Positions 1 through 64,000 of a DNA stretch of 64,000 bases are shown here, one piece after another. The notes under the pieces are model-generated. The model did not search any database. It saw only the letters and a list, made by a program, of their open reading frames with translations, and was not told the origin of the DNA. Position 1 is the first letter of the stretch. The number at the start of each line of letters is the position of its first letter. A program made the position numbers and the translations under genes. This stretch comes from Hexactinellida sp. DTS-2022 (lineage: Eukaryota > Porifera > Hexactinellida). The stretch spans positions 2,666,001-2,730,000 of the forward strand of contig JAPNXP010000005.1 of assembly GCA_028753945.1 (NCBI GenBank), in the 5' to 3' direction.

Positions 1-1225
1 TTTAGATTAAAATTAATCTCTGTTTATATACTAATTGTTTCCTAAGCTAGTGACAATATTTAGTGTTTGGAATGTACTGTGCACTTACTTGGTGGGTGCT
101 AGAAGAAACAATATCTAGTTAGTAACGAAAATTTTGCACAATACTATGCAAACACATTCTTTACGCACAGACTCGTAGCTAAAGTAGATTATTTAGACAA
201 TAATCTGTTTAAATAATTTTATTTTAGATTATTATACTAACACACGGTGTTAATAAGGCCAGGTAAAATAAATTAATTGTTTATCAATCAGATTTTTTCT
301 GAAAATACCGATTGCGGGCGAGGTTTTATTTTTATTTTGTATTTCAGTTACAGTAAAATGCAAATATCATTATCCTTTGCTAAACAATATAATATATCAC
401 ATGACAATGGCAAATAATTAACGTAATGCCCTTAATACAAGACTAATTAAAAATTTGTACATTAGGAGTACATTACACAAGTTTATAGCTAATATCTGTA
501 CAATTATGTTCAGGGGGTAAAATTTGGGACGGACGGATGATAACTAACTTATTTTTTTAATAGAAATAGTGCTCTACGTTTTTTTAAATGTTATCCTGAG
601 CAGGCGGTTTCAGAAAAGTGTTATTGCTCATTTAAGTGATTGCTCTTAGTATAATTTTGTGATTATTAGATAAATTAAGGAGACGTTTTCAAGTAACTGT
701 AATAGATTATTCTACTCCTGCAAAGAATCGTTGCATAATTTATCATATGGATGGAGTGTAGCTTTACCAAATTATACAGTTACGTGAAATATATTAGTTG
801 TGGAAAGGATGAAATAGTATAATATTAATATATAGTTATAGAATATGATACCACTCAAATGATTATGTTCAATTTATACTCTGGTAGAATTGGTACTTGG
901 ATACTAGGACAATAAATAGTATTATAACTGGGAGCAAAGCCTGTCATTTACATTACCTTATCTATCGTCTCGTCCTTCCTTGTATTAGAATTTCAAGCTA
1001 TTTATATAGAATCTTTATTCTTAGAATAACAAAATTCTTAAAGAATCTTAAATTATAGGATAAATCATCTAGATTTGTTGAACGATTGAAGCAAGTGCAG
1101 GAGCAGTTGCTTCACTGTTTGTAGATACAGTAGTGTCCGCCTATTATTAATTTCTATAAAAAAGAAGATTTCATTATTATCAACATACTTTTTATATAAT
1201 TATTATCCCCAAAAAGGGGGGGAGG
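1..1225. other. AT-rich intergenic DNA, no gene recognised
   Basis: I see no open frame with a recognisable domain, no tandem repeat and no complete terminal inverted repeat here. A stretch near 1460-1570 resembles 6395-6500 (both contain a GATTTAGGC... ...TTTACAAATGGC pattern), so part of the flank is dispersed repeat DNA. Confidence 0.5.
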
Positions 1226-1233
1226 GGCATGGC

Positions 1234-1372
1234 CAGGGACGGACTAAGCCATGGTGAGGCCCTAAGCTATATTGACTTCTGAGGCCCCCCCCCCCCCCAA
1301 TTCAATAAGGCCCCCTAAACTTGTGAGGCCCTAAGCTATAGCTTAGTTAGCTTATGCCATAATCCGGCCCTG
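1234..1372. mobile_element. hAT-type MITE, 139 bp
   Basis: The ends are CAGGGACGGA and TCCGGCCCTG, imperfect inverted repeats of hAT type. They are flanked by a perfect 8-bp duplication GGCATGGC (1226-1233 and 1373-1380). The inside is G/C-run rich and repeats GAGGCCCTAAGCTATA. There is no coding capacity, so it must have been moved by a hAT transposase in trans. Confidence 0.85.
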
Positions 1373-1380
1373 GGCATGGC

Positions 1381-2132
1381 CCCCACTATTTTGAGGCTGC
1401 CCCCCCCCTTGAATAACAATGTTGTACAGTGTGGCCCCCCCCTGAAATCCCCCCTGCCTATTTTAGGATCGCGAAAACTTGGAATTCTCTCCTATACCGT
1501 AACATTAATTTATGATTTAGGCGTATGAAAATTGGATCAGTCCAGGATTAGAAGCGTATTTACAAATGGCTGTATAATACATTGCTTTGGACCATAGTAA
1601 GATGGCATTGTATAATGGGTAATTTTGAATCACATGACTGAGATGAGTATTCATCATTAACTTTCACACCTAAAACAGATAATATATGCATTCAATCAAA
1701 TACTGAAACAATTTATATTATATAAGATTGAAATTTCTTCAATTTCCTGTAGTCCTCAATATTAGAAGTTCGTTTTGAAGATTTGAGTACCTTCAGTGAA
1801 TTAAATTGCGAACTTTATTTGCCAGAACGCAATTAGATATGGTCAAAATATTTTCTTCAATAGATCCCATTTAACATTGAGACAGTAGTCGCAATCACTT
1901 CTCCAAAATTATGTCAAATATGATGTATCTTATTTATGAAGTAGAGAGATACAATAATTTTTCGTGGGGTTGATGAAATAATTTGCTGAATAGTATCGGT
2001 TGCTCTTCAATTGCAGCATAGATTTGTACGATTCTAGAACCTCCATTGCTGAATCCTCTTCGAATGGTTATTTGAATGAGTAGATTCACACCATCTTGAT
2101 TATCAAAATGAATATCTCTCTGGTTAAACTAG
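1381..2132. other. AT-rich DNA, no gene recognised
   Basis: G/C homopolymer runs occur up to about 1460. The rest is AT-rich with no recognisable domain, repeat array or element ends. Confidence 0.45.
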
Positions 2133-2270
2133 CAGGAGCGTGCTGGCCATACAATTGATGCGGGATTCCCGCTCGGGCCCCCTTTGTGTGACCGCAGGCC
2201 CCCACTGCGATTGCTGGGAACTCCAGGCATGTTAGGTCACGATGAGGGCCCTTCGTAAACTATGAATTGT
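2133..2270. mobile_element. One-ended hAT MITE relic
   Basis: It starts CAGGAGCGTGCTGGCCATAC and continues with GCGGGATTCCCGCTCGGGCC, matching the left half of the complete MITE at 59725-59887. No matching right end or duplication is visible, so this is a truncated copy. Confidence 0.5.
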
Positions 2271-2865
2271 TTTTTAATTGTCAATCATTATCATTGTGCC
2301 GACTATACTATGGTATAGTCAGCACAGTAATAATTAAGTCTATATTTGCCAAATTAATTTTATTTACTATTTATAACAAATAATTAAACTCAATAAATTT
2401 AAGTTGACATTGAAATTGGTGTTAAAATTATTAATAATTTTAATAATTATTTTTACTAATTTGCAAACGGCTCCGGATAGGAAGTACACAAATTATCATT
2501 GTAAATTATTATTGCTTCATCATAACTACTTGTCATTCATAACAAGTAACTAGGAAGGCATTTCTAACTTATGCATGGAGAAAATCAAAATTAAGATTGG
2601 AGGACAAATATTTATCTCATTGAGTGTATATTTAGAAAAAAAAAATTCCAAGGGAATAAAAAAATTTCGGTGATTTTCCCTGTCCGGACACCGTAATAAT
2701 TTTAATAATTATTTATGCTAATTTGCTAAATGGCATTAATCTCAGAGATGATACAAGATAGAAACAAACTTCCAAATGATCCTTGAGACACTTAACACCT
2801 CTATAAATGGGTCTTGAATCTTGATACCTTGAGGTGATGATGACATCGTAAAAAATTAGTTTGTA

Positions 2866-3340
2866 CGTGACCTACGTTATAATAAGGCCTGTTCACTAGT
2901 CTTAAATTATGGACCATGGATGTCGTTTAAGTCCATTGATTCTTTTTAGAATAAATGTTATTGTCAGAGATAATTAACCAAGTAGTAATCCAGAACAAAA
3001 AATATGAATGCCTTGCAACCTTTGCCGTCGGTTCATGTCGAAAATTCTCGAAAAATAAAGAAAGTAAACCCAATTAGTTGTTATTGTTCTTCAAATGTTT
3101 ATTTGCTAAATACTTATATTCACTTTCATGTTTTCTTTAATATTTTGTACTATTGCAACATTAATTTACTTCAAATGTGCTTGGTATTAAGCCCAATAAT
3201 ATTTTACTTCTTCTGGATTACTACTCGGTTAATTATCTCCGACAATAACATTTATTCTAAAAAGAATCAATGGACTTTAACAACATCCATGGTCCAAATT
3301 TTAACACTAGTGAACAGGCCTTATTATAACGTAGGTCACG
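2866..3340. mobile_element. P-type MITE, 475 bp, 7-bp TSD
   Basis: Terminal inverted repeats of about 125 bp start CGTGACCTACGTTATAATAA and end with the reverse complement. The flanking duplication GTTTGTA is perfect (2859-2865 and 3341-3347). The termini share the block pattern CCTAC, TATA, TAAGGCCT, ACCATGGATG with the long P-like elements at 7431 and 49726. A 114-codon open frame inside runs through the inverted repeats and has no recognisable domain, so I do not call it a gene. Confidence 0.88.
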
Positions 3341-3560
3341 GTTTGTAGAATTTTGTGAATTATATATTTCGAATGGATTGGTTGGTGTTGGATAAACACC
3401 CAACACAAACATAAAATGCTGACTCATCATATATTATATTCTACTGAAACTTGGATATCTCTGAAATGAAGTGAGCTATAAGGTAACTTCCACCATTCCA
3501 AGGATTTAGCAGTTACCCTCCGAAACACCTTTATGAAATTGTTTAGTGATGATGACTGAC

Positions 3561-3683
3561 GAAAAATCTAAAATTACAACTATGCAGACAGCATGTTCTT
3601 TTGGAGGCACTATCAACCCACCAACCGCCAAAGGATAGTGCCTCCAAGGAACATGCTGTCGGCATAGGTGTAATTTTTTATTT
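3561..3683. repeat. Long palindrome, copy 1 of 9
   Basis: Arms containing GACAGCATGTTC..TTTGGAGG and GCCTCC..GGAACATGCTGTC can form a stem of about 45 bp with a loop near 25 nt. This is the most diverged of nine such palindromes in the window. Confidence 0.8.
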
Positions 3684-4010
3684 TTTTCTGTATCCCATCC
3701 ACAGAACAGAGTTTTATTAACTAAGAACTGAAACTTTCAGGACAGGTGTCTCATGGGTTACAGATGTGCAACTGGGGTCACGATTTTTTGGTTACATTTT
3801 GTGGACTTTACACCTATTCAATCTCAAAAAGGAACATTAATTTGTGCCCGAATATTCAATTTATATGCATTCGATAGATAATTTAATTCTACACCTTTTC
3901 ACAGTAAACGAAATATAAAATTGGGCTTCGTTTGTGCCCGAATTGAGTTGCTAATTTCCTTTTATTACTATCACGTCAGTTCAATTGAAAGTGTTGAATC
4001 TATTTCTAGA

Positions 4011-4539
4011 GTTAGTGTTATATCTAATGCAACTCTTCTTTACTAGTAGACACTTTAGCTTAGAATGCCCCTTTGAATATGTATTTGTACCCTATTAGTA
4101 TATTTGTAAGTGAATGAGTAACTTACCCCGTAGTTGCCATTGGAGTCAAAGGTATGAATAGAAAAATCCCATTTTCACTTCCAATTGAAAGTGAATTAAC
4201 TTTCAGTTTCACTTCAACATTTCTGGGCAGCTACGAGTTAACTGTTAAATTGCGTACAATGTGAGCTAGTGTCTTTGTATGAACGATACATGATTGCAGC
4301 CTACATGATTTTATGCAACAATTTCTTACTGGCAAATCGATTCTATTGCCAAGCTGCATTTTTGGGTACAGTAAAAGGGTACAGGGAAAAGGGGGTGATT
4401 TGTAGTGTGCAAGGGGGTCCATGGGGACGGAACCCATCGAAAACCGCGTGCTGACCAGTGCACAAAGGCCCCTTCTGAATGGAATCCGCATGGATCCCTA
4501 ATTAGCCCCAGCATGCCCCTGTAAACTAGCAAAGCAATT
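4011..4539. other. Intergenic, possible MITE end
   Basis: Mostly featureless. The segment ending GCCCCAGCATGCCCCTG near 4518 looks like the right end of a hAT MITE, but no left end or duplication could be matched. Confidence 0.35.
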
Positions 4540-5345
4540 CCCACACCTATCTTTGTATTTAGAGTATGTAGAATCCACAGAGTATCCCGCTACAAATGCC
4601 AATGCTAGGAGAGTAGATTCATCTACTTCAGGTAGGGGATTATAATTGTCCAACAGCGACAAGAAATCTTCTAATGAAGTAATTTCAACCGGTTCTTATT
4701 CCGAGGTAAATTGAAGAATGCTTTAGCCTGCGCTGACTTTCAAGAATTTGGAGGACAGATATAGATACTGAGCACCTGACATTTGTCGATAAACGCCGAA
4801 ACGGTGTTCAAGTGGATCGTTCTGAATACGGGAGGATAGAATATAAGCGAAACCACATGTGTAACTTCACTCACTTTGCAGACATGGGGTTAAGCCCTTT
4901 CAAAAGGGCTTAAGTCCAAGCCCATCCCTTATCAGAAGGGCTTAAGTCCAAGCTCAACCCCTTAATAAAGGGCTTAAGTCCGGACTTAAGTCATTTACTC
5001 TAATTATTAGAAATCCTTACCGTATTTTATTGAATAAGTGCCTTGAAAAGAGCTTGAAAAAGGGCTTGAAGCTCATCTATAAAGGGCATAAGTCCAAGTC
5101 CGGACTTAAGCCCTTTTATTAAAGGAGGACTTAAGTCCGGATTTAAGCCCTCTCAAAAATGGGCTTAAGCCCTTTGGGGCTTGGCCCCATGTCTGAAGTC
5201 TTACTTGTAAGATAGTTAACTATATGAGGTAGCACTAAACACAAATGTCTTAAACTAGAGAAAGTTTGGGGTGTTAACTTTCCAACGTTACCAGGAAGCA
5301 ATTTCCGAAGTATCGAGCAATTGAACAACATTACTAAGAAAACAA
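4540..5345 (-). pseudogene. P/THAP9-like transposase fragment
   Basis: Read on the minus strand, the segment carries LPGNVGKLTPQTFSS (about 5320-5260), then after an inserted repeat DPLEHRFGVYRQMSG (about 4830-4780), QILESQRRLK (about 4730) and ALAFVAGYSV (about 4600). All of these line up, in order, with the C-terminal half of the P-like transposases at 7929-9896 and 49980-52788. The DPLEH motif holds the glutamate expected to complete the DDE site in this family. The fragment has several frameshifts, lacks its N-terminal half and THAP domain, and is split by the TTAAG-rich repeat at 4884-5188. It is dead. Confidence 0.75.
4884..5188. repeat. GGGCTTAAGTCC inverted/tandem repeat (MITE-like)
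   Basis: Roughly ten copies of a 12-bp palindromic core (GGGCTTAAGCCC, GGACTTAAGTCC and variants) are arranged symmetrically. It lies inside the P-transposase fragment, with transposase coding on both sides, so it inserted there. A TSD longer than CAT could not be defined. Confidence 0.6.
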
Positions 5346-5374
5346 AAACGTTCATAATTATAAATGAATGGCTG

Positions 5375-5865
5375 ACACATCGTCGCTGGACATTTCGTCG
5401 CCGGACATTTCGTCGCTTGGACATTTCGTTGTTTGGACATTTCGTCGCCGGACATTTCGTCGCTGCATAGTCAACATCCGCTATCTCGAATGTCTGTTAA
5501 TTCAACTAAGACCGAAGAATAAGTCCATTGGTTCATTAAGTTGTCGTTAATAGATCATCACTTCTACCAAAAGCCTAAAAATTCATTGTTAACAATTGTT
5601 TTTAAGACGTATATTATTTTTTCTCTTTCTTCGACATTTATATTTAATTCCTTAAACATTTATATTTCATTTATTTCTTCAATAAATTAATATTATTAAT
5701 CGACATGTTGGAGTATTGTGGACGTCTTGTTGTAATTTGGACCAAATGTTCAATAACCATTAATTCTTGCGCGACTAAAATTCCCTGCGGCGAAATTTCC
5801 CTGCGACCAATTTTCTGCGACAATTTTTCCGCGACCAATTTTCCCCGCGACCTTCTTTCCTCCAT
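5375..5865. repeat. GGACATTTCGTCGC repeats and GCGAC-rich flank
   Basis: Five near-identical copies of GGACATTTCGTCGC/T occupy 5388-5466. A second cluster at 5770-5860 has GCGACCAATTTTCC-like units. The GCGAC motif occurs inverted between the two clusters (TCGTCGC versus GCGACC), suggesting the subterminal repeats of a non-autonomous element that landed in the same P-transposase relic. Confidence 0.5.
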
Positions 5866-6199
5866 TCCAAATGCTTATATTAACTACAGTATTAAGCCAT
5901 AGTGATATAGTAGGCTAAGATAGAGAGTAGAAAGACATGCATCAAAATATGAGTTCAGTCATAATCGAATATAGCTTGCATGCACAATAGTAACTACTAC
6001 TGTAAAAATAGAATAGTTTACACTATAAGAGGCTTTAGTGATGTTTTCAATTTTGTCCATAGGATTTGACATATAAGTGATTTTTGCCCTAAACCTTGTC
6101 AATTTTTCCCAATTTTGGATTTCTTTTTGTCTATCTTCATCATCTAGAGTTATAGACGTGTCCATGTAGAGTTTTAACCATGGTTAAAAACGCTCGAAC
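5866..6199. other. Unassigned DNA with a small open frame
   Basis: A 68-codon minus frame (5959-6165) is charged at its N-terminus but matches nothing I recognise and has no neighbour that would explain it. I do not call it a gene. Confidence 0.3.
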
Positions 6200-6350
6200 T
6201 GAATATTAGTATTCATGAATAGTTGCCCTACCGAATACGAATAATGATAATATTCGGTTGCCTCAACCGATGCGAATACGATAATATTCGGTTACGTCAA
6301 CTAAATACGAATACGATTATATTCGGTTACGTCAACCAAATCCCTGGGAA
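6200..6350. repeat. AATATTCGGTTACGTCAAC repeat
   Basis: Three imperfect units of about 42 bp contain ATTCGGTTACGTCAAC. The same units recur at 18500-18580, just outside the other end of the nested stack. Confidence 0.65.
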
Positions 6351-6867
6351 TTATCCAGGTGCGTGACTCGTGAGACGCTCCTTTGGATTATGATTTAGGA
6401 ACAATATAAATTAGGAGGACGAAAAATAGGAATCTTCTCTTATACAGTAAATTGATTTGTGATTTAGGCTTATTTACAAATGGCGTTTAATACACTGCCG
6501 AATACAGGGATGCCAACCTCTGAAACCAAAAAGCGGGAGGTTTTTGCCATTTTTGCGGAAGTTTACCAAAATCGGGAGTCGAAGATGAAAAAGCGGGAGA
6601 CTCAAAATATATGCTATTTCTCTGAATCTATCACTAATAGAACGATACAATATGATTAATTTGTTTGTTTGGATATCTACAATTAGGAAACTCTTATTTT
6701 TGTAGTTCTATCTATCAAATTTCTTCCCGCGTATCTCGTATTCACCCAATGTATCTAATAATACAACAAAAACGAAATAGCTAGAATAATTATTACAATC
6801 TTTTAATAAAGTAAATTTTTATAATTAGAGATATACGTAGATGTAGCAGATTTAAAGAGTTTACTTA

Positions 6868-6996
6868 ACACCTATCTTCGGTGTTTGTATTAAAATACCT
6901 GGCTAGTTTCTACCGATGGTGTTTTTATAAACATAAAAAAACCATCGGTAGAAACTAGCCAGGTTTTTTGATACAAACGCCGATGATCGGTGTATA
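6868..6996. repeat. Perfect long hairpin
   Basis: CTGGCTAGTTTCTACCGATG and its exact reverse complement are separated by about 22 nt of AT-rich loop. Outer arms (GGTGTTTGTAT / ATACAAACGCC) pair less perfectly. It lies in the outermost element, left of the P-like transposon. Confidence 0.75.
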
Positions 6997-7928
6997 AGTA
7001 AATCAGATTTAAATATCTTCAAAAGTTCTCGTATTTTATGGATATTTTTCTTGAGATTTCTAGGAATTTCATGACGATTAAAATGTGTTGTAATATTTAA
7101 TCCACCTGTGGTTGCATAGATCGACATATAGACAAAACGAGAAAAAATTCAACATCGTTTCTAGTATAATGACTTTCTGGAGGATGTAAGCGCAAGCCCA
7201 CCCGGGATATTTTAAGAATTTCTTCCAAATTCGAATTAAAACATAATAGTAAATTTGTAATCGGATTTTTTTGCCCCCCTAAATGCATGGAAAAATAGGC
7301 AAAAAAGCCCGATACGCAAAAAAACCCGTATTTAACAATATACAGTTCTATGAGGTTATGAAGAAACAAGGAGAAGCAAGGAGGCAAAAAAACCTGGAGA
7401 GGCAAAAAAACCCGATTTGGACTGTACAGTCATAGCCTACTATACATAAGGCCTAACATCAAAATGTGGATTTTGGACCAGGGATGTGTTAGCCGATATA
7501 AACGATAAAAATACAGGCAATTGCAAATTTAGAGAAGATGTATATTTTTAGTCAGTTAAACCTTTCTAAAGCTTTAGAATCATCATATCACTGATAATAC
7601 GGTTTCCACCCCATAAGCATACTAAAATTGAATACAGCTGATTTAATATTAATATATAATTCAACATATATTTAATAGTTATAGACATAATTTTACAATT
7701 ACAGGTCATAAATACATTATAAAGAGGCAACACGGTACATTCATCACTCATTAGTTTCATCAAACATCTCGCAACAGCATCGAACTTCTCATTACTATTT
7801 ATTATTCTGACGGGAACATCACTAAATCTTTCTGTTACCTAGTGTAAAATGATAAAATATATTTGTGGTTCCAATTAACAATACACAAAATCAAATAATA
7901 CACACATGAATACGTATGCTTTTTTTTA

Positions 7929-9896
7929 ATGGAATTTTTTAAACTTTCGCTTCTCAGTATTCTTGAAAATCACCATAGAATTGTAATTTTTAACCTTATT
8001 CGCTAAGAAACAATTCCCAGCTACGAATACAAGCTTCTGAAGGAAATGGGAACCATTCACACTACAAGATGAACACTTCTCTCTCCATAATTTACAACCA
8101 TCAGCATCTAATAATACATTCATAGATAAGTCAATAAGAATTTTTCTACAATGACCTTTCACAAATATCTCCATTAGTTCGCTTTCATTTTCTATGCAAA
8201 TAAAGATCTTCCAAACAGTGACAATAGATTCTAGGACTACCTCCGATGGATATTTCAAACCTCCTCGATCAGACAGTTCTAATAGTTTGAACTTAGATAT
8301 AGTATCAGATTCATCGATGAGTAAATCTCTTTCAATAGTCAAAGAATCCCGGCATATACGACATGGTTGACTACGTTTCAAGTATTGATGTACTGAATAG
8401 CCAGCAATAAAGGCTAATGACTGAAGTACCTGAAATTTACAGTCAATGGCTGAGAGGTCTGATAGCGCTCAAGAAAGGATCAAGGTCAACTTCACTGGTA
8501 GAATCTGCGCTATCCGATGGTGAAAATGATTGATTGAACTCTTGCAAAGAAGTACTAGAATCATTCTGATTGGAAAATAGACGTGTATATTGTATACTTT
8601 AAGACGACGTTCTGATTCTAAGATCTGAAGATAGGAAACATGATAATTAGCTTCTGACATCATACGATATAGTCCAAAATGATGTTCCAATGGATCAGTC
8701 TGCAAGAAAGATGTCAAAAGGTATGAAAACCCACAGTCCTGAGTTAGAAAATTTGCTATCTGTGGCAACACGAGGCATGCATGTTTGAAGCTGGTAAACG
8801 TCTGCTTGCTTAATTTGCCACCTTTCCCAGACTGTGACTCCCAAGCTTCTAGCCAATAGACAATCCTAGTCAGTAAGAGAAAACGTTCATCGTTAAATCT
8901 TATTGGATTAGACCAGTGTTTCTTAACCTTTTTAAACTTCCGCACCCCTTCAGCTTTCAAATTCAACTTCCACACCCCCTTAGCTTTCAAAATCAACTCT
9001 CGCACCCCCTGGTAAACGTAAGATCGTTGATTGTTTACTATAAACAGAACTTGTACTCTTTTCCCGCACCCCCCAGAATCGTACCTCGCACCCCCGGTTG
9101 AGAACCCTGGGATTAGACAATGGGTCGTTCAACCTGGTATGTTTATATGGCATATTGATATTGAAAATTTTCCAGAGAGATAGGAGAATCTCAACGAAAT
9201 GAGAGGTGTTGCATTTGAATGCTGGAGAACGCTGCTCATCCTGGATAGCTAGAACAGCAATTGTAGATTCGTGTACTACTTTTAGGACCAACTTAACATT
9301 TTGAAGTTCTAAATTGGATGGATAACAAACCTTAGAAGTCAAACGAGGGGCAAGTTTAGCAAGGCTATCTCTCTCAGAATTATATAGTATAAGGATATCA
9401 CGGAAAGAAGCATGACAGATTTTCAATGGATATGAGCATCGGTCAATAGAAAAACAGTTCAAATCTGGATAAGAAAAGAGCTTATTATCAGTTTGTTGAT
9501 TCAACCAATTATTGCGAATAGTTTTCAGAATATGTACGAAGTCAAATGTAAGGAAAAGACCTCTGCGTATATCACAAGGGTGTGGTACTCGAGTCTCCAG
9601 CTTTCTATTAGGGGAAAACAATTTGAAAAGTTTCACATTAAGGGGATAGTTGTCAGTGGAAATGATTTCAACGAACAAGCCACAATCTTCAACATCATGA
9701 ATACAAGATTTGATAGTGTCGAATAACTTTTCAGCTGTTACAGAAGCACATGGGAGTAGACGAACAATACACAGTGTATATATTATACAGACTCGACACC
9801 ATGATAGCGAAAACTGTCTTGGTAGGATTATCTGGATCGAGGTTTGAAGCAAACAATCTCCCTCCTTTATAAGAAATATCAGATTTCACGTGAATT
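7929..9896 (-). pseudogene. P/THAP9-like transposase, C-terminal two-thirds
   Basis: This is the downstream part of a THAP9/Drosophila-P-like transposase, the enzyme that cuts and joins the ends of this family. Visible on the minus strand: the RNase H-fold motif STDNYPLN (second catalytic Asp), then TFDFVHILKTIRNNW (the conserved D..H..K..RN segment of the insertion domain), DPLEHHFGLYRMMS (catalytic Glu), ILESERRLK, AFIAGYSVHQYL and SDRGGLKYPSE. It ends with the Lys-rich tail RKFKKFH and a stop. The frame is broken by the MITE at 8914-9109, and the gene is cut off from its 5' part by the hAT at 9897-16464, which entered inside the first catalytic motif MDEIHVKS. A family gene is about 800-900 codons, and these pieces together approach that. 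The gene is inactive. Confidence 0.85.
8914..9109. mobile_element. hAT MITE inside P-transposase coding
   Basis: The ends CAGTGTTTCTTAACC and GGTTGAGAACCCTG are hAT termini of the CAGTGGTTCTCAACC kind. The flanks repeat GGATTAGAC (8905-8913 and 9110-9118), one base more than the usual 8. Insert plus duplication is 205 bp, which shifts the transposase frame. Confidence 0.88.
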
Positions 9897-10765
9897 CAGT
9901 AGCGGATTAACGGTGCAAAAGGAGCCTTGGAACCCAGCCTCAAATTTTAACCGGCCTCGCGGTGTTAGCATATATGAACAAAATTTGCCTGTTTTTAATA
10001 GGACTTTTGTTTTTAGATTTCAGATTTCAAGAGTTATACTCCACACAGTACACATACACTTTTTAGTGAACCTTATATCATACATTTCTTAATTTATCTA
10101 TGCCTAGTCACTATGAAATACAAATACATATGTATACATAGTTAATTCTTGGAGAATTATCTTATTTTTCTCTCATATTTAGCATATAAATATCAATGCA
10201 AAAATTCAAGGGAGGTGCTGGAAAAGAAAGAGAGAAAAAACGAGAACTGCGGCTACAGCAATTACTTCAGAAAACTCCGAATTGGATTTAATCTTGGGAG
10301 AGCAACCGTAGAATCAGCAACAAGTATAACTAATAGATTCTGCAAGTGAATTGCCTTTAACCTCTGATGCTGATCTTAGTGAAACATTTGCGCTTGAAAT
10401 TGTATCTCAAAAAATTATCTGATCTGATTTTACGACAGCGTTGTCAAGTGATCAATTTACTCCTTCAATGTTCCAAGATGTCTAGGATTATTGGTTAATG
10501 TTACAGAAGAAGTGTGTTATTACTTGATCGAACGCGGCAGTCGGTTATATCAACATTCAAAGTCATGCACCACTGGTGGTCATCACAATCGTTATTGCAG
10601 CTTAAGTCTGTTTACTCGTGTACATCCACTGAATGGCGAGAAAACATGGCGATCTTGGCTATGTTATTCACCATCAAAACGTCGCCTTTACTGTTTGTCT
10701 TGCAAGCTTTTCAGAAAGGATAATCTACAAATTGTTAATGAAGGATTTTCAGATTGGGGTCACGG

Positions 10766-11116
10766 CAGTGGCGTAGGGAGGGGGGGTCCTGGGGGTCCTA
10801 GGACCCCCTCCAATCTGTCAGACTTATTTGTTTTCATTAGCAATAAAAAAACAGAGGACTACTCAGGTTTCAAAAGTACCTCAAAAAAACATACATAGGG
10901 TCTTCTTGATTACTGTCTGTTAGTTATCATGTTTATTATTCTATAATAAACATTTGTTAATGGGTAGAGATTACTGCAATAGAGTTTCCCGTACCGCAAT
11001 CGGTCTTTTGTTAAAGTAATTTTTAAAAATCGCTTGGGGCGATGCCCCCAGACCCCGTTACTGGCTCACTTCACTTGCTCAGGACCCCCCAATCCAAAAC
11101 CCTGGCTACGCCCCTG
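10766..11116. mobile_element. hAT MITE inside hAT transposase
   Basis: The ends CAGTGGCGTAG and CTACGCCCCTG are flanked by a perfect 8-bp duplication GGTCACGG (10758-10765 and 11117-11124). It splits the FSDWGHG motif of the surrounding transposase. The 351 bp inside are non-coding. Confidence 0.92.
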
Positions 11117-12912
11117 GGTCACGGACAAAGGTCTATATCCCGACACGAGAAAGGTAACAGTCACCTATATGCAATGTTCGCATTAAATTCACGCGGCCTT
11201 TCTTTGAGTCGCATTGATACTGATTTGGCCAAACGATTGAAAACATTGTAATTACTGGAAGCACGTGCTGCAACGTATAGTAGCTGTTGTCAAGTTCCTA
11301 GCGGAGCGCGGTTTGCCATTCCGTGGTCACGATGAGATCATAGGATATCAGGCTAACGGTAACAACTTAGGTATTCTTGAACTCATTAATCAATTTGACC
11401 CATTCCTTGCTGTCCAATCGATAAGTATGGTAATCGAGGCAGAGGACATGTATCATATTTATCATCAACTGTGTGCGACGAATTTATCCAGATCATGGGT
11501 CAGAAATTGTTCCATCGATCATTCATGAATTGAAGTGTGCAAAATATTTTTCAGTATCCATAGATTCTACACCAGATATTACTCATATTGACCAGCTTAC
11601 ATGTGTATTACGCTATGTCTTGGATGATGGACCAGTTGAACGTTTTGTGAAATTTAATGAAATTGGTGGACATACTGGTGAAGAGTTGGCCAACAGTCAG
11701 TCTACTCATGTTTTTGGAACAAGCTGGCATAAACATTAATAATTGTCGTGGTCAATCATACGATAACGCTAGTAACATGAGTGGAAAATACATTGGTGTA
11801 CAAGCTCGCGTGTTCAAAAAGAATCCGAAGGCGGATTATATTCCATGTTTTGCCCACTCATTAAATTTGGTTGGGAAATGTGCCGCTGACACTTGTACTG
11901 CTTCTGTTTCCTTCTTTGATTTAATTCAGGGGGTTTACGATTTTTTCTGTCGATCCACATACCGCTGGGCTACCTTAGTCAAAGCATTGGAAGCAGGAAA
12001 TCCACTGGTTGTAAAGAGATTAAGTGATAATCGTTGGTCCGCACGTGTGGATGCATGTGATGCCTTACTAAGAGGAAATACAAATATTCACGGAGCTTTA
12101 GATTATCTTAGTAGGATTAGAACACAAAAATGGAAGCGCGTAAAGAAGCCGAGGGTCTAGCAGATAAAATGCGTACTCTGGAAATCGGGTTCATGGCTGA
12201 GTTCTGGGCTGTGTTAATGGAAAGGTTTAACAAGTCCAGTATAATACTTCAGAGCGAGAAGTTGGATCTGAACGCAGCTGTGAAGATATTAGTATCATTG
12301 TGAGAGTATGTCGCTACTTTGCGTCCTAAATTTCAGGAATTTGAAGAGCGAGGAAGATTGCGATCAGGAGTTAATGTGTACAAAGAAGAAAAGTGCAGAA
12401 AACGTAGAAGAAACCCAATTTACGATGACGGGATTGCTAAAGATGCAGTTTTTACGGCAAGTGATAGGTTCAAAATTGACCAATTCCTATGTATTATTGA
12501 CAACAGTGTTTGCATGCGCTGTGTCCAGCGCAGCGAAAATGCGCTGCGCTGCAGTGCATTAAGCGCAGCGCTACATTGACTTCCAGCGAAGCGCAGCGTA
12601 GCGCTATCTTGATTTCCAGCGCAGCGCATTTCAGGATTTATGCCCTTAAACAGTTCTTTAAAACACGAGGGGCAAATACCTATCAATTATTTAATTCAGC
12701 AATTAATGAGAATATCCAAAAATCCTTCAATAGTTTTAATGTTGCTCTCAGTAAATAAAAGTAATATATTCATATCTATTTCGTAACTACGTCATTTTTA
12801 ATTAGATATTTGTCTTTGCTTGATTATTACATAATGAGAGAAACCAAATGAAAATATGTTTAACTTAAGACTATTTAATTTGAATACGAAATACTGGTGG
12901 AAGGCCGAAGGA

Positions 12913-13110
12913 CATAGGCGTCGAACTTTTTAGATTTCGGGTTAAAGCTGACGGGGCCAGGCCCACTAAACTTCGGGATTCATTACGTCGAAATTTAAAT
13001 TTTGCCAACAAAAACTAAGCAAAAGCATAAACTACTAGAAGACACAACTATAAATCAACAAAACCTGACGGGGCCACGTGGCTTTGGCCCCGTCAGGTTC
13101 GACGCCTATG
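12913..13110. mobile_element. 198-bp MITE, left copy
   Basis: The ends CATAGGCGTCGAAC and GTTCGACGCCTATG are inverted. Near the right end a strong stem forms from CCTGACGGGGCCACGTGG and GGCCCCGTCAGG. An 8-bp TSD and CA..TG ends suggest hAT mobilisation. Confidence 0.88.
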
Positions 13111-13636
13111 CTGACATAGGTGACAACTCCAGAGTGTTACTTGTGGCAAATACTAAAGGGGTGTAGGGCTCCAAAAGCAATAAATTCGTTAAGTATTTGG
13201 TACTTCGTGAGGGGGGGTGGTGGGTATGCCCTAAAATATATTTTTCCATGAAGTCACATATGGGTTAGTATTCTTAAGATTGACCCCCCCCCCCCTGTTA
13301 CAGTCAAGTTGATTTATTATGAACATCATGGACCAAAATTGTGTCATAATAGAGAGACTTCATAATAAGCAAATTAACTCAAACAAAACCTACATATGTA
13401 ATTTGTTAAATTGGACCAATTTGACTTGATCACTATAAGCAGTCGGGACTGCACATATAATATATGAATTGTTGCAGTGACTTGAAATACATAACTGTAT
13501 GAAAAGGTCTAAATAGCTTAGAGTTCGCATGCATCATATTCGATCGATTAACTTACTAGTGATACAAAAGACAAATATTTTTAAACCAAAGTATAAGAGT
13601 ATACCCCCCAATTATTCACTACACAAGGGTACTCAC

Positions 13637-13945
13637 CATCCTCAGGAGTGTGAACAGTGAGAGTGGTCCAGGGACCTGCTCCCACACTCGTGTTAGCTCG
13701 AACAGATATAACATAGCGAGTGTCTTCCTGCAAATCAGTCAGAGCAGGAGTGATGTAGTTACTTCCGTTCAGGACTGTCAGGACTTTCACCTTCAGAGGA
13801 GTGTCTCTCTCTAAGCCTCTGTATGTCAGTGTGTAGGCTGTGATCACTCCACCCAAGTGGTAAGCAGTTGGAGGTTCCCAAGTTGTGTTGATGATGTTGG
13901 GAGAGATGGCATTAGCGGAGAATGAAGTGGGGACATCAGTTGGAA
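13637..13945 (-). pseudogene. Fibronectin type III exon A (captured host exon)
   Basis: A 309-bp exon (103 codons, symmetrical phase) encodes one FN3 domain: NTTWEPP with the B-strand Trp, GVITAYTLTYRG with the C-strand Tyr, LTDLQEDTRYVISVRA and NTSVGAGPW, the usual F-G strand signature. Borders are typical: acceptor CTACTTTAG before 13945 and donor GTGAGTAC after 13637. The frame is intact. In animal receptors and adhesion proteins FN3 domains are commonly encoded by such phase-matched exons. Here the exon is stranded inside transposon DNA with no start, signal peptide or other protein domain, so it is probably a captured fragment and not an expressed gene. Confidence 0.8.
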
Positions 13946-14009
13946 CTAAAGTAGAACATTCATAAAGCTAAGTACTATGTGATGTCCATTCATGAATGGA
14001 TATACTCAC

Positions 14010-14320
14010 CGTCTTGGTTGGTTCTCTGTGTGACAACAGCATCAGGACCTCTGCCCACCTTTGTATAAGGTGAGACTATAATAGAGTAAGTCGTGACTCT
14101 TCTAGATTAATCAGAGTAATAGACTGATCGGTGAGACTAGGATTGGACAGGTAGATCACTCTGGGAACTGTATCAATCTCGATACCAGAGTAGTTGATGG
14201 AGTAGTTCAACAGAACACCATTCAGGTCATTCAACACTGGTACATCCCAAGTAACCAGTATAGATGTAGCATTCTGTTGTGTTGTTGATGTTGTTAGGTT
14301 ACGGACAGAAGAAGAAGGAA
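14010..14320 (-). pseudogene. Fibronectin type III exon B, 1-bp frameshift
   Basis: A 311-bp exon encodes a second FN3 domain upstream of exon A: SVRNLTTSTTQQNATSI, then VTWDVPVLNDLNG and LLNYSINYSG. After the codons for LINLEESR the frame must shift by one base to continue as TYSIIVSPYTKVGRGPDA. With the missing base restored the exon length would be 312, a whole number of codons like exon A. Acceptor TTTCATAG lies before 14320 and donor GTGAGTATA after 14010. The shift marks the captured copy as non-functional. Confidence 0.8.
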
Positions 14321-14545
14321 CTATGAAATGTATATATATATAAAACATAATTGTGGAAGTAGTTTAAAGGTAATTCATTGAAAAACACGTTGAATTGACG
14401 TCTTGCGGGTGAGAATTACACTACGTAACTGAAATTATTCCAGGCGAAACTATGTATCACTCGCAAGTTGCAGCAATAGTTATTCGATTGTAACGAGTGA
14501 GCTCATTCAGGGGAAAGAACAGACGCTCCAAAATATTATTTAGTG

Positions 14546-14701
14546 CAGTGGTTCCCAACCTGGTGTGTCCGCGACCCAAAAGGGATCCGCAGCGTAACCT
14601 ATCACGATAATAGTATCAAGGTAAATAGTACAAGTTTTGGGTCGCAAGAGATTTTTAGTACTACCAGGGTTCGGTAATAATGAAAAGGTTGAGAACCACT
14701 G
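14546..14701. mobile_element. hAT MITE, 156 bp
   Basis: The ends CAGTGGTTCCCAACC and GGTTGAGAACCACTG are inverted. The flanks ATTTAGTG and GTTTAGCG agree at 6 of 8 positions, an aged duplication. Same terminal type as 8914-9109 and 48297-48439. It lies in the FN3-bearing segment. Confidence 0.75.
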
Positions 14702-15217
14702 GTTTAGCGGATTAATTAAGAACCAAAAGTGACTTTCGGCTTCAAAAATTCCCAAATAATAAAACTAGGATTATGAGAAAATCAGTGTATGAAACGAAAA
14801 TTAAAAAAATTCTTCTTGAAAATGTCAATTTATAAAGTGATTCCCTAAATAATGTGTTGTCAGGCCACCAGGTCAAATAAAAATAAAAATCAGGGCAGTA
14901 CATATACAGCAGGGTGGGTCAATCGGCAGATACTTGACCCATAGCCAGGTGGTAGGTCCCATTTTTAAAGGTACATCCATGAAGTACCTGGTACTTCATG
15001 GATGGTACGAATCAATATTATTGCGAAATTTTGCACCAAATTATCAAGAATTTACACTAAGGGTAATTTTTAAAATCTTATCACACCTAATAGTGAGAAT
15101 TGCTGACTAATTAAAATTGTAAAAAGTTAAAAAGTGTGTTTGGGTAAAAATGCTCATAGGAGGACTTCAGGGACCAGATGTAATTAACTTCGTATCAATT
15201 TATGCTAATCTGACATA

Positions 15218-15415
15218 CATAGGCGTCGAACTTTTTAGATTTCGGGTTAAAGCTGACGGGGCCAGGCCCACTAGACTTCGGGGTTCATTACGTCGAAATT
15301 TAAATTTTGCCAACAAAAACTAAGCAAAAGCATAAACTACTAGAAGACACAACTATAAATCAACAAAACCTGACGGGGCCACGTGGCTTTGGCCCCGTCA
15401 GGTTCGACGCCTATG
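15218..15415. mobile_element. 198-bp MITE, right copy
   Basis: It is the same length and orientation as 12913-13110, with only two substitutions. Flanks are CTGACATA on the left and CCGAAGGA on the right. Confidence 0.88.
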
Positions 15416-15619
15416 CCGAAGGAATAGTATGTACGTTCAAAGTTTACGAAATAGGCTACTAACACTAATGAATTCGTAATAAATTACTTATATTAACTAG
15501 AGTTATTGATAGTTATACAAATTTACATGATTATGACTATAGACACAAGAAGTATATTAGTTAGGGAAAATTTGTTACTTTGCGCTAGCCCGCCCACCCC
15601 GTAGGCACAGTAGTCTTAA

Positions 15620-15665
15620 TAATATGATATATATATGATATATATATATATATATATGATATGAT
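15620..15665. repeat. (TA)n/GATATATA simple repeat
   Basis: Alternating TA with GATATG interruptions in hAT element 2, near its right AGCGCAGCG cluster. Confidence 0.8.
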
Positions 15666-16472
15666 AACCTAATATGAAATTGGAGCGCAGCGCAGCGGGG
15701 ATCCAAAAAAATTAACAACGCAGCGCAGCGGAGCGGGCACCCAAAAATTAGAAGCGCAGCGCAGCACAGCGGGGTTTGAATAGAACCAGCGCTTGCAAAC
15801 ACTGATTGACAACATCGACACTGCGTTGAAAAAGCGAATGGAAGCATACTGCCAGGTTTCTGATAAGTTGGGATTTATTTCTAACATGACAAAATGAAAC
15901 CGAATGAACTTTCTGCTGCACAGCCTCACAGACGAGCTGATCCAATTCAGTTCTTACCTAATGTCAGAAATGAATAAAGTTATAATCCTTGATGTAGTAT
16001 AGAACTATTCATTTTTCGAATGCTATCGCAGCATGGTCTTTGCGAGGCATTCCCAAACCTAAATATAACACTGCGCATATACTTATGCCTTATGGTCAGC
16101 AATTGTACCGGTGAGCGATCGTTCAACAAACTTAAGCGGATAAAAAGCGAATTTCGCTCAACTATGTCCTGGAGTCGCTTAAATATGCTTTATTTGATGT
16201 CAATAGAACACGATTTACCCCGAAAATTTTACTTCAGAGAAACTATTGAAGAGTTCAGTAATTGCAAATCTCGTAAAGTAAAGGTTTAGTCGATTATGTT
16301 ATTCATGTAGTCATTAAATTGTTTATGCTTTCATTGTTAGTGGTGATTTTTCTAAATTCTATCTGATAATGATGACTGTTTGTGCATGTCATGAATAGAG
16401 GCTAAAAATAACAGCCTCACAATCCTACTGGGTGCCCGGCCTCACAAGCCTTTATCCGCCCCTGCGTGAATT

Positions 16473-17582
16473 TCATCCATTTGAATAATGACATGCCTCT
16501 GTTCCTGAGAAAAGGAATGTGTAGATTCCTAAAGAAACATAAAGAATTCATTTTCAAGTCCAATGGAGGAATACAATTTTTGTAAGGTATTGGAATGAGG
16601 AAGAGAAATGCAAGACATGCTCTGTAGATAGTGATAAGAAGCAGGAGAAATGAGATGTGTTTTAAGAGCAAGAGATCTGCGTCAATACGTTATACCTCCG
16701 CCTCTTTTTTGTAACAAGACTATTTCGAAGCTGACAAAGAACAAACTGGAGCCTTGAAACTTCAGGACAAGGAACCAAGTCATCATCAGATTTACCGTCG
16801 TACATCTTATCAATAACTTGTGGATATGACTTTCCGCAGATGCGATATGAGATGTGTTATCAAAATTAGTTGAAATATTCTCAGAGATTTTGGGTGCAGA
16901 TGGCGGAATAGAAATTTCAATTAGAAGCGAATCAATTTGTCGAACATCACATAGCGTTACGATAGAAATTGGAAGATTTACACCATTATGAAAAACTTTG
17001 AAGGACAAGTCAAAATTTACCGATAAGTACGTATTAACTTCAATCTTACAACTATCTATACGAGGACGCATAAAAATTAATGTATATTCGTCGGGATACC
17101 ACGTAGACCATATACTAGCAATTGAGAGTAAGGGTAACTTAGCTTGTAAATCATGGAAACTGTGGATCTTGAACTTTTCATTCTCTTCGACATCTGACTC
17201 TAGACTTAGTTTGACTGCTTGATAGAGAAGTTCGTCATCCTTGTCCTCTAGGGATAGACGTGTGCGTTTGGTGGCAGTATGAGATGAATAATACCGTGGA
17301 CATCCTGGTAAAATAGTTGGCACAGCTCCATCTTTCACTTAGGACGGTTTCTTGGTATTTCTCGATAACTTCCGTCTCCATTGGGAACTTTGTGTGTTGT
17401 TTCGACTTCATCTACTCAAAAATGTTTTGAGCACACGTACACGACTTTCAGTTCATCTATATCATCTCTGTATAGCGCTCGTAACCAAGCATGTCTCAGT
17501 TCATCCGGCGTCTGTGGCATCTTGAACACAGGTATTCTGTCGGTTGGATCATAATTGCTTTTACAACCTGGTGCAGAACAGT
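16473..17582 (-). pseudogene. P/THAP9-like transposase, THAP domain and 5' part
   Basis: Read from 17582 leftward, the frame begins with the zinc-binding start of a THAP domain, CSAPGCKSNY, followed by RIPVFKMP, ELRHAWLRAL and VVYVCSKHF, giving the C-x4-C ... C-x2-H pattern of this DNA-binding fold. After a frameshift comes AVPTILPGCP, the AVPxxxP box that closes THAP domains, then an acidic linker and about 200 residues. The part nearest 16473 reads VIIQMDEIH, the first catalytic Asp motif, which continues at 9896 beyond the hAT insertion. The MITE at 17583-17734 sits immediately upstream, in the first THAP codons. No start codon could be fixed. Confidence 0.82.
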
Positions 17583-17734
17583 CAGAGGCGGATACAGCCC
17601 TTCGACTCAGGGGGGGCCCAAATTTGTAGGGGTATGGAGCGAGTGAAACGAGCGACGGTAAGGGGGTAATGGGGGGCCCATGAGAAATCTCAGGGGGGCC
17701 GGACCCCCTTGCCCCCCCTCTAGATCCGCCCCTG
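17583..17734. mobile_element. hAT MITE sharing ends with hAT transposon 1
   Basis: The ends CAGAGGCGGATACAG and TAGATCCGCCCCTG are flanked by a perfect 8-bp duplication AGAACAGT (17575-17582 and 17735-17742). The terminal CAGnGGCGGAT is shared with hAT transposon 1 (9897-16464), a plausible source of transposase. It interrupts the first THAP codons of the P-like gene. Confidence 0.9.
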
Positions 17735-17896
17735 AGAACAGTTGTTGGGCTTGATAATAGCTAGGTAAACGGAAACAGATTGGAAAGTATCAGAAAGGTG
17801 GATTAATAAAGAGAAATAGTGAGAAATAACGAGATATTAGTGGAAATACGTACAATTTTTTAGATAAATGCTTATATATGTACATTAGTGAATATA

Positions 17897-18083
17897 CAGT
17901 AGAGCCTCTGAACAACGGACACCTCGGGACCGGAACCGTTGTCCGTTATTTAGAGGTTGTCCGCTATTTAGAGGTTGCTTTTCTATTAGACATATGCTAA
18001 ATAAATAAATCCGTGCCACGAGGGTTGTCAGTTATTCAGAGGTTGTCCGCTATTTGGAGTGTCCGTTATGGGAGGCTCCACTG
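17897..18083. mobile_element. pogo/Tc1-type MITE (family Pg1), 187 bp
   Basis: The ends CAGTAGAGCCTC and GGAGGCTCCACTG are flanked by TA. The inside pairs GAACAACGGACACC with GGTTGTCCGCTATT motifs. Further copies lie at 25731-25917, 28709-28809 and 28818-28986. Confidence 0.88.
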
Positions 18084-18499
18084 TATACATTATGGGTTAT
18101 TAATAATTTCATCTTCAGAAAATCAGAAATAGCCAATAAATGATATTCCCTTCGAAATCAATTCATATCGGCTAACCCATCCCTGTTCCGAAATCCACAT
18201 TTTGATGTTAGGCCTTATGTATAGTAGGCTATGGTACAGTGTATTAATAAGGGGCTAAATAATCTTAACTATTTACAAGTATATGAGTAGAACAAAACTT
18301 GGTACTCGTATCTTGACTAATTTTAGCAGAAAATCGAGTTATTTACTTATTTATCATAAAATATAAGTATAGAAACAATTCCAAAAATGCGGCAGTTTGA
18401 AAATTTTGGCGGGAGGACGGGTGTATGGGAGAAAAAAGGCAAAAATGCGGGAACTCACGCCTAAGCGGGAGAATTGGCAACCCTGCTAATAGGAACTCT

Positions 18500-18850
18500 G
18501 ATAATACTCTGTTACGTCAACCGAATACGAATACTGATAATATTCGGTCGGGAGACCAAATACCGAATACTGATATCAGGCTGGCGACCTTGGTTTTAAC
18601 ATATCTCACTTAAATCTAGGAGGTGTTTATCACTTTAAATTTAGGAGGTGTTTATCACTGAAGTTGCTCCATTATTTGAATCCTCAAATGATTTGAATTG
18701 ATTTGAAACACTTGACTTGATTTGGCTTATCTGAAATACTTTCAAATCATTTTTCAAATAATTTCCAAATCACTTTCAAATCAATTTCTATACATTTCAG
18801 ATCATTTCCAGATCATTTTCAAATAAATTTCAGATATATATTATATCATT
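18500..18850. repeat. ATTCGG repeats and ATTTGAA-rich tract
   Basis: ATTCGGT units like those at 6200-6350 occupy 18500-18580. Two copies of TTTAGGAGGTGTTTATCACT follow at 18612-18660, then an irregular tract of TCAAATCATTT units at 18660-18850. Confidence 0.6.
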
Positions 18851-19239
18851 TCGTTAAAATTCGCAAAAAAATTCTCTGTTTCAATCAGGGCTTTACTTTG
18901 TTAATTAGACACATGTGCAAGCTGTGGTTAGGTTGATAGCCTAGGGCCATGGTCCTACTTCAAATATTTTCCACAACACACTGAGTATAAATTGTCGCTA
19001 GTCTTATAGTTCCATGACTCAAGTCACTACATTTCCTAACTTGTAAAAGCCCTAATTCAAAGGGTTGAATGACGCATGTAAATTTAAACTGTAAAACATT
19101 TGTAGGCAGAGATGCAGAGGACCGGAGTGACTTGCCCTCCATTTTACACCTTGCAGTGATATAGCAGATGCAAAAGTGTAGGTCAATGTAAGATCTAATT
19201 AATTAGAACACAAAAAAATTGTATTAGCAATTGATTTGT
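18851..19239. other. Unassigned AT-rich DNA
   Basis: No recognisable domain, array or element ends. A 60-codon minus frame at 18960-19142 shows no motif. Confidence 0.35.
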
Positions 19240-19350
19240 AATTGTCATGAATTCCATTTCAGAGTATTACACCCAAAGCCTGGCTCAAACCTATCCAAAT
19301 TTGAATAGATAAAAAGCTTATAACAAAAATATTCTCATCTGACTGATTCG

Positions 19351-19475
19351 AAAAATCCAAAATTGCAGCCTGTGCCGACGCATGTTCCTTTGGTGGCACT
19401 ATTTTGGTGGTGGCTTATTGATAGTGCCTCCAATGGAACATGCTGTCGGCACAGCTGCAATTTTGGATTTTTTTC
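19351..19475. repeat. Long palindrome, copy 2 of 9
   Basis: ATCCAAAATTGCAGCCTGTG and its complement form the outer stem; GCATGTTCCTTTGGTGGCAC with its partner continues it. A short run of one arm differs (ACGCATG versus ACAGCATG). Confidence 0.85.
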
Positions 19476-20532
19476 GCCATGTCATCATCACTATGAAGGT
19501 GTTAAATTATTTCAAAAAGGTGTTACAGAAGGCATCGACCCTTAGAGTGGTGGAAGTTTCCATTTAATTCACTTAATTTTAGAGATATTCAAGTTTGAGT
19601 AGAATATAATAGCTTATAACTCAGCATTTTTATGTGAGTGTTGGGTCATCACCCAACATCAACTAACCCATTTTAAATATCGAATTAACAAAATTGTAAA
19701 ACACATTTTTTTGATGATGTCATCATCACCTCAAGGTGTCAAGACCCATTTGTAGAGGTGTTACGTGGCATAAGGATCAATTGATAAATTGGAAGTTTGT
19801 TTCTATCTTATTTGATTTCTGAGATTTATGATATTTAATTAATTAGTATAAATAATAATTAATATTATTTATAATTTAACACCAATTCCAATGTCAACTT
19901 ACAATTATTAAGTTAAATTATTTTGTCATGAATAATTAATTAATTAATTTGGTTATCAAATTTCAATTCCGCACTCTCGATAACCCCTAATAAACAAATT
20001 ATAAGCATCTATATAAGTAATATACTGACTGAATTAATTATAATTATATACGTCAGTATATTAACAGTGCAATAATATTCTCGCAGAAGTAAATATAATC
20101 ACATAATCTGTCGTTGTTGTGAAATATATAATCTTTTTTTTCAATTGGAAAATAGAAGCCTACTCGATCTCACAAGTTGAATCAATATAATAATAACGAG
20201 TTGAAACAATAGAATTAGATTTAACACTTTCAATAGAACTGAAGTGTTAGTAAACAAAGGAAACTTGCAACTCAATTGTGGCACAAACGAAACCCAATTT
20301 AAAAATTCGTGCACTGTGAAAAGGTGTAGAATTTAATTCTCAATCGAATGCATATAATTTAAATATTCGCGCACTATTTATTGTTCCTGTTTAAATATTA
20401 AACAGGTGCAAAAATGTGTCCAAAAAAATTTAATCAAAAATCTTGACCCCAGGTGCACATCTGTAACCCATGAGACACATATCCTGAAATTTTGGGTTCT
20501 TAGTTAATAAAATAATAATAATAATAATAATA

Positions 20533-20661
20533 AAAATCCAAAATTGCAGCCTGTGCCGACGCATGTTCCTTTGGTGGCACTATATTTTGGTGGTGGTTTA
20601 CTGATAGTGCCTCCAAAGGAACATGCTGTCGTCGGCACAGCTGCAATTTTGGATTTTTTTC
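20533..20661. repeat. Long palindrome, copy 3 of 9
   Basis: Same stem as 19351-19475. GTCGTCGGC in one arm shows a 3-bp duplication. Confidence 0.85.
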
Positions 20662-21890
20662 CCAATTGTCATCATCACTATGAAGGTGTTAAATTATTTC
20701 AGAAAGGTGTTTCAGAAGGCAACGACCCTTAGAGTGGTGGAAGTTTCCATTTAGCTCACTTCCTTTGAGAAATATTCAAGTTTCAGCAGAATTTAATAGG
20801 TGATGACTCAGCATTTTTCAAGTTGCGTTTTGGGTGATAACCCAACACCAACCAACCCATTCAAATTTATACTTCACAAAATTGTAAAACACATTTTTTT
20901 CTCGATGTCATCATCACCTCAAGGTGTCATGACCCATTTGTAGAGGTGTTACGTGGTATAAGGATCAATTGATAAATTGGAAGTTTGTTTCTATCTTATT
21001 TGATTTCTGAGATTAATGGAATTTAGGCAATTAGTATGAATATTTAATTAATTAATTAATTTTTTAACACCATTATTATGTTTAGTAAAATAAATTAATA
21101 TTTGCAATTATTATTAATTTTAATTTAATTTCACTATCATATTTGAATTCAGCGCACTCGATAACCCCAAAATCTAATTGGAACCGTTTCTATAAGTTAA
21201 ACACAGAGTGAATTAAATAGAATTAAATATGTCAGTGTATCCATTGTGCAAGAATATTCTAGCAGAAATAAATATAATGACATAATCTGTTGTTGTTATG
21301 GAATGTATAATCTTAGTTTTCAAATAGAAAATAGAAGCCTATTCCATTTCACAAGTGGAATCAATATAATTATCGCAAGTTGAAACAATAGTGTATGATT
21401 TAACGGTGTCCACGCACAGGAATGTTTAATCTCTCACAAGCATTTCGAATTGTGCTTATATTACTTCAATTGGAGAATTGAAACAACCCCGGTAAAGCAT
21501 AAGTTATAAGCTATTAACAAGTTTAATCAATATAATAATCGCAAGTTGAAACAATGGAATTCAATTTAACACTTTCAATTGAACTGAAGTGTTAGTAAAC
21601 AAAGGAAACTTGAAACTCAATTGTGGCACAAACTAAGTACAATTTAAAAATTCGTGCACTGTGAAGAGGTGTATAATTTAATTCTCTATCGGATGCAAAT
21701 GAAATAAATATTCGGGCACCATTTATTGTTCTTTTTCTAACATTAAACAGGTACAAAAAGTTGGACAAAAATTATTAATATAAAATCGTGCCCCAGGTGC
21801 ACATCTGTAACCCATGAGACACATCCTGAAAATTTGGACTCTTAATTAATAATACTCTGTTCTGTGGAGAGGATATGGAAGGATAATAAA

Positions 21891-22017
21891 AAATCAAAAA
21901 TTGCAGCTGTGCCGACGCATGTTCCTTTGGTGGCACTATATTTTGTTGGTGGTTTATTGATAGTGCCTCCAAAGGAACATGCTGTCGGCGCAGGCTGCAA
22001 TTTTGGATTTTTTTTCG
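21891..22017. repeat. Long palindrome, copy 4 of 9
   Basis: Same stem as the other copies, at the right end of the array. Confidence 0.85.
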
Positions 22018-22200
22018 CCAAGTTATCATCACTATGAAGGTGTTAAATCATAGTTTGTATCTAAAAGTTGTATTGTCAATGAAAGTTACAGATTCATGGG
22101 AGAAATGTGATCCTGTGAATGGGAAATGACGAATGTAACGAATTATTGGTAACTGGGAAACGATAAAGGGATTCTTAATTAGTACAAATTTAAGGATGTA

Positions 22201-22700
22201 CAGTGGAACCTCTATAAGTGGGGGAGCTGGGACGGGGAAAATTTCAATTGCCCCCCATTCCCCGGTTATAAAATTCAATTGAAAAAACATTATATATGCT
22301 ATATTATACAAAATATTCATATAACACACACATTAATGCACGTTCTAGTTCTTATTTGTATATTATGACAATTTAGTTAACTGCTGATCTACACTAGGTG
22401 ATTTCTTCTAAAAACATCAGAGTAGATCAATCGAAAATATTTTTTCTGTAGAACTTTTGAGTCGATTTATTGGAAATATTGTATTATTTTATAAGAATCA
22501 TGTTAGGATTTGTCCATTCCCCCCATTTATGGAGGTTGTTTTGTATGGAGATAAAAACTCCTTGAAATTTATGGTCCCCCATTCCCCACTTCCCCGCTTA
22601 TAGAGGTTCATTTGTATGGATATATACGAATATGGTAAAAAAATTCCCCACTTATGGAGGTTCCCCATTTATAGAGACCCCACTTATAGAGGTTGCACTG
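22201..22700. mobile_element. pogo/Tigger-type element, 500 bp
   Basis: The ends CAGTGGAACCTCTATAAGTG and CTTATAGAGGTTGCACTG are flanked by TA (22199-22200 and 22701-22702). Several internal near-copies of the end (CTTATGGAGGTT) follow. No transposase. Confidence 0.85.
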
Positions 22701-22871
22701 TATATTGTATAAGCATTGCAAGAATGTAGTAATTTAGTATATATAGTAACGATACAAAATAGTTTGAATTTGCCACCTCATCTCCTTCTGTCATGTTTTA
22801 TGTTCAGTAGAGGCTTTATAATTAAAGGGAACCTAAAATTAGCTCTAACCAAATTTGTCAATTTGTCGGAA

Positions 22872-23549
22872 TCAGTGGCGGCGAGATGGGGCGCTAGCCC
22901 CATCAACATTTTTTGTTAACCCCATCAGTTGATGGGGGGCATGGGGCTGAGATTATACTAAACATGTAAATTTTCATAATACCTCTATTTTAACACTGGT
23001 ATCGTCCAGTCATCTTTACTTCAGTCTAGTAACTCATTTTCAAATTACTATTACGTATATAGATATGGCGTATTTCCCCAATAAGCGCTGGCTCTTATTC
23101 ATACCCATTAGTTGATAATTGAATTGTAATTACATTGATTTAGGAAATTTCGGTATGTTTACTGTCGTTGAAAACCATAATAATCCACCTACAGTAGAAC
23201 CTCGTGAATACGAACACGGGATCGTCAAAATTACTATTTAAGTCCCCTTCAAGGCCTTTTCAATACAAAAGGTATCGGTTAATACGAATTTATTGAAACT
23301 CTTCCATTTTAAATACCTAGTTTGAAATCTCAGTTGAATTTATTTTATTTTAATTTTAAAAAATATGAGTTAATTTACTATCCTGGATCGGAGTAGTTTT
23401 CCATAACTTTATTGGTATTTGTTTCATTATATCTTTAGTTTTGATCGGTTAAGATCAATCGTTTATTAATAGACTTATGTATCAGGCTGAATCTATCCTT
23501 TCGACAATTGTCAAGACTAATTTTCTATTTACTGATTCATCATTTACTT
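22872..23549. other. MITE relics upstream of WDR3
   Basis: A one-ended hAT MITE relic starts at about 22874 (CAGTGGCGGCGAG). A one-ended pogo-type relic starts at 23192 (CAGTAGAACCTCGTG after TA). The last 150 bases before the WDR3 start are AT-rich and may hold its promoter and 5' UTR, but I see no definite TATA box or initiator. Confidence 0.45.
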
Positions 23550-25622
23550 ATGGGACTTTCAAAGGCTTACATAAAATTCAATCCTGGTCCCATCCTGGGT
23601 ATGGTTGCCAGCCGCTACAGTCCTGTTTTACTCCATAGACTTAATCCAGATTCAGATACCGCTTTGATGTGTATTGTTGCTGTTCTAGAGAATGTAGTTA
23701 TATGGAATGTAAAATTATCTACTGTTCATTCAATATTGATGGGTAAAATTTCGATGGTGGCTTCATTTTCTCTTAGTTATAACGAACATTGTCTAGCCGT
23801 TGGTTACGATGATGGCATAATTAAATTATGGAATTTACGTGCTCATAATTCCTTTATTTCCTTGAATGGACATACAAGTGTTCCAAGAGTTTTGGCGTTT
23901 TCCTCAGATGGACTTAGATTGGCATCTGGACTAGATGATGGAAACATTATTTTGTGGGACGTAATTAATTATTATGGACTTTTCCTACTGAAAGGACATA
24001 CATCAATGATTACTACAATCACTTTTATGTGTAATATATACTTGGTTTCGACAAGCAAAGACTGTTTGGTCAAAATCTGGAATCTGGTTACAATGTCATG
24101 TATTCAAACTATTCTCAATCACAATTCCGAGATTCTTTCTTGTGTACTGATCTGTGATACTTATATGATCACTGGATCACTGGATGGTAAACTTCGTATA
24201 TTTTCAAATCTTCAAAATTTGGATTGTTCTCATACCAATTTAGATTCAAGTGTTATAAATTCTGATAGAATTCCATTTCATTTTGAATTTGCAGGATTTA
24301 TTGAAAGGGGTTTTGATGGAAAAGTTACAAAGTTAATATTTAGTAAGTCAGCAAGTGTAGTTATCGTCAAAAGTAATTCGACCTTTGAATATATTAAACT
24401 AAAACACATTTGCGATTCTCACATGGAAACGACTAGCGTCAGCATCAGAGATATAAATTTAATTAGTCAAAACGAATTACCCAATATTTCGAACATCTCT
24501 ATTCCAAAAACATCCTATGTTTTTTTACGTAAAAAATCTTTCGATTTTGATCTCCTTGACACAGGCAGCTGTTTTCTAATAGGGTTAAATCTTGGCAATA
24601 ACCAGGTTGAAATTCATTCTATTGATCATTTGTTCAATTCCTGCCAATTATATTCACTATCGCACTTCCATCACAATGATGTAAGGTGTTTGTCTTTTAG
24701 TTCTGACTCACAACTTCTTGCTGCTGGTTCATCTGATGAGGTTAGAATTTGGAATCCAAGAAAAGAGCACTGTCTGTTATCAATTAGAGTATATGATGTT
24801 TTATCATGTTGTTTTATTATTAGTGATAAGTATCTTATTGTTGGAACTCGTTTTGGATTCATTCATTTTTTGCATATATATTCTTCCACCCTAATACAAT
24901 CAATTCATTTACATTCAGATGCAATATGGTCAGTTATTTCGCAACCTGATTCAAATGTGATTGCCACTTGTGGTTCTGATAAAATTCTTAAACTGACATC
25001 AATATCATTTACCTCTAAATTTAAAACTTCTTTTTGTCAAGATTTTAAATTGGTTGAAGAATCCTTATTATCTCTACCCGAAGAAATTATTTTTATGAGA
25101 TATAGCTATGATGCTAAACTATTAGCGCTGTCTTTACTTGACAATACTGTTAAAGTTTTCCTAGTGGATTCCATGAAGATTATATTGTCATTATATGGTC
25201 ACAATTTGCCTGTATTGTGTATTGATATATCCCATGATTGCAATATCCTTGCCTCTGGATCTGTTGATAGGAGTGTTAAAATATGGAGTTTAGATTTTGG
25301 GAACTGTCTTCATTCTATATATGCTCATGAAGATGCCATTATGGCCGTTGTATTTATTCCTTCTACTCATCAATTATTCTCTGCCAGTAGAGACAAAACT
25401 TTGAAATTATTTGATCTTGATACATATCAACAAATTTACACACTAAGAGGTCATCATGATAGAATACACTCTATTGTAATCAGTACTGATGGTAATCTAC
25501 TGGCAAGTTGTTCACATGATCTGAGTGTTAGAATTTGGCAACGGAGTTACGAACAATATTATTTTTCAGAAAAAATAGACCATTTGATTGATTTGGACAA
25601 AAATATTAAGTTTCTCAGGTAA
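23550..25622 (+). CDS. WDR3: WDR3/Utp12-like WD40 protein, single exon, lacks C-terminal domain
   Basis: WDR3 (yeast Dip2/Utp12) is a nucleolar subunit of the U3 small-subunit processome that helps early 18S rRNA processing. The first ATG is at 23550; it gives MGLSKAY, resembling the MGLTKQY start of vertebrate WDR3, so the 14 codons open upstream of it (from a TTG) are not included. The protein is 690 residues. WD repeats are clear at about 84-96 (AVGYDDGIIKLWNL), 125-138 (SGLDDGNIILWDVIN), 166-180 (STSKDCLVKIWNL) and 208-219 (SLDGKLRIF), with a second propeller near 400-670 ending SHDLSVRIWQRS. Vertebrate WDR3 is about 940 residues and ends with an Utp12 domain absent here. The stop overlaps a possible splice donor (CTCAG, GTAATT at 25619), and AATAAA follows at 25715. 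It is either a multi-exon gene whose last exon I cannot find, or a truncated intronless copy. No frameshift in 690 codons argues for recent or continuing constraint. Confidence 0.88.
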   Translation: MGLSKAYIKFNPGPILGMVASRYSPVLLHRLNPDSDTALMCIVAVLENVVIWNVKLSTVHSILMGKISMVASFSLSYNEHCLAVGYDDGIIKLWNLRAHNSFISLNGHTSVPRVLAFSSDGLRLASGLDDGNIILWDVINYYGLFLLKGHTSMITTITFMCNIYLVSTSKDCLVKIWNLVTMSCIQTILNHNSEILSCVLICDTYMITGSLDGKLRIFSNLQNLDCSHTNLDSSVINSDRIPFHFEFAGFIERGFDGKVTKLIFSKSASVVIVKSNSTFEYIKLKHICDSHMETTSVSIRDINLISQNELPNISNISIPKTSYVFLRKKSFDFDLLDTGSCFLIGLNLGNNQVEIHSIDHLFNSCQLYSLSHFHHNDVRCLSFSSDSQLLAAGSSDEVRIWNPRKEHCLLSIRVYDVLSCCFIISDKYLIVGTRFGFIHFLHIYSSTLIQSIHLHSDAIWSVISQPDSNVIATCGSDKILKLTSISFTSKFKTSFCQDFKLVEESLLSLPEEIIFMRYSYDAKLLALSLLDNTVKVFLVDSMKIILSLYGHNLPVLCIDISHDCNILASGSVDRSVKIWSLDFGNCLHSIYAHEDAIMAVVFIPSTHQLFSASRDKTLKLFDLDTYQQIYTLRGHHDRIHSIVISTDGNLLASCSHDLSVRIWQRSYEQYYFSEKIDHLIDLDKNIKFLR

Positions 25623-25714
25623 TTTTGGATATGTGGTATAATAGTTTATTTATACCGTATATTACTTTATACATTGCTTTACTAGTATTTGAACTAATTG
25701 AGGATGCTTCGGTC

Positions 25715-25720
25715 TAAATA
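25715..25720 (+). promoter_or_regulatory. Possible poly(A) signal
   Basis: AATAAA lies 93 bases after the WDR3 stop, just before the MITE at 25731. In such AT-rich DNA it may be chance. Confidence 0.35.
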
Positions 25721-25730
25721 AAATGATATA

Positions 25731-25917
25731 CAGTGGAGCCTCCCATAACGGACACTCCAAATAGCGGACAACCTCTAAATAACGGACAACCCTCGTGGCA
25801 CGGATTTATTTATTTAGCATATGTCTAATAGGAAAGCAACCTCTAAATAGCGGACAACCTCTAAATAGCGTACAACGGTTCCGGTCCCAAGGTGTCCGTT
25901 GTTCAGAGGCTCTACTG
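25731..25917. mobile_element. pogo/Tc1-type MITE (family Pg1), 187 bp
   Basis: Same length as 17897-18083 and nearly its reverse complement. Ends CAGTGGAGCCTCC and GAGGCTCTACTG, with TA on both sides. Confidence 0.88.
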
Positions 25918-26671
25918 TATTCATAAAGTAAGTGAAATTATATTGACTAATATAACTCAAAATTTTCACAAAAGTAAATTTTTCGAATCCGACACATGAG
26001 TGGCCAAAAAGTTACTTTACAAATTGTTAATTGGTTAATTTGTTAAGGTTGTTCTTAAAATTGTAAACATCACATTGTGGCTTATTATTGCTATTGAGAA
26101 AAGAATAGGCATGCATCTAGTTCCGTATTTACTCAAATAGACCCAAGGCGATTATCAATTTCTAGCCCCGCTAAAGTGGGAAATTATTCAGGGTGGGCGA
26201 TAATAGAGTTTTACATTCCCGCAGAGGGGCCATTATTTGAGTTGAGCTACTATTTGTAATTTAGGAAATACGATAATTACCATTAAAATGATATTCCCGG
26301 ATATTCGTAGTTACCTACTTAGATGTAGGTGAATTTAACATTTAATATTTAAAATCCTTAGGGGGCGATATTCTAGTCATTAAGGTGGTTTATTTTGAAT
26401 TAATTTGGACTATTGCAGCATAACCGCGATTATCCAAACTCGTCGGGACCAGTCAAACACTTCCGGATAAGTTAGTAGTGATCAAATTTTTGGAATACCA
26501 TTTGAACCTTCTACATGTGTTCTGATATTAATGAGTTTAGTTAATCGAAGTACCGGTAATTTAGTTTGCACTAAAATGTGCTCTAATTGCACATTTAAAA
26601 TGTTTTAATTTTAACGATTGTGTATTTAGTCGCAAATGCTAATTTTAAAAAATATATTCATAATTTGAGCT
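25918..26671. other. AT-rich DNA with a CCGTATTT MITE
   Basis: 26123-26272 starts CCGTATTTACTCAAATAG and ends TTAGGAAATACG, a decayed relative of the MITE at 36714-36956 that keeps GGCGAT/CCCC motifs. The remainder is unassigned. I looked for a WDR3 C-terminal exon here and did not recognise one. Confidence 0.45.
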
Positions 26672-26830
26672 ACCAGGGTAGCTTAATAGTTAAGTCCTAA
26701 GTATTCAGCTCGGCTGGCTTGGGTTCTTCTCCGTTTGCAGGCAATGTTTTTAGTAAAGTGAAAGACAAGAGTTGAGGTCGGCATTGACTCCGCCTGAGAT
26801 AATCGGGACTTCGCCAACCCCTTGCTTCCC
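26672..26830 (+). mobile_element. tRNA-derived SINE (head region)
   Basis: TAGCTTAATAG at 26680-26690 fits the RNA polymerase III A box (TRGYNNARNNG). GGTTCTTCTCC at 26723-26733 fits the B box (GGTTCGANTCC) at 9 of 11, and the spacing of 32 bases is right for a tRNA head. It does not fold as a complete tRNA, and a non-tRNA body follows (GACTCCGCCTGAGATAATCG). The 3' end and TSD were not found. Confidence 0.5.
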
Positions 26831-27787
26831 CTGTTATGTTATGGAACGTTATCCTGGCTGTTATGTAGGATTTTAATGTGATCTTCAGTGGTTGCTTTAC
26901 AATAATCCTAGCCTATCAGGTGACTCAGTACTCCTCTCTAGCTATTTATTAGCCATCATGGGTTGGTATTTCGAGTTTCTAAGCTAGTCCTGCTAACCGG
27001 TTGTTGTCTTTCTAGACTCACTGCGAACTCCTTTCGAATGGAACGTTCTGTATGGTTAAAGTGAGTTGCTAGAATCTTGTCACTCCTGCTGTTTGGATTG
27101 TGGGGCGCTGTGCAATGTATTTTCGACTAATCAGATTATAGGGTTTACTGCTGATTTCATTTGATTGGCTTAATTCAACAACTATTATTACTTTTTAATA
27201 TGCATTGTTTGCATCCACTGATGTTTCATTTTTAGCAATAATCTATCACATTGTATGAGTTATGGCAATTTTGATTTCAGAATCGTGTTCTACCTTCCGA
27301 ATTAACCATTGTTGTAGTTTTCAACTCAATTAGATATTGTTTAGTTTGTAAATTATCATATTGTGTCTCCATTTACCACTTTCCAATTGCCACCATGGTA
27401 CAAGATGGGAACAAGTGGCACATGGTGGCAATTAATGTTAATTTTCAACCTAACTAGTAGGTAGTAGATATGAAAGCTTCTGCACGGATATTTGGAATGC
27501 GTAGAATAGGAAGCTGAAATCAAAATTGCGATATCCAATATATTTTGAATACAATACACGTTATTAAGAGACGCACTGTATCACTATTTTCCTTGGGAAT
27601 GTTTTGGAGTCCGAATACTTTTGGTAGGGGACGGTATTGTCGGTAATGTTATGTATCGGTAATGTTATGTGTGGATAATGTAGCCAGTTACTGATGAAAC
27701 CACTTTATATCCTAAGGACTTACCAAACTCCCTAAACATATCCGAACCGTCACCGCATGAGCTACATGTCAAAAACAACACTCCGGT
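26831..27787. other. Unassigned DNA with a diverged repeat
   Basis: 27470-27640 resembles 41325-41490 in the left foldback arm (both contain AATGCGTAGAA, GAATACAATA and CTTTTGGTAGGGGA), roughly two-thirds alike by eye. No gene recognised. Confidence 0.4.
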
Positions 27788-27788
27788 A

Positions 27789-27860
27789 CAGAGGCGGATC
27801 CAGACACAAATCTGAGGGGGGCTAAAGCACTTTCTCTTGTAAGGAAATACTATACTCTTC
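27789..27860. mobile_element. One-ended hAT MITE relic
   Basis: It begins CAGAGGCGGATCCAG and continues AATCTGAGGGGGGC, like the left end of 17583-17734. No right end before the P-type MITE. Confidence 0.55.
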
Positions 27861-27887
27861 CTTTGGGAGCATTCTGATTGGTTGAGT

Positions 27888-28471
27888 CGTGACCTTCGTT
27901 ATATAAGGCCTTACTACTCGGAACCATGGATTACTTAAAGGCCATTGATTATTATGTGACATATCTTTATCTCAATAGTTAGTAATGACAGACCTGAGCA
28001 TCGCATTATAATTGTATAGGAGGTTAAGAACATGATATTAAGGCATACATAACATCCTTTAGAATTGTGTTATATCACCATTTCATTACGTAATCGCTAT
28101 TTTTCGTGGGAATTATCGTGTTTTTATAGCCTGCTTTTAACATAGTTAAACGCGTTCTAAAATGTTCTAAATTGGAACATGAGGATGTCCATAACTCGTT
28201 GAATGAAATATATCAAAATTATAAATGGAATGTTGACACATTCCTCGGTTGCCAGGGAAATGCATATTTCTTAAAATGAGCCATAACTCAAAAACTATCT
28301 ATTTTATGTAAACTATGCTAGTACTGATCTATCCGCAATTAGTAACTTCCTATTCGTGGATAATACATTTTATAGGCCTAACTTCAATAATCTTTGAGAT
28401 AATGAGTGTTTACCATATAAAGAATTGAGTGCTAATACTCAGTAGTAAGGCCTTATATAACGAAGGTCACG
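27888..28471. mobile_element. P-type MITE 2, 584 bp, 7-bp TSD
   Basis: The ends CGTGACCTTCGTTATATAAG and its reverse complement (about 31 bp of inverted repeat) are flanked by a perfect GTTGAGT (27881-27887 and 28472-28478). The internal segment 28090-28175 (CGCTATTTTT, ATCGTGTTTTTATAGCCTG, AACATAGTTA) is also found, reversed, at 63920-63985 beside a P-like transposase C-terminus. It is therefore an internal-deletion derivative of that P-like subfamily. Confidence 0.88.
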
Positions 28472-28649
28472 GTTGAGTCTTCATCTACTATGATTTAATT
28501 AGCCTTGGATAAGTTATCTATTTTCATACATACTAGTATAAACCTGCCTGACGATTTGTTTAGTAGCCATGCAAAGTGCACTTAGCAGTAGATCAGACTC
28601 CGAAAACAATGGCTGCTCGACTATATAATCTACGCTCCTAGCTACTAAT

Positions 28650-28672
28650 AATAATAATAATAATAATAATAA
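28650..28672. repeat. (AAT)n microsatellite
   Basis: About eight AAT units precede the Helentron-like 5' end TCTATACTATTAAAAC. Confidence 0.85.
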
Positions 28673-28708
28673 TATTCTATACTATTAAAACACAACTGTA
28701 TATATCTA

Positions 28709-28809
28709 CAGTGGAGCCTCCCATAACAGACACTCCAAATAGCGGACAACCTCTAAATAACGGACAACGGTTCCGGCCCTAATGTGTCCGTTGTTCAGAG
28801 GCTCTACTG
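28709..28809. mobile_element. pogo MITE Pg1, short copy
   Basis: 101 bp, ends CAGTGGAGCCTCC and GAGGCTCTACTG, internally deleted relative to the 187-bp form. Both sides read TATATCTA. Confidence 0.85.
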
Positions 28810-28817
28810 TATATCTA

Positions 28818-28986
28818 CAGTAGAGCCTCTGAACAACGGACACCTTGGGACCGGAACCGTTGTCCGCTATTTAGAGGTTGCTTTTCTATTAGACATATGC
28901 TAAATAAATAAATCCGTGCCACGAGGGTTGTCCGTTATTCAGAGGTTGTCCGCTATTTGGAGTGTCCGTTATGGGAGGCTCCACTG
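28818..28986. mobile_element. pogo MITE Pg1, inverted neighbour
   Basis: 169 bp, ends CAGTAGAGCCTC and GAGGCTCCACTG, in the opposite orientation to its neighbour 8 bp away. TA on both sides. Confidence 0.85.
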
Positions 28987-30021
28987 TATATTAAAAGCAC
29001 AATTGTTGTATGTTTGTGTGTTTGTGTGTTTGTCCAGAATTAATAGGAAAGACTACAAGCTCTAGAGATCTGAAAATTTGTATGCAGGGGTAATTTTACA
29101 CGCTGACAACGATCTATTAGTTTTCTAAACGAAATAATGCGATTATGACGTCATAAAGGCACATATTTGGGAATTCGCCCACAATTTTAGATGATAACAC
29201 AAGATAGAATGAGACACACGTATACTGATTTCTGGGATTGTGACGTCGCGTATGAACTAATTAGGATTTAGCTCTTACAATTTTTGATTCAATCGTCAAA
29301 CAATTTTGTCACGTTCTAAAATAAATTGTATCTACAAATTATTATAAATTTCGCACTTATCTGCGCCAGGCATTAACAAAAATGTAACCTCCTATTACTG
29401 CGTCTTTGCACATATTGAGGTTTGATGATGTAATCTTCACCTACATTAATCCCGAAATTGCATACTTGGTTAATCCAGTTTGGCTTCCATCAGTTTACTT
29501 CTAATCGTGATGTATTATTAGCTTACCCCAATCACACTGACATAAGTATACATAAAATTACTGTCAAAGTTATTCAACTATTTACTATACCTATATCTTC
29601 TGCATAATTAATGACATATTGATGATACAGCGAAATAATAATAATCAAACAATTTACTAAGCAGGAGCTTAAAACGTTCATATCTCTGGAAATAATCATC
29701 GAATCGATGAAAACCAAAGTCCTATCGAGAGATAACATCCTTCCGCAGTGTGTGTGAAAATATTGGAAAATTTGAACATTTTTAACTTTGGGCGAAATAG
29801 GGCGGAACCAGCGTTAAATCCTGTGTTGTAAATAGCATTTAGTTAATTAGTTGACATATTAAATTGAGTACGTGTAATTTACAAGTCAAAGGTTTATTAA
29901 ACATATTTAATATGAATGGTATTTTAAGGAGGGTAAGGCCGCGAGGCGTCCGTTCATTGTGTTGCGTAGTGTCTAACACGAACGACCAAAGGTCGCGAAG
30001 CGACCGAGACCGTAGGGCTCG

Positions 30022-31018
30022 TACTATTAAAACACAATTTATCTTTGTGTATATATTCACTAACCGGCCTAAAGTATTTGAACATCAATAATTTGTTTAA
30101 ATAAAATCTTATAGCAGCATGATAACATTTAGTAGATGTTTAGATAAAAGTATATGTGAAGTATAATAAATTAGCGAAATTTTTGAATTCACAATTTTAT
30201 GGAGGTTATAAATTCATTAACTATATAATTAGCTAATTAAATATAAAATTTCTGATCATTAAGATGCAATTAGAATATACAAGTTTTGATTGCAGATTTG
30301 AATTCCACATGGTCGAATTACTCTAAGTACATAATTTCAAATCATTACGATTATTTATACTAAGATACTGCCACATTCCCATTTGTGCCACTTGTGCCAC
30401 AAGTGGCACGTGGCAGAGACACTTATGCCACTTCATGGAAATTTCCTAAAATGGCTTGAAATCACAATACTTTAGAATTTATAACTATAGTAAGATATTT
30501 ATAGTAGTAGGGTCAAAATCTAAGTATGTTTGAGCAACCTCTGGGAAGTTAAGTTTTATACCTGATTCTGATACTTTAGGGTATATCTCTCGATTTAAGC
30601 TCCCATGCCGGTCTCGAAAATTTGGGCAAACTTTTTTATAGCGACAAATTCAAAGGGCCTCCGGCAATTATTTTGAAAAATTAAGTCCCCTCTTTGAACA
30701 TTTCACAAATTGAGATTATAGTGTTTTTGAACTGTATACAATAAGTACTAGCTTCACTGAAATTTCAACTCAATCGGAACTTACTTTTATTCTAATATAA
30801 TAAAAAAAACTCAAATATATATATGTACACACAGTGTCACACACCCAGGATTGTGTTTTAATAGTATAGATAAAAATAACAATAAATACATAATCAATAT
30901 TAGCAATTGATTTAATAATGGTCCAATACTGACTAAGTAGTCCCTTCGGAAATAGTGTTATGATTTAAAATATAGATTTAATAAATTATTTGCAGCTTAT
31001 TGTTTTATTGAAATATTT
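30022..31018. other. AT-rich DNA with Helentron-type ends
   Basis: It starts TACTATTAAAACACAAT and has the inverted form TTGTGTTTTAATAGTATAGA at 30855-30874. CCACTTGTGCC / GGCACGTGGC repeats lie at 30380-30440. No coding frame recognised. Confidence 0.4.
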
Positions 31019-31027
31019 ATACTTTAC

Positions 31028-31856
31028 GGGGTTGACTGAATGGTGGAATCTAGTGGAATGTAGTGAAATCAATGGTGACTGAATAGTGGAATCTATTTGA
31101 ATTGCTAAACTTTAGTGGAATGTGGTTGAATATTCACTGAATGGTGGATTCTAGTGGAATTTGACTGAATGGAGGAAATGGGTGAATTTGACTGAATAGT
31201 GGAATCTTGTGGTATCGAGTGGAATTTGACTGAATTGTGAAATCGATTGGAATTTACTATATACGTAGTGCACTTTGATTAAATTATTAACTCTATGCAA
31301 TAAGCTATTATGTTCATCTTAAATCATATAAAATCTTTTCAACGATTTAATTGTGTTTGCTCATGGATTGGGAGAATATAAATTGCTTAATATTGAATTA
31401 CTTACATGAAATATATTAATATTTCTTAATAATTATCTTTATTAATTGATCTTCATAACGAATCCCTAATGGTTATTTATTTGGAATCTTTGATAAAGAA
31501 TTATTCTAGGGGCATATTGATATCCTAATATTTATATATTATCGGTATATCCTCTTCTCAATAGCCATTCCATTTCAAAGACTTAGTATTAGATTTAACT
31601 TGATAAGGTTGAAACCGTACTAACTGCATTGACAATTCAATCCAATTCATCTCGATTTCACTATTCAGTCAATTTCCACTCGATTTTACTATTCAGTCAT
31701 CAACTAGATCCCACAATTCAGTCAAAGGTTCCACCAGATTCTACCATTCAGTCAATTTTGAAAATCCACCAGACAATTCAAAGGAGATTCCACTTAAATC
31801 TAATAATTCCTTAGATTCCACTCAATACCACTAGATTCCACCATTCAGTCAACCGC
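31028..31856. mobile_element. MULE-like MITE with 9-bp TSD
   Basis: The inverted ends GGGGTTGACTGAATGGTGGA and TCCACCATTCAGTCAACCGC are flanked by a perfect ATACTTTAC (31019-31027 and 31857-31865). Both subterminal regions carry many TGACTGAATGGTGGAATC-like units in opposite orientation (31028-31250 and 31640-31856). A 9-bp duplication points to Mutator-like or Merlin-like mobilisation. Confidence 0.82.
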
Positions 31857-32005
31857 ATACTTTACCGTTGATTCCGCTTAGGTAAGTTGACCCAATTAAG
31901 CGGAGAAATCTAATAACAGAAAATATTTTGAAGACAAACTGTAATTCCGTCCTGTAAATCCTGTAAAAATTTTCCGATTTAGCGGAGAAATCTATAACCT
32001 GTCGC

Positions 32006-32188
32006 CAGTGGTGGCGCGCGGGGGGCGGCCGCCCCCCCCCCCAGATTTTGGTTCGCCCCCCCGTTGGGAGGGGCGAAAATCCAGTGTTTACATAAGAAAA
32101 GCGGCCGTTCCCAAGCAAGGAGGTCGGGAAATTATCATTACAACTGTATGTCCGCCCCCCCGAGGTTGCGTCGCTTGCGCCGCCCCTG
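32006..32188. mobile_element. hAT MITE, 183 bp, G/C-rich
   Basis: The ends CAGTGGTGGCGCGCG and CTTGCGCCGCCCCTG are flanked by a perfect 8-bp duplication CCTGTCGC (31998-32005 and 32189-32196). Confidence 0.9.
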
Positions 32189-32196
32189 CCTGTCGC

Positions 32197-32715
32197 TCTA
32201 TTATGCGGAGTATCCTCTATTTAGATTGTTACATCGCAATTCAATTCTCTCTAACAAATTCAATTCTATTTCATCAGATATATATGAAGTTGTTGATAAA
32301 CTTATTGCAAATATCACCGCATGTAAAATACAACTTGATGTTGTTTGTTTGAGCAATATTGATAATAGTCACCAGCCTCAGAATTTATGGTTAGTTTTGT
32401 TGTTGTTTACCTTTGATTTTATTTGTACTATTAATAATGTTATGATTGAATAAATATTATGGTGTTATACTATATGTAGAAGTTGGCCAAACTTTTCTCT
32501 ACTGGGCAAATATTTTGTATAGCAATTTACCTTTCTGTTAATACTATCAGGGCCGGCTCAGCACTGCGGGGCCCTGTGCTAACGGCTATCGCGGGCTCCC
32601 ATTGGGCATATACTGGATTTTCCATTACTAAATACAGTAAATATAATTTGTGAAATAAATCAAAGTGAAATAAATGACAATTACTATTTAGTGTGCAAAT
32701 TTTATTTATCCTTGA
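32197..32715. other. Unassigned, one MITE relic
   Basis: A one-ended hAT MITE starts at 32548 (CAGGGCCGGCTCAGC), the end type of 55487-55911. Nothing else recognised. Confidence 0.4.
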
Positions 32716-33301
32716 AGAACGAACGCTTCGGTTTTGGTCGCTTCGCGACGTATAATATAAAGTCACTTAATCAAACATATTTCGCACAACTAACAGATAA
32801 CAATCTAAAAAATTAATAGAACATGCACATTATTGACGCGGACACTTTGATTACACCAGATTGCCAATATACTTACTCATTGTTGCATGATGACGTAATC
32901 ATTAAAAGTTTATTTTGTTAAATTTGATTATTTTTTGTCTGTTTACGATTTATAGTAAATATTAGGGATAACTAAACCACACACCAACTGCTACGCGGTT
33001 GGTGTGTGGTTGTGTTCTTCCGCGAAGCGACCTAGCAAGCGAACCTCGCTATTATACTATTAAAACATAAGGCTATATATATATATTTGTCTGTATATTA
33101 TGAGTTGATTGAAGAAACTGGACTGTCTCCAGAAATTATTTTCGGCATATACGGGTAACCTTTGGCCCCGACAACAAGTTGAGGTTGAGGTCGTCGTATT
33201 TAACATCGTTAAATTCGACGATTTTAGACCTATTTACGCTATACGTATACTTATTTTAGAAGTCTAGACCACATAAACAACGCGAAGTGGTTGGTGTGTA
33301 G
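32716..33301 (+). mobile_element. Helentron-like relics (family He2), two pieces in tandem
   Basis: 32805-32970 and 33056-33260 match, in order, blocks of the reversed copy at 62800-63224 (AATAGAACATG, GCGGACAC, ATGACGTAATCA; then TTGATTGAAGAAACTGGAC, GGCATATACGGGTAAC, CGACAACAAGTTGAGGTT, GACCTATTTACGCTA). 3' hairpins CGCGGTTGGTGTGTGG and CGCGAAGCGACC lie at 32990-33030, and TTCGCGACG at 32716-32730. No protein-coding capacity. Confidence 0.55.
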
Positions 33302-33802
33302 CAGGGTTGTATCAACTCATTTTGAGTTGGCAGAATCAACTCATTTTCTTGAATGAGTTGAATGAGTTGGTAACAGCAAAATGAATGAGTTGAATGAGTT
33401 GGTGACAGCAAAATGAATGAGTTGAATGAGTTGAATGAGTTGGTAGACAAAAAATGAGTTGTTTTGCCAACTGAAAATGAGTTGATACAAACCATGGCCA
33501 GATAACTTTCACTTTGTCGTAACATTAATGCCCAGGGAGATCCAAATTTGGCCGGATCACTTTTGAGAGCCGACCTATGCAGCTGTAAATGTATTAATAA
33601 ACTGAAGATTTAAGATATACGTTAGTTACAATTAGTTTAATAAAAAATGAGTTGGGAGAATCAACTCATTTTCTTGAATGAGTTGAATGAGTTGGTAATA
33701 GCAAAATGAATGAGTTGAATGAGTTGGTGAAGGAAATTTGAATGAGTTGGCAGACAAAAAATGAGTTGTTTTGCCAACTCAAAATGAGTTGATACAACCC
33801 TG
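33302..33802. repeat. GAATGAGTTGAATGAGTTGG repeat element, two copies
   Basis: Two blocks (33302-33494 and about 33650-33802) of tandem AATGAGTTG are each bordered by TATCAACTCATTTT and AAAATGAGTTGATACAA. The outer ends read CAGGGTTGTA and TACAACCCTG, hAT-like, but the flanking 8-mers do not match. Confidence 0.65.
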
Positions 33803-34066
33803 CTTGATACTGATTCTGGGATGTTGTAATTCAATGGGCCACTTATAGGATATCTGAAAATGGACTCAACCTACAAAATGTACTGCGTCCTCTAGACGCG
33901 GGGTTTTGTGCGGTTTCCAAACTTTGATGACTTCCAACATGTGAATCTCGCTTCTTTTGAATTCGCCCTGCTGAGTTAGTCAATTTAGCGTTTGGATTGT
34001 GCAAATTTACATGTATTAATTGGTTTGACTTACATAGGGATACTATATTATATTTATTAGAGATCA
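33803..34066. other. Unassigned intergenic DNA
   Basis: No feature recognised between the GAGTTG repeats and the Harbinger terminus. Confidence 0.35.
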
Positions 34067-34353
34067 GGGGTTATTCACTAAACTTCTTAAACTTAGTTTT
34101 GACTTAAACTAAGTCGAAACTAAGTTTAAGTCAAAACTAAGCACAAACTAAGTTTAGGTTTAAGTTGGTATTCACGAAACTTAACTAAGTCGAAACTAAG
34201 TTACAACTTAGTTTTGACTTAGTTTGAGACTGAAAACTTAGTTTTTGCTTAGTTCTTTGCTAAAAAGTTAAGTCAAGTTCTAACTAGACTTAACTCAACA
34301 TTTGTAGGATATACGTACTAATGTAGCCGACGGTAAATGGTTAATACTAATAT

Positions 34354-34522
34354 CAGGGTTGTAAATATTTTTTTTTTCTCAAATCAAATCAAATCAAATC
34401 ATTTGAGAATTCAAATAATTTCAAATCAAATCAAATCAAATCATTTGAGAATTCAAATTCTCTTAAAAATCAAATCAAATCAAATCAAATATTTGAAATA
34501 TTTGATTTGATTTACAATTCTG
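34354..34522. mobile_element. (CAAAT)n MITE in Harbinger
   Basis: The ends CAGGGTTGTAAATA and TTTACAATTCTG enclose CAAATCAAAT runs that pair with TTTGATTTG. The flanking 8-mers are only loosely similar. Confidence 0.5.
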
Positions 34523-34853
34523 AATTATACTATTACGGTTAATATGACGTATCAACAAAGAAACCATAACCAACGAGTTTTTATGCATGATATAGAGCAT
34601 TTTAATTTCATCAGAATTAATTGAATATCTACTTGTACGTAAATTTACGTACTTGATGCATTTGTTGGCTTGTCAATTTACGCCATTTTGTCAATGATGT
34701 ATTTACCCTGAATGTCAATTTACGCCATTTTGTCAATGATGTATTTACCCCTGAATGACGATCATAAAGTTTTTAAATAATATATAAATAATCCTTTTTG
34801 ACAAAATATTAACAATAAACAATACTACTTCTCCAAACAATATTCATATCGTT

Positions 34854-35558
34854 ATGGCAATGAAAGCTCGTGCAAAGAATTTCTCAGATGAGATTACACA
34901 GCTAGTTGACCTAGTTCTAGAGAATAAGTCCAAATTATTTGGTGCCTTAGGTTCATCTCTCTCTTATGATGAAAATAATAAGATTTGAGAAGATATCGCC
35001 AAAGAATTATCACAGAATGGAACTTTCTGGAACAAAGAGGATGTCTCCAATAAGTGGCCGAATGTATTGGCTAAGCATAAGCCAATAATCTGTGAGAAAG
35101 CCTCTTCAGCTCGAAGGACTGGTGGTGGCTCACCTACAGCCGAACTAACAGAGTTGGAGGCCAAGTTAACCTCTATTAAGGGAAAGGAACTTTTTGAAGG
35201 TGTCGTTGGAGGCATTGATATTTCCAGTATATCACCAATTTCCCCATTGAGTGACTCTGATATGTCGGTTGTTGGAGAAATAAATCCACCAAGAAAGCGT
35301 ATGTTTTTTGATGAGAGAAGCAATTTAACTGATCCTGACACAACACTTAAGAAGGCTCTTTTAGAATCTGAGCAAGAGAAGACTGCTCTTTTAAGAAGCT
35401 TCGATGCGAAGATGGATAAGATGGTCGAACTTTTAGAGAGACTAGTTGGCATGAATCAGTCATCCAACACGATGCCTCAGCTATATCCACACATACAGCC
35501 TAATTATTTACATTATCCTCCAAATTTTATCCATCAAAATTATCCTAGTAATGACTAA
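34854..35558 (+). pseudogene. Harbinger Myb/SANT-like DNA-binding protein, one stop
   Basis: In Harbinger elements this partner protein binds the element ends and brings in the nuclease. From ATG at 34854 the frame runs 234 codons to a TAA. It has a trihelix/SANT-like N-terminus (FSDEITQLVDLVLENKSKL..., then EDIAKELSQNG, VSNKWPNVLAKHK, the Trp-containing third helix), an acidic/Ser-rich middle, and a C-terminal helix KMDKMVELLERLV followed by a Pro/Tyr-rich tail. A TGA at 34986-34988 interrupts at KI*EDIAKEL, where relatives usually have Trp, so it is probably a single TGG to TGA change. Otherwise intact, so the element died recently or survives on trans help. Confidence 0.78.
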
Positions 35559-35662
35559 TACTACTTATATATGCTAATACATATATTTACTATCAAATTC
35601 AAATAAATTCTTATTCTGTTTTAATTGAAATACTCTGTAACCACAGACTGCCGCACTATAAT

Positions 35663-36640
35663 TCATGAATGCGTATTGGTATCGGGAGGTTCAATTATAT
35701 CATCCTCTTCGGCAGTAATATTTGTCTCCAATTGTAAGCCGTGATCAATACAGATATTGTGCAATACCATAGTAGCAACTACCATTCTGCATACTCGTTC
35801 GGGAGAATAGCACAGTGTACCACCTGTTTTGTCCATAGATCGCCGCCTACTTTTCCTCACACCAAAAGCGCACTCTATTTTTTTTCTGGTATTCACAAAG
35901 GCTCGATTGTAACGTCTCTCTCCAGGAGTTGTTGGAGAAATTATCGGTGTTAGAAGGTTTGTTCTTAGTGGATACCCACTATCACCGAGCAACCAACCAC
36001 TGACACTCGGGATTTGTCCAGATTCAATTTGGCGATGTATTCCAGATTCTCTCCATATGAAGGCATCGTGAGTGCTACCAGGCCACTTGGCGACGATGTC
36101 GATGAATTTCAAATTACTATCGCATATCGCCTGAATATTTATAGAATTGAAATTCTTCCTATTCACATATACATCTTCATTCTGTGGTGGTGCCAAAATG
36201 GGTACATGCGTACCATCAATACACCCAATAACCTTCGGAAAGCCGTATCTTTCGTAAAATCTTTGTTGGTGTATCAATTGGCCAGTTTGATTTGGAAATT
36301 GTACGAATTCTCTAGCACAGGAGCAAAGTGCTTCAGATACAGTCCGAATACATCGGGAGACTGAAGGCTGAGATATCCTATGTGATGATGCTATCACTGT
36401 TTGGAAAGTTCCAGTAGCTAAGAATTGAAGTGCGACAGCTAATTGAGTAGAGGAAGCAATTGGATGTGACCGAATAGTTGATCTATGTAAGAAGATTGAA
36501 ATTTTCTCTTCAAGATTTACAAAAATATGCTTTGTAACTCTGTAACGTGACAAAATTCAACATTGTTATATACATCCAACGGATTCAACCTATCCCGAAA
36601 TACTCTCTGCGTGATAGACTTTGGGAAGAATAAACCTCTA
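35663..36640 (-). pseudogene. HARBI1: HARBI1-like DDE nuclease (Harbinger transposase)
   Basis: It cuts and inserts the Harbinger element. The main frame (36553 to 35663, 296 codons) holds the DDE_Tnp_4 fold: CIDGTHVPI (first Asp), WLLGDSGYPL (second Asp), RKKIECAFGV (Glu), an N-terminal helix-turn-helix region (RISQPSVSRCIRTV) and MVLHNICIDHG near the end. All three catalytic residues are present. The frame has no ATG at its left limit (first codon TTG). Upstream, about 36630-36555, the neighbouring frame encodes VFRDRLNPLDVYNN, the usual residues just before this point in HARBI proteins, so one base has been lost at about 36555. Hence I mark the gene broken, though most of the catalytic domain is open. 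Confidence 0.85.
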
Positions 36641-36713
36641 GCAGAAAAAGAGCAAGTGCCATTTATCAGGAAAATAATTTATCAAAGAAGTGTTTTATAT
36701 GAAAAACAAAGTA

Positions 36714-36956
36714 CCGTATTGCCTTGAATAGTAGCCGGGGCGATTATTGATTTCAAGCCCCATTTAGGCCCAGGAAAATGTTATGATTTTCGAGAATGGC
36801 GAATATATGTGGAATATAATCATTGGAGAGAGTCAATAATTGTAGGGAGGCGATTATTTGATATCAACGGTTATTCTAGGTGGTGTCAAAAAAATAATTA
36901 GGACCTATTTTGGGGGGGCGATTATTCAAGGGGGGCTACTATTCAAGGAAATACGG
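36714..36956. mobile_element. CCGTATTKCC MITE, TA-flanked
   Basis: The ends CCGTATTGCCTTGAATAGTA and CTACTATTCAAGGAAATACG are inverted and flanked by TA, so probably Tc1/mariner-type. It lies just upstream of the nuclease gene of the Harbinger element, where its promoter would be. Confidence 0.8.
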
Positions 36957-37448
36957 TACATTTTGTTTTTATGCTTCTTATTGATGATTACATATATCAA
37001 ATATTACCACAAACTGGGTTTAAGCATAAACTAAGTATTGACTTAGTTTAAGTTTAAATTTAAGCAAAAGTTAAGTTCTGAGAAAACTTAGCCAAAACTA
37101 AGTCAAGACTTAGTTTGGGCTAAGTTTAAGTTTAAGTTTAGTGAATAACCCCTAGTTTATTATTATATATTTTGTAAATCACTACACTAACAAGGACTGG
37201 GACTTGACCACGATTGAGAATCTAAACAACTGGATTGACAAGGTCTACGGAATCTTTGATCATGGTCACTGAGTATACATTGTCTTGGAAGAGAGGTAAC
37301 AGAGGATTTAGCAAAGCTTGAGGGATTGCTTTTTGCTAGTTTTGGATGATAGTCTGACCAATGAATCCAGTCTCCATTTTCCAGTTCTTCCTTCTTTGTT
37401 CAGCCACTCTATCTCTTCTTCCTTTACATTAACTACAAGGTGAAGATC

Positions 37449-37967
37449 AGGGCCCGTATTCACTAAGAAGTTAAGTACGTACTTATGTCGTATTCACTAA
37501 GATTGGTATTCACTAAGATTTAAGTGTGTACTTAAGTACATACTTAAGTACAACACTTAAGTAACCTACTAAGTTAACTTAACTTATAAGAATTTACTTT
37601 TATTGACTCTTTAGACGTTGGTATTTAATTAGAACATTGTAGTAGTACTTGCTTACTTTAGGGAAGTTTATGATTCTATTTTCAACATTTATTACTATTG
37701 GTTGTTATTTTCCAAAAGTTCTGTTTTTCTCAAGAACACTAATCACAGGAACTTCATTGAGAATATTCTTTTTAAAGTTAAAAGAATACACCAAGCTATT
37801 ACAATAGCATTCCATACACTAATATGCTTGCTATTAAATAAAATTGAATAAATACACTTCAATTTCGTACTTAAGTACGTACTTAGTTCAGTATGTACTT
37901 AGTACTTATTACTTAAGTATATACTTAGTACTTAAGTACTAAGTAATCTTAGTGAATACGGGCCCTG
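37449..37967. mobile_element. Harbinger-like MITE, 519 bp
   Basis: The ends CAGGGCCCGTATTCACTAAG and CTTAGTGAATACGGGCCCTG are perfect inverted repeats, followed inward by repeated TACTTAAGTA. The TATTCACTAA core is shared with the Harbinger element 300 bp to the left. The TSD is unclear. Confidence 0.75.
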
Positions 37968-38244
37968 GAGTCATTACATGCCATAAGCTTCAGTGCTTTG
38001 AACAACTTTGACTTCAGAGCAGCTTGATGTACGCATGTGTAGCTTGCTGCTAATGGAGATATTAATTTGGCCCAGGAAATCTCCGGAATAATAACAAGTT
38101 CACCTCGTACGATGCCAGTTAACCTACTTGGAAGATGTTGTAGGCATACCTATCAACCGTACAGGGATTCCCTGCACACTACAGTGATTTACAATTTTCA
38201 TGGATTTATTTTATTTTTATTAAAAAAAAAAAAAATTGAGTTAT
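37968..38244. other. Unassigned intergenic DNA
   Basis: Nothing recognised, apart from an A-rich run at 38220. Confidence 0.35.
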
Positions 38245-38412
38245 AATCTATATATATATAATTGTTTGTATGTTCCAAGTTGATTGAAGAAACTGGACGG
38301 GTTCAAAATCTAATTTTGGCTTATATGGGTAGCTTTTTGGCACCCGACAACAAATTTAGTTTTCCAGGCAAAATTTATCACTAATTAAGTTATGACGTCA
38401 TAATTCGAACCC
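38245..38412 (+). mobile_element. He2 Helentron-like 5' fragment
   Basis: TTGATTGAAGAAACTGGAC, TTTTGGCTTATATGGGTAGC and CACCCGACAACA match the 5' part of the He2 copies at 33056 and 63224. It stops where the foldback arm begins. Confidence 0.6.
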
Positions 38413-38426
38413 TGTAATAATAATAA

Positions 38427-38474
38427 AATCCAAAATTGCAGCCTGTGCCGACGCATGTTCCTTTGGTGGCACTA
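38427..38474. repeat. Half palindrome, copy 5 of 9
   Basis: Only the left arm (ATCCAAAATTGCAGCCTGTG to GGTGGCAC) is present. The right arm is replaced by the minisatellite that starts here. Confidence 0.8.
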
Positions 38475-39195
38475 AAAAGGTTAATGGTACACCAAACAGG
38501 TTAATGGTACGGCAAACAGGTTAATAGTACCCCGAAAAGGTTAATGGTACACCGAAAAGGTTAATGGTACTACGAAGCGGTTAATGGGACGCCGAATAGG
38601 TTAATGGTACACCGAAAGGGTTAATGGTACGCCGAAAAAGTTAATGGTACACCAAACAGGTTAATGGTACGCCGAAGAGGTTAATGATACACCAACCAGG
38701 TTAATGGTACGGCGAAGAGGTTAATGGTACACTAAACAGGTTAATGGTACACCAAATAGCTAAAAGGTTACGGCAAACAGGTTCATTGTACGCCGAAGAG
38801 GTTAATGGTGCACCAAACAGGTTAATGGTACCCCGAAGAGGTTAATGGTACACCAAATAGCTAAATGGTACGGCAAACAGGTTAATAGTACCCCGAAAAG
38901 GTTAATGGTACACCGAAAAGGTTAATGGTACAACGAAGCGGTTAATGGTACGCCGAAGAGGTTAATTGGACACCGAACACGTTAATGGTACACCAAAGAG
39001 GTTAATGGTACACCAAAGAGGTTAATGGTACACCGAAGAGGTTAATGGTACACCAAACAGGTTAATGGCACGCCGAAGAGATTTTTGGTACGCCGAGGAG
39101 GTTGTTGGTACACCAAACAGTTTAATGGCACGCAGAAGAGGTTTATGGTACACCAACCAGGTTAATGGTACACAAACAGGTTAATGGTACGCAGA
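38475..39195. repeat. GGTTAATGGTAC minisatellite, about 36 units of 19-20 bp
   Basis: Units alternate between GGTTAATGGTACACCAAACA and GGTTAATGGTACGCCGAAGA. A block at 38502-38580 recurs at about 38872-38950, so there is a higher-order period near 370 bp. The array lies in the left foldback arm. Confidence 0.9.
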
Positions 39196-39832
39196 ATATT
39201 TGAATGCTAGTTCTATCGATTCTTTAATTTGATTTTAATTTGATTTTAATTGCTTTGACTTTTTCTAATTAATTTTATCCTTTGATTTAATTCATTTTCC
39301 CTGCGTACCTTTAACATGTTTTGAAGAGGTATCCTTATTTAATTAATTTAATTTAATCCGTTGTATTGTAATACTACAATTAAATAGAAGCCAGCTCGAA
39401 TTCACAAGTTAAATCAATGTAATTATCGCAAGTTAAACAATAGTGAAAGATTTAACAAGTTAAATCAATAATTTTTTTACAAGTTGAAACAATAGAATTA
39501 GATTTAACATTTTCAATGGAACTCGTTAGTGCCACAATAGAGTGCAAGTTTCCTTTGTTTACTAACACTTCAAACCCAATTTAAAAATTCGTGCACTGTG
39601 AAAAGGTGAGAATTTAATTCTCTATTCGTCCATGTAAAATTTATCAAGCTCAATAATAATTATTTCATTTTATGAGCCATAATTAGTTTAAATAGGTGTC
39701 AAAATAATTTGATCAAAATTCGTAACCCCAGGTGCAAATTAGACGGTCACTCCGCACCTGCATGCCAAGTTTCAGCCCTCAATGTATACAGGTGTGGCCA
39801 GGGCACCGTCTACGGAGAAAAAATGATAATAA

Positions 39833-39959
39833 AAAAAATCCAAAATTGCAGCCTGTGCCGACGCATGTTCCTTTGGTGGCACTATATCTTGTTGGTGGTT
39901 TATTGAAGTGCCTCCAAAGGAACATGCTGTCAGCACATCTGCAATTTTGGATTTTTTTC
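39833..39959. repeat. Long palindrome, copy 6 of 9
   Basis: Stem as in copies 2-4. The right arm has CTGTCAGCACATCTGC in place of CTGTCGGCACAGGCTGC. Confidence 0.85.
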
Positions 39960-40792
39960 GCCATGTCATCAACGCCTCAAGGTGTCATGATCCATTTGTT
40001 AATTAATCCGAGCCACAAGGAACGGTTGATAAATTTGAAGTTTGTTTCTATCACAAACCATCTTGAGTTTAATGTCATTCATTCATTTTGTATTGATAAT
40101 AAATTATATTATTAGTTATTTATTTGAGCAATGTTATCCACGGTGATTTGAGTAAAGTCAATAAATTCCTTATATTATTAGATTTTATTTAATCCATTGT
40201 ATAGTAATACTACAATTGAATAGAAGCCAGCTGGAATTTATAAGTTGAATCAATATAATTATCGCGAGTTGAATCAATAGAGTAAGATTTAACAAGTTAA
40301 ATCAATAAAATTATTACAAGTTGAAACAATAGAATTTGATTTAACAATTTTACTGAAATTGAAGTGTGAGTAAACAAAAGAAATTTTCAACTCAATTGTG
40401 GCACAAACTAAGCCCAATTTTTAAATTCGTGCACTGTGAAAAGGTGTAGAATTTAATTCTCTATCCAAATATGCAAATTTTATCAAGCTCACTATTTATT
40501 ATTTAATGTTATGAGGTATAATTAAATTAAATAGGTGTTAAGAAATTTTGAACGGAAATCGTAACCCCAGGTGCAAATTAGACGGTCACTCCGCACCTAC
40601 ATGCCAAATATTAGCCCTTAATGTATAAAGGTGAGGGCAGGGTACCGTCTACGGAGAAATAATAATAATAATAATAAAGGCAGTGATTCCAATACTGGGC
40701 CACTATACTATAGTATAGTCGGCACAGTAAAAATAAAGGCAGTGATTCCAATACTGGGCCACTATACTATAGTATAGTCGGCACAGTAATAA

Positions 40793-40917
40793 TATCCAAA
40801 ATTGCAGCCTGTGCCTACGCATGTTCCTTTGGTGGCACTATATTTTGTTGGTTGTTTATTGATAGTGCCTCCAATGGAACATGCTGTTGACACAGGCTGC
40901 AATTTTTTTTTTTGCCA
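40793..40917. repeat. Long palindrome, copy 7 of 9
   Basis: Same stem. The right arm ends in a T run that replaces TTTTGGATTTTT. Confidence 0.85.
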
Positions 40918-42284
40918 TTAAATGAACGCGTCAAAGCGTTTTGTTAGACTCGTCTATCAAGTTGTTACCGGACAAGGAGGAATTATAAATTTGAAGTTTT
41001 TTTCTATCTTAGACCATCTTGAGTTTATTGCTCATCATTAATTATGTGATGCTATTAAATTATATAAATAGTTATTTATTTTAGCAATGTTATCCACGAT
41101 GAGTTGAGTTGAGTCAACAAATTCCTTATATCATTTATTTAATTCAATCCATTGTATATACGTACTACAATTAAATTGAAGCCAGCTGGAATTTATAAGT
41201 TAAATCAATATATTTATCGCAAGTTGAAACAATAGAGTAAGACTTAACAAGTTAAATCAATATAATTATTACTGTGTCGACTATACCAGTACTTCTCATA
41301 TTTTTTCATAGCTAACAGAGGTGAAGGCTCCTGCAGTGGATATTTTTCAAATGCGTAGAAAAAGAATCTGACATAATTTTTCAATGTCCCATATATTACG
41401 AATACAATATACATTTTTCTAGACACACTATATTGCTATTTACTATGGAAATTTTTACTTTTGGTAGGGGAGTGTATTGTGGAAGATAAAATTATGTTTG
41501 AATTTCACGAGTGTGAAGTTGGCGCAGTATTCAACTGAGCACAGATGAAATCCAAATTTGAGGCCCTTCCCACAATTGGATTTGGCCAAAAATTACAAAC
41601 CTTAAAGGGGAGATAGGGACGTTTATGATTATGGATAAAAAACTTTTAATTTTTATATTATTTTACAATATGTCTGAGCACAAAAAAATCTTTTTGACAA
41701 CTATTTTTCGAATTTGAATTTCAAACTTTGGAAAGTTTGTATACATGTTTGTGACTACGGGACGTTTCTTATGTCAAAAATATGGATAAAAATATGAATT
41801 TTCCTAAGAAATACAATTGAAATAATTTAGCATTTATTCACTATTCACATCAGTACCCTTTTAATTCATTTTCATCTGAGCATACTTCAAGTTATATTTT
41901 TAGACACTTCCCATTGTTGGATCTGGACAAATTATTTATTATGAATAGAGGAGGTATGGACGTTTATGTATATCTAAAGAAATTCAAATGCTACAATTTT
42001 TTTGCATTTTTTTTCGAGCACGACAAAAATAATTTCAAACAAAAACTTTTTCGAAATTGAATTTTTAACTTTGCATACATGTTTCTAAATATTGGATGTT
42101 TGTTATGTCAAAATCTTGTTGGAAAATATTAATTTTTGTCTGAATTACAAATTATCAAAAGTTGAATATGTTTTTAGTTATGATACGTACTATCTGTTTA
42201 TTGTGATTGAGTGAACAAGCCTACTTAAAGCTACTATATCTTCATCTATTTGTCGATAATTTGGTAATGATTTAATCTATATTA

Positions 42285-42350
42285 GCGTTCGCGTTAGTGA
42301 GATGTGAGAGAGTACCTCCGAGTAGCGACTGAGTCCGTAGGGCTCGTAAC
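42285..42350 (+). mobile_element. Helentron 3'-end fragment
   Basis: It ends GTCCGTAGGGCTCG, like the 3' ends at 30021 and 54370, preceded by GTAGCGACTGA in place of the usual hairpin. It lies between the left arm and the transposase gene. Confidence 0.4.
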
Positions 42351-42874
42351 ACTTATTAGTCTCAAAACCAATCATTCTGATAATTGGATGAATTAACTAA
42401 ATTAACTCGTTAACTATAATAAGACAATATATTATCCCTCCGGGTCGCTTCTTTTGCTACTGCTTCTAATTCTTTACTAATGATTTCATCAATAATTGTG
42501 ATATCACATGAACAATCCTTTGGTGTATTTACTGTATTATGTGAATGATTTACACTCAAGATATGTCTTCCCATGTTTGATTCAATACTATTGTTAGAAT
42601 ACAACCTCAAGATTGATTGTTTATTTGTAACATCCACAACCAATTGCAACCAGATGGTGCATAGTCGAAACAAATATCACCCACCATTCCCTCTGCAAAT
42701 TCATTTCCATAAATACCTTACCAAGATTTATTAATCTTATTATAAATCTTATTCTGCTACATAAAACTGACAAATATTTTATTCAAATTATATACTAAAC
42801 GATACAAAGAGTCAATGGACAAAGGTGATCAAGGTAACTAGTAACTACCGATTTCATTTTAATCACTAATTATT
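42351..42874. other. 5' region of the foldback transposase gene
   Basis: An 87-codon minus frame (42410-42673) has no recognisable domain. No clear TATA box. It probably contains the promoter of the gene starting at 42875. Confidence 0.35.
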
Positions 42875-45800
42875 ATGAAGATTTCAATTTATATCAATTT
42901 TATGTATTCAACAGCCTTACCCACCGATTTAGCCATCTTTCTCGCCTTTTGTAAAGCCAGAGACCTGAGCCCTGAAGATCTAACTACAAGCTGTAGTATT
43001 TCTCATTCTGTTTGGGGCGATTTATCAAAACACATTTTCGGAAGGAATAGAGCCGATTTAAGGAAAAAGTTATACCTGAAATGGAAGAATAATTCCAAAA
43101 ACATCTTTAACAAAGTGAAAGATTATGGTCTCAACACATCTGGTAACAGCTTCCAGGTATGTATTAGCTTAGAGTTACTTTCCATTGAGAAGATAACTTC
43201 CTTATTAACTTCAACTATACTGAGAGATATTTGTGCTAGATTGCAGGGAGTTAACTTAACTGCCAATTTACCACCCAGTCATTTTGACTTGGCAAAAATT
43301 GAATCAGAATTATTAGGATGCGATAATAGTCTAATCATCTGCTCTTCTGTTGCCTCTGATTTAGAAATATATGATAGATTCAAAAACAAATACAAAGATG
43401 TTCCCCTTGATTCTGAGAATAACTTGGGACAGCCATTATTTCACTCCTTTATAAACTATGAATCGATATTATGGCTAGACGGCTATAACTATTATGACTA
43501 TAAAGGTCCGAAAATAATTCCTGGCTTTATACAATTTTCTGAACTTATTCAATTTAATGCATGCAAAGGATTTGAAGATTCGTTGATAAATAAGTTTACT
43601 GATAATCTCATTGAACAATGTACGTTAATTATCCTATGGTTAGCATCCACAACAGAGGTATTTAATGGCCAGAATTATAGGTTAGTAAGTAACTTATTCA
43701 ATAAAAATTATATACTATTCAGTAGTGAAATGCTAACAAATTTTGTTCATTGGGTAGAGAAGTTAAAAACTGATTTTGAAAAAAATGGTATGGAGGTTTT
43801 GGAATCTATTTCCGCATATGGTAATAGTGGACTAGAAAAAAAGACGCAAATTTTGCCTTTAGAGAATATAGATAAAGCAGGTGAAAATGAAAATATTGAT
43901 AATGTTCATATTGAATTTCCAATATCTAAAGGAAACGAAAACAGCACTTATGAGGCGATTAGTCTTCAAACAGTTGGCGAGTTTTACCTAGATAAGGAAG
44001 ATTGGAATGTTATAAGTTATTTAGATATTGATAATATAAATCGTATGAATGAAGAAGGTTGGACTAATGTAATAGCTGAAAAATATTCTGAAATCAATTC
44101 GATATGTGTACTCAGGTTCAAACATTTTTGGTTTAAAAAAACTGATAGTAGGAAATTGAAATCTCCTTTTTTTCATGCTTGGGCTGTGTGTAAATTTTCT
44201 AACTGCATTTCAGTTACCTTTTCAATTGAAAATAATTTTATCTCATTTGGTGGAGATATAATAACCGTGCAGTTTAAATCCGACGGTCTTTCATTAGAAC
44301 ACAAAGATGACTAAACTATTCATGCGCGCCACATTACTTCTGGACGAAGAGAAAAAATCGGTACAAATTTGATGCTAAGCTCAGTGGGTAATATATTTCA
44401 TCAGCGATTTAGAAATGATAACAATGTAGAGGCATTCAAGAGAGGGAATTTCACTAATCTAATCTCGCAACAAACTTTAAGACGAATTAAATCAGACGCT
44501 AAATCTATATAAAGATTTACAAATTATGATTTAGTAGATATTTTTGAATTTCAAAGGCATTTCCGCTCTGTATTACCAGATGATCTAATACCTGGTTATG
44601 TTCAATATATCGTACAAGAGCCATTTATAATCCATTTATATGCAAAAAGACATATTGAAATATTCAAATTATTCAAACATGACAACATCGTTCTTAATAT
44701 AGATGCAACTGGTTCCATTATCAAAAGACCACCAACGTGTAGGAAACCTATTTATTATTATGCTCTTACATTGCAACACCCTGTATACTGTACTAGCCCT
44801 GTGCCTGTTGCAGAAATGATCAGTAGTGATCATGGTACTGCCGAGATCACCCATTTTTTGAATAAGTGGGTATTAACTTGTAAGGTAGTTCTACATAAGG
44901 ATTTGCGTATTGACCAAATTGAAATGGACTATAGTTGGGCCATAATGCATAGCACATGTTTAGCATTTAATAAACTGAGTATAGCATTATATCTAACTAA
45001 ATGTTGGGAAATTATAAACAATAAAACTAGTACTATGTCAACTATAACAACTGTTTTACATCTCTGTTCGGCACATATTATGCATCGAATTAGTTATCAA
45101 TTAGATAATAATTATAAAATAGACGAAAAGGTAAAACGCTTAGTACTGCATGCATTCGGTACTATGGTAAAAAGTAGCAATTTTGAAGAAATAATTCTCG
45201 TTTTCGAATCTTTGTGTACTTTGCTCACTACTGAATTAATGTCACCTCAAGTTACTAAGAGTTTAATAGATTTAGAAGGATTAGTTAAGGGAGATGTTGA
45301 AATGAATAGTCCCCAAAGTTATTTTCTAGATGGTTATCCCGAAAATATTGAAGTGATACTTATAGAAAAATGTCTCCTTTCGGAAGATACTTTGAAGAAT
45401 TGTACCATAAGACCACTACTAAAAATTTCAACACAAAAACTATTGGCCAATAATAAAAATTTATGTTATTATCCCAAAATTCTGGAATATCTGCTAAATT
45501 ATTATTTGCCATTGCTTCCTCTATGGAGTGGAATCATCCTAAGTAGAGTAAAAGTAAACGGAATTTCAACTGATAGTAATGCAGAAGTCGAAAATTGGTT
45601 TAAAATAGTCAAATACTCGATATTTAAATCACAAATTAATATCAGAGTCGGTGATTTTGTACGTCACATTTTTGCATATATTGAGGATAGATTGGCTTCT
45701 TTTAAATTCGCATTTCAACCATTGGGTCAAAGAGTATTTAAACGTAAAAAAAGAACTCTGGAGGCTAGTAACGAGCAAAATTGTAAAGAGATATGGGTAA

Positions 45801-46108
45801 GAAGGAAAAAAAATAAAAATAGCTACATTAATCCAAACACAAGTCAAATAGATAGGGTTTTTTCGAAATTAAAGGGATCTAATTTTCAAAATTCCAAAAC
45901 CTCAATTAATGTCACTATCGCAAAAAATCCAACTGCTAAATGTTCCTTAATAACCAAATCAGAAAATGTTTCAAAAACACAAATACCAATACCAGCTGGG
46001 GATTTTGAAATCATAACTGACCCGGATATAGTAGCACTGGGTACAGTTTACGTTCTTTTTCCTCCTTTTAAGCCATTTTCACACTTAGGTGAAGTTAGGT
46101 CAGGTTAA
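42875..46108 (+). pseudogene. DDE transposase-like gene, about 1,078 codons, two stops
   Basis: The 479- and 445-codon open frames and the DNA between them are one reading frame from ATG 42875 to TAA 46106, broken only by TAA at 44312-44314 and 44510-44512. A Cys/His segment near residues 435-490 (VCKFSNC ... EHKDD, then TIHARH after the first stop) resembles a WRKY-GCM1/FLYWCH-type finger. The core follows: NIDATGS (Asp 1, about residue 609), EMDYSWAIMHST (Asp 2, about 683), CSAHIMHR (C-x2-H, about 730), SNAEVENWFK (Glu, about 905), then a Lys-rich tail. D-D-C2H-E order is that of Mutator and related RNase H-fold transposases. I cannot assign a superfamily with certainty. It lies at the centre of the foldback element, followed by an OTU gene. 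Confidence 0.68.
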
Positions 46109-46161
46109 TTGTTGCAAACTTTTAGGCTTACCTTTAGTAAATGTAGTATGTTGTCAAATAA

Positions 46162-46674
46162 AGTGTGATAACAATAGTTTCGAAGGACATAAACTTAAGT
46201 AAACTACTTCCCTCAGTAACATTTAAAATTCCCGGTGATGGAAATTGTTTATTTTCAACTCTTTCATATATAACTACTGGTAGCATATACTATAATCACA
46301 AAATACGTATTATTATTATAAATTATATTATAGGAGAGTTGAGCCAAATAGTTCATTCAAAATAAATTCCCACTTACATTTCGCCTTCAAAAGATTATAT
46401 AACTAAATCGAAAATGCATTTAGACAGAACATGGGGTGGGGACAGTGAATTATTTTCAATAGCTTTGTTATTAAAAACAGATATTTGGGTGAATTCTACA
46501 GAAATGGGAAATAAGTGAATTGTTTATTCGGGTAAGGGTGCAAATTTGAGTGATATAATGAGTACCCCTCCAGCTAATGAAGCAGGATCGTGCTATATTA
46601 AGCATACCGGGGACCATTACGAACCGATATTGGAATTACATCATCATATTACATCTGATAATTTATCAAGTTAA
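46162..46674 (+). pseudogene. OTU-family cysteine protease-like gene, two stops
   Basis: OTU enzymes cleave ubiquitin-type conjugates. The frame has the catalytic Asp/Cys box PGDGNCLFSTLSY (about 46230), a middle WGGDSELFSIALLL, and the catalytic His box HTGDHYEPILEL (about 46600), all in one frame, ending TAA at 46672. In-frame stops are TAA at 46363-46365 and TGA at 46516-46518 (NK*IVYSG, probably a former Trp). There is no ATG at the start: an in-frame TAA precedes 46162 and the first possible codon is GTG, so the gene was either spliced or fused to the transposase gene 50 bp upstream. Length (about 170 codons) fits a bare OTU domain. Its role in the element is unknown. Confidence 0.75.
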
Positions 46675-46990
46675 TAGTATAAAAATAAAAATACACAAAA
46701 AATTAAAAAAATAGAAATGTATCTATAAAAAGTACATAAAAGAAAAAAATTACAAAAAATATATTTAAGTTTTATCTATTAGACATGATATTTATTATAT
46801 TTGTTATCTACGTATTATGCACTATTATACTCTATACAAGGCACTGATTTTTTGGCATGACGTTAGATAAGCATCAATTAAATTAGCTAATTCAAATCAA
46901 CTATTCTTTCTCAGTATTAAAGTTAATTTAAGGAAGTTTATTTAATTGGAATGTAATACTGATCTAATGCTACCTGAAGGATTTCAGCCG
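46675..46990. other. AT-rich 3' region
   Basis: A-rich tract after the OTU gene with several AATAAA-like words. Nothing else recognised. Confidence 0.35.
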
Positions 46991-46995
46991 GCCTC

Positions 46996-47345
46996 CATCT
47001 TATCAAAAACCCTTTCCATCAATCAACAATTCTCCTTAATCCTTAATATAATAGTTCTCTTTCTGTTAAGCACATGCACAGCTTGTAGTTCATTTACTAT
47101 AATTACAACATTGATTTTCTTCAAACTGTTCACCTCATACAAAACTATTTCATCAATCAACAATTCTCCTCAATCCTTAATATAATAGTTCTCTTTCTGT
47201 TAAACACCTGCACATGTTGTAGTTCATCTATTACAAAAGATGGATTATTCTTCAAACTATTCATCTCATCAAAAACCCTTTCCATAAATCACCAATCTTT
47301 CTCAATCCTGAATATACAAGTAATAGTTCTCTTCATGTTAAATAC
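46996..47345. repeat. Three tandem units of about 135 bp
   Basis: Each unit carries TTTCCATCAATCAACAATTC, AATCCTTAATAT and ATAGTTCTCTTTCTGTTAA. The units drift to about 80% identity by eye. Any open frame here follows the repeat. Confidence 0.7.
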
Positions 47346-47596
47346 CAGTAAAGCTTCAAACGCAAAAATATATCTTTATAACTAATTGCATTAATAATAT
47401 TGAATAATGCACCACCTTAAAACCGTTAATCTTCTGAATGGAATATTTTGGAAACAACACACACCCACGCATTATCATTATCATTATTTGGCCGCATTAA
47501 AGATAGCCATCCTATGATTATCTACTAAAACAATGAGACTTGGTATAGATTGATAAATTTTCCTCCAAACAAGACACTAGATCCTAAAATCTACAT
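47346..47596. other. Unassigned DNA in foldback centre
   Basis: No recognisable feature. Confidence 0.3.
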
Positions 47597-47958
47597 TAGA
47601 CCTCTTCGCGGGTCGTATGCGGGTCCCGCCCCGCAAAACACAGTGCTATAACCAAAGCAACCCGCATCCAACCCACAATAACCAACCCGCAACCCGCGTG
47701 TCAACATAATATTCGCAGGTATTACGTTGAGTATTCGAAATCTAGATGGTGCCCAATTAAAATAGCAATATACTTGATTCAGTGACTCCAAATTACTCTC
47801 AAGTAATTCTCTTGCAACTAACCAACACAAACCCGCAAAAAATCCGTGACCCGCACCCGCCCAGTCCCCCAAATACTCAGATCATTTGACCTGCAAGAAC
47901 CCGCGGGTTGGCGGTTCAGCTACCCACATTTATTAACCCGCCCCGCGTAGAGGTCTAA
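47597..47958. mobile_element. CCCGC-rich MITE, 362 bp
   Basis: The ends TAGACCTCTTCGCGGG and CCCGCGTAGAGGTCTA are inverted. Many AACCCGC units fill the inside. The flanking duplication is at most AT/TA. Confidence 0.65.
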
Positions 47959-47999
47959 TATACGGCAACCAAATTCGAGATATACATCTTCAAACGTAA

Positions 48000-48180
48000 G
48001 CAAGAGAATCATAAAGGGGGGGCAAGTTTTATGTTGTGGGGGTAAGTGCAGGGAGTCGGGGGGGCAAGTGGGGGACGAATCACTCTATTTACTATAACGA
48101 ACACTTCCTAATTCTCTTGGTAGGGGGGGCGAGAAGTACTTTTGGGGGGGCGGTCGCCCCCCCGTAGCTACGTGTCTGTG
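48000..48180. mobile_element. G-run-rich MITE relic
   Basis: The right part ends CCCCCCCGTAGCTACGTGTC, resembling hAT MITE ends. The left end was not found. Confidence 0.35.
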
Positions 48181-48296
48181 CAGTATACATGTTGACCAGA
48201 AAATACGAAACTAGCCTGTATATAAATGATAATGGTGAAGACAAATAGGGAAGGGAAACTTATAATAAACCATTATCGAATTATCACCAACTAGAT

Positions 48297-48439
48297 CAGT
48301 GGTTCTCAACTACTTTTCTCTCGCGACCCCAAGCGACCCCAACATGGGGTTCTTGGGGTCGCTCCCAACATGGAGCGACCCCAAGAAATATTAATGGCGA
48401 CCCCACATGGGGTCGCGACCCCGCTGTTGAGAACCACTG
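48297..48439. mobile_element. hAT MITE, 143 bp
   Basis: The ends CAGTGGTTCTCAAC and GTTGAGAACCACTG are perfect inverted repeats, flanked by a perfect 8-bp duplication AACTAGAT (48289-48296 and 48440-48447). The inside repeats GCGACCCCAACATGGGG. Confidence 0.93.
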
Positions 48440-48464
48440 AACTAGATGAATATGTAGCCACTTA

Positions 48465-49718
48465 TGCTTGTTCACTAGATCATAATAGAAATATATAATT
48501 TGAAGTAAATACATGTCCAACTTTGCCAAGCTATATCTCATAGGAAAATTAATATTTTTATCCAAATTTTTGACATAAGAAACGTCCCATAGTCACTAAC
48601 ATGCATGCAAAGTTTTAAATTCTATTTCGAAAAAATTGAAGTTAGAAGATTATTTTTTTAATTGCTCACTCATTATGTAAAAAACTAAATACAAAAAATA
48701 AAAAATAATACATTTTTATCCATAATCATAAACGTCCCTATTTCCCCTTTAAGGTTTGTAATTTTTGGCCAAATCCAATTGTGGGAAGGGCCTCAAAATT
48801 TTATTTGATCTGTGCTCAGAGTCCGTTGAATACTGCGCTTTTAGAAATATATAATCTGAAGTAAATACATGTTCAACTTTGTCAAGCTATATCTCATAGG
48901 AATATTTATATTTTTTTGAAATATTTTGACATAAGAAACGTCCCATAGTCACAAACATGTGTGCAAAGTTTTAAATTCAATTTCGAAAAATTGTTCTCAA
49001 AAAAAAATTTTTTTTAGTGCTCAGACATTATATAAAAAAATTAATGCAAAAAAATATTTTTTTACATTTTTATTCAGAATCAAAAACGTTATCTCCCCTT
49101 TACGGTGTGTAATTTTTGGCCAAATCCAATTGTGGGAAGGGCCTCAAGTTTGGATTTCATCTGTGCTTAGTTGAATACTGCGCCAACTTCGCACTCGTTT
49201 GAATTTCACGTTACTGTTTTATGTTTGCAGGATTGATGAAATTATAGCTGCTTTCTAGGAAGTAGATTATGTGATCATCATCTGATAATTTTTGGAAGTG
49301 AGGGAGATTTCGATATTAAATTATAAACCTTTTGGCAATTAACAAATGTTCAATTTAGCCTAGGTTTGTGCCATAATTGGGGTGGCAATCTCCTGTGTTT
49401 CCTCACACTTCAGATTCAGTAAAACTGTTAAATCTAATTCTATTGTTTCAACTTGTATTAATTATATTGATTTAACTTGTTAAACCTTACTCTATTGTTT
49501 CAACTTGCAATAATTAAATTGATTTAACTTATAAATTGCAGCTGGCTTCTATTTAATAGTAGTATTACTATACAATGGATTAAATAAAATAATATAATAT
49601 AAGGAATTTGTTGACTCAACTCAACCAACCGTGGATAACATTGCTAAAATAAATAACTAATAACTAAGTTGTTTAATACGTCTTTTATTAGTCACGTATT
49701 ACGTATAATACGTATAAT
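48465..49718 (-). repeat. Right arm of the foldback element, inner part
   Basis: Read on the minus strand: partial palindrome-unit sequence (49718-49360), then two tandem inner units (49205-48845 and 48840-48465), each with GCGCAGTATTCAAC, GGCCCTTCCCACAATTGG, AAAGGGGA and TGGGACGTTTCTTATGTCAA, matching the left arm. It ends CTAGTGAACAAGCATAAGTG. Confidence 0.72.
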
Positions 49719-49979
49719 GTAATACCATAGCCTACTCTATATAAGGCCTACCATCAAAGCTGATATTTTGCACCAAGGATGAAGTAGTGTACGATATTAT
49801 TATTGACCCATAGTTATTTACATCTATGTCTGTACAGTTAGAAATATTTAAAAATAGTTGGATCAACTTGTTGTTGATTTTTGTTAATTTTTAGTAATTA
49901 ATTAATACAATTCTCCTTCCACCGATATTTTAAGCACTTCCTAGTACTATATTTGACTTTGTTTCTTTTTAATAGTTAC

Positions 49980-52788
49980 CAGAAGAGCGCGTCCCAGTTT
50001 TTGAACTTCCAGATGGTCCACCTGAGTTACGACATGCCTGGATACGTGCTCTCCATCATGAGGATATTTCTGACCTCAAAATGGTGTATGTGTGTGCTAA
50101 GCATTTTCCGAAGGAAGATATCAATATTTTCACACGGTACCCAGAGGAGATGGCACGTCCTATGAGGTCCCGCGAGGAAGACCCAAATTAAATCCTGGCG
50201 CTGTCCCCTCTCTCCTTCCTGGTTGTCCGTCTTATTATTCCTCTACCCCTTTAATTAGAATCAAACGAACTTTGTTCTCTTACGACTCCAAAGAGGAAGA
50301 TTTATTGAACCAAGCAACTTATCTCAGCTTGAGATCAGAGAACACAATGGAGAAGTTTCGTGTTGGTTGTATACAAGAAATACGAGATAAGTTAGCTTTG
50401 ATAACAATCCCAACTGACTGGTTAGTTTGGATTCAAACAGATAATTATGTGAGATTTTTTTCCTAAGATGGAAAATCATAATATTTGTGCAGATGTTTCT
50501 CTTGAAATAAATTCTTTTTTATCTGTGAACGGATATATATATGGGAAGTCCATTTCTCTCTCACTTTTCTCACACTGATATTCGACAAATTGAAACGATG
50601 TTTACAGAGATTACTCTGAAACTTAGCTCTTCCCCTCAGAATAAACATCCTCACCATATCTCTAAAGCAAAAGAACATATTGAGGAGGCCATATCTAATC
50701 TATTAGATAGTGATGAAACAGAATCCAATTGTTCCGATTTGCCAAGATTACAATTTATTCTTGGCCAACTAGAGAATGTGGGTATTTACATTAAGAGAAG
50801 GAGATAAAATGTTATTACACAAATTCTGGCCATAAAAACGCATCTGGTTTCTCCTGCAAGTTACAAATTTCTCCAAAGTTCAGAATGCATTTCTTTTCCA
50901 CATGTTCACATACTAGAAAAGTTGTACTCTTGTTTTGGGCTGGAAAACGACTCTTGTACTTACCTTAGCCAGGTAACTTCTTCTTTTAGTTCTCAAGAGA
51001 AGAATGTAATTATTCAGATGGATGAGATCCACGTTAAGTCTGATATCTCATATAAGGGTGGGAAAATATTTGGTCCTAACTTATCCCCTGAAAACCCCAC
51101 AAGAACTGTATTTGCTATCATGGTTTCTAGTTTACACAAAAAATGGTCCTGTTTTTCTCGTTTGATACCTTGCGCATCTATATCTGCTGAATACCATTTT
51201 CCTATAATTAAGTCTTGTACTTTGGATATCGAATCTAGCGGTTTGAAAGTACAGATCATTTCTATCGACAATTACCCTTTAAACGTGAACTTATTCAAGT
51301 TATTTTCTCCAACTAAACAGTTAGAGACTAGTGTACCACACCCTTCTGATAATAAAAGAAAACTCTATGTTACTTTTGACTTTGTCCACATTTTGAAAAG
51401 TATTCGAAACAACTGGTTGAATCAGAAAGATATTCGGAAAACCTTTCACTTTCCCAACTTTCAGAACATTATGCTGGACTACTATGTGTATCCTGTTCAA
51501 GTTTACTCTGCATCTTTTAGTGATGTGCGTCTCCTCTATAATTTAGAGAAATAATCCTTAGCTAAGTTAGCTCCTTGCTTGACTATCAAAGCTTGTTATC
51601 CTTCTGCTGTTGAGCGCCAAAATGTGAAGCTTGTTTTGAAAGTATTCAACGAATTACCTGTTGCAGCTCTGAAGTTACAGAATGAACTCCGTAACCAAGA
51701 AGACCGAAACAATACACACGACTTTGTTGAAATGCTTCTTCAAATTTGGAAACTGTTCAACATAAATTCCCCCACTTAAAGGTAAACGTTTGAATGATGA
51801 TATTTCAAGACCTCTAACATACATACCAGGACGAACGATTTTCATTCTTAGCTTGTGTTGTTATTTGGTTAGAGACTTGGCTGGCCTTGCCAGGAAATGT
51901 AGGAAAGTTAAGTAAACTAACGTTTACCAGTTTTAAACATGCATGTACTGTATTGCCTCAGATAACTAACCATTTAACTGGATTTTGTGGATTTAACTAT
52001 CTTTTGACATCCTTTTACAGACAGATCCATTGGAACATCACTTTGGCCTATATCGTATGGTTTCAGTTTCAAACTATCATATCTCGTATATTCAAATCCT
52101 TGAAACTGAACGCCGCCTCAAGTTATCCAACATATTAAAGATTTTACTTCACAACAAGATTGTGGCTTATATTCAATTCAGACATTTATTGATTCATACT
52201 CATCCCTTGATACGAATATTGCGATGAAATCGATGATAAACTAGTCTGGGATGAAATTGATGATCTAACTTCCATTGAATGTAGTTTATAGACTCTTCAG
52301 TCATTAGCTTTTATTGCTGGTTATGCAGTACATAAATTATTTAAAAAACTCAGCCATATCATATTTGCATTGATCTTTTTACCATTGACAAATACTTTAT
52401 CTTTGATGAAGATTCATAACCCGAGTTCAGGCTTTTGCAATTAACTGACCGTGGTGGCCTAAAGTATCCATCTGAGTTTATCCTCGAATCTATAGTAACT
52501 TTATGTAAGACTTTAATTGAAATTGAAAGCAAAGACAACTTGTTGGCGATGTTGATGCAAGAATCATCCAGAAAAATTATTGTGGATGTAACCTTGATAT
52601 TCTTAGAAGAGACTGATGCGATTGCTAAATCGAGTTGCATTTCTTGTGGTGTCCTATTTTGACTATCCTAAAAAATCTTATTTTCACTTGCGCCAACTGT
52701 TTACTAGCTAACAAGGTTAAAAATTATAACTCCGCTGTTGCATCTAAAGGAATAGAAAAGCGAAAACTGAAGAAGTTCTCACATTAAT
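49980..52788 (+). pseudogene. P/THAP9-like transposase, copy 2
   Basis: Segments in order are: the second half of a THAP domain (VPVFELPDGPPELRHAWIR, VVYVCAKHF-like CAKHF), a frameshift, PKLNPGAVPSLLPGCP (AVPxxxP box); YKFLQSSECISFPHVHILEK; IIQMDEIHVKSDISYKGG (first Asp); ISIDNYPLN (second Asp); TFDFVHILKSIRNNW; LPGNVGKLSKLTFTSF; DPLEHHFGLYRM (Glu, split by a frameshift from its upstream part); LTDRGGLKYPSE; and a C-terminal KRKLKKFSH tail ending at 52788. The first THAP cysteine pair is not seen. Several frameshifts and stops make it non-functional. Residue order is the same as in the copy at 7929-17582. Confidence 0.87.
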
Positions 52789-52792
52789 GATA

Positions 52793-54981
52793 CGAGCCCT
52801 TCGGTCTCGGTCGCTTCGCGACGGATCACTCTTTCACAAAAGTCGCTTCGCGACTTTTGTTCGTTCGTGTTAGGCACTACGCGATACAATTAACGGCCGC
52901 TTCGCGGCCTTTCCCTTCCCAAAAAGCTATAATAATACTAATGAGTTCACCTGTGGCTAGTGAATTACACACTATTACTTAATAACGCGTGCCTAAAATT
53001 CATTTTGGGTTGTGATTACTGTAATTTGTCTGGGGAATTATGTTGAGTAAGTTATTCTCATTGCTCAATAGTTATTAATTATTAGTTAATTATAGCTCAA
53101 TAGTTCTTAATTATTTTCAGTAAATTATATTGCAAAGTAATTTACTAACTCTGGGTGTAATCTCTCCATAATAATGGTTTAAAGATGAGTTGCAAAATAT
53201 TTGATTTAATAGTAATAAACATTTATAGATCCTACCATAAACAATTCATTTTTCAGGAGCTGGGTTAGTGAATTATTTAATTTAATTGATAGCAATAATT
53301 AATATAATAAATCTCGTTAGGCAGAACCAAAATCCTAGATTACTTAACTTAATTCATTTCTAGTAGAAATCCTAGGTTCCATTGATAGTCATAGTAGCCA
53401 ATATAGGTGTAATCTATCTATATATTAAAAGAGGAATTGTTGTGTGTTTGTTTGTTTGTTTGTGTGTTTGTGTGTTTGTGTGTTTGTGTGTTTGTGTGTT
53501 TGTGTGTGTGTTTGTCCAGAATTAATAGGAAAGACTACGAGTCCTAGAAAGCTGAAAATTGGCATGCAGGGGTAACTTTGTACTGCGACAACGATCTATT
53601 GGTTTTCTAAACAAAATAACGGGATTATGACGTCATAAACGCACATATTTGGGAATGGCTCTTTCAGTTCTTATCCGATTCGGCCACAATTTTAGATGGC
53701 AAGACAACATGAAATGAGACACACGTATACCGATTTATGGGATTGTGACGTCACGTACGAACTAATTTGGATTCAGCTCTTACATTTTTGATTCAATCGT
53801 CAAACAATTTTGTCACGTTATAAAACAGAATGTGTTGCATGTCTCTAGAAATCTTTATAATTTTCGCATTTAATCTGAGCCAGGCAATAACAAAAATGTA
53901 ACCCTCAATTGCTGCGTCATCGCACATATTGAGGTTTTATGATTTAATCTCACCTACATTATTTCCGAAATTGCATACTTGATTAATCCAGTTTGGCTTC
54001 CATCAGTTTATTTATATTCGTGATGTATTTAGCTTACGTCAATCACATAAGCATAATATTACTATCAAAGTAATTCAACTATTTACAAACAATTTACTAC
54101 TATGCTGTTAAATACCTGGGTTAGTAAATAACATGAATTAATTAATTACTTGACATACTGGGGTCCCAAATAGCAGCATACTGAATTGAGTACGTGTAAT
54201 TTACCATTCACAGGCTTAACATATTTAATATGAGTTATATTTGAGGAGAGTAAGGCCGCGAAGCGGCCGTTAATTGTTTTGCGTAGTGTCTAATACGAAC
54301 GAACAAAGGTCGCGAAGCGCCCTTTGTGAGAGGGTGATCCGTCGCGAAGCGACCGAGAACGAAGGGCTCGTAAATAAATAATGCATTAGAGACTCTAATA
54401 TTATGCATACTTATGTAATTGACGTAAGCTAAATACATCACGAATAGAATAAACTGGATTAATCAAGTATGCAATTTCGGAAATAATGTAGGTGAAGATT
54501 AAATCGTCAAACCTCAATATGTGCAATGACGCAGCAATTGGAGGTTACATTTTTGTTATTGCCTGGCTCAGATTAAATGCGAAAATTATAAAAAGTTCTA
54601 GAGACATGCAATACATTCTGTTTTATAATGTGACAAAATTATTTGTCGATTGAACCAAAAGTGTAAGAGCTGAATCCAAATTAGTTCCCACGTGACGTCA
54701 CATTCCCATAAATCGAAACACGTGTGTCTCATTGTATGTAGTGTTATCATCTACAATTGTGGGCGAATCGAATAAAAACTGAAAGAGTTATTCCCAAATA
54801 TGTGCCTTTATGACGTCATAATCCCGTTATTTCGCTTAGAAAACCAATAGATCGTTGTCGCAGTACAAAATTACCCCTGTATGCCAATTTTCAGCTTTCT
54901 AGGACTCGTAGTCTTTCCTATTAATTCTGGACAAACACACAAACAAACACATCCACAACAATTCCGCTTTTAATATACAGA
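52793..54981 (-). mobile_element. Helentron-like He1, copy A (contains copy B)
   Basis: Reading leftward from TCTGTATATTAAAAG (54981) through TTTGTCCAGAATTAATAGGA and TGACGTCATAAAGGCAC, it is interrupted at 54371/53416 by copy B, then continues to the 3' hairpins GGCCGCGAAGCGGCC and GTCGCGAAGCGAC and ends GAAGGGCTCG at 52793, five bases after the transposase stop. About 1.24 kb without copy B. No Rep/helicase gene. Confidence 0.68.
53417..54370 (+). mobile_element. Helentron-like He1, copy B
   Basis: The start is TCTATATATTAAAAGAGG, followed by a GTTTGTGTG run (53445-53515), then the same block order as copy A, ending in hairpins GCCGCGAAGCGGC and GTCGCGAAGCGAC and AACGAAGGGCTCG. Because it lies inside copy A in the opposite orientation, roughly 570 bp of near-identical inverted repeat results. 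Confidence 0.7.
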
Positions 54982-55486
54982 TACACCAGAAGGCTACTCT
55001 TCTATTATAATTAATTGTTATTATTATTGTTATTTGAACCCACATTATTCTTTATGTATTCTTATCATTGTTGTTAAGCTTAGTGAGCAATAAAAACTCA
55101 ATAGAGAAAATCTATTAATTTACTAGAATTATTTATTTTAACAGATTAATTTCTAAATGAAGTTGAAAACATTGAACTGTATTTACCACTTTATCATCGT
55201 ACACTACTTCATCCATGGTACATTTGATGGTAGGCCTTATATAGAGTAGGCTATGGTAATACGTATTATACGTATACCTTACAAATAATATCGAGCTCAT
55301 GGAATTTGCTTTTAACAACTTTTGGTTTAATCGTTGTTCTTTTATTGTTAATCGACTCGTAGTTTAGTTTGTATAGCACAAATATGATTATTTGCTAGAT
55401 GTTGTATTTCAACAAGAATTACAAATATTCTATTGAATTTACTTCGAAAACATCCCTGGTTGATCATAGATTTAACGTATAACACG

Positions 55487-55911
55487 CAGGGCCGGCTTTA
55501 GGCACAAGCAACCGCGTGGGGCGCCATGATTAGGGAGCGAAAAATTGAGGTCATTATCTGGAAACTGAATTGAACACCAATGTTTGGATCCCCATTTCTA
55601 GTTCTGTTTTTATTTCCTTTGAGTAACAATAGCTTTGATTATTTTGTTTACTTTTAGATCTTGTTATTTAAATTTTATACCCTTAATCAATTTAACTACA
55701 AGCATTGTCAAATAAAAGAGTTAGATAAGTCAAATTTTGTCGCTTCACTGACTATTATACCTAGTATAGTACCCAGATTATTAGAAGATTGACTAGATTC
55801 ACCTTCATGTTAGTAAATTAATTCTAAATTACATAAATTAGTATTTTATGGAAAACTCGGGACGCCAAGATACTTTTGCGTGGGGCGCCGAAAGAGCTAA
55901 AGCCGGCACTG
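55487..55911. mobile_element. hAT MITE, 425 bp
   Basis: The ends CAGGGCCGGCTTTAGGC and GCTAAAGCCGGCACTG are flanked by ATAACACG and ATAATACG (7 of 8). Both subterminal regions carry GTGGGGCGCC. It lies in the foldback right arm. Confidence 0.85.
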
Positions 55912-56106
55912 ATAATACGTACTGGTGGAACGCATATTAAACAACTTAGACTAATAATATAATTTATTATCAATACATAATGAATGAATAGCATTAAACT
56001 CTAGACTGTTTATGATAGAAACAAACTTCAAATTTATCTACCGTTCCTTGTGACACGAACCAATTAACAAATGGTTCTTGACACCCTGAGGCGTTGGTGA
56101 CTTGGC

Positions 56107-56231
56107 GAAAAAATCCAAAATTGCAGCCTGTGCCGACAGCATGTTCCTTTGGAGGCACTATCAATAAACCACCAACAAAATATAGTGCCACCAAAGGAAC
56201 ATGCGTCGGCACAGGCTGCAATTTTGGATAT
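56107..56231. repeat. Long palindrome, copy 8 of 9
   Basis: Reverse orientation relative to copies 2-7 (GACAGCATG arm first). Followed at 56237 by the TGTGCCGACTATACTATAGT micro-palindrome. Confidence 0.85.
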
Positions 56232-57055
56232 TATTACTGTGCCGACTATACTATAGTATGTGGCCCAGTTCTAATCTTACTGCCTTTATTGTATATTATT
56301 ATTATTATTATTATTATTCTTTCTCCGTAGACGGTGCCCTGGGCACACCTTTATACATTGAGTGCTGAAACTTGGCATGTAGGTGCGGATTGACCGTCTA
56401 ATTTGCACCTGGGGTTACGATTTTTGATCAAATAATTTTAACACCTATTCAAACTAATTATGGCTCATAACTTTAAATAATTAATATTGAGCTTGATAAA
56501 TTTACATGTACGGATAGAGAATTAAATTCTACACCTTTTGGCAAATCACAAATGTTCAATTTGGACTAGGTTTGTGCCATAATTGGGGTACCATTCTCCT
56601 GTGTTTCCTCACACTTCAGATTCAGTAAAACTGTTAAATCTAATTCTATTGTTTCAACTTGTAATAATTATATTGAATCTAATTCTATTGTTTCAACTTG
56701 TAATAATAATATTGATTTAACTTGTTAAATCTTACTCTATTGATTCAACTCGCGATAATTATATTGATTTAACTTAGAAATTGCAGCTGGCTTCCATTTA
56801 ATTGTAGTATTACTATACAATGGATTAAATAAATATAACTATATAAGGAATTTGTTGACTTAACTCACTCACCGTGGATAACATTGCTAAAATAAATAAC
56901 TAATAATATAATTTATTATCAATACATAATGAATTAATGGCATTAAACTCAAGATGGTTTATGATAGAAACAAACTTCAAATTTATCTACCGTTCCTTGT
57001 AACTCGGACCAATTAACAAATGGTTCTTGACACCTTGGGGCGTTGATGACTGGGC

Positions 57056-57181
57056 AAAAAAAATCCAAAATTGCAGTCTGTGCCGACAGCATGTTCCTTT
57101 GGAGGCACTATCAATAAATCACCACCAAAATATAGTGCCACCAAAGGAATATGCGTCGGCACAGGCTGCATTTTTGGATTT
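57056..57181. repeat. Long palindrome, copy 9 of 9
   Basis: Reverse orientation, same stem as copy 8. Confidence 0.85.
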
Positions 57182-57720
57182 TATTATTATTTTTATTTTT
57201 ATTATTTTTCTCCGTAGACGGTGCCCTGGCCAGAGCTTTATAGTTGATGGGCTGAAACTTGGCATGTAGGTGCGGTGTTACCGTTTAATGTGCACCTGGG
57301 GTTACGATTTTTTATTAGCAAATTTTGGACACATTTTTAACAAAATTTGTCTTGTCCATAACTCAAAAAATGGTTTACTAGCCCCCAAATTTTTATTTCA
57401 CCATTGGATTCATCTTAAAATTCTGCGTCTGATAGGTGAAGAAACCTTAAAATGGGTTTAATTTCTGCCATAAATGGGGTTTGAAATTTCTTTGTTTACT
57501 CACAATTCAATTTCAGTAAAACTGTTAAATCTACTTCCATTGTTTCAACTTGCGATAATTAAATTGATTCAACTTATAAATTCCAGCTGGCTTCTATTTA
57601 ATTGTAGTATTACTCTACAATGGATTAAATAGAATAAAATAATATACGGAATTTGTTGAGTTAACTCGCTCACCGTGGATATATTGCTCATATAAATATC
57701 TAATAATATAATTTATTGTC

Positions 57721-57990
57721 AGAAATGTGTCCAAAATTTGTTAATCAGGAATCGTAACCCCAGGTGCACATCTGTAACCCACGAGACACCTGTTCTACAA
57801 ATTTGGGTTTTTAGTTTATTAAACTCTGTTCTGTGGAGAGGATACGGACCATTAATAATAATAATGATAGTAATAACTAACCAAGGCACTAATATTAGAA
57901 CTGGGCCACTATACTATACTATAGTCGGCACAGTAATAATAATAATTTACCTAAGCACTAAGACCAATACTGGGCCACTATACTATAGTA
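57721..57990 (+). repeat. Arm-unit tail with two micro-palindromes
   Basis: CGTAACCCCAGGTGCACATC and CTCTGTTCTGTGGAGAGGAT match the end of the unit at 21.8 kb in plus orientation. Two copies of GGCCACTATACTATA..GTCGGCACAGTA follow, like 40696-40790. Confidence 0.6.
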
Positions 57991-58034
57991 TACTCGGCAC
58001 AGTAAAAATCTGAAAAATTAATAGAGCGTAGATG

Positions 58035-58175
58035 TTGCAGTGTATATGCACTTTCGGTGTACATGCATGTACATCAGCTTCTTGGTGTACATGCATGTGC
58101 TGGTGTATATACACTTTGAGATGTCACTTTTAATTAAGTGCATATGCACCAGTGTAAATGCACTGGAAGTATTTA
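58035..58175. repeat. GTGTACATGCA/GTGTATATGCA dyad repeats
   Basis: About eight short palindrome-like words (GTGTACATGCATGTACA and variants with CACTTT between) occur in 140 bp, on both strands. Confidence 0.6.
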
Positions 58176-58439
58176 TTTTAGATAATGGGCTTCTAAAATG
58201 TAAACCTTTGAACAATACTAAATAACAATGTGTTTAATCATATTTATCATATTTCTAGATTATAATCGGCTTATATTAATTTATTATTTGCAATTGTTAA
58301 TATAGAAGTGCTTAGTAAAATATTCTTGTGACATGGAGCTCAACCCAAGAAGACAATCTCCCCTTTAATTCTAAATATCTTTTCTCTATTCCCAACTTTC
58401 AAAATGAAACGAAATATGTTTTTTTAAAGTTGATGCCCA
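58176..58439. other. Unassigned AT-rich DNA
   Basis: The plus-strand open frame beginning near 58328 overlaps the minus-strand relic at 58440 and shows no domain of its own. Confidence 0.3.
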
Positions 58440-58930
58440 AACAATTTCATTTATTGTTAACTAGTAATATAAGGGTACATCTAGAAACACGATATCTAGC
58501 TGCGCCCAAAACTATCTTTTTATTAATTGAAGCATGTTTTTCCCCCATGGTATATACTATTGCATTTTCGCTCTGCTTTTTACAAGGGAATCTGTTTGTT
58601 CTGCATGTCTTGCATCTACAGGAAGAACACGACTCAATCCCTAGTGAGGCCTTGCGCATCGTTGAAAGAGTGCCCTCAACTGTTTCAATAGTGTAGAGAA
58701 CATTGTCTTTTTGTGCAATACAGCCTGTTAATTTCTAGGGCCAATTGAGCTCATCTTGTCAGGATAAGTTATAGGTATTAGAATTGAGTCACCTATCTGT
58801 GCTTGTTTGAATTTTACTAGAATTACTCAGCATCCTCGTATTGAGTTTTTCTTGGCTTCTCTTGATCCCCAATCTCAATTCATTGCACCTCTCATTCTTT
58901 TCTCATATCACAAGCTAAACACCAAACTGA
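58440..58930 (-). pseudogene. KRBA2-like integrase-element protein, C-terminal relic
   Basis: On the minus strand, DSILIPITYPDKMSSIGPRN is followed, after a frameshift, by YTIETVEGTL and SCSSCRCKTCRTNRFPCKK. This order (GD-V-PI..DR segment, then a Cys-rich C-x-C..C-x-TNRC tail) matches the end of KRBA2-like proteins derived from integrase-bearing DNA transposons (Ginger-like). Some Cys positions have changed (TNRFPC), and there are stops. No integrase core could be identified upstream. Confidence 0.5.
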
Positions 58931-59214
58931 GCAACCAAATTCTTCTTAATTAGCATCAGGGTGACCACATATGATGTGTATGTATGACATCCCGGACATG
59001 AATGTGCTTGACTCGTATCTCCCCCATGCCCACATACTGTGCAGTTTATACTATCTGTACTCGTTGATTCGAAATTCGGCGTATTCGAGTATGAATATTC
59101 TTTTGAACTCTGAGGTCCTGCGAGAAAGTTAGTTTCTAGAGTTGTGTCATATAAATTGGCAGTTGACGAACTAGTACTTGCAGATAAGGACTAGAATATG
59201 GGGAACGTGAGTTA
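58931..59214. other. Unassigned DNA
   Basis: Probably more of the flanking transposon relics, but too decayed to name. Confidence 0.3.
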
Positions 59215-59675
59215 TTACATAGTTACTACCTCTGGGTTAACTGGATCTGAAGCTAGATAATCGTTGTAATCGCTCGTATTCTTGTAATTATACCAGATAT
59301 ATTTTCTGTCATTGCTGCAGCACCATCTGTAGTATCCCGGAACATTTTCCCATGGAATTCGGTTTTGTTTAATAAATTTATCTAACTTCAAGACGATTGC
59401 TTCGCCTGTAGTGGACACTCCAACATCCAAACAGCAAGGATATTCCTCCCTGATAGTTTCTGCCTCCAGATCAGTGTAACGAACGTAAGCTAAAAGCTGT
59501 GCTCGACTACTTACGTCAGTTGAATCATCAAGCTGTAACCCAAACCAGCATGTATCTCGCAGTTTTTGGAAAAGTTGATCTTGTGTGTTGAGATTTATAT
59601 CTATCGCTCGCCGTAACATCGTGTCATTGGGCAAAGGGAGTTCCTTCACTCTTTTAAAAAACCCTGAGTGTAATC
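59215..59675 (-). pseudogene. hAT transposase fragment, ZBED5/SCAND3-type
   Basis: On the minus strand the fragment reads LPLPNDTMLRRAIDINL, then LRDTCWFGLQLDDSTDVSS (first catalytic Asp region), AQLLAYVRYTD, TTGEAIVLKLDKFIK and IPWENVPGYYRW, where a frameshift has destroyed the usual CTDGA motif. These match the core of ZBED5/SCAND3-type hAT transposases, a different clade from the hAT at 10198-16289. The N-terminal BED region and C-terminal dimerisation region are missing. It abuts an RT fragment upstream. Confidence 0.78.
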
Positions 59676-60113
59676 TATAATTTGCAAAAAGTAGGCGGCC
59701 TTGAACAGAACCTTGAGGAACACCCAGGGGCGTGATGGCCATACATGGCAGGCGGGAATCCCGCCCGGGCCCCTTCCCCGGACCATCCGGAAAGTTGCTT
59801 ATCGTGGGCCCTACGGGCCCACGAAAAGATTTCAGGCCCTTTTGGAAGATAATCCCACCTGGGCCCCTTGGACCCAGCACGCCTCTGGGAACACACCAAT
59901 TTTTATTTATAGAATAATAGAAAAAGCCAAACTACCAACACTATGTCTTTGGTACGACCATAACATGGATAAAACATTTCCTTTAATACCAAATCTAGTA
60001 TGCAGGGGGTCTGTTATTTTTAAGCGGTCGTGTCAACAGCACTAGACAAATCTATTACGGTATAATTCATATAGCATTACATCCTTTATCAAGAGCACAT
60101 ACTATCTCATTAA
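59676..60113 (-). pseudogene. LINE reverse transcriptase fragment
   Basis: Minus-strand pieces in order: NEIVCALDKG, DLSSAVDTT (like the LSxAFDT motif A of LINE RTs), RFGIKGNVLSMLWSYQ (like GIxGxxLxWxxSYL), and GVPQGSVQGRLLF (the motif B sequence GVPQGSVLGPLLF). A hAT MITE (59725-59887) is inserted at the GVP codons. Frameshifts lie between the first two motifs. There is no endonuclease and no YxDD motif, because the hAT fragment replaces the downstream part. The clade cannot be told. Confidence 0.72.
59725..59887. mobile_element. hAT MITE in the RT motif
   Basis: The ends CAGGGGCGTGATGGCC and CAGCACGCCTCTG are flanked by GGAACACC and GGAACACA (7 of 8). The inside is G/C-rich with GGGCCC palindromes. 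Confidence 0.85.
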
Positions 60114-60127
60114 ATAGTTTAATGAGA

Positions 60128-60546
60128 CAAGGGTGGGGTTGGTTAATCGATGTGAAGTTACGGTTACATTTCATTTTCTCGCCACGGTTAACCGGTTAAC
60201 CGCCCATCCTACTCAATACAATAAATCCTTTATAAAAATTTGATTATACTACAGAATAAGACTCAGATGTATAAAGTATAACCGCATAAGTATATTAACT
60301 AATACATTTCGAGCTTTAGGTAAATTTAAATCAATGTTGTCCAAGAAAATTTATTAGTGGTTTGAGAAATGGATTTAGGACTAACATATTCTGATAAAAT
60401 TCAAAAGATTTTAATACTATATACATTCATTTCCCAATAACTCTGCTGATATTCAACAGACCGGCTAGCTGGTTAATAAAATCTCTAAACGTTAACCGAT
60501 GTCAGCAACGGTTAACCGGTTAGCCAGTTAACCGAATCCAGCCTTG
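60128..60546. mobile_element. GGTTAACCGGTTAACC MITE, 419 bp
   Basis: The ends CAAGGGTGGGGTTGGTTAA and TTAACCGAATCCAGCCTTG are flanked by AATGAGA on both sides (60121-60127 and 60547-60553). Subterminal AACGGTTAACCGGTTA occurs near both ends. Confidence 0.72.
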
Positions 60547-60680
60547 AATGAGAGTTGTTTCTGTCAAATGGTATTTTCTTAACCTGATTGCATTAGCAGA
60601 TCAGTATACTTAGTAGATATGTATGAATCCAGCTGATGTACAATTACCTCCTCAATAAGAAAGGACCATTGGCTAAAGGC

Positions 60681-60939
60681 CAGGGGTTTATCTAGCTGCC
60701 TAACCGGCACTTTAGGTGCCAGTCTGACATCGGTTGAGGTGCAAAAGTGCTTGCAGTGTGATTCCATTAGGCACTTAATTTGGTGCTATGTCTCTGACAA
60801 GATTTTTTATTTTTTTTCCTACAAATTATACCTCATCATTGAATTATACCGTTTTTGTATTATGGCTGACAACTTTAGGTGCCACAAAAATTTAACTTTA
60901 AAAAAAGTTTGGGCCACGAAAATCTTAGATAAACACCTA
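60681..60939. mobile_element. hAT MITE, 259 bp
   Basis: The ends CAGGGGTTTATCTA and TAGATAAACACCTA are flanked by CTAAAGGC and CTATAGGC (7 of 8). Internal GGCACTTTAGGTGCC palindromes. Confidence 0.75.
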
Positions 60940-60947
60940 CTATAGGC

Positions 60948-61469
60948 CTATTGTTAGACATTTCGTAATATCAAGAGAGGCCTTTTTAATGAAGATTTAA
61001 TTATATCCTGTTTTATAGTATCAGGAAAAGTTGCTTGCCTAAATGAGTTATTAACAATGGTAGTAATGCACTTGCTCAGCATTCCAATAGATAGTTTAAG
61101 GATTGAAATAGGGACAAGATCATTGGCACAGGATTGTGTATTTGATTCTTACCTAGATCTTCTATTTCCCTAACAGTTAGAAACTTACATTCACTTAGTG
61201 TTGTGAAGATACCCTAGTACGGGGGAGTTCGTTAAAATGGTATCTTTTAGCTTGAGGGAGAATTTCAATTTTCTGTTTGGAAGGGGCGCATGCATTGTCC
61301 GACAAAATATACTTGCATCTGTCCGAAAGCTCTAGTATGCATTTGTCCGAGATGTGCATTACTTTGTCTGATTTGTATATGTGCTAAGAAAGATTTAAAA
61401 TATTATCATTTCTCTTTTCCATTAGTTGTTAATTTCATTTTTGTGGCTTCCTATATCTTTAACTCTAGC
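60948..61469. other. Unassigned DNA with TTTGTCCGA words
   Basis: 61285-61385 has four spaced GCAT(T/C)TGTCCGA-like words. Nothing else recognised. Confidence 0.4.
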
Positions 61470-62680
61470 TAGAGTTTGGAATCCGGATATTAAAGCTATC
61501 ACTATTTTCCGATAGTGACAGAAACGTGTCCCTAAATGTCACATTTAGCGACATATTTATGAAAAATACTCCATAAAAACACACTTTTATCGTGAATTTC
61601 CTTATAGGGAATAGGGCTTTTTTTTACCTAAATTGTGTTGAAAAACAGCCAAACTTTTATAATATGTCCCTAAATGTGACATTAAGAGACATGCTTTGGA
61701 TATCCGCATAATGATTAGTCGGATATCCGCCTGATATAATTAATAAAGTTATATGTGTAAATCTTTTCCATGGAATCATGTAGTACCATTGATTTAATAA
61801 TATTTTGATAAGATTAAACTACTTTCACAGTCATTTACGCGCTTCAACGTCAGATAATAATTATTTTTTAAACAATTATAGATACTCAACATAGGCATAT
61901 ATTCTTATGCCACTTCATGGATATTGTATAAAATTAACTTAAAATAGCAATGTTGTGAAGTTTAGAACTACTGTATAGCAATATATTTAAAGTCATTTTA
62001 GAGTAGTTTAAACAACCGTCACAAACTATTGGAAGCAATTAAGTCTTGAATATTTTATCCTGTTTTCAAATACTTTTGTGCTGGTCGGTGTATATTGAGA
62101 CAAATAACCACCTGCAAATTTTACAACGTGCACTGTTAACAAACGGAGAGCCGGATATCCGGATAACTAAATGAAATACTATCCGGCATCCGGATATTTA
62201 CGAATGACGGATACAGTCAAACCTCCAAGATCCGGATACCTCCTTCAACCGGGAAACATTTTTTTATAATTACAAAATTAAGTCGCCTTTTTTTGGTTAT
62301 TAGCCCCAGATTTAGTTTATCTTTGCAGATTTGAATGTCAAACATGTTACTAAAAGTAAAATACCCTTATCTGGGCATTAAATATTGGTTTGGATTTGGC
62401 CATATGGAAATTTCGCTACTTTATATACAATTCATTTTCGAAATTTATGAACTCCTTGCGTAAAGTTATATCAATTTTCGTTGATCGGAGGATGCGCATC
62501 AAGCTAGAGTCCCCCTCGACAATAGTTTTGGAGACATCAGACCATAAATACTAGTTGATTATGCAATAAACTATATGGTTATTTCCGAGATCCGGGCAAA
62601 TTATAAGATCCGGGCACCCTCCGGACAAGGCTGCCCGGATAGGGGAGGATCGCCTGTAATTCCAAACCCTACTCTAGATA
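61470..62680. mobile_element. hAT-like element with TCCGGATA repeats
   Basis: The ends TAGAGTTTGGAATCC and TAATTCCAAACCCTA are inverted. The flanks CTCTAGC and CTCTAGA are near-identical. Internally, TATCCGGAT words and a pair of TGTCCCTAAATGT(C/G)ACAT inverted motifs (61528-61690) occur. A pogo-type element has inserted near the right end. Confidence 0.5.
62214..62656. mobile_element. pogo-type element, 443 bp
   Basis: The ends CAGTCAAACCTCCAAGATCC and GGATAGGGGAGGATCGCCTG are flanked by TA. No coding frame. Confidence 0.7.
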
Positions 62681-62799
62681 TTCCTGCATTTATTACAATA
62701 ACCCTTATACCTTCATACCATGATTATTGCTATTTTATTTCTTAATGCCATGATTACTACTTGCTAACAGTTGTCGGACTAAACGATGATTTATATACT

Positions 62800-63224
62800 C
62801 CTAATATTGATTATAAAGCGTAAATAGGCCTAAAATAGTAGAATTTAACAATGTGGAATTTAGTGATTACGTCATCATTCGATAATGAGTCAGCATATTG
62901 GCGATCTGGCGATCGTGTCCGCATCATTAATGTACATGTTCTATTAAATTTTCAGATTTTTCTCTCTTAAAGGGCTCGAATTATGTGCGATTAAGTTAAT
63001 TTTCAGGGTTCTCGTAACGTGACAATGACGTCATAACTTGTCGAGGTGTGACAAATTTTGAGTGGAAACCTCAACTTGTTGGCGGGTGCCAAAAGTTACC
63101 CCTATATGCCAAAAATCACATTTGGAAACCGTCCACTTTCTTCAATCAACTCATCACATACAAACAAATTTATATATATATATATATTATATATACACCC
63201 AGGCTTGTGTTTTATTAGTATAGA
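62800..63224 (-). mobile_element. Helentron-like He2 copy
   Basis: Minus-strand start TCTATACTAATAAAACACAA at 63224, then GGTGTATAT, TTGATTGAAGAAAGTGGAC, TTGGCATATAGGGGTAAC, CCAACAAGTTGAGG, TGACGTCATTG and the AATAGAACATG block, fading near 62800. Its 5' end lies five bases from a P-transposase fragment, so it inserted in that gene. Confidence 0.6.
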
Positions 63225-63228
63225 TGTG

Positions 63229-63357
63229 TACAGTTGGAGTATTTTGAGCAAGTTAATCTTTACTGCTGCTAATTGTTTCTTGCCAATGAAATTAAAAACT
63301 ACAACTCCTCTGTGCTTCAAATAGGTATCGATAAACGTAAATTGAAAAAATTCTCAT
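63229..63357 (+). pseudogene. P/THAP9-like transposase C-terminus, third subfamily copy
   Basis: LSKLIFTAANCFL is followed, after a one-base shift, by NEIKNYNSSVLQ and KRKLKKFS and a stop at 63355-63357. It matches the C-terminal ends of the genes at 7929 (NCFLANKVKNYNS, KRKFKKFH) and 52788. Only the tail is present: a Helentron-like element cuts it off on the left. Sequence 550 bp downstream matches P-type MITE 2, so this copy belongs to that subfamily. Confidence 0.75.
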
Positions 63358-63444
63358 GAATTATTGTTTTCCATTACATAATATTTATTGTTGTTAGCAC
63401 TTAATTTCTTTATATTTGTATCTGAGATTTCGCGAAATCAAGTA

Positions 63445-63614
63445 TAGTATATGTCGGATATAAGCACACCGGTTATAAGGACAATCGGATATAAGAACAC
63501 TGTTGGAAAACAGTTGGCATCTACCCTATATAATTTGTGTCGGTTATAAGAACATGCCGGTTATAAGCACATCAAGTGAAATTCCCGACGATGTCCTTTA
63601 ACCGGCATCCACTG
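63445..63614. mobile_element. pogo-like MITE, 170 bp, decayed
   Basis: The right end GGCATCCACTG is followed by TA; the left end TAGTATATGTCGG is preceded by TA. CGGTTATAAGCACA words occur in both orientations. Confidence 0.5.
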
Positions 63615-63640
63615 TATACTTAATTGTTAAGTGATGTGAA

Positions 63641-63666
63641 TTTGAGAGAGAGAGAGAGAGAGAGAG
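63641..63666. repeat. (GA)n microsatellite
   Basis: About 12 GA dinucleotides. Confidence 0.9.
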
Positions 63667-63879
63667 GAGTTCCAAGACATGTTGTGTTCGTATATGTGTT
63701 GTGTATTACAGTAGTTTAAATGTTTGTATTTTGTATGTAGGTTGACTTATTATCATTAAAATATATTAATTCCAAATAAATGTATGGGTTTATTCTTCAC
63801 TGATATACTGGGTTGGGAAATATTTGACTTCAGATGCACTTAAGTGCTTTTCTTTTATGTTCACTCCCATAAGATTATT

Positions 63880-64000
63880 CTATTCCTAAAGTCCATCTAT
63901 TACCGCATCATCATGTTAACGCGTCTAACTATGTTAAAAACAGGCTATAAAAACACGATAATACCCCCTAAAAATAGCGATTAAGTATTCAACTGATGAC
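63880..64000. mobile_element. 3' subterminal part of a P-like element, cut by window end
   Basis: The reverse complement of 63915-63985 (ATCGTGTTTTTATAGCCTG, AACATAGTTAGACGCGTT) matches 28095-28170 inside P-type MITE 2. From the MITE spacing, the terminus and TSD should lie about 210 bp past the window. Confidence 0.65.

Follow-up and report, generated by a model that had tools for sequence, protein, structure and literature searches.

A nest of three elements containing a dead Mutator/Rehavkus-like DDE transposon from a family with a fused transposase-OTU protein

Elements of the region and their boundaries

The window (the whole stretch of DNA analysed, 64,000 nucleotides) contains three nested elements in its 38.4-58.0 kb part: an outer foldback repeat in which no gene is recognised, a P-type element, and a DDE transposon of 7,692 bp. 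The region divides in this way because of its target-site duplications (TSDs), which measure 9 bp around the 7.7-kb transposon and 8 bp around the P-type element. The features are, in order of position:

39,332-41,272, + strand: outer foldback, left arm, two units of about 950 bp with 130-bp palindromes
41,498-41,506, no strand: left 9-bp TSD of the DDE transposon, TTGAATTTC
41,507-49,198, + strand: MULE/Rehavkus-like DDE transposon with a transposase-OTU coding region, dead copy, 7,692 bp, ends ACGAGTG...CTCGT, 9-bp TSD
41,507-42,251, + strand: its left inverted arm, two tandem units (about 41,530-41,816 and 41,871-42,150, 68% alike)
42,863-46,108, + strand: transposase frame with two internal stops
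44,186, 44,699 and 44,918, + strand: transposase motifs, respectively the CX4C finger, the first D (IDATGS) and the second D (IEMDYSW)
45,056 and 45,575, + strand: transposase motifs LHLCSAH and, with the E, SNAEVENW
46,207-46,638, + strand: OTU cysteine-protease-like domain (GDGNC at 46,234, HYEP at 46,615), with stops and out of the transposase frame
47,006-47,346, no strand: short tandem repeat ahead of the 3' arm, period about 134, about 2.3 copies
48,440-49,198, - strand: right inverted arm, two tandem units (48,486-48,838 and 48,842-49,183, 83% alike)
49,199-49,207, no strand: right 9-bp TSD, TTGAATTTC
49,315-49,663, - strand: outer foldback, right arm, inner part, severed by the P-type element
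49,656-49,663, no strand: left 8-bp TSD of the P-type element, ACTAATAA
49,664-55,949, + strand: P-type element, holding other repeats, with terminal repeats CTAAGTTGTTTAATA
55,950-55,957, no strand: right 8-bp TSD, ACTAATAA
55,950-57,721, - strand: outer foldback, right arm, remainder

The inverted arms reported in the initial annotation, with tandem palindromic units outside and units of about 345 bp inside, are real repeats. The outer arms are built from tandem units of about 950 bp, each with one palindrome of about 130 bp, the stretch at 39,332-41,272 being inverted relative to that at 55,950-57,721; the inner arms, built from the tandem units of about 345 bp, belong to the 7.7-kb transposon, whose 9-bp duplication is perfect. 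The outer unit is abundant across the genome, with 3,332 first-look candidates (40 scored). Pieces of it lie near the transposon at seven of ten loci, within the 20 kb fetched, which is expected of a common repeat, yet they are frequent neighbours.

When both inserts are omitted, the outer arms align across the P-type junction. The joined flanks of the 7.7-kb transposon run uninterrupted at 26 genomic places with at least 80 bp to the left of the junction, and at 31 once shorter left matches are included (46 rows, two of them the window itself). Empty insertion sites of this transposon are thus present elsewhere in the genome. The nest would have arisen by the DDE transposon landing in the spacer of the outer foldback, and the P-type element in its right arm. 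Very probably, then, the region is a nest whose 7.7-kb member is a dead copy from a recently active-looking family with a single product of about 1,250 residues.

The transposase-OTU protein and its family

The single transposase frame with two stops and D-D-C2H-E motifs was found as first described, at 42,863-46,108. The OTU had been taken for a second gene. An OTU-like stretch is indeed present at 46,207-46,638, 49% identical to the OTU of the intact relative L035 (E 3.1e-39) and with two stops inside, but intact relatives carry it as the transposase's C-terminal domain, in a single frame of about 1,250 residues. The window copy is dead, and stops together with a change of frame interrupt its fusion. 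The fused frames of three relatives (c13a, L019 and L035) were read directly, and such intact frames rule out a separate OTU gene.

Across the genome, an OTU lies less than 1.5 kb downstream and on the same strand at 57 of 78 transposase places. It accompanies 36 of the 45 long transposase frames (at least 600 residues), and in 30 of the 45 the two share a frame, a common open frame being taken from both rows giving the same frame length (within 60 residues). The OTU row is missing for the other 9 of 45, some of which may lack the domain or have one that has diverged too far. That the inner arms of tandem units, a DDE transposase not of the P type, and an OTU make up one element was correctly recognised at the outset, and the pairing of transposase and OTU recurs genome-wide.

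The core residues D604, D679, C723, H726 and E900 are invariant in nine aligned proteins. The proposed WRKY-GCM1-like finger holds as far as its CX4C...H...H motif, which is present; it is recognised by motif only, and no Pfam zinc-finger model hits it. A single-sequence structure model of the window transposase piece reached a pLDDT of 35, which is useless, and is the basis for no fold assignment. When viral sequences were scanned with the alignment of the transposase, 13 pattern-matching stretches came up, none of them from a relative.

The Pfam OTU model matches L035 with E 3.5e-8 and two further proteins with 7.3e-5 and 8.2e-5, and the bit scores against PF02338 (34.5, 23.7 and 23.5) are above the curated cut-off of 23.3 in all three. 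Matches to the PDB are weak: the best (E 1.7e-5) is to a chain deposited as an RNA-dependent RNA polymerase, and the next four are OTU-domain chains with E of 0.007-0.085. The catalytic Cys and His are retained in all ten aligned OTU proteins, which include the near-identical pair L043/L044, and DGNC, with its Asp, in nine of the ten.

All eight elements for which both outermost ends were located have 9-bp TSDs (the window copy, c14b, c15a, c1, c9, c10, which belongs to a second family, L035 and L033). Element lengths in the family are 6.3-7.7 kb and the terminal inverted repeats (TIRs) are about 430-760 bp long, reaching 1.8 kb in L033. The second family has tandem end units of about 322 bp and an open frame of 1,078 residues. 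At least one end with the ACGAGTG...CTCGT motif is found in eight of ten fetched loci. Tandem units occur in the inverted ends of the window copy, the c10 element and L033; the ends of L035 are long and lack them, so that the foldback structure is not general. L033 also has an inner, older pair of ends with no direct TSD, the flanks there being inverted copies of each other. Growth of the ends is extreme in a deletion derivative whose arms consist of 190-bp units. The family of the 7.7-kb transposon looks large and recently active in this animal genome, the host being assigned to the animals by its RPL3. Several near-identical open copies occur in it.

Classification and alternative readings

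Membership of the Mutator/Rehavkus group is suggested by the 9-bp TSD, the ends of tandem units and the D-D-C2H-E core. The TSDs of MULEs range from 8 to 11 bp, and a CxxH between the second D and the E is a signature of MULEs, among others; the family has both a TSD of the length typical of the Mutator superfamily (about 9 bp) and the CxxH. The rows of one published table give 9-11 bp for the Mutator group (PMC6446971). Rehavkus-like ends, that is 9-bp TSDs with inverted ends of tandem repeats, are found in the window copy, the c10 element and L033. A PHD finger gave no Pfam hit in L035 (E up to 10) or in L019 and L010 (E up to 1), and for this reason the family is described only as Rehavkus-like. 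FLYWCH is a finger of the WRKY/GCM1-type fold, and of the combination that marks Phantom, a FLYWCH finger with a Pfam MULE domain, neither model hits.

It is rather unlikely that this is instead a DDE lineage outside Mutator and Rehavkus, undescribed at the superfamily level, whose 9-bp TSDs are convergent. Pfam transposase and zinc-finger models gave no hit to the protein at cut-offs of E 0.1, 1 and 10, at which the HMMER filters discard most weak matches. The Pfam MULE model PF10551 did not hit the transposase-OTU protein either, while elsewhere in the genome it yields 961 first-look candidates. Since no Pfam MULE or related transposase model matches, the family is not filed as a proven MULE. 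Comparison by hhalign with MULE transposases gave P 0.23; against four conventional MULE proteins from this genome P was 0.2, the alignment falling at the second D, hardly apart from the 0.29 of a P-type control. With profiles this shallow (Neff about 2.5), similarity to neither the MULE nor the P-type proteins is significant. The shallowness itself weakens the case for an outside lineage, and the 9-bp TSDs, the long tandem-unit ends, the CxxH and the CX4C...H...H finger are all Mutator/Rehavkus-like. A more far-reaching possibility, less likely than not, is an abundant and recently active animal DDE lineage that current Pfam transposase models miss, with the OTU deubiquitinase constitutively fused and ends that can grow into foldback arms by unit duplication; it might even form a major branch of its own next to Mutator and Rehavkus.

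A different origin can be imagined for the outer arms, as termini of a P-type foldback resembling Galileo, into which the 7.7-kb transposon was inserted. A P-type transposase piece, absent from the initial annotation, does lie between them (50,808-51,551; Pfam TNP-like_RNaseH_N, E 2e-9), and DNA at 8.2-9.9 kb of the window, also between related arms, is 66-68% similar to the P-type element, although the frame there has no Pfam hit. This origin is nevertheless very improbable. The P-type element is delimited by 15-bp ends of its own, and its 8-bp TSD interrupts the repeat of the outer arm, so its transposase is not part of the foldback ends, and co-location is cheap given how common P-type genes are in the genome (2,374 first-look candidates). 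A Galileo-type origin was rejected on the TSD of the P-type element.

Still less probable is an OTU that was picked up as a host fragment, in the manner of Pack-MULEs, and is no working part of the transposon protein. Gene fragments are known in Mutator elements (PMC6431247). Here, however, the OTU shares an open frame with the transposase in the majority of long frames counted above, and the fusion spans lineages down to about 34-37% protein identity. For L019 against L040, dN/dS is 0.25 in the DDE region, 0.26 in the linker and 0.12 in the OTU. These values indicate purifying selection on the transposase-OTU protein, the OTU included, in this one informative pair, other pairs being saturated; L043 and L044 are too little diverged (linker dN/dS about 0.9; OTU dN 0.006, dS 0).

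Hardly credible, finally, is the reading of the initial annotation, in which 38.4-58.0 kb is a single very large foldback of about 19.5 kb that codes for the two genes and transposes as a whole: the genes are flanked by outer as well as inner inverted arms, and outer-arm pieces turn up somewhere in the fetched 20 kb at seven of ten loci, but at the other three there is none, the inner and P-type elements are each bounded by TSDs of their own, at junctions that already refute it, uninterrupted insertion sites exist elsewhere, four other copies have 9-bp TSDs directly at the inner ends, and first-look candidates number 3,332 for the outer-arm unit against 58 for the transposon core. That annotation had itself named dispersed arm units as evidence against it, and the outer arms are just such a separate, dispersed repeat.

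Possible function and comparison with known systems

The product of the nested DDE transposon would have, in order, an N-terminal region with the WRKY/GCM1-like zinc finger (seen as a motif only), the D-D-C2H-E core, and the C-terminal OTU. The finger may bind the units of the inverted arms, and the DDE core would cut and paste with a 9-bp stagger. The putative OTU could deubiquitinate the transposase, or host factors present where insertion takes place, which might shield the complex from degradation or aid repair. Tandem duplication of end units would lengthen some ends into foldback arms. If this is right, the transposase comes with a built-in means of deubiquitinating itself or the repair machinery of the host. 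The near-identical open copies with their fused OTU are a clean system for asking whether cut-and-paste transposition involves deubiquitination. The genome holds plain long inverted ends, two-unit ends and arrays of 190-bp units as stages of end growth, and with several stages in one genome the copies can show how foldback arms originate.

Foldback-like Mutator elements are already known, as is OTU in Ginger1 and in Helitrons. An OTU fused to a transposase of the Mutator, MULE or Rehavkus kind was not found in the literature searched, outside which lie most subscription papers and the Repbase reports.

A close likeness in structure is to Rehavkus, DNA transposons from Repbase of 2006 that are treated as sister to or part of the MULEs (PMC6446971). 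As far as it is described, Rehavkus shares with the 7.7-kb transposon animal hosts, 9-bp TSDs, one ORF and inverted ends of tandem arrays. Rehavkus-1_TC has 164-bp satellite units in its inverted ends (PMC10218199), its 9.5 kb beside 6.3-7.7 kb here is counted as a likeness, and it has a minisatellite before the 3' end where the window copy has a small 134-bp tandem repeat. Rehavkus TIRs are 26-400 bp in the table of PMC6446971, whereas the present family has about 430-760 bp, or 1.8 kb in the case of L033. The available description does not mention an OTU fusion, and says that a PHD finger is present, whereas none was found here; the two are set apart by description, not by protein sequence.

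Phantom/Tm1, a Mutator-Foldback element, shares the 9-bp TSD, composite ends that are foldback-like and vary in length, and a WRKY/GCM1-type finger with a Mutator-type DDE (PMC3169594). Its transposase has 496 residues, in which Pfam recognises FLYWCH and MULE domains, while the protein here has about 1,250 and neither model hits; OTU has no occurrence in the accessible text of that paper, in contrast to the fused OTU here. With Galileo, of the P type, the region shares foldback arms and, in the nest, a P-type gene, but the P-type element of this nest inserted separately and has ends of its own and an 8-bp TSD (compare PMC3573991, in the part available).

A likeness in protein architecture is to Ginger1, in the portion of that report available (PMC2836005), where a C-terminal OTU (or Ulp1) protease is found on the DDE transposase of animal DNA transposons. 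Ginger1 has a Gypsy-integrase-like DDE with a GPY/F motif, whereas the family described here has a C2H-bearing DDE and 9-bp TSDs; for Mutator elements, the same source names Ulp1, and not OTU, as the protease. Helitrons and Helentrons with OTU or VTD also have a deubiquitinase-type domain inside a transposon protein, but theirs is a rolling-circle Rep/helicase, and they lack a DDE transposase like the one described here (PMC9741609). The available text of that study, from 2022, describes assays of VTD and not OTU domains, and states that the activity of transposon OTU domains had not been tested so far. Ubiquitin-type proteases have thus been joined to transposon proteins several times, as Ulp1 in Mutator, OTU or Ulp1 in Ginger1, and OTU or VTD in Helitrons, so far as these sources go (PMC2836005, PMC9741609).

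Three nested elements at 38-58 kb

The window spans 2,666,001-2,730,000 of contig C14, in a genome of 112 Mb and 18 contigs. Self-comparison of 38-58 kb reveals two sets of inverted arms, one outer and one inner. The inverted arms, tandem units and 6-kb centre described in the initial annotation are thus real features of the sequence. The region is nevertheless not one large foldback element, as was proposed there, but three nested elements, separated by 9-bp and 8-bp duplications, and the joined flanks of the inner one are free of interruption elsewhere. They are as follows:

39,332-41,272 and 55,950-57,721: outer foldback repeat, arms of tandem units of about 950 bp with palindromes of about 130 bp
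41,507-49,198: inner element, arms of tandem units of about 345 bp flanking the 6-kb centre
49,664-55,949: P-type element inside the right outer arm, with ends CTAAGTTGTTTAATA

The inner element begins with ACGAGTGTGAAG at 41,507, ends with base 49,198, and has a perfect 9-bp duplication, TTGAATTTC, on both sides. It was compared with ten other loci of the genome, each taken as a 20-kb stretch. At least one end motif is present in eight of these, the other two (c16 and c12) being partial copies, and four have both ends, with perfect 9-bp duplications ACTATTAGA, TTGTTTGAT, CTATCCATT and GGCTTATTA. Insertion of this element generates a 9-bp duplication. Uninterrupted matches to its joined flanks number 26 when 80 bp or more left of the junction is required, and 31 once shorter left parts are counted (from 46 matches, two of them the window's own halves).

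The P-type element is flanked by an 8-bp duplication, ACTAATAA, and contains a piece of transposase matched by Pfam (E 2e-9). With both inserts removed, the outer arms are collinear across the P junction, at 82% over 1.6 kb. Across the genome, first-look candidates number 3,332 for the outer arm unit and 58 for the core of the transposon, with 40 scored in each case. Pieces of the outer-arm repeat occur somewhere within the 20-kb stretch at seven of the ten loci, and were not found in the stretches at c14b, c1 and c13b.

The window holds several further features. A second inverted arm pair of the outer repeat family lies at 2,349-4,008 and 19,351-22,051; between these arms, DNA at 8.2-9.9 kb is 66-68% similar to the P-type element, with no Pfam match. 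Within the P-type element, a 456-bp inverted repeat (53,495-53,950 and 54,496-54,951, 92% complementary), with relatives at 29.0-30.0 kb, is probably another small nested element. P-type transposases are a heavy load, with 2,374 first-look candidates in the 112-Mb genome (150 scored). A PIF/Harbinger-type DDE_Tnp_4 transposase (Pfam E 1.6e-32) is on the minus strand at 34,989-36,556, adjoined by a plus-strand frame. Direct repeats of 203 bp, 98.5% identical and 2.1 kb apart (12,912-13,114 and 15,217-15,419), are possibly a short LTR-type element. A host gene at 23,445-25,622 is a single frame of 725 aa matching WDR3 (Pfam E 6.9e-111), and the genome's ribosomal protein L3 gene (RPL3) is one exon, its best scores being to animal ribosomes. 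Together, the single-frame WDR3 match and single-exon RPL3 suggest an intron-poor animal genome.

The transposase-OTU protein

The transposase frame with two stops, as initially annotated, is confirmed at 42,863-46,108, both stops being internal; OTU follows downstream in a different frame, also with stops. The reading of OTU as a separate gene does not hold, since in relatives the two share one frame. The copy nearest in sequence (93% identity across the part used as query) has a frame of 1,028 aa; L035, an intact relative (45-46% identity), has one of 1,260 aa, and L019, an element of a second family at locus c10 (37%), one of 1,078 aa. In 57 of 78 transposase places, OTU follows on the same strand at a distance of up to 1.5 kb; among the 45 places whose frames reach 600 aa or more, 36 have OTU. 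Thirty of these 45 give frame lengths for transposase and OTU that agree within 60 aa, which we read as one open frame. For nine of the 45, the genome search returned no OTU, so that OTU loss or divergence is possible there.

The core D, D, E and CSAH residues are invariant in all nine proteins of the protein alignment (A3), and all ten proteins aligned for OTU retain its Cys and His, one of them with GNGNC for DGNC. At the level of predicted proteins, the comparison demonstrates one fused frame with catalytic residues conserved in both domains. It also demonstrates selection on the DDE and OTU parts, as estimated from one informative pair: between L019 and its relative L040, dN/dS is about 0.25 for the DDE part, 0.26 for the linker and 0.12 for OTU. 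The second close pair, L043 and L044, has too few changes for a selection reading, and the remaining pairs are saturated. Open 1,260-aa frames with OTU occur in four copies at 99-100% identity, including the query L035, and the transposase search gave seven copies with 1,255-aa frames; such near-identical open copies point to recent activity of the family.

In L035, a putative first exon (1190-1409, joined GT...AG to 1468 onward) is in frame with the transposase. It encodes a 2A-like motif, LLVIGGIEINPGP, following a hydrophobic stretch. An N[PAS]GP motif was absent from the transposase start in 12 other sequences searched.

In the proposed mechanism, the finger would read the end units and the DDE core would perform cutting and joining, while OTU may strip ubiquitin off the transposase or host factors. 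A repair-linked role is suggested for such proteases (PMC2836005), and protection against degradation for related domains (PMC9741609).

Ends of the family

The ends differ between copies. In the window copy, each arm contains two units. L019 has two units of about 322 bp on one side (97.5% alike) and a single unit opposite, within a 9-bp duplication, ACTATTTAT. L035 has plain ends of 712 bp, 99.3% alike, and the duplication AAGATTTAT. L033, a deletion derivative, has 1.8-kb arms built of 190-bp units, forming new outer ends bounded by a 9-bp duplication, AAACTAAAG. The inner, older ends of L033 lie between inverted flanks and lack a direct duplication. Since the ends range from plain through two-unit to 190-bp arrays, foldback arms are a variable state of the ends of this family.

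L033 itself (1653-7475), like the copies at 13 further places, is a young non-autonomous foldback derivative, its 190-bp-unit arms surrounding an older end pair and a truncated transposase. Arms of this type in both orientations occur at 14 places including L033, among the 99 matches listed; at 11 of the 14 the transposon core has the same 71% match, and a twelfth scores slightly higher.

Comparison with known elements

Pfam matched OTU in the transposase-OTU proteins, and no Pfam transposase or finger model matched them at cut-offs of E 0.1, 1 and 10. Ordinary MULE transposases are abundant in the same genome (961 first-look candidates). When profiles were compared, four of these aligned with the transposase at the second catalytic D with P 0.2; the P-type control reached P 0.29, so the comparison does not assign the transposase.

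In searches of the literature on OTU with Mutator, MULE, Rehavkus or transposase, we found no report of a union of OTU with a Mutator- or Rehavkus-like transposase. The DNA transposase of Ginger1 is known to carry a C-terminal OTU or Ulp1 domain (PMC2836005), and foldback-like ends are known in the Mutator elements Tm1 and Phantom (PMC3169594). Rehavkus is treated either as the sister group of MULEs or as belonging to them, and its 9-bp duplications are reported together with a minisatellite and a PHD finger (PMC6446971). Its inverted ends are described as containing satellite units of 164 bp (PMC10218199). Because Pfam scans found no PHD finger in the transposase-OTU proteins, we call the inner element Rehavkus-like, by its described features, and do not assign it to Rehavkus. 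What it has in common with the descriptions of Rehavkus or of MULEs is the 9-bp duplication, a C2H-type core, a finger motif and ends of tandem units.
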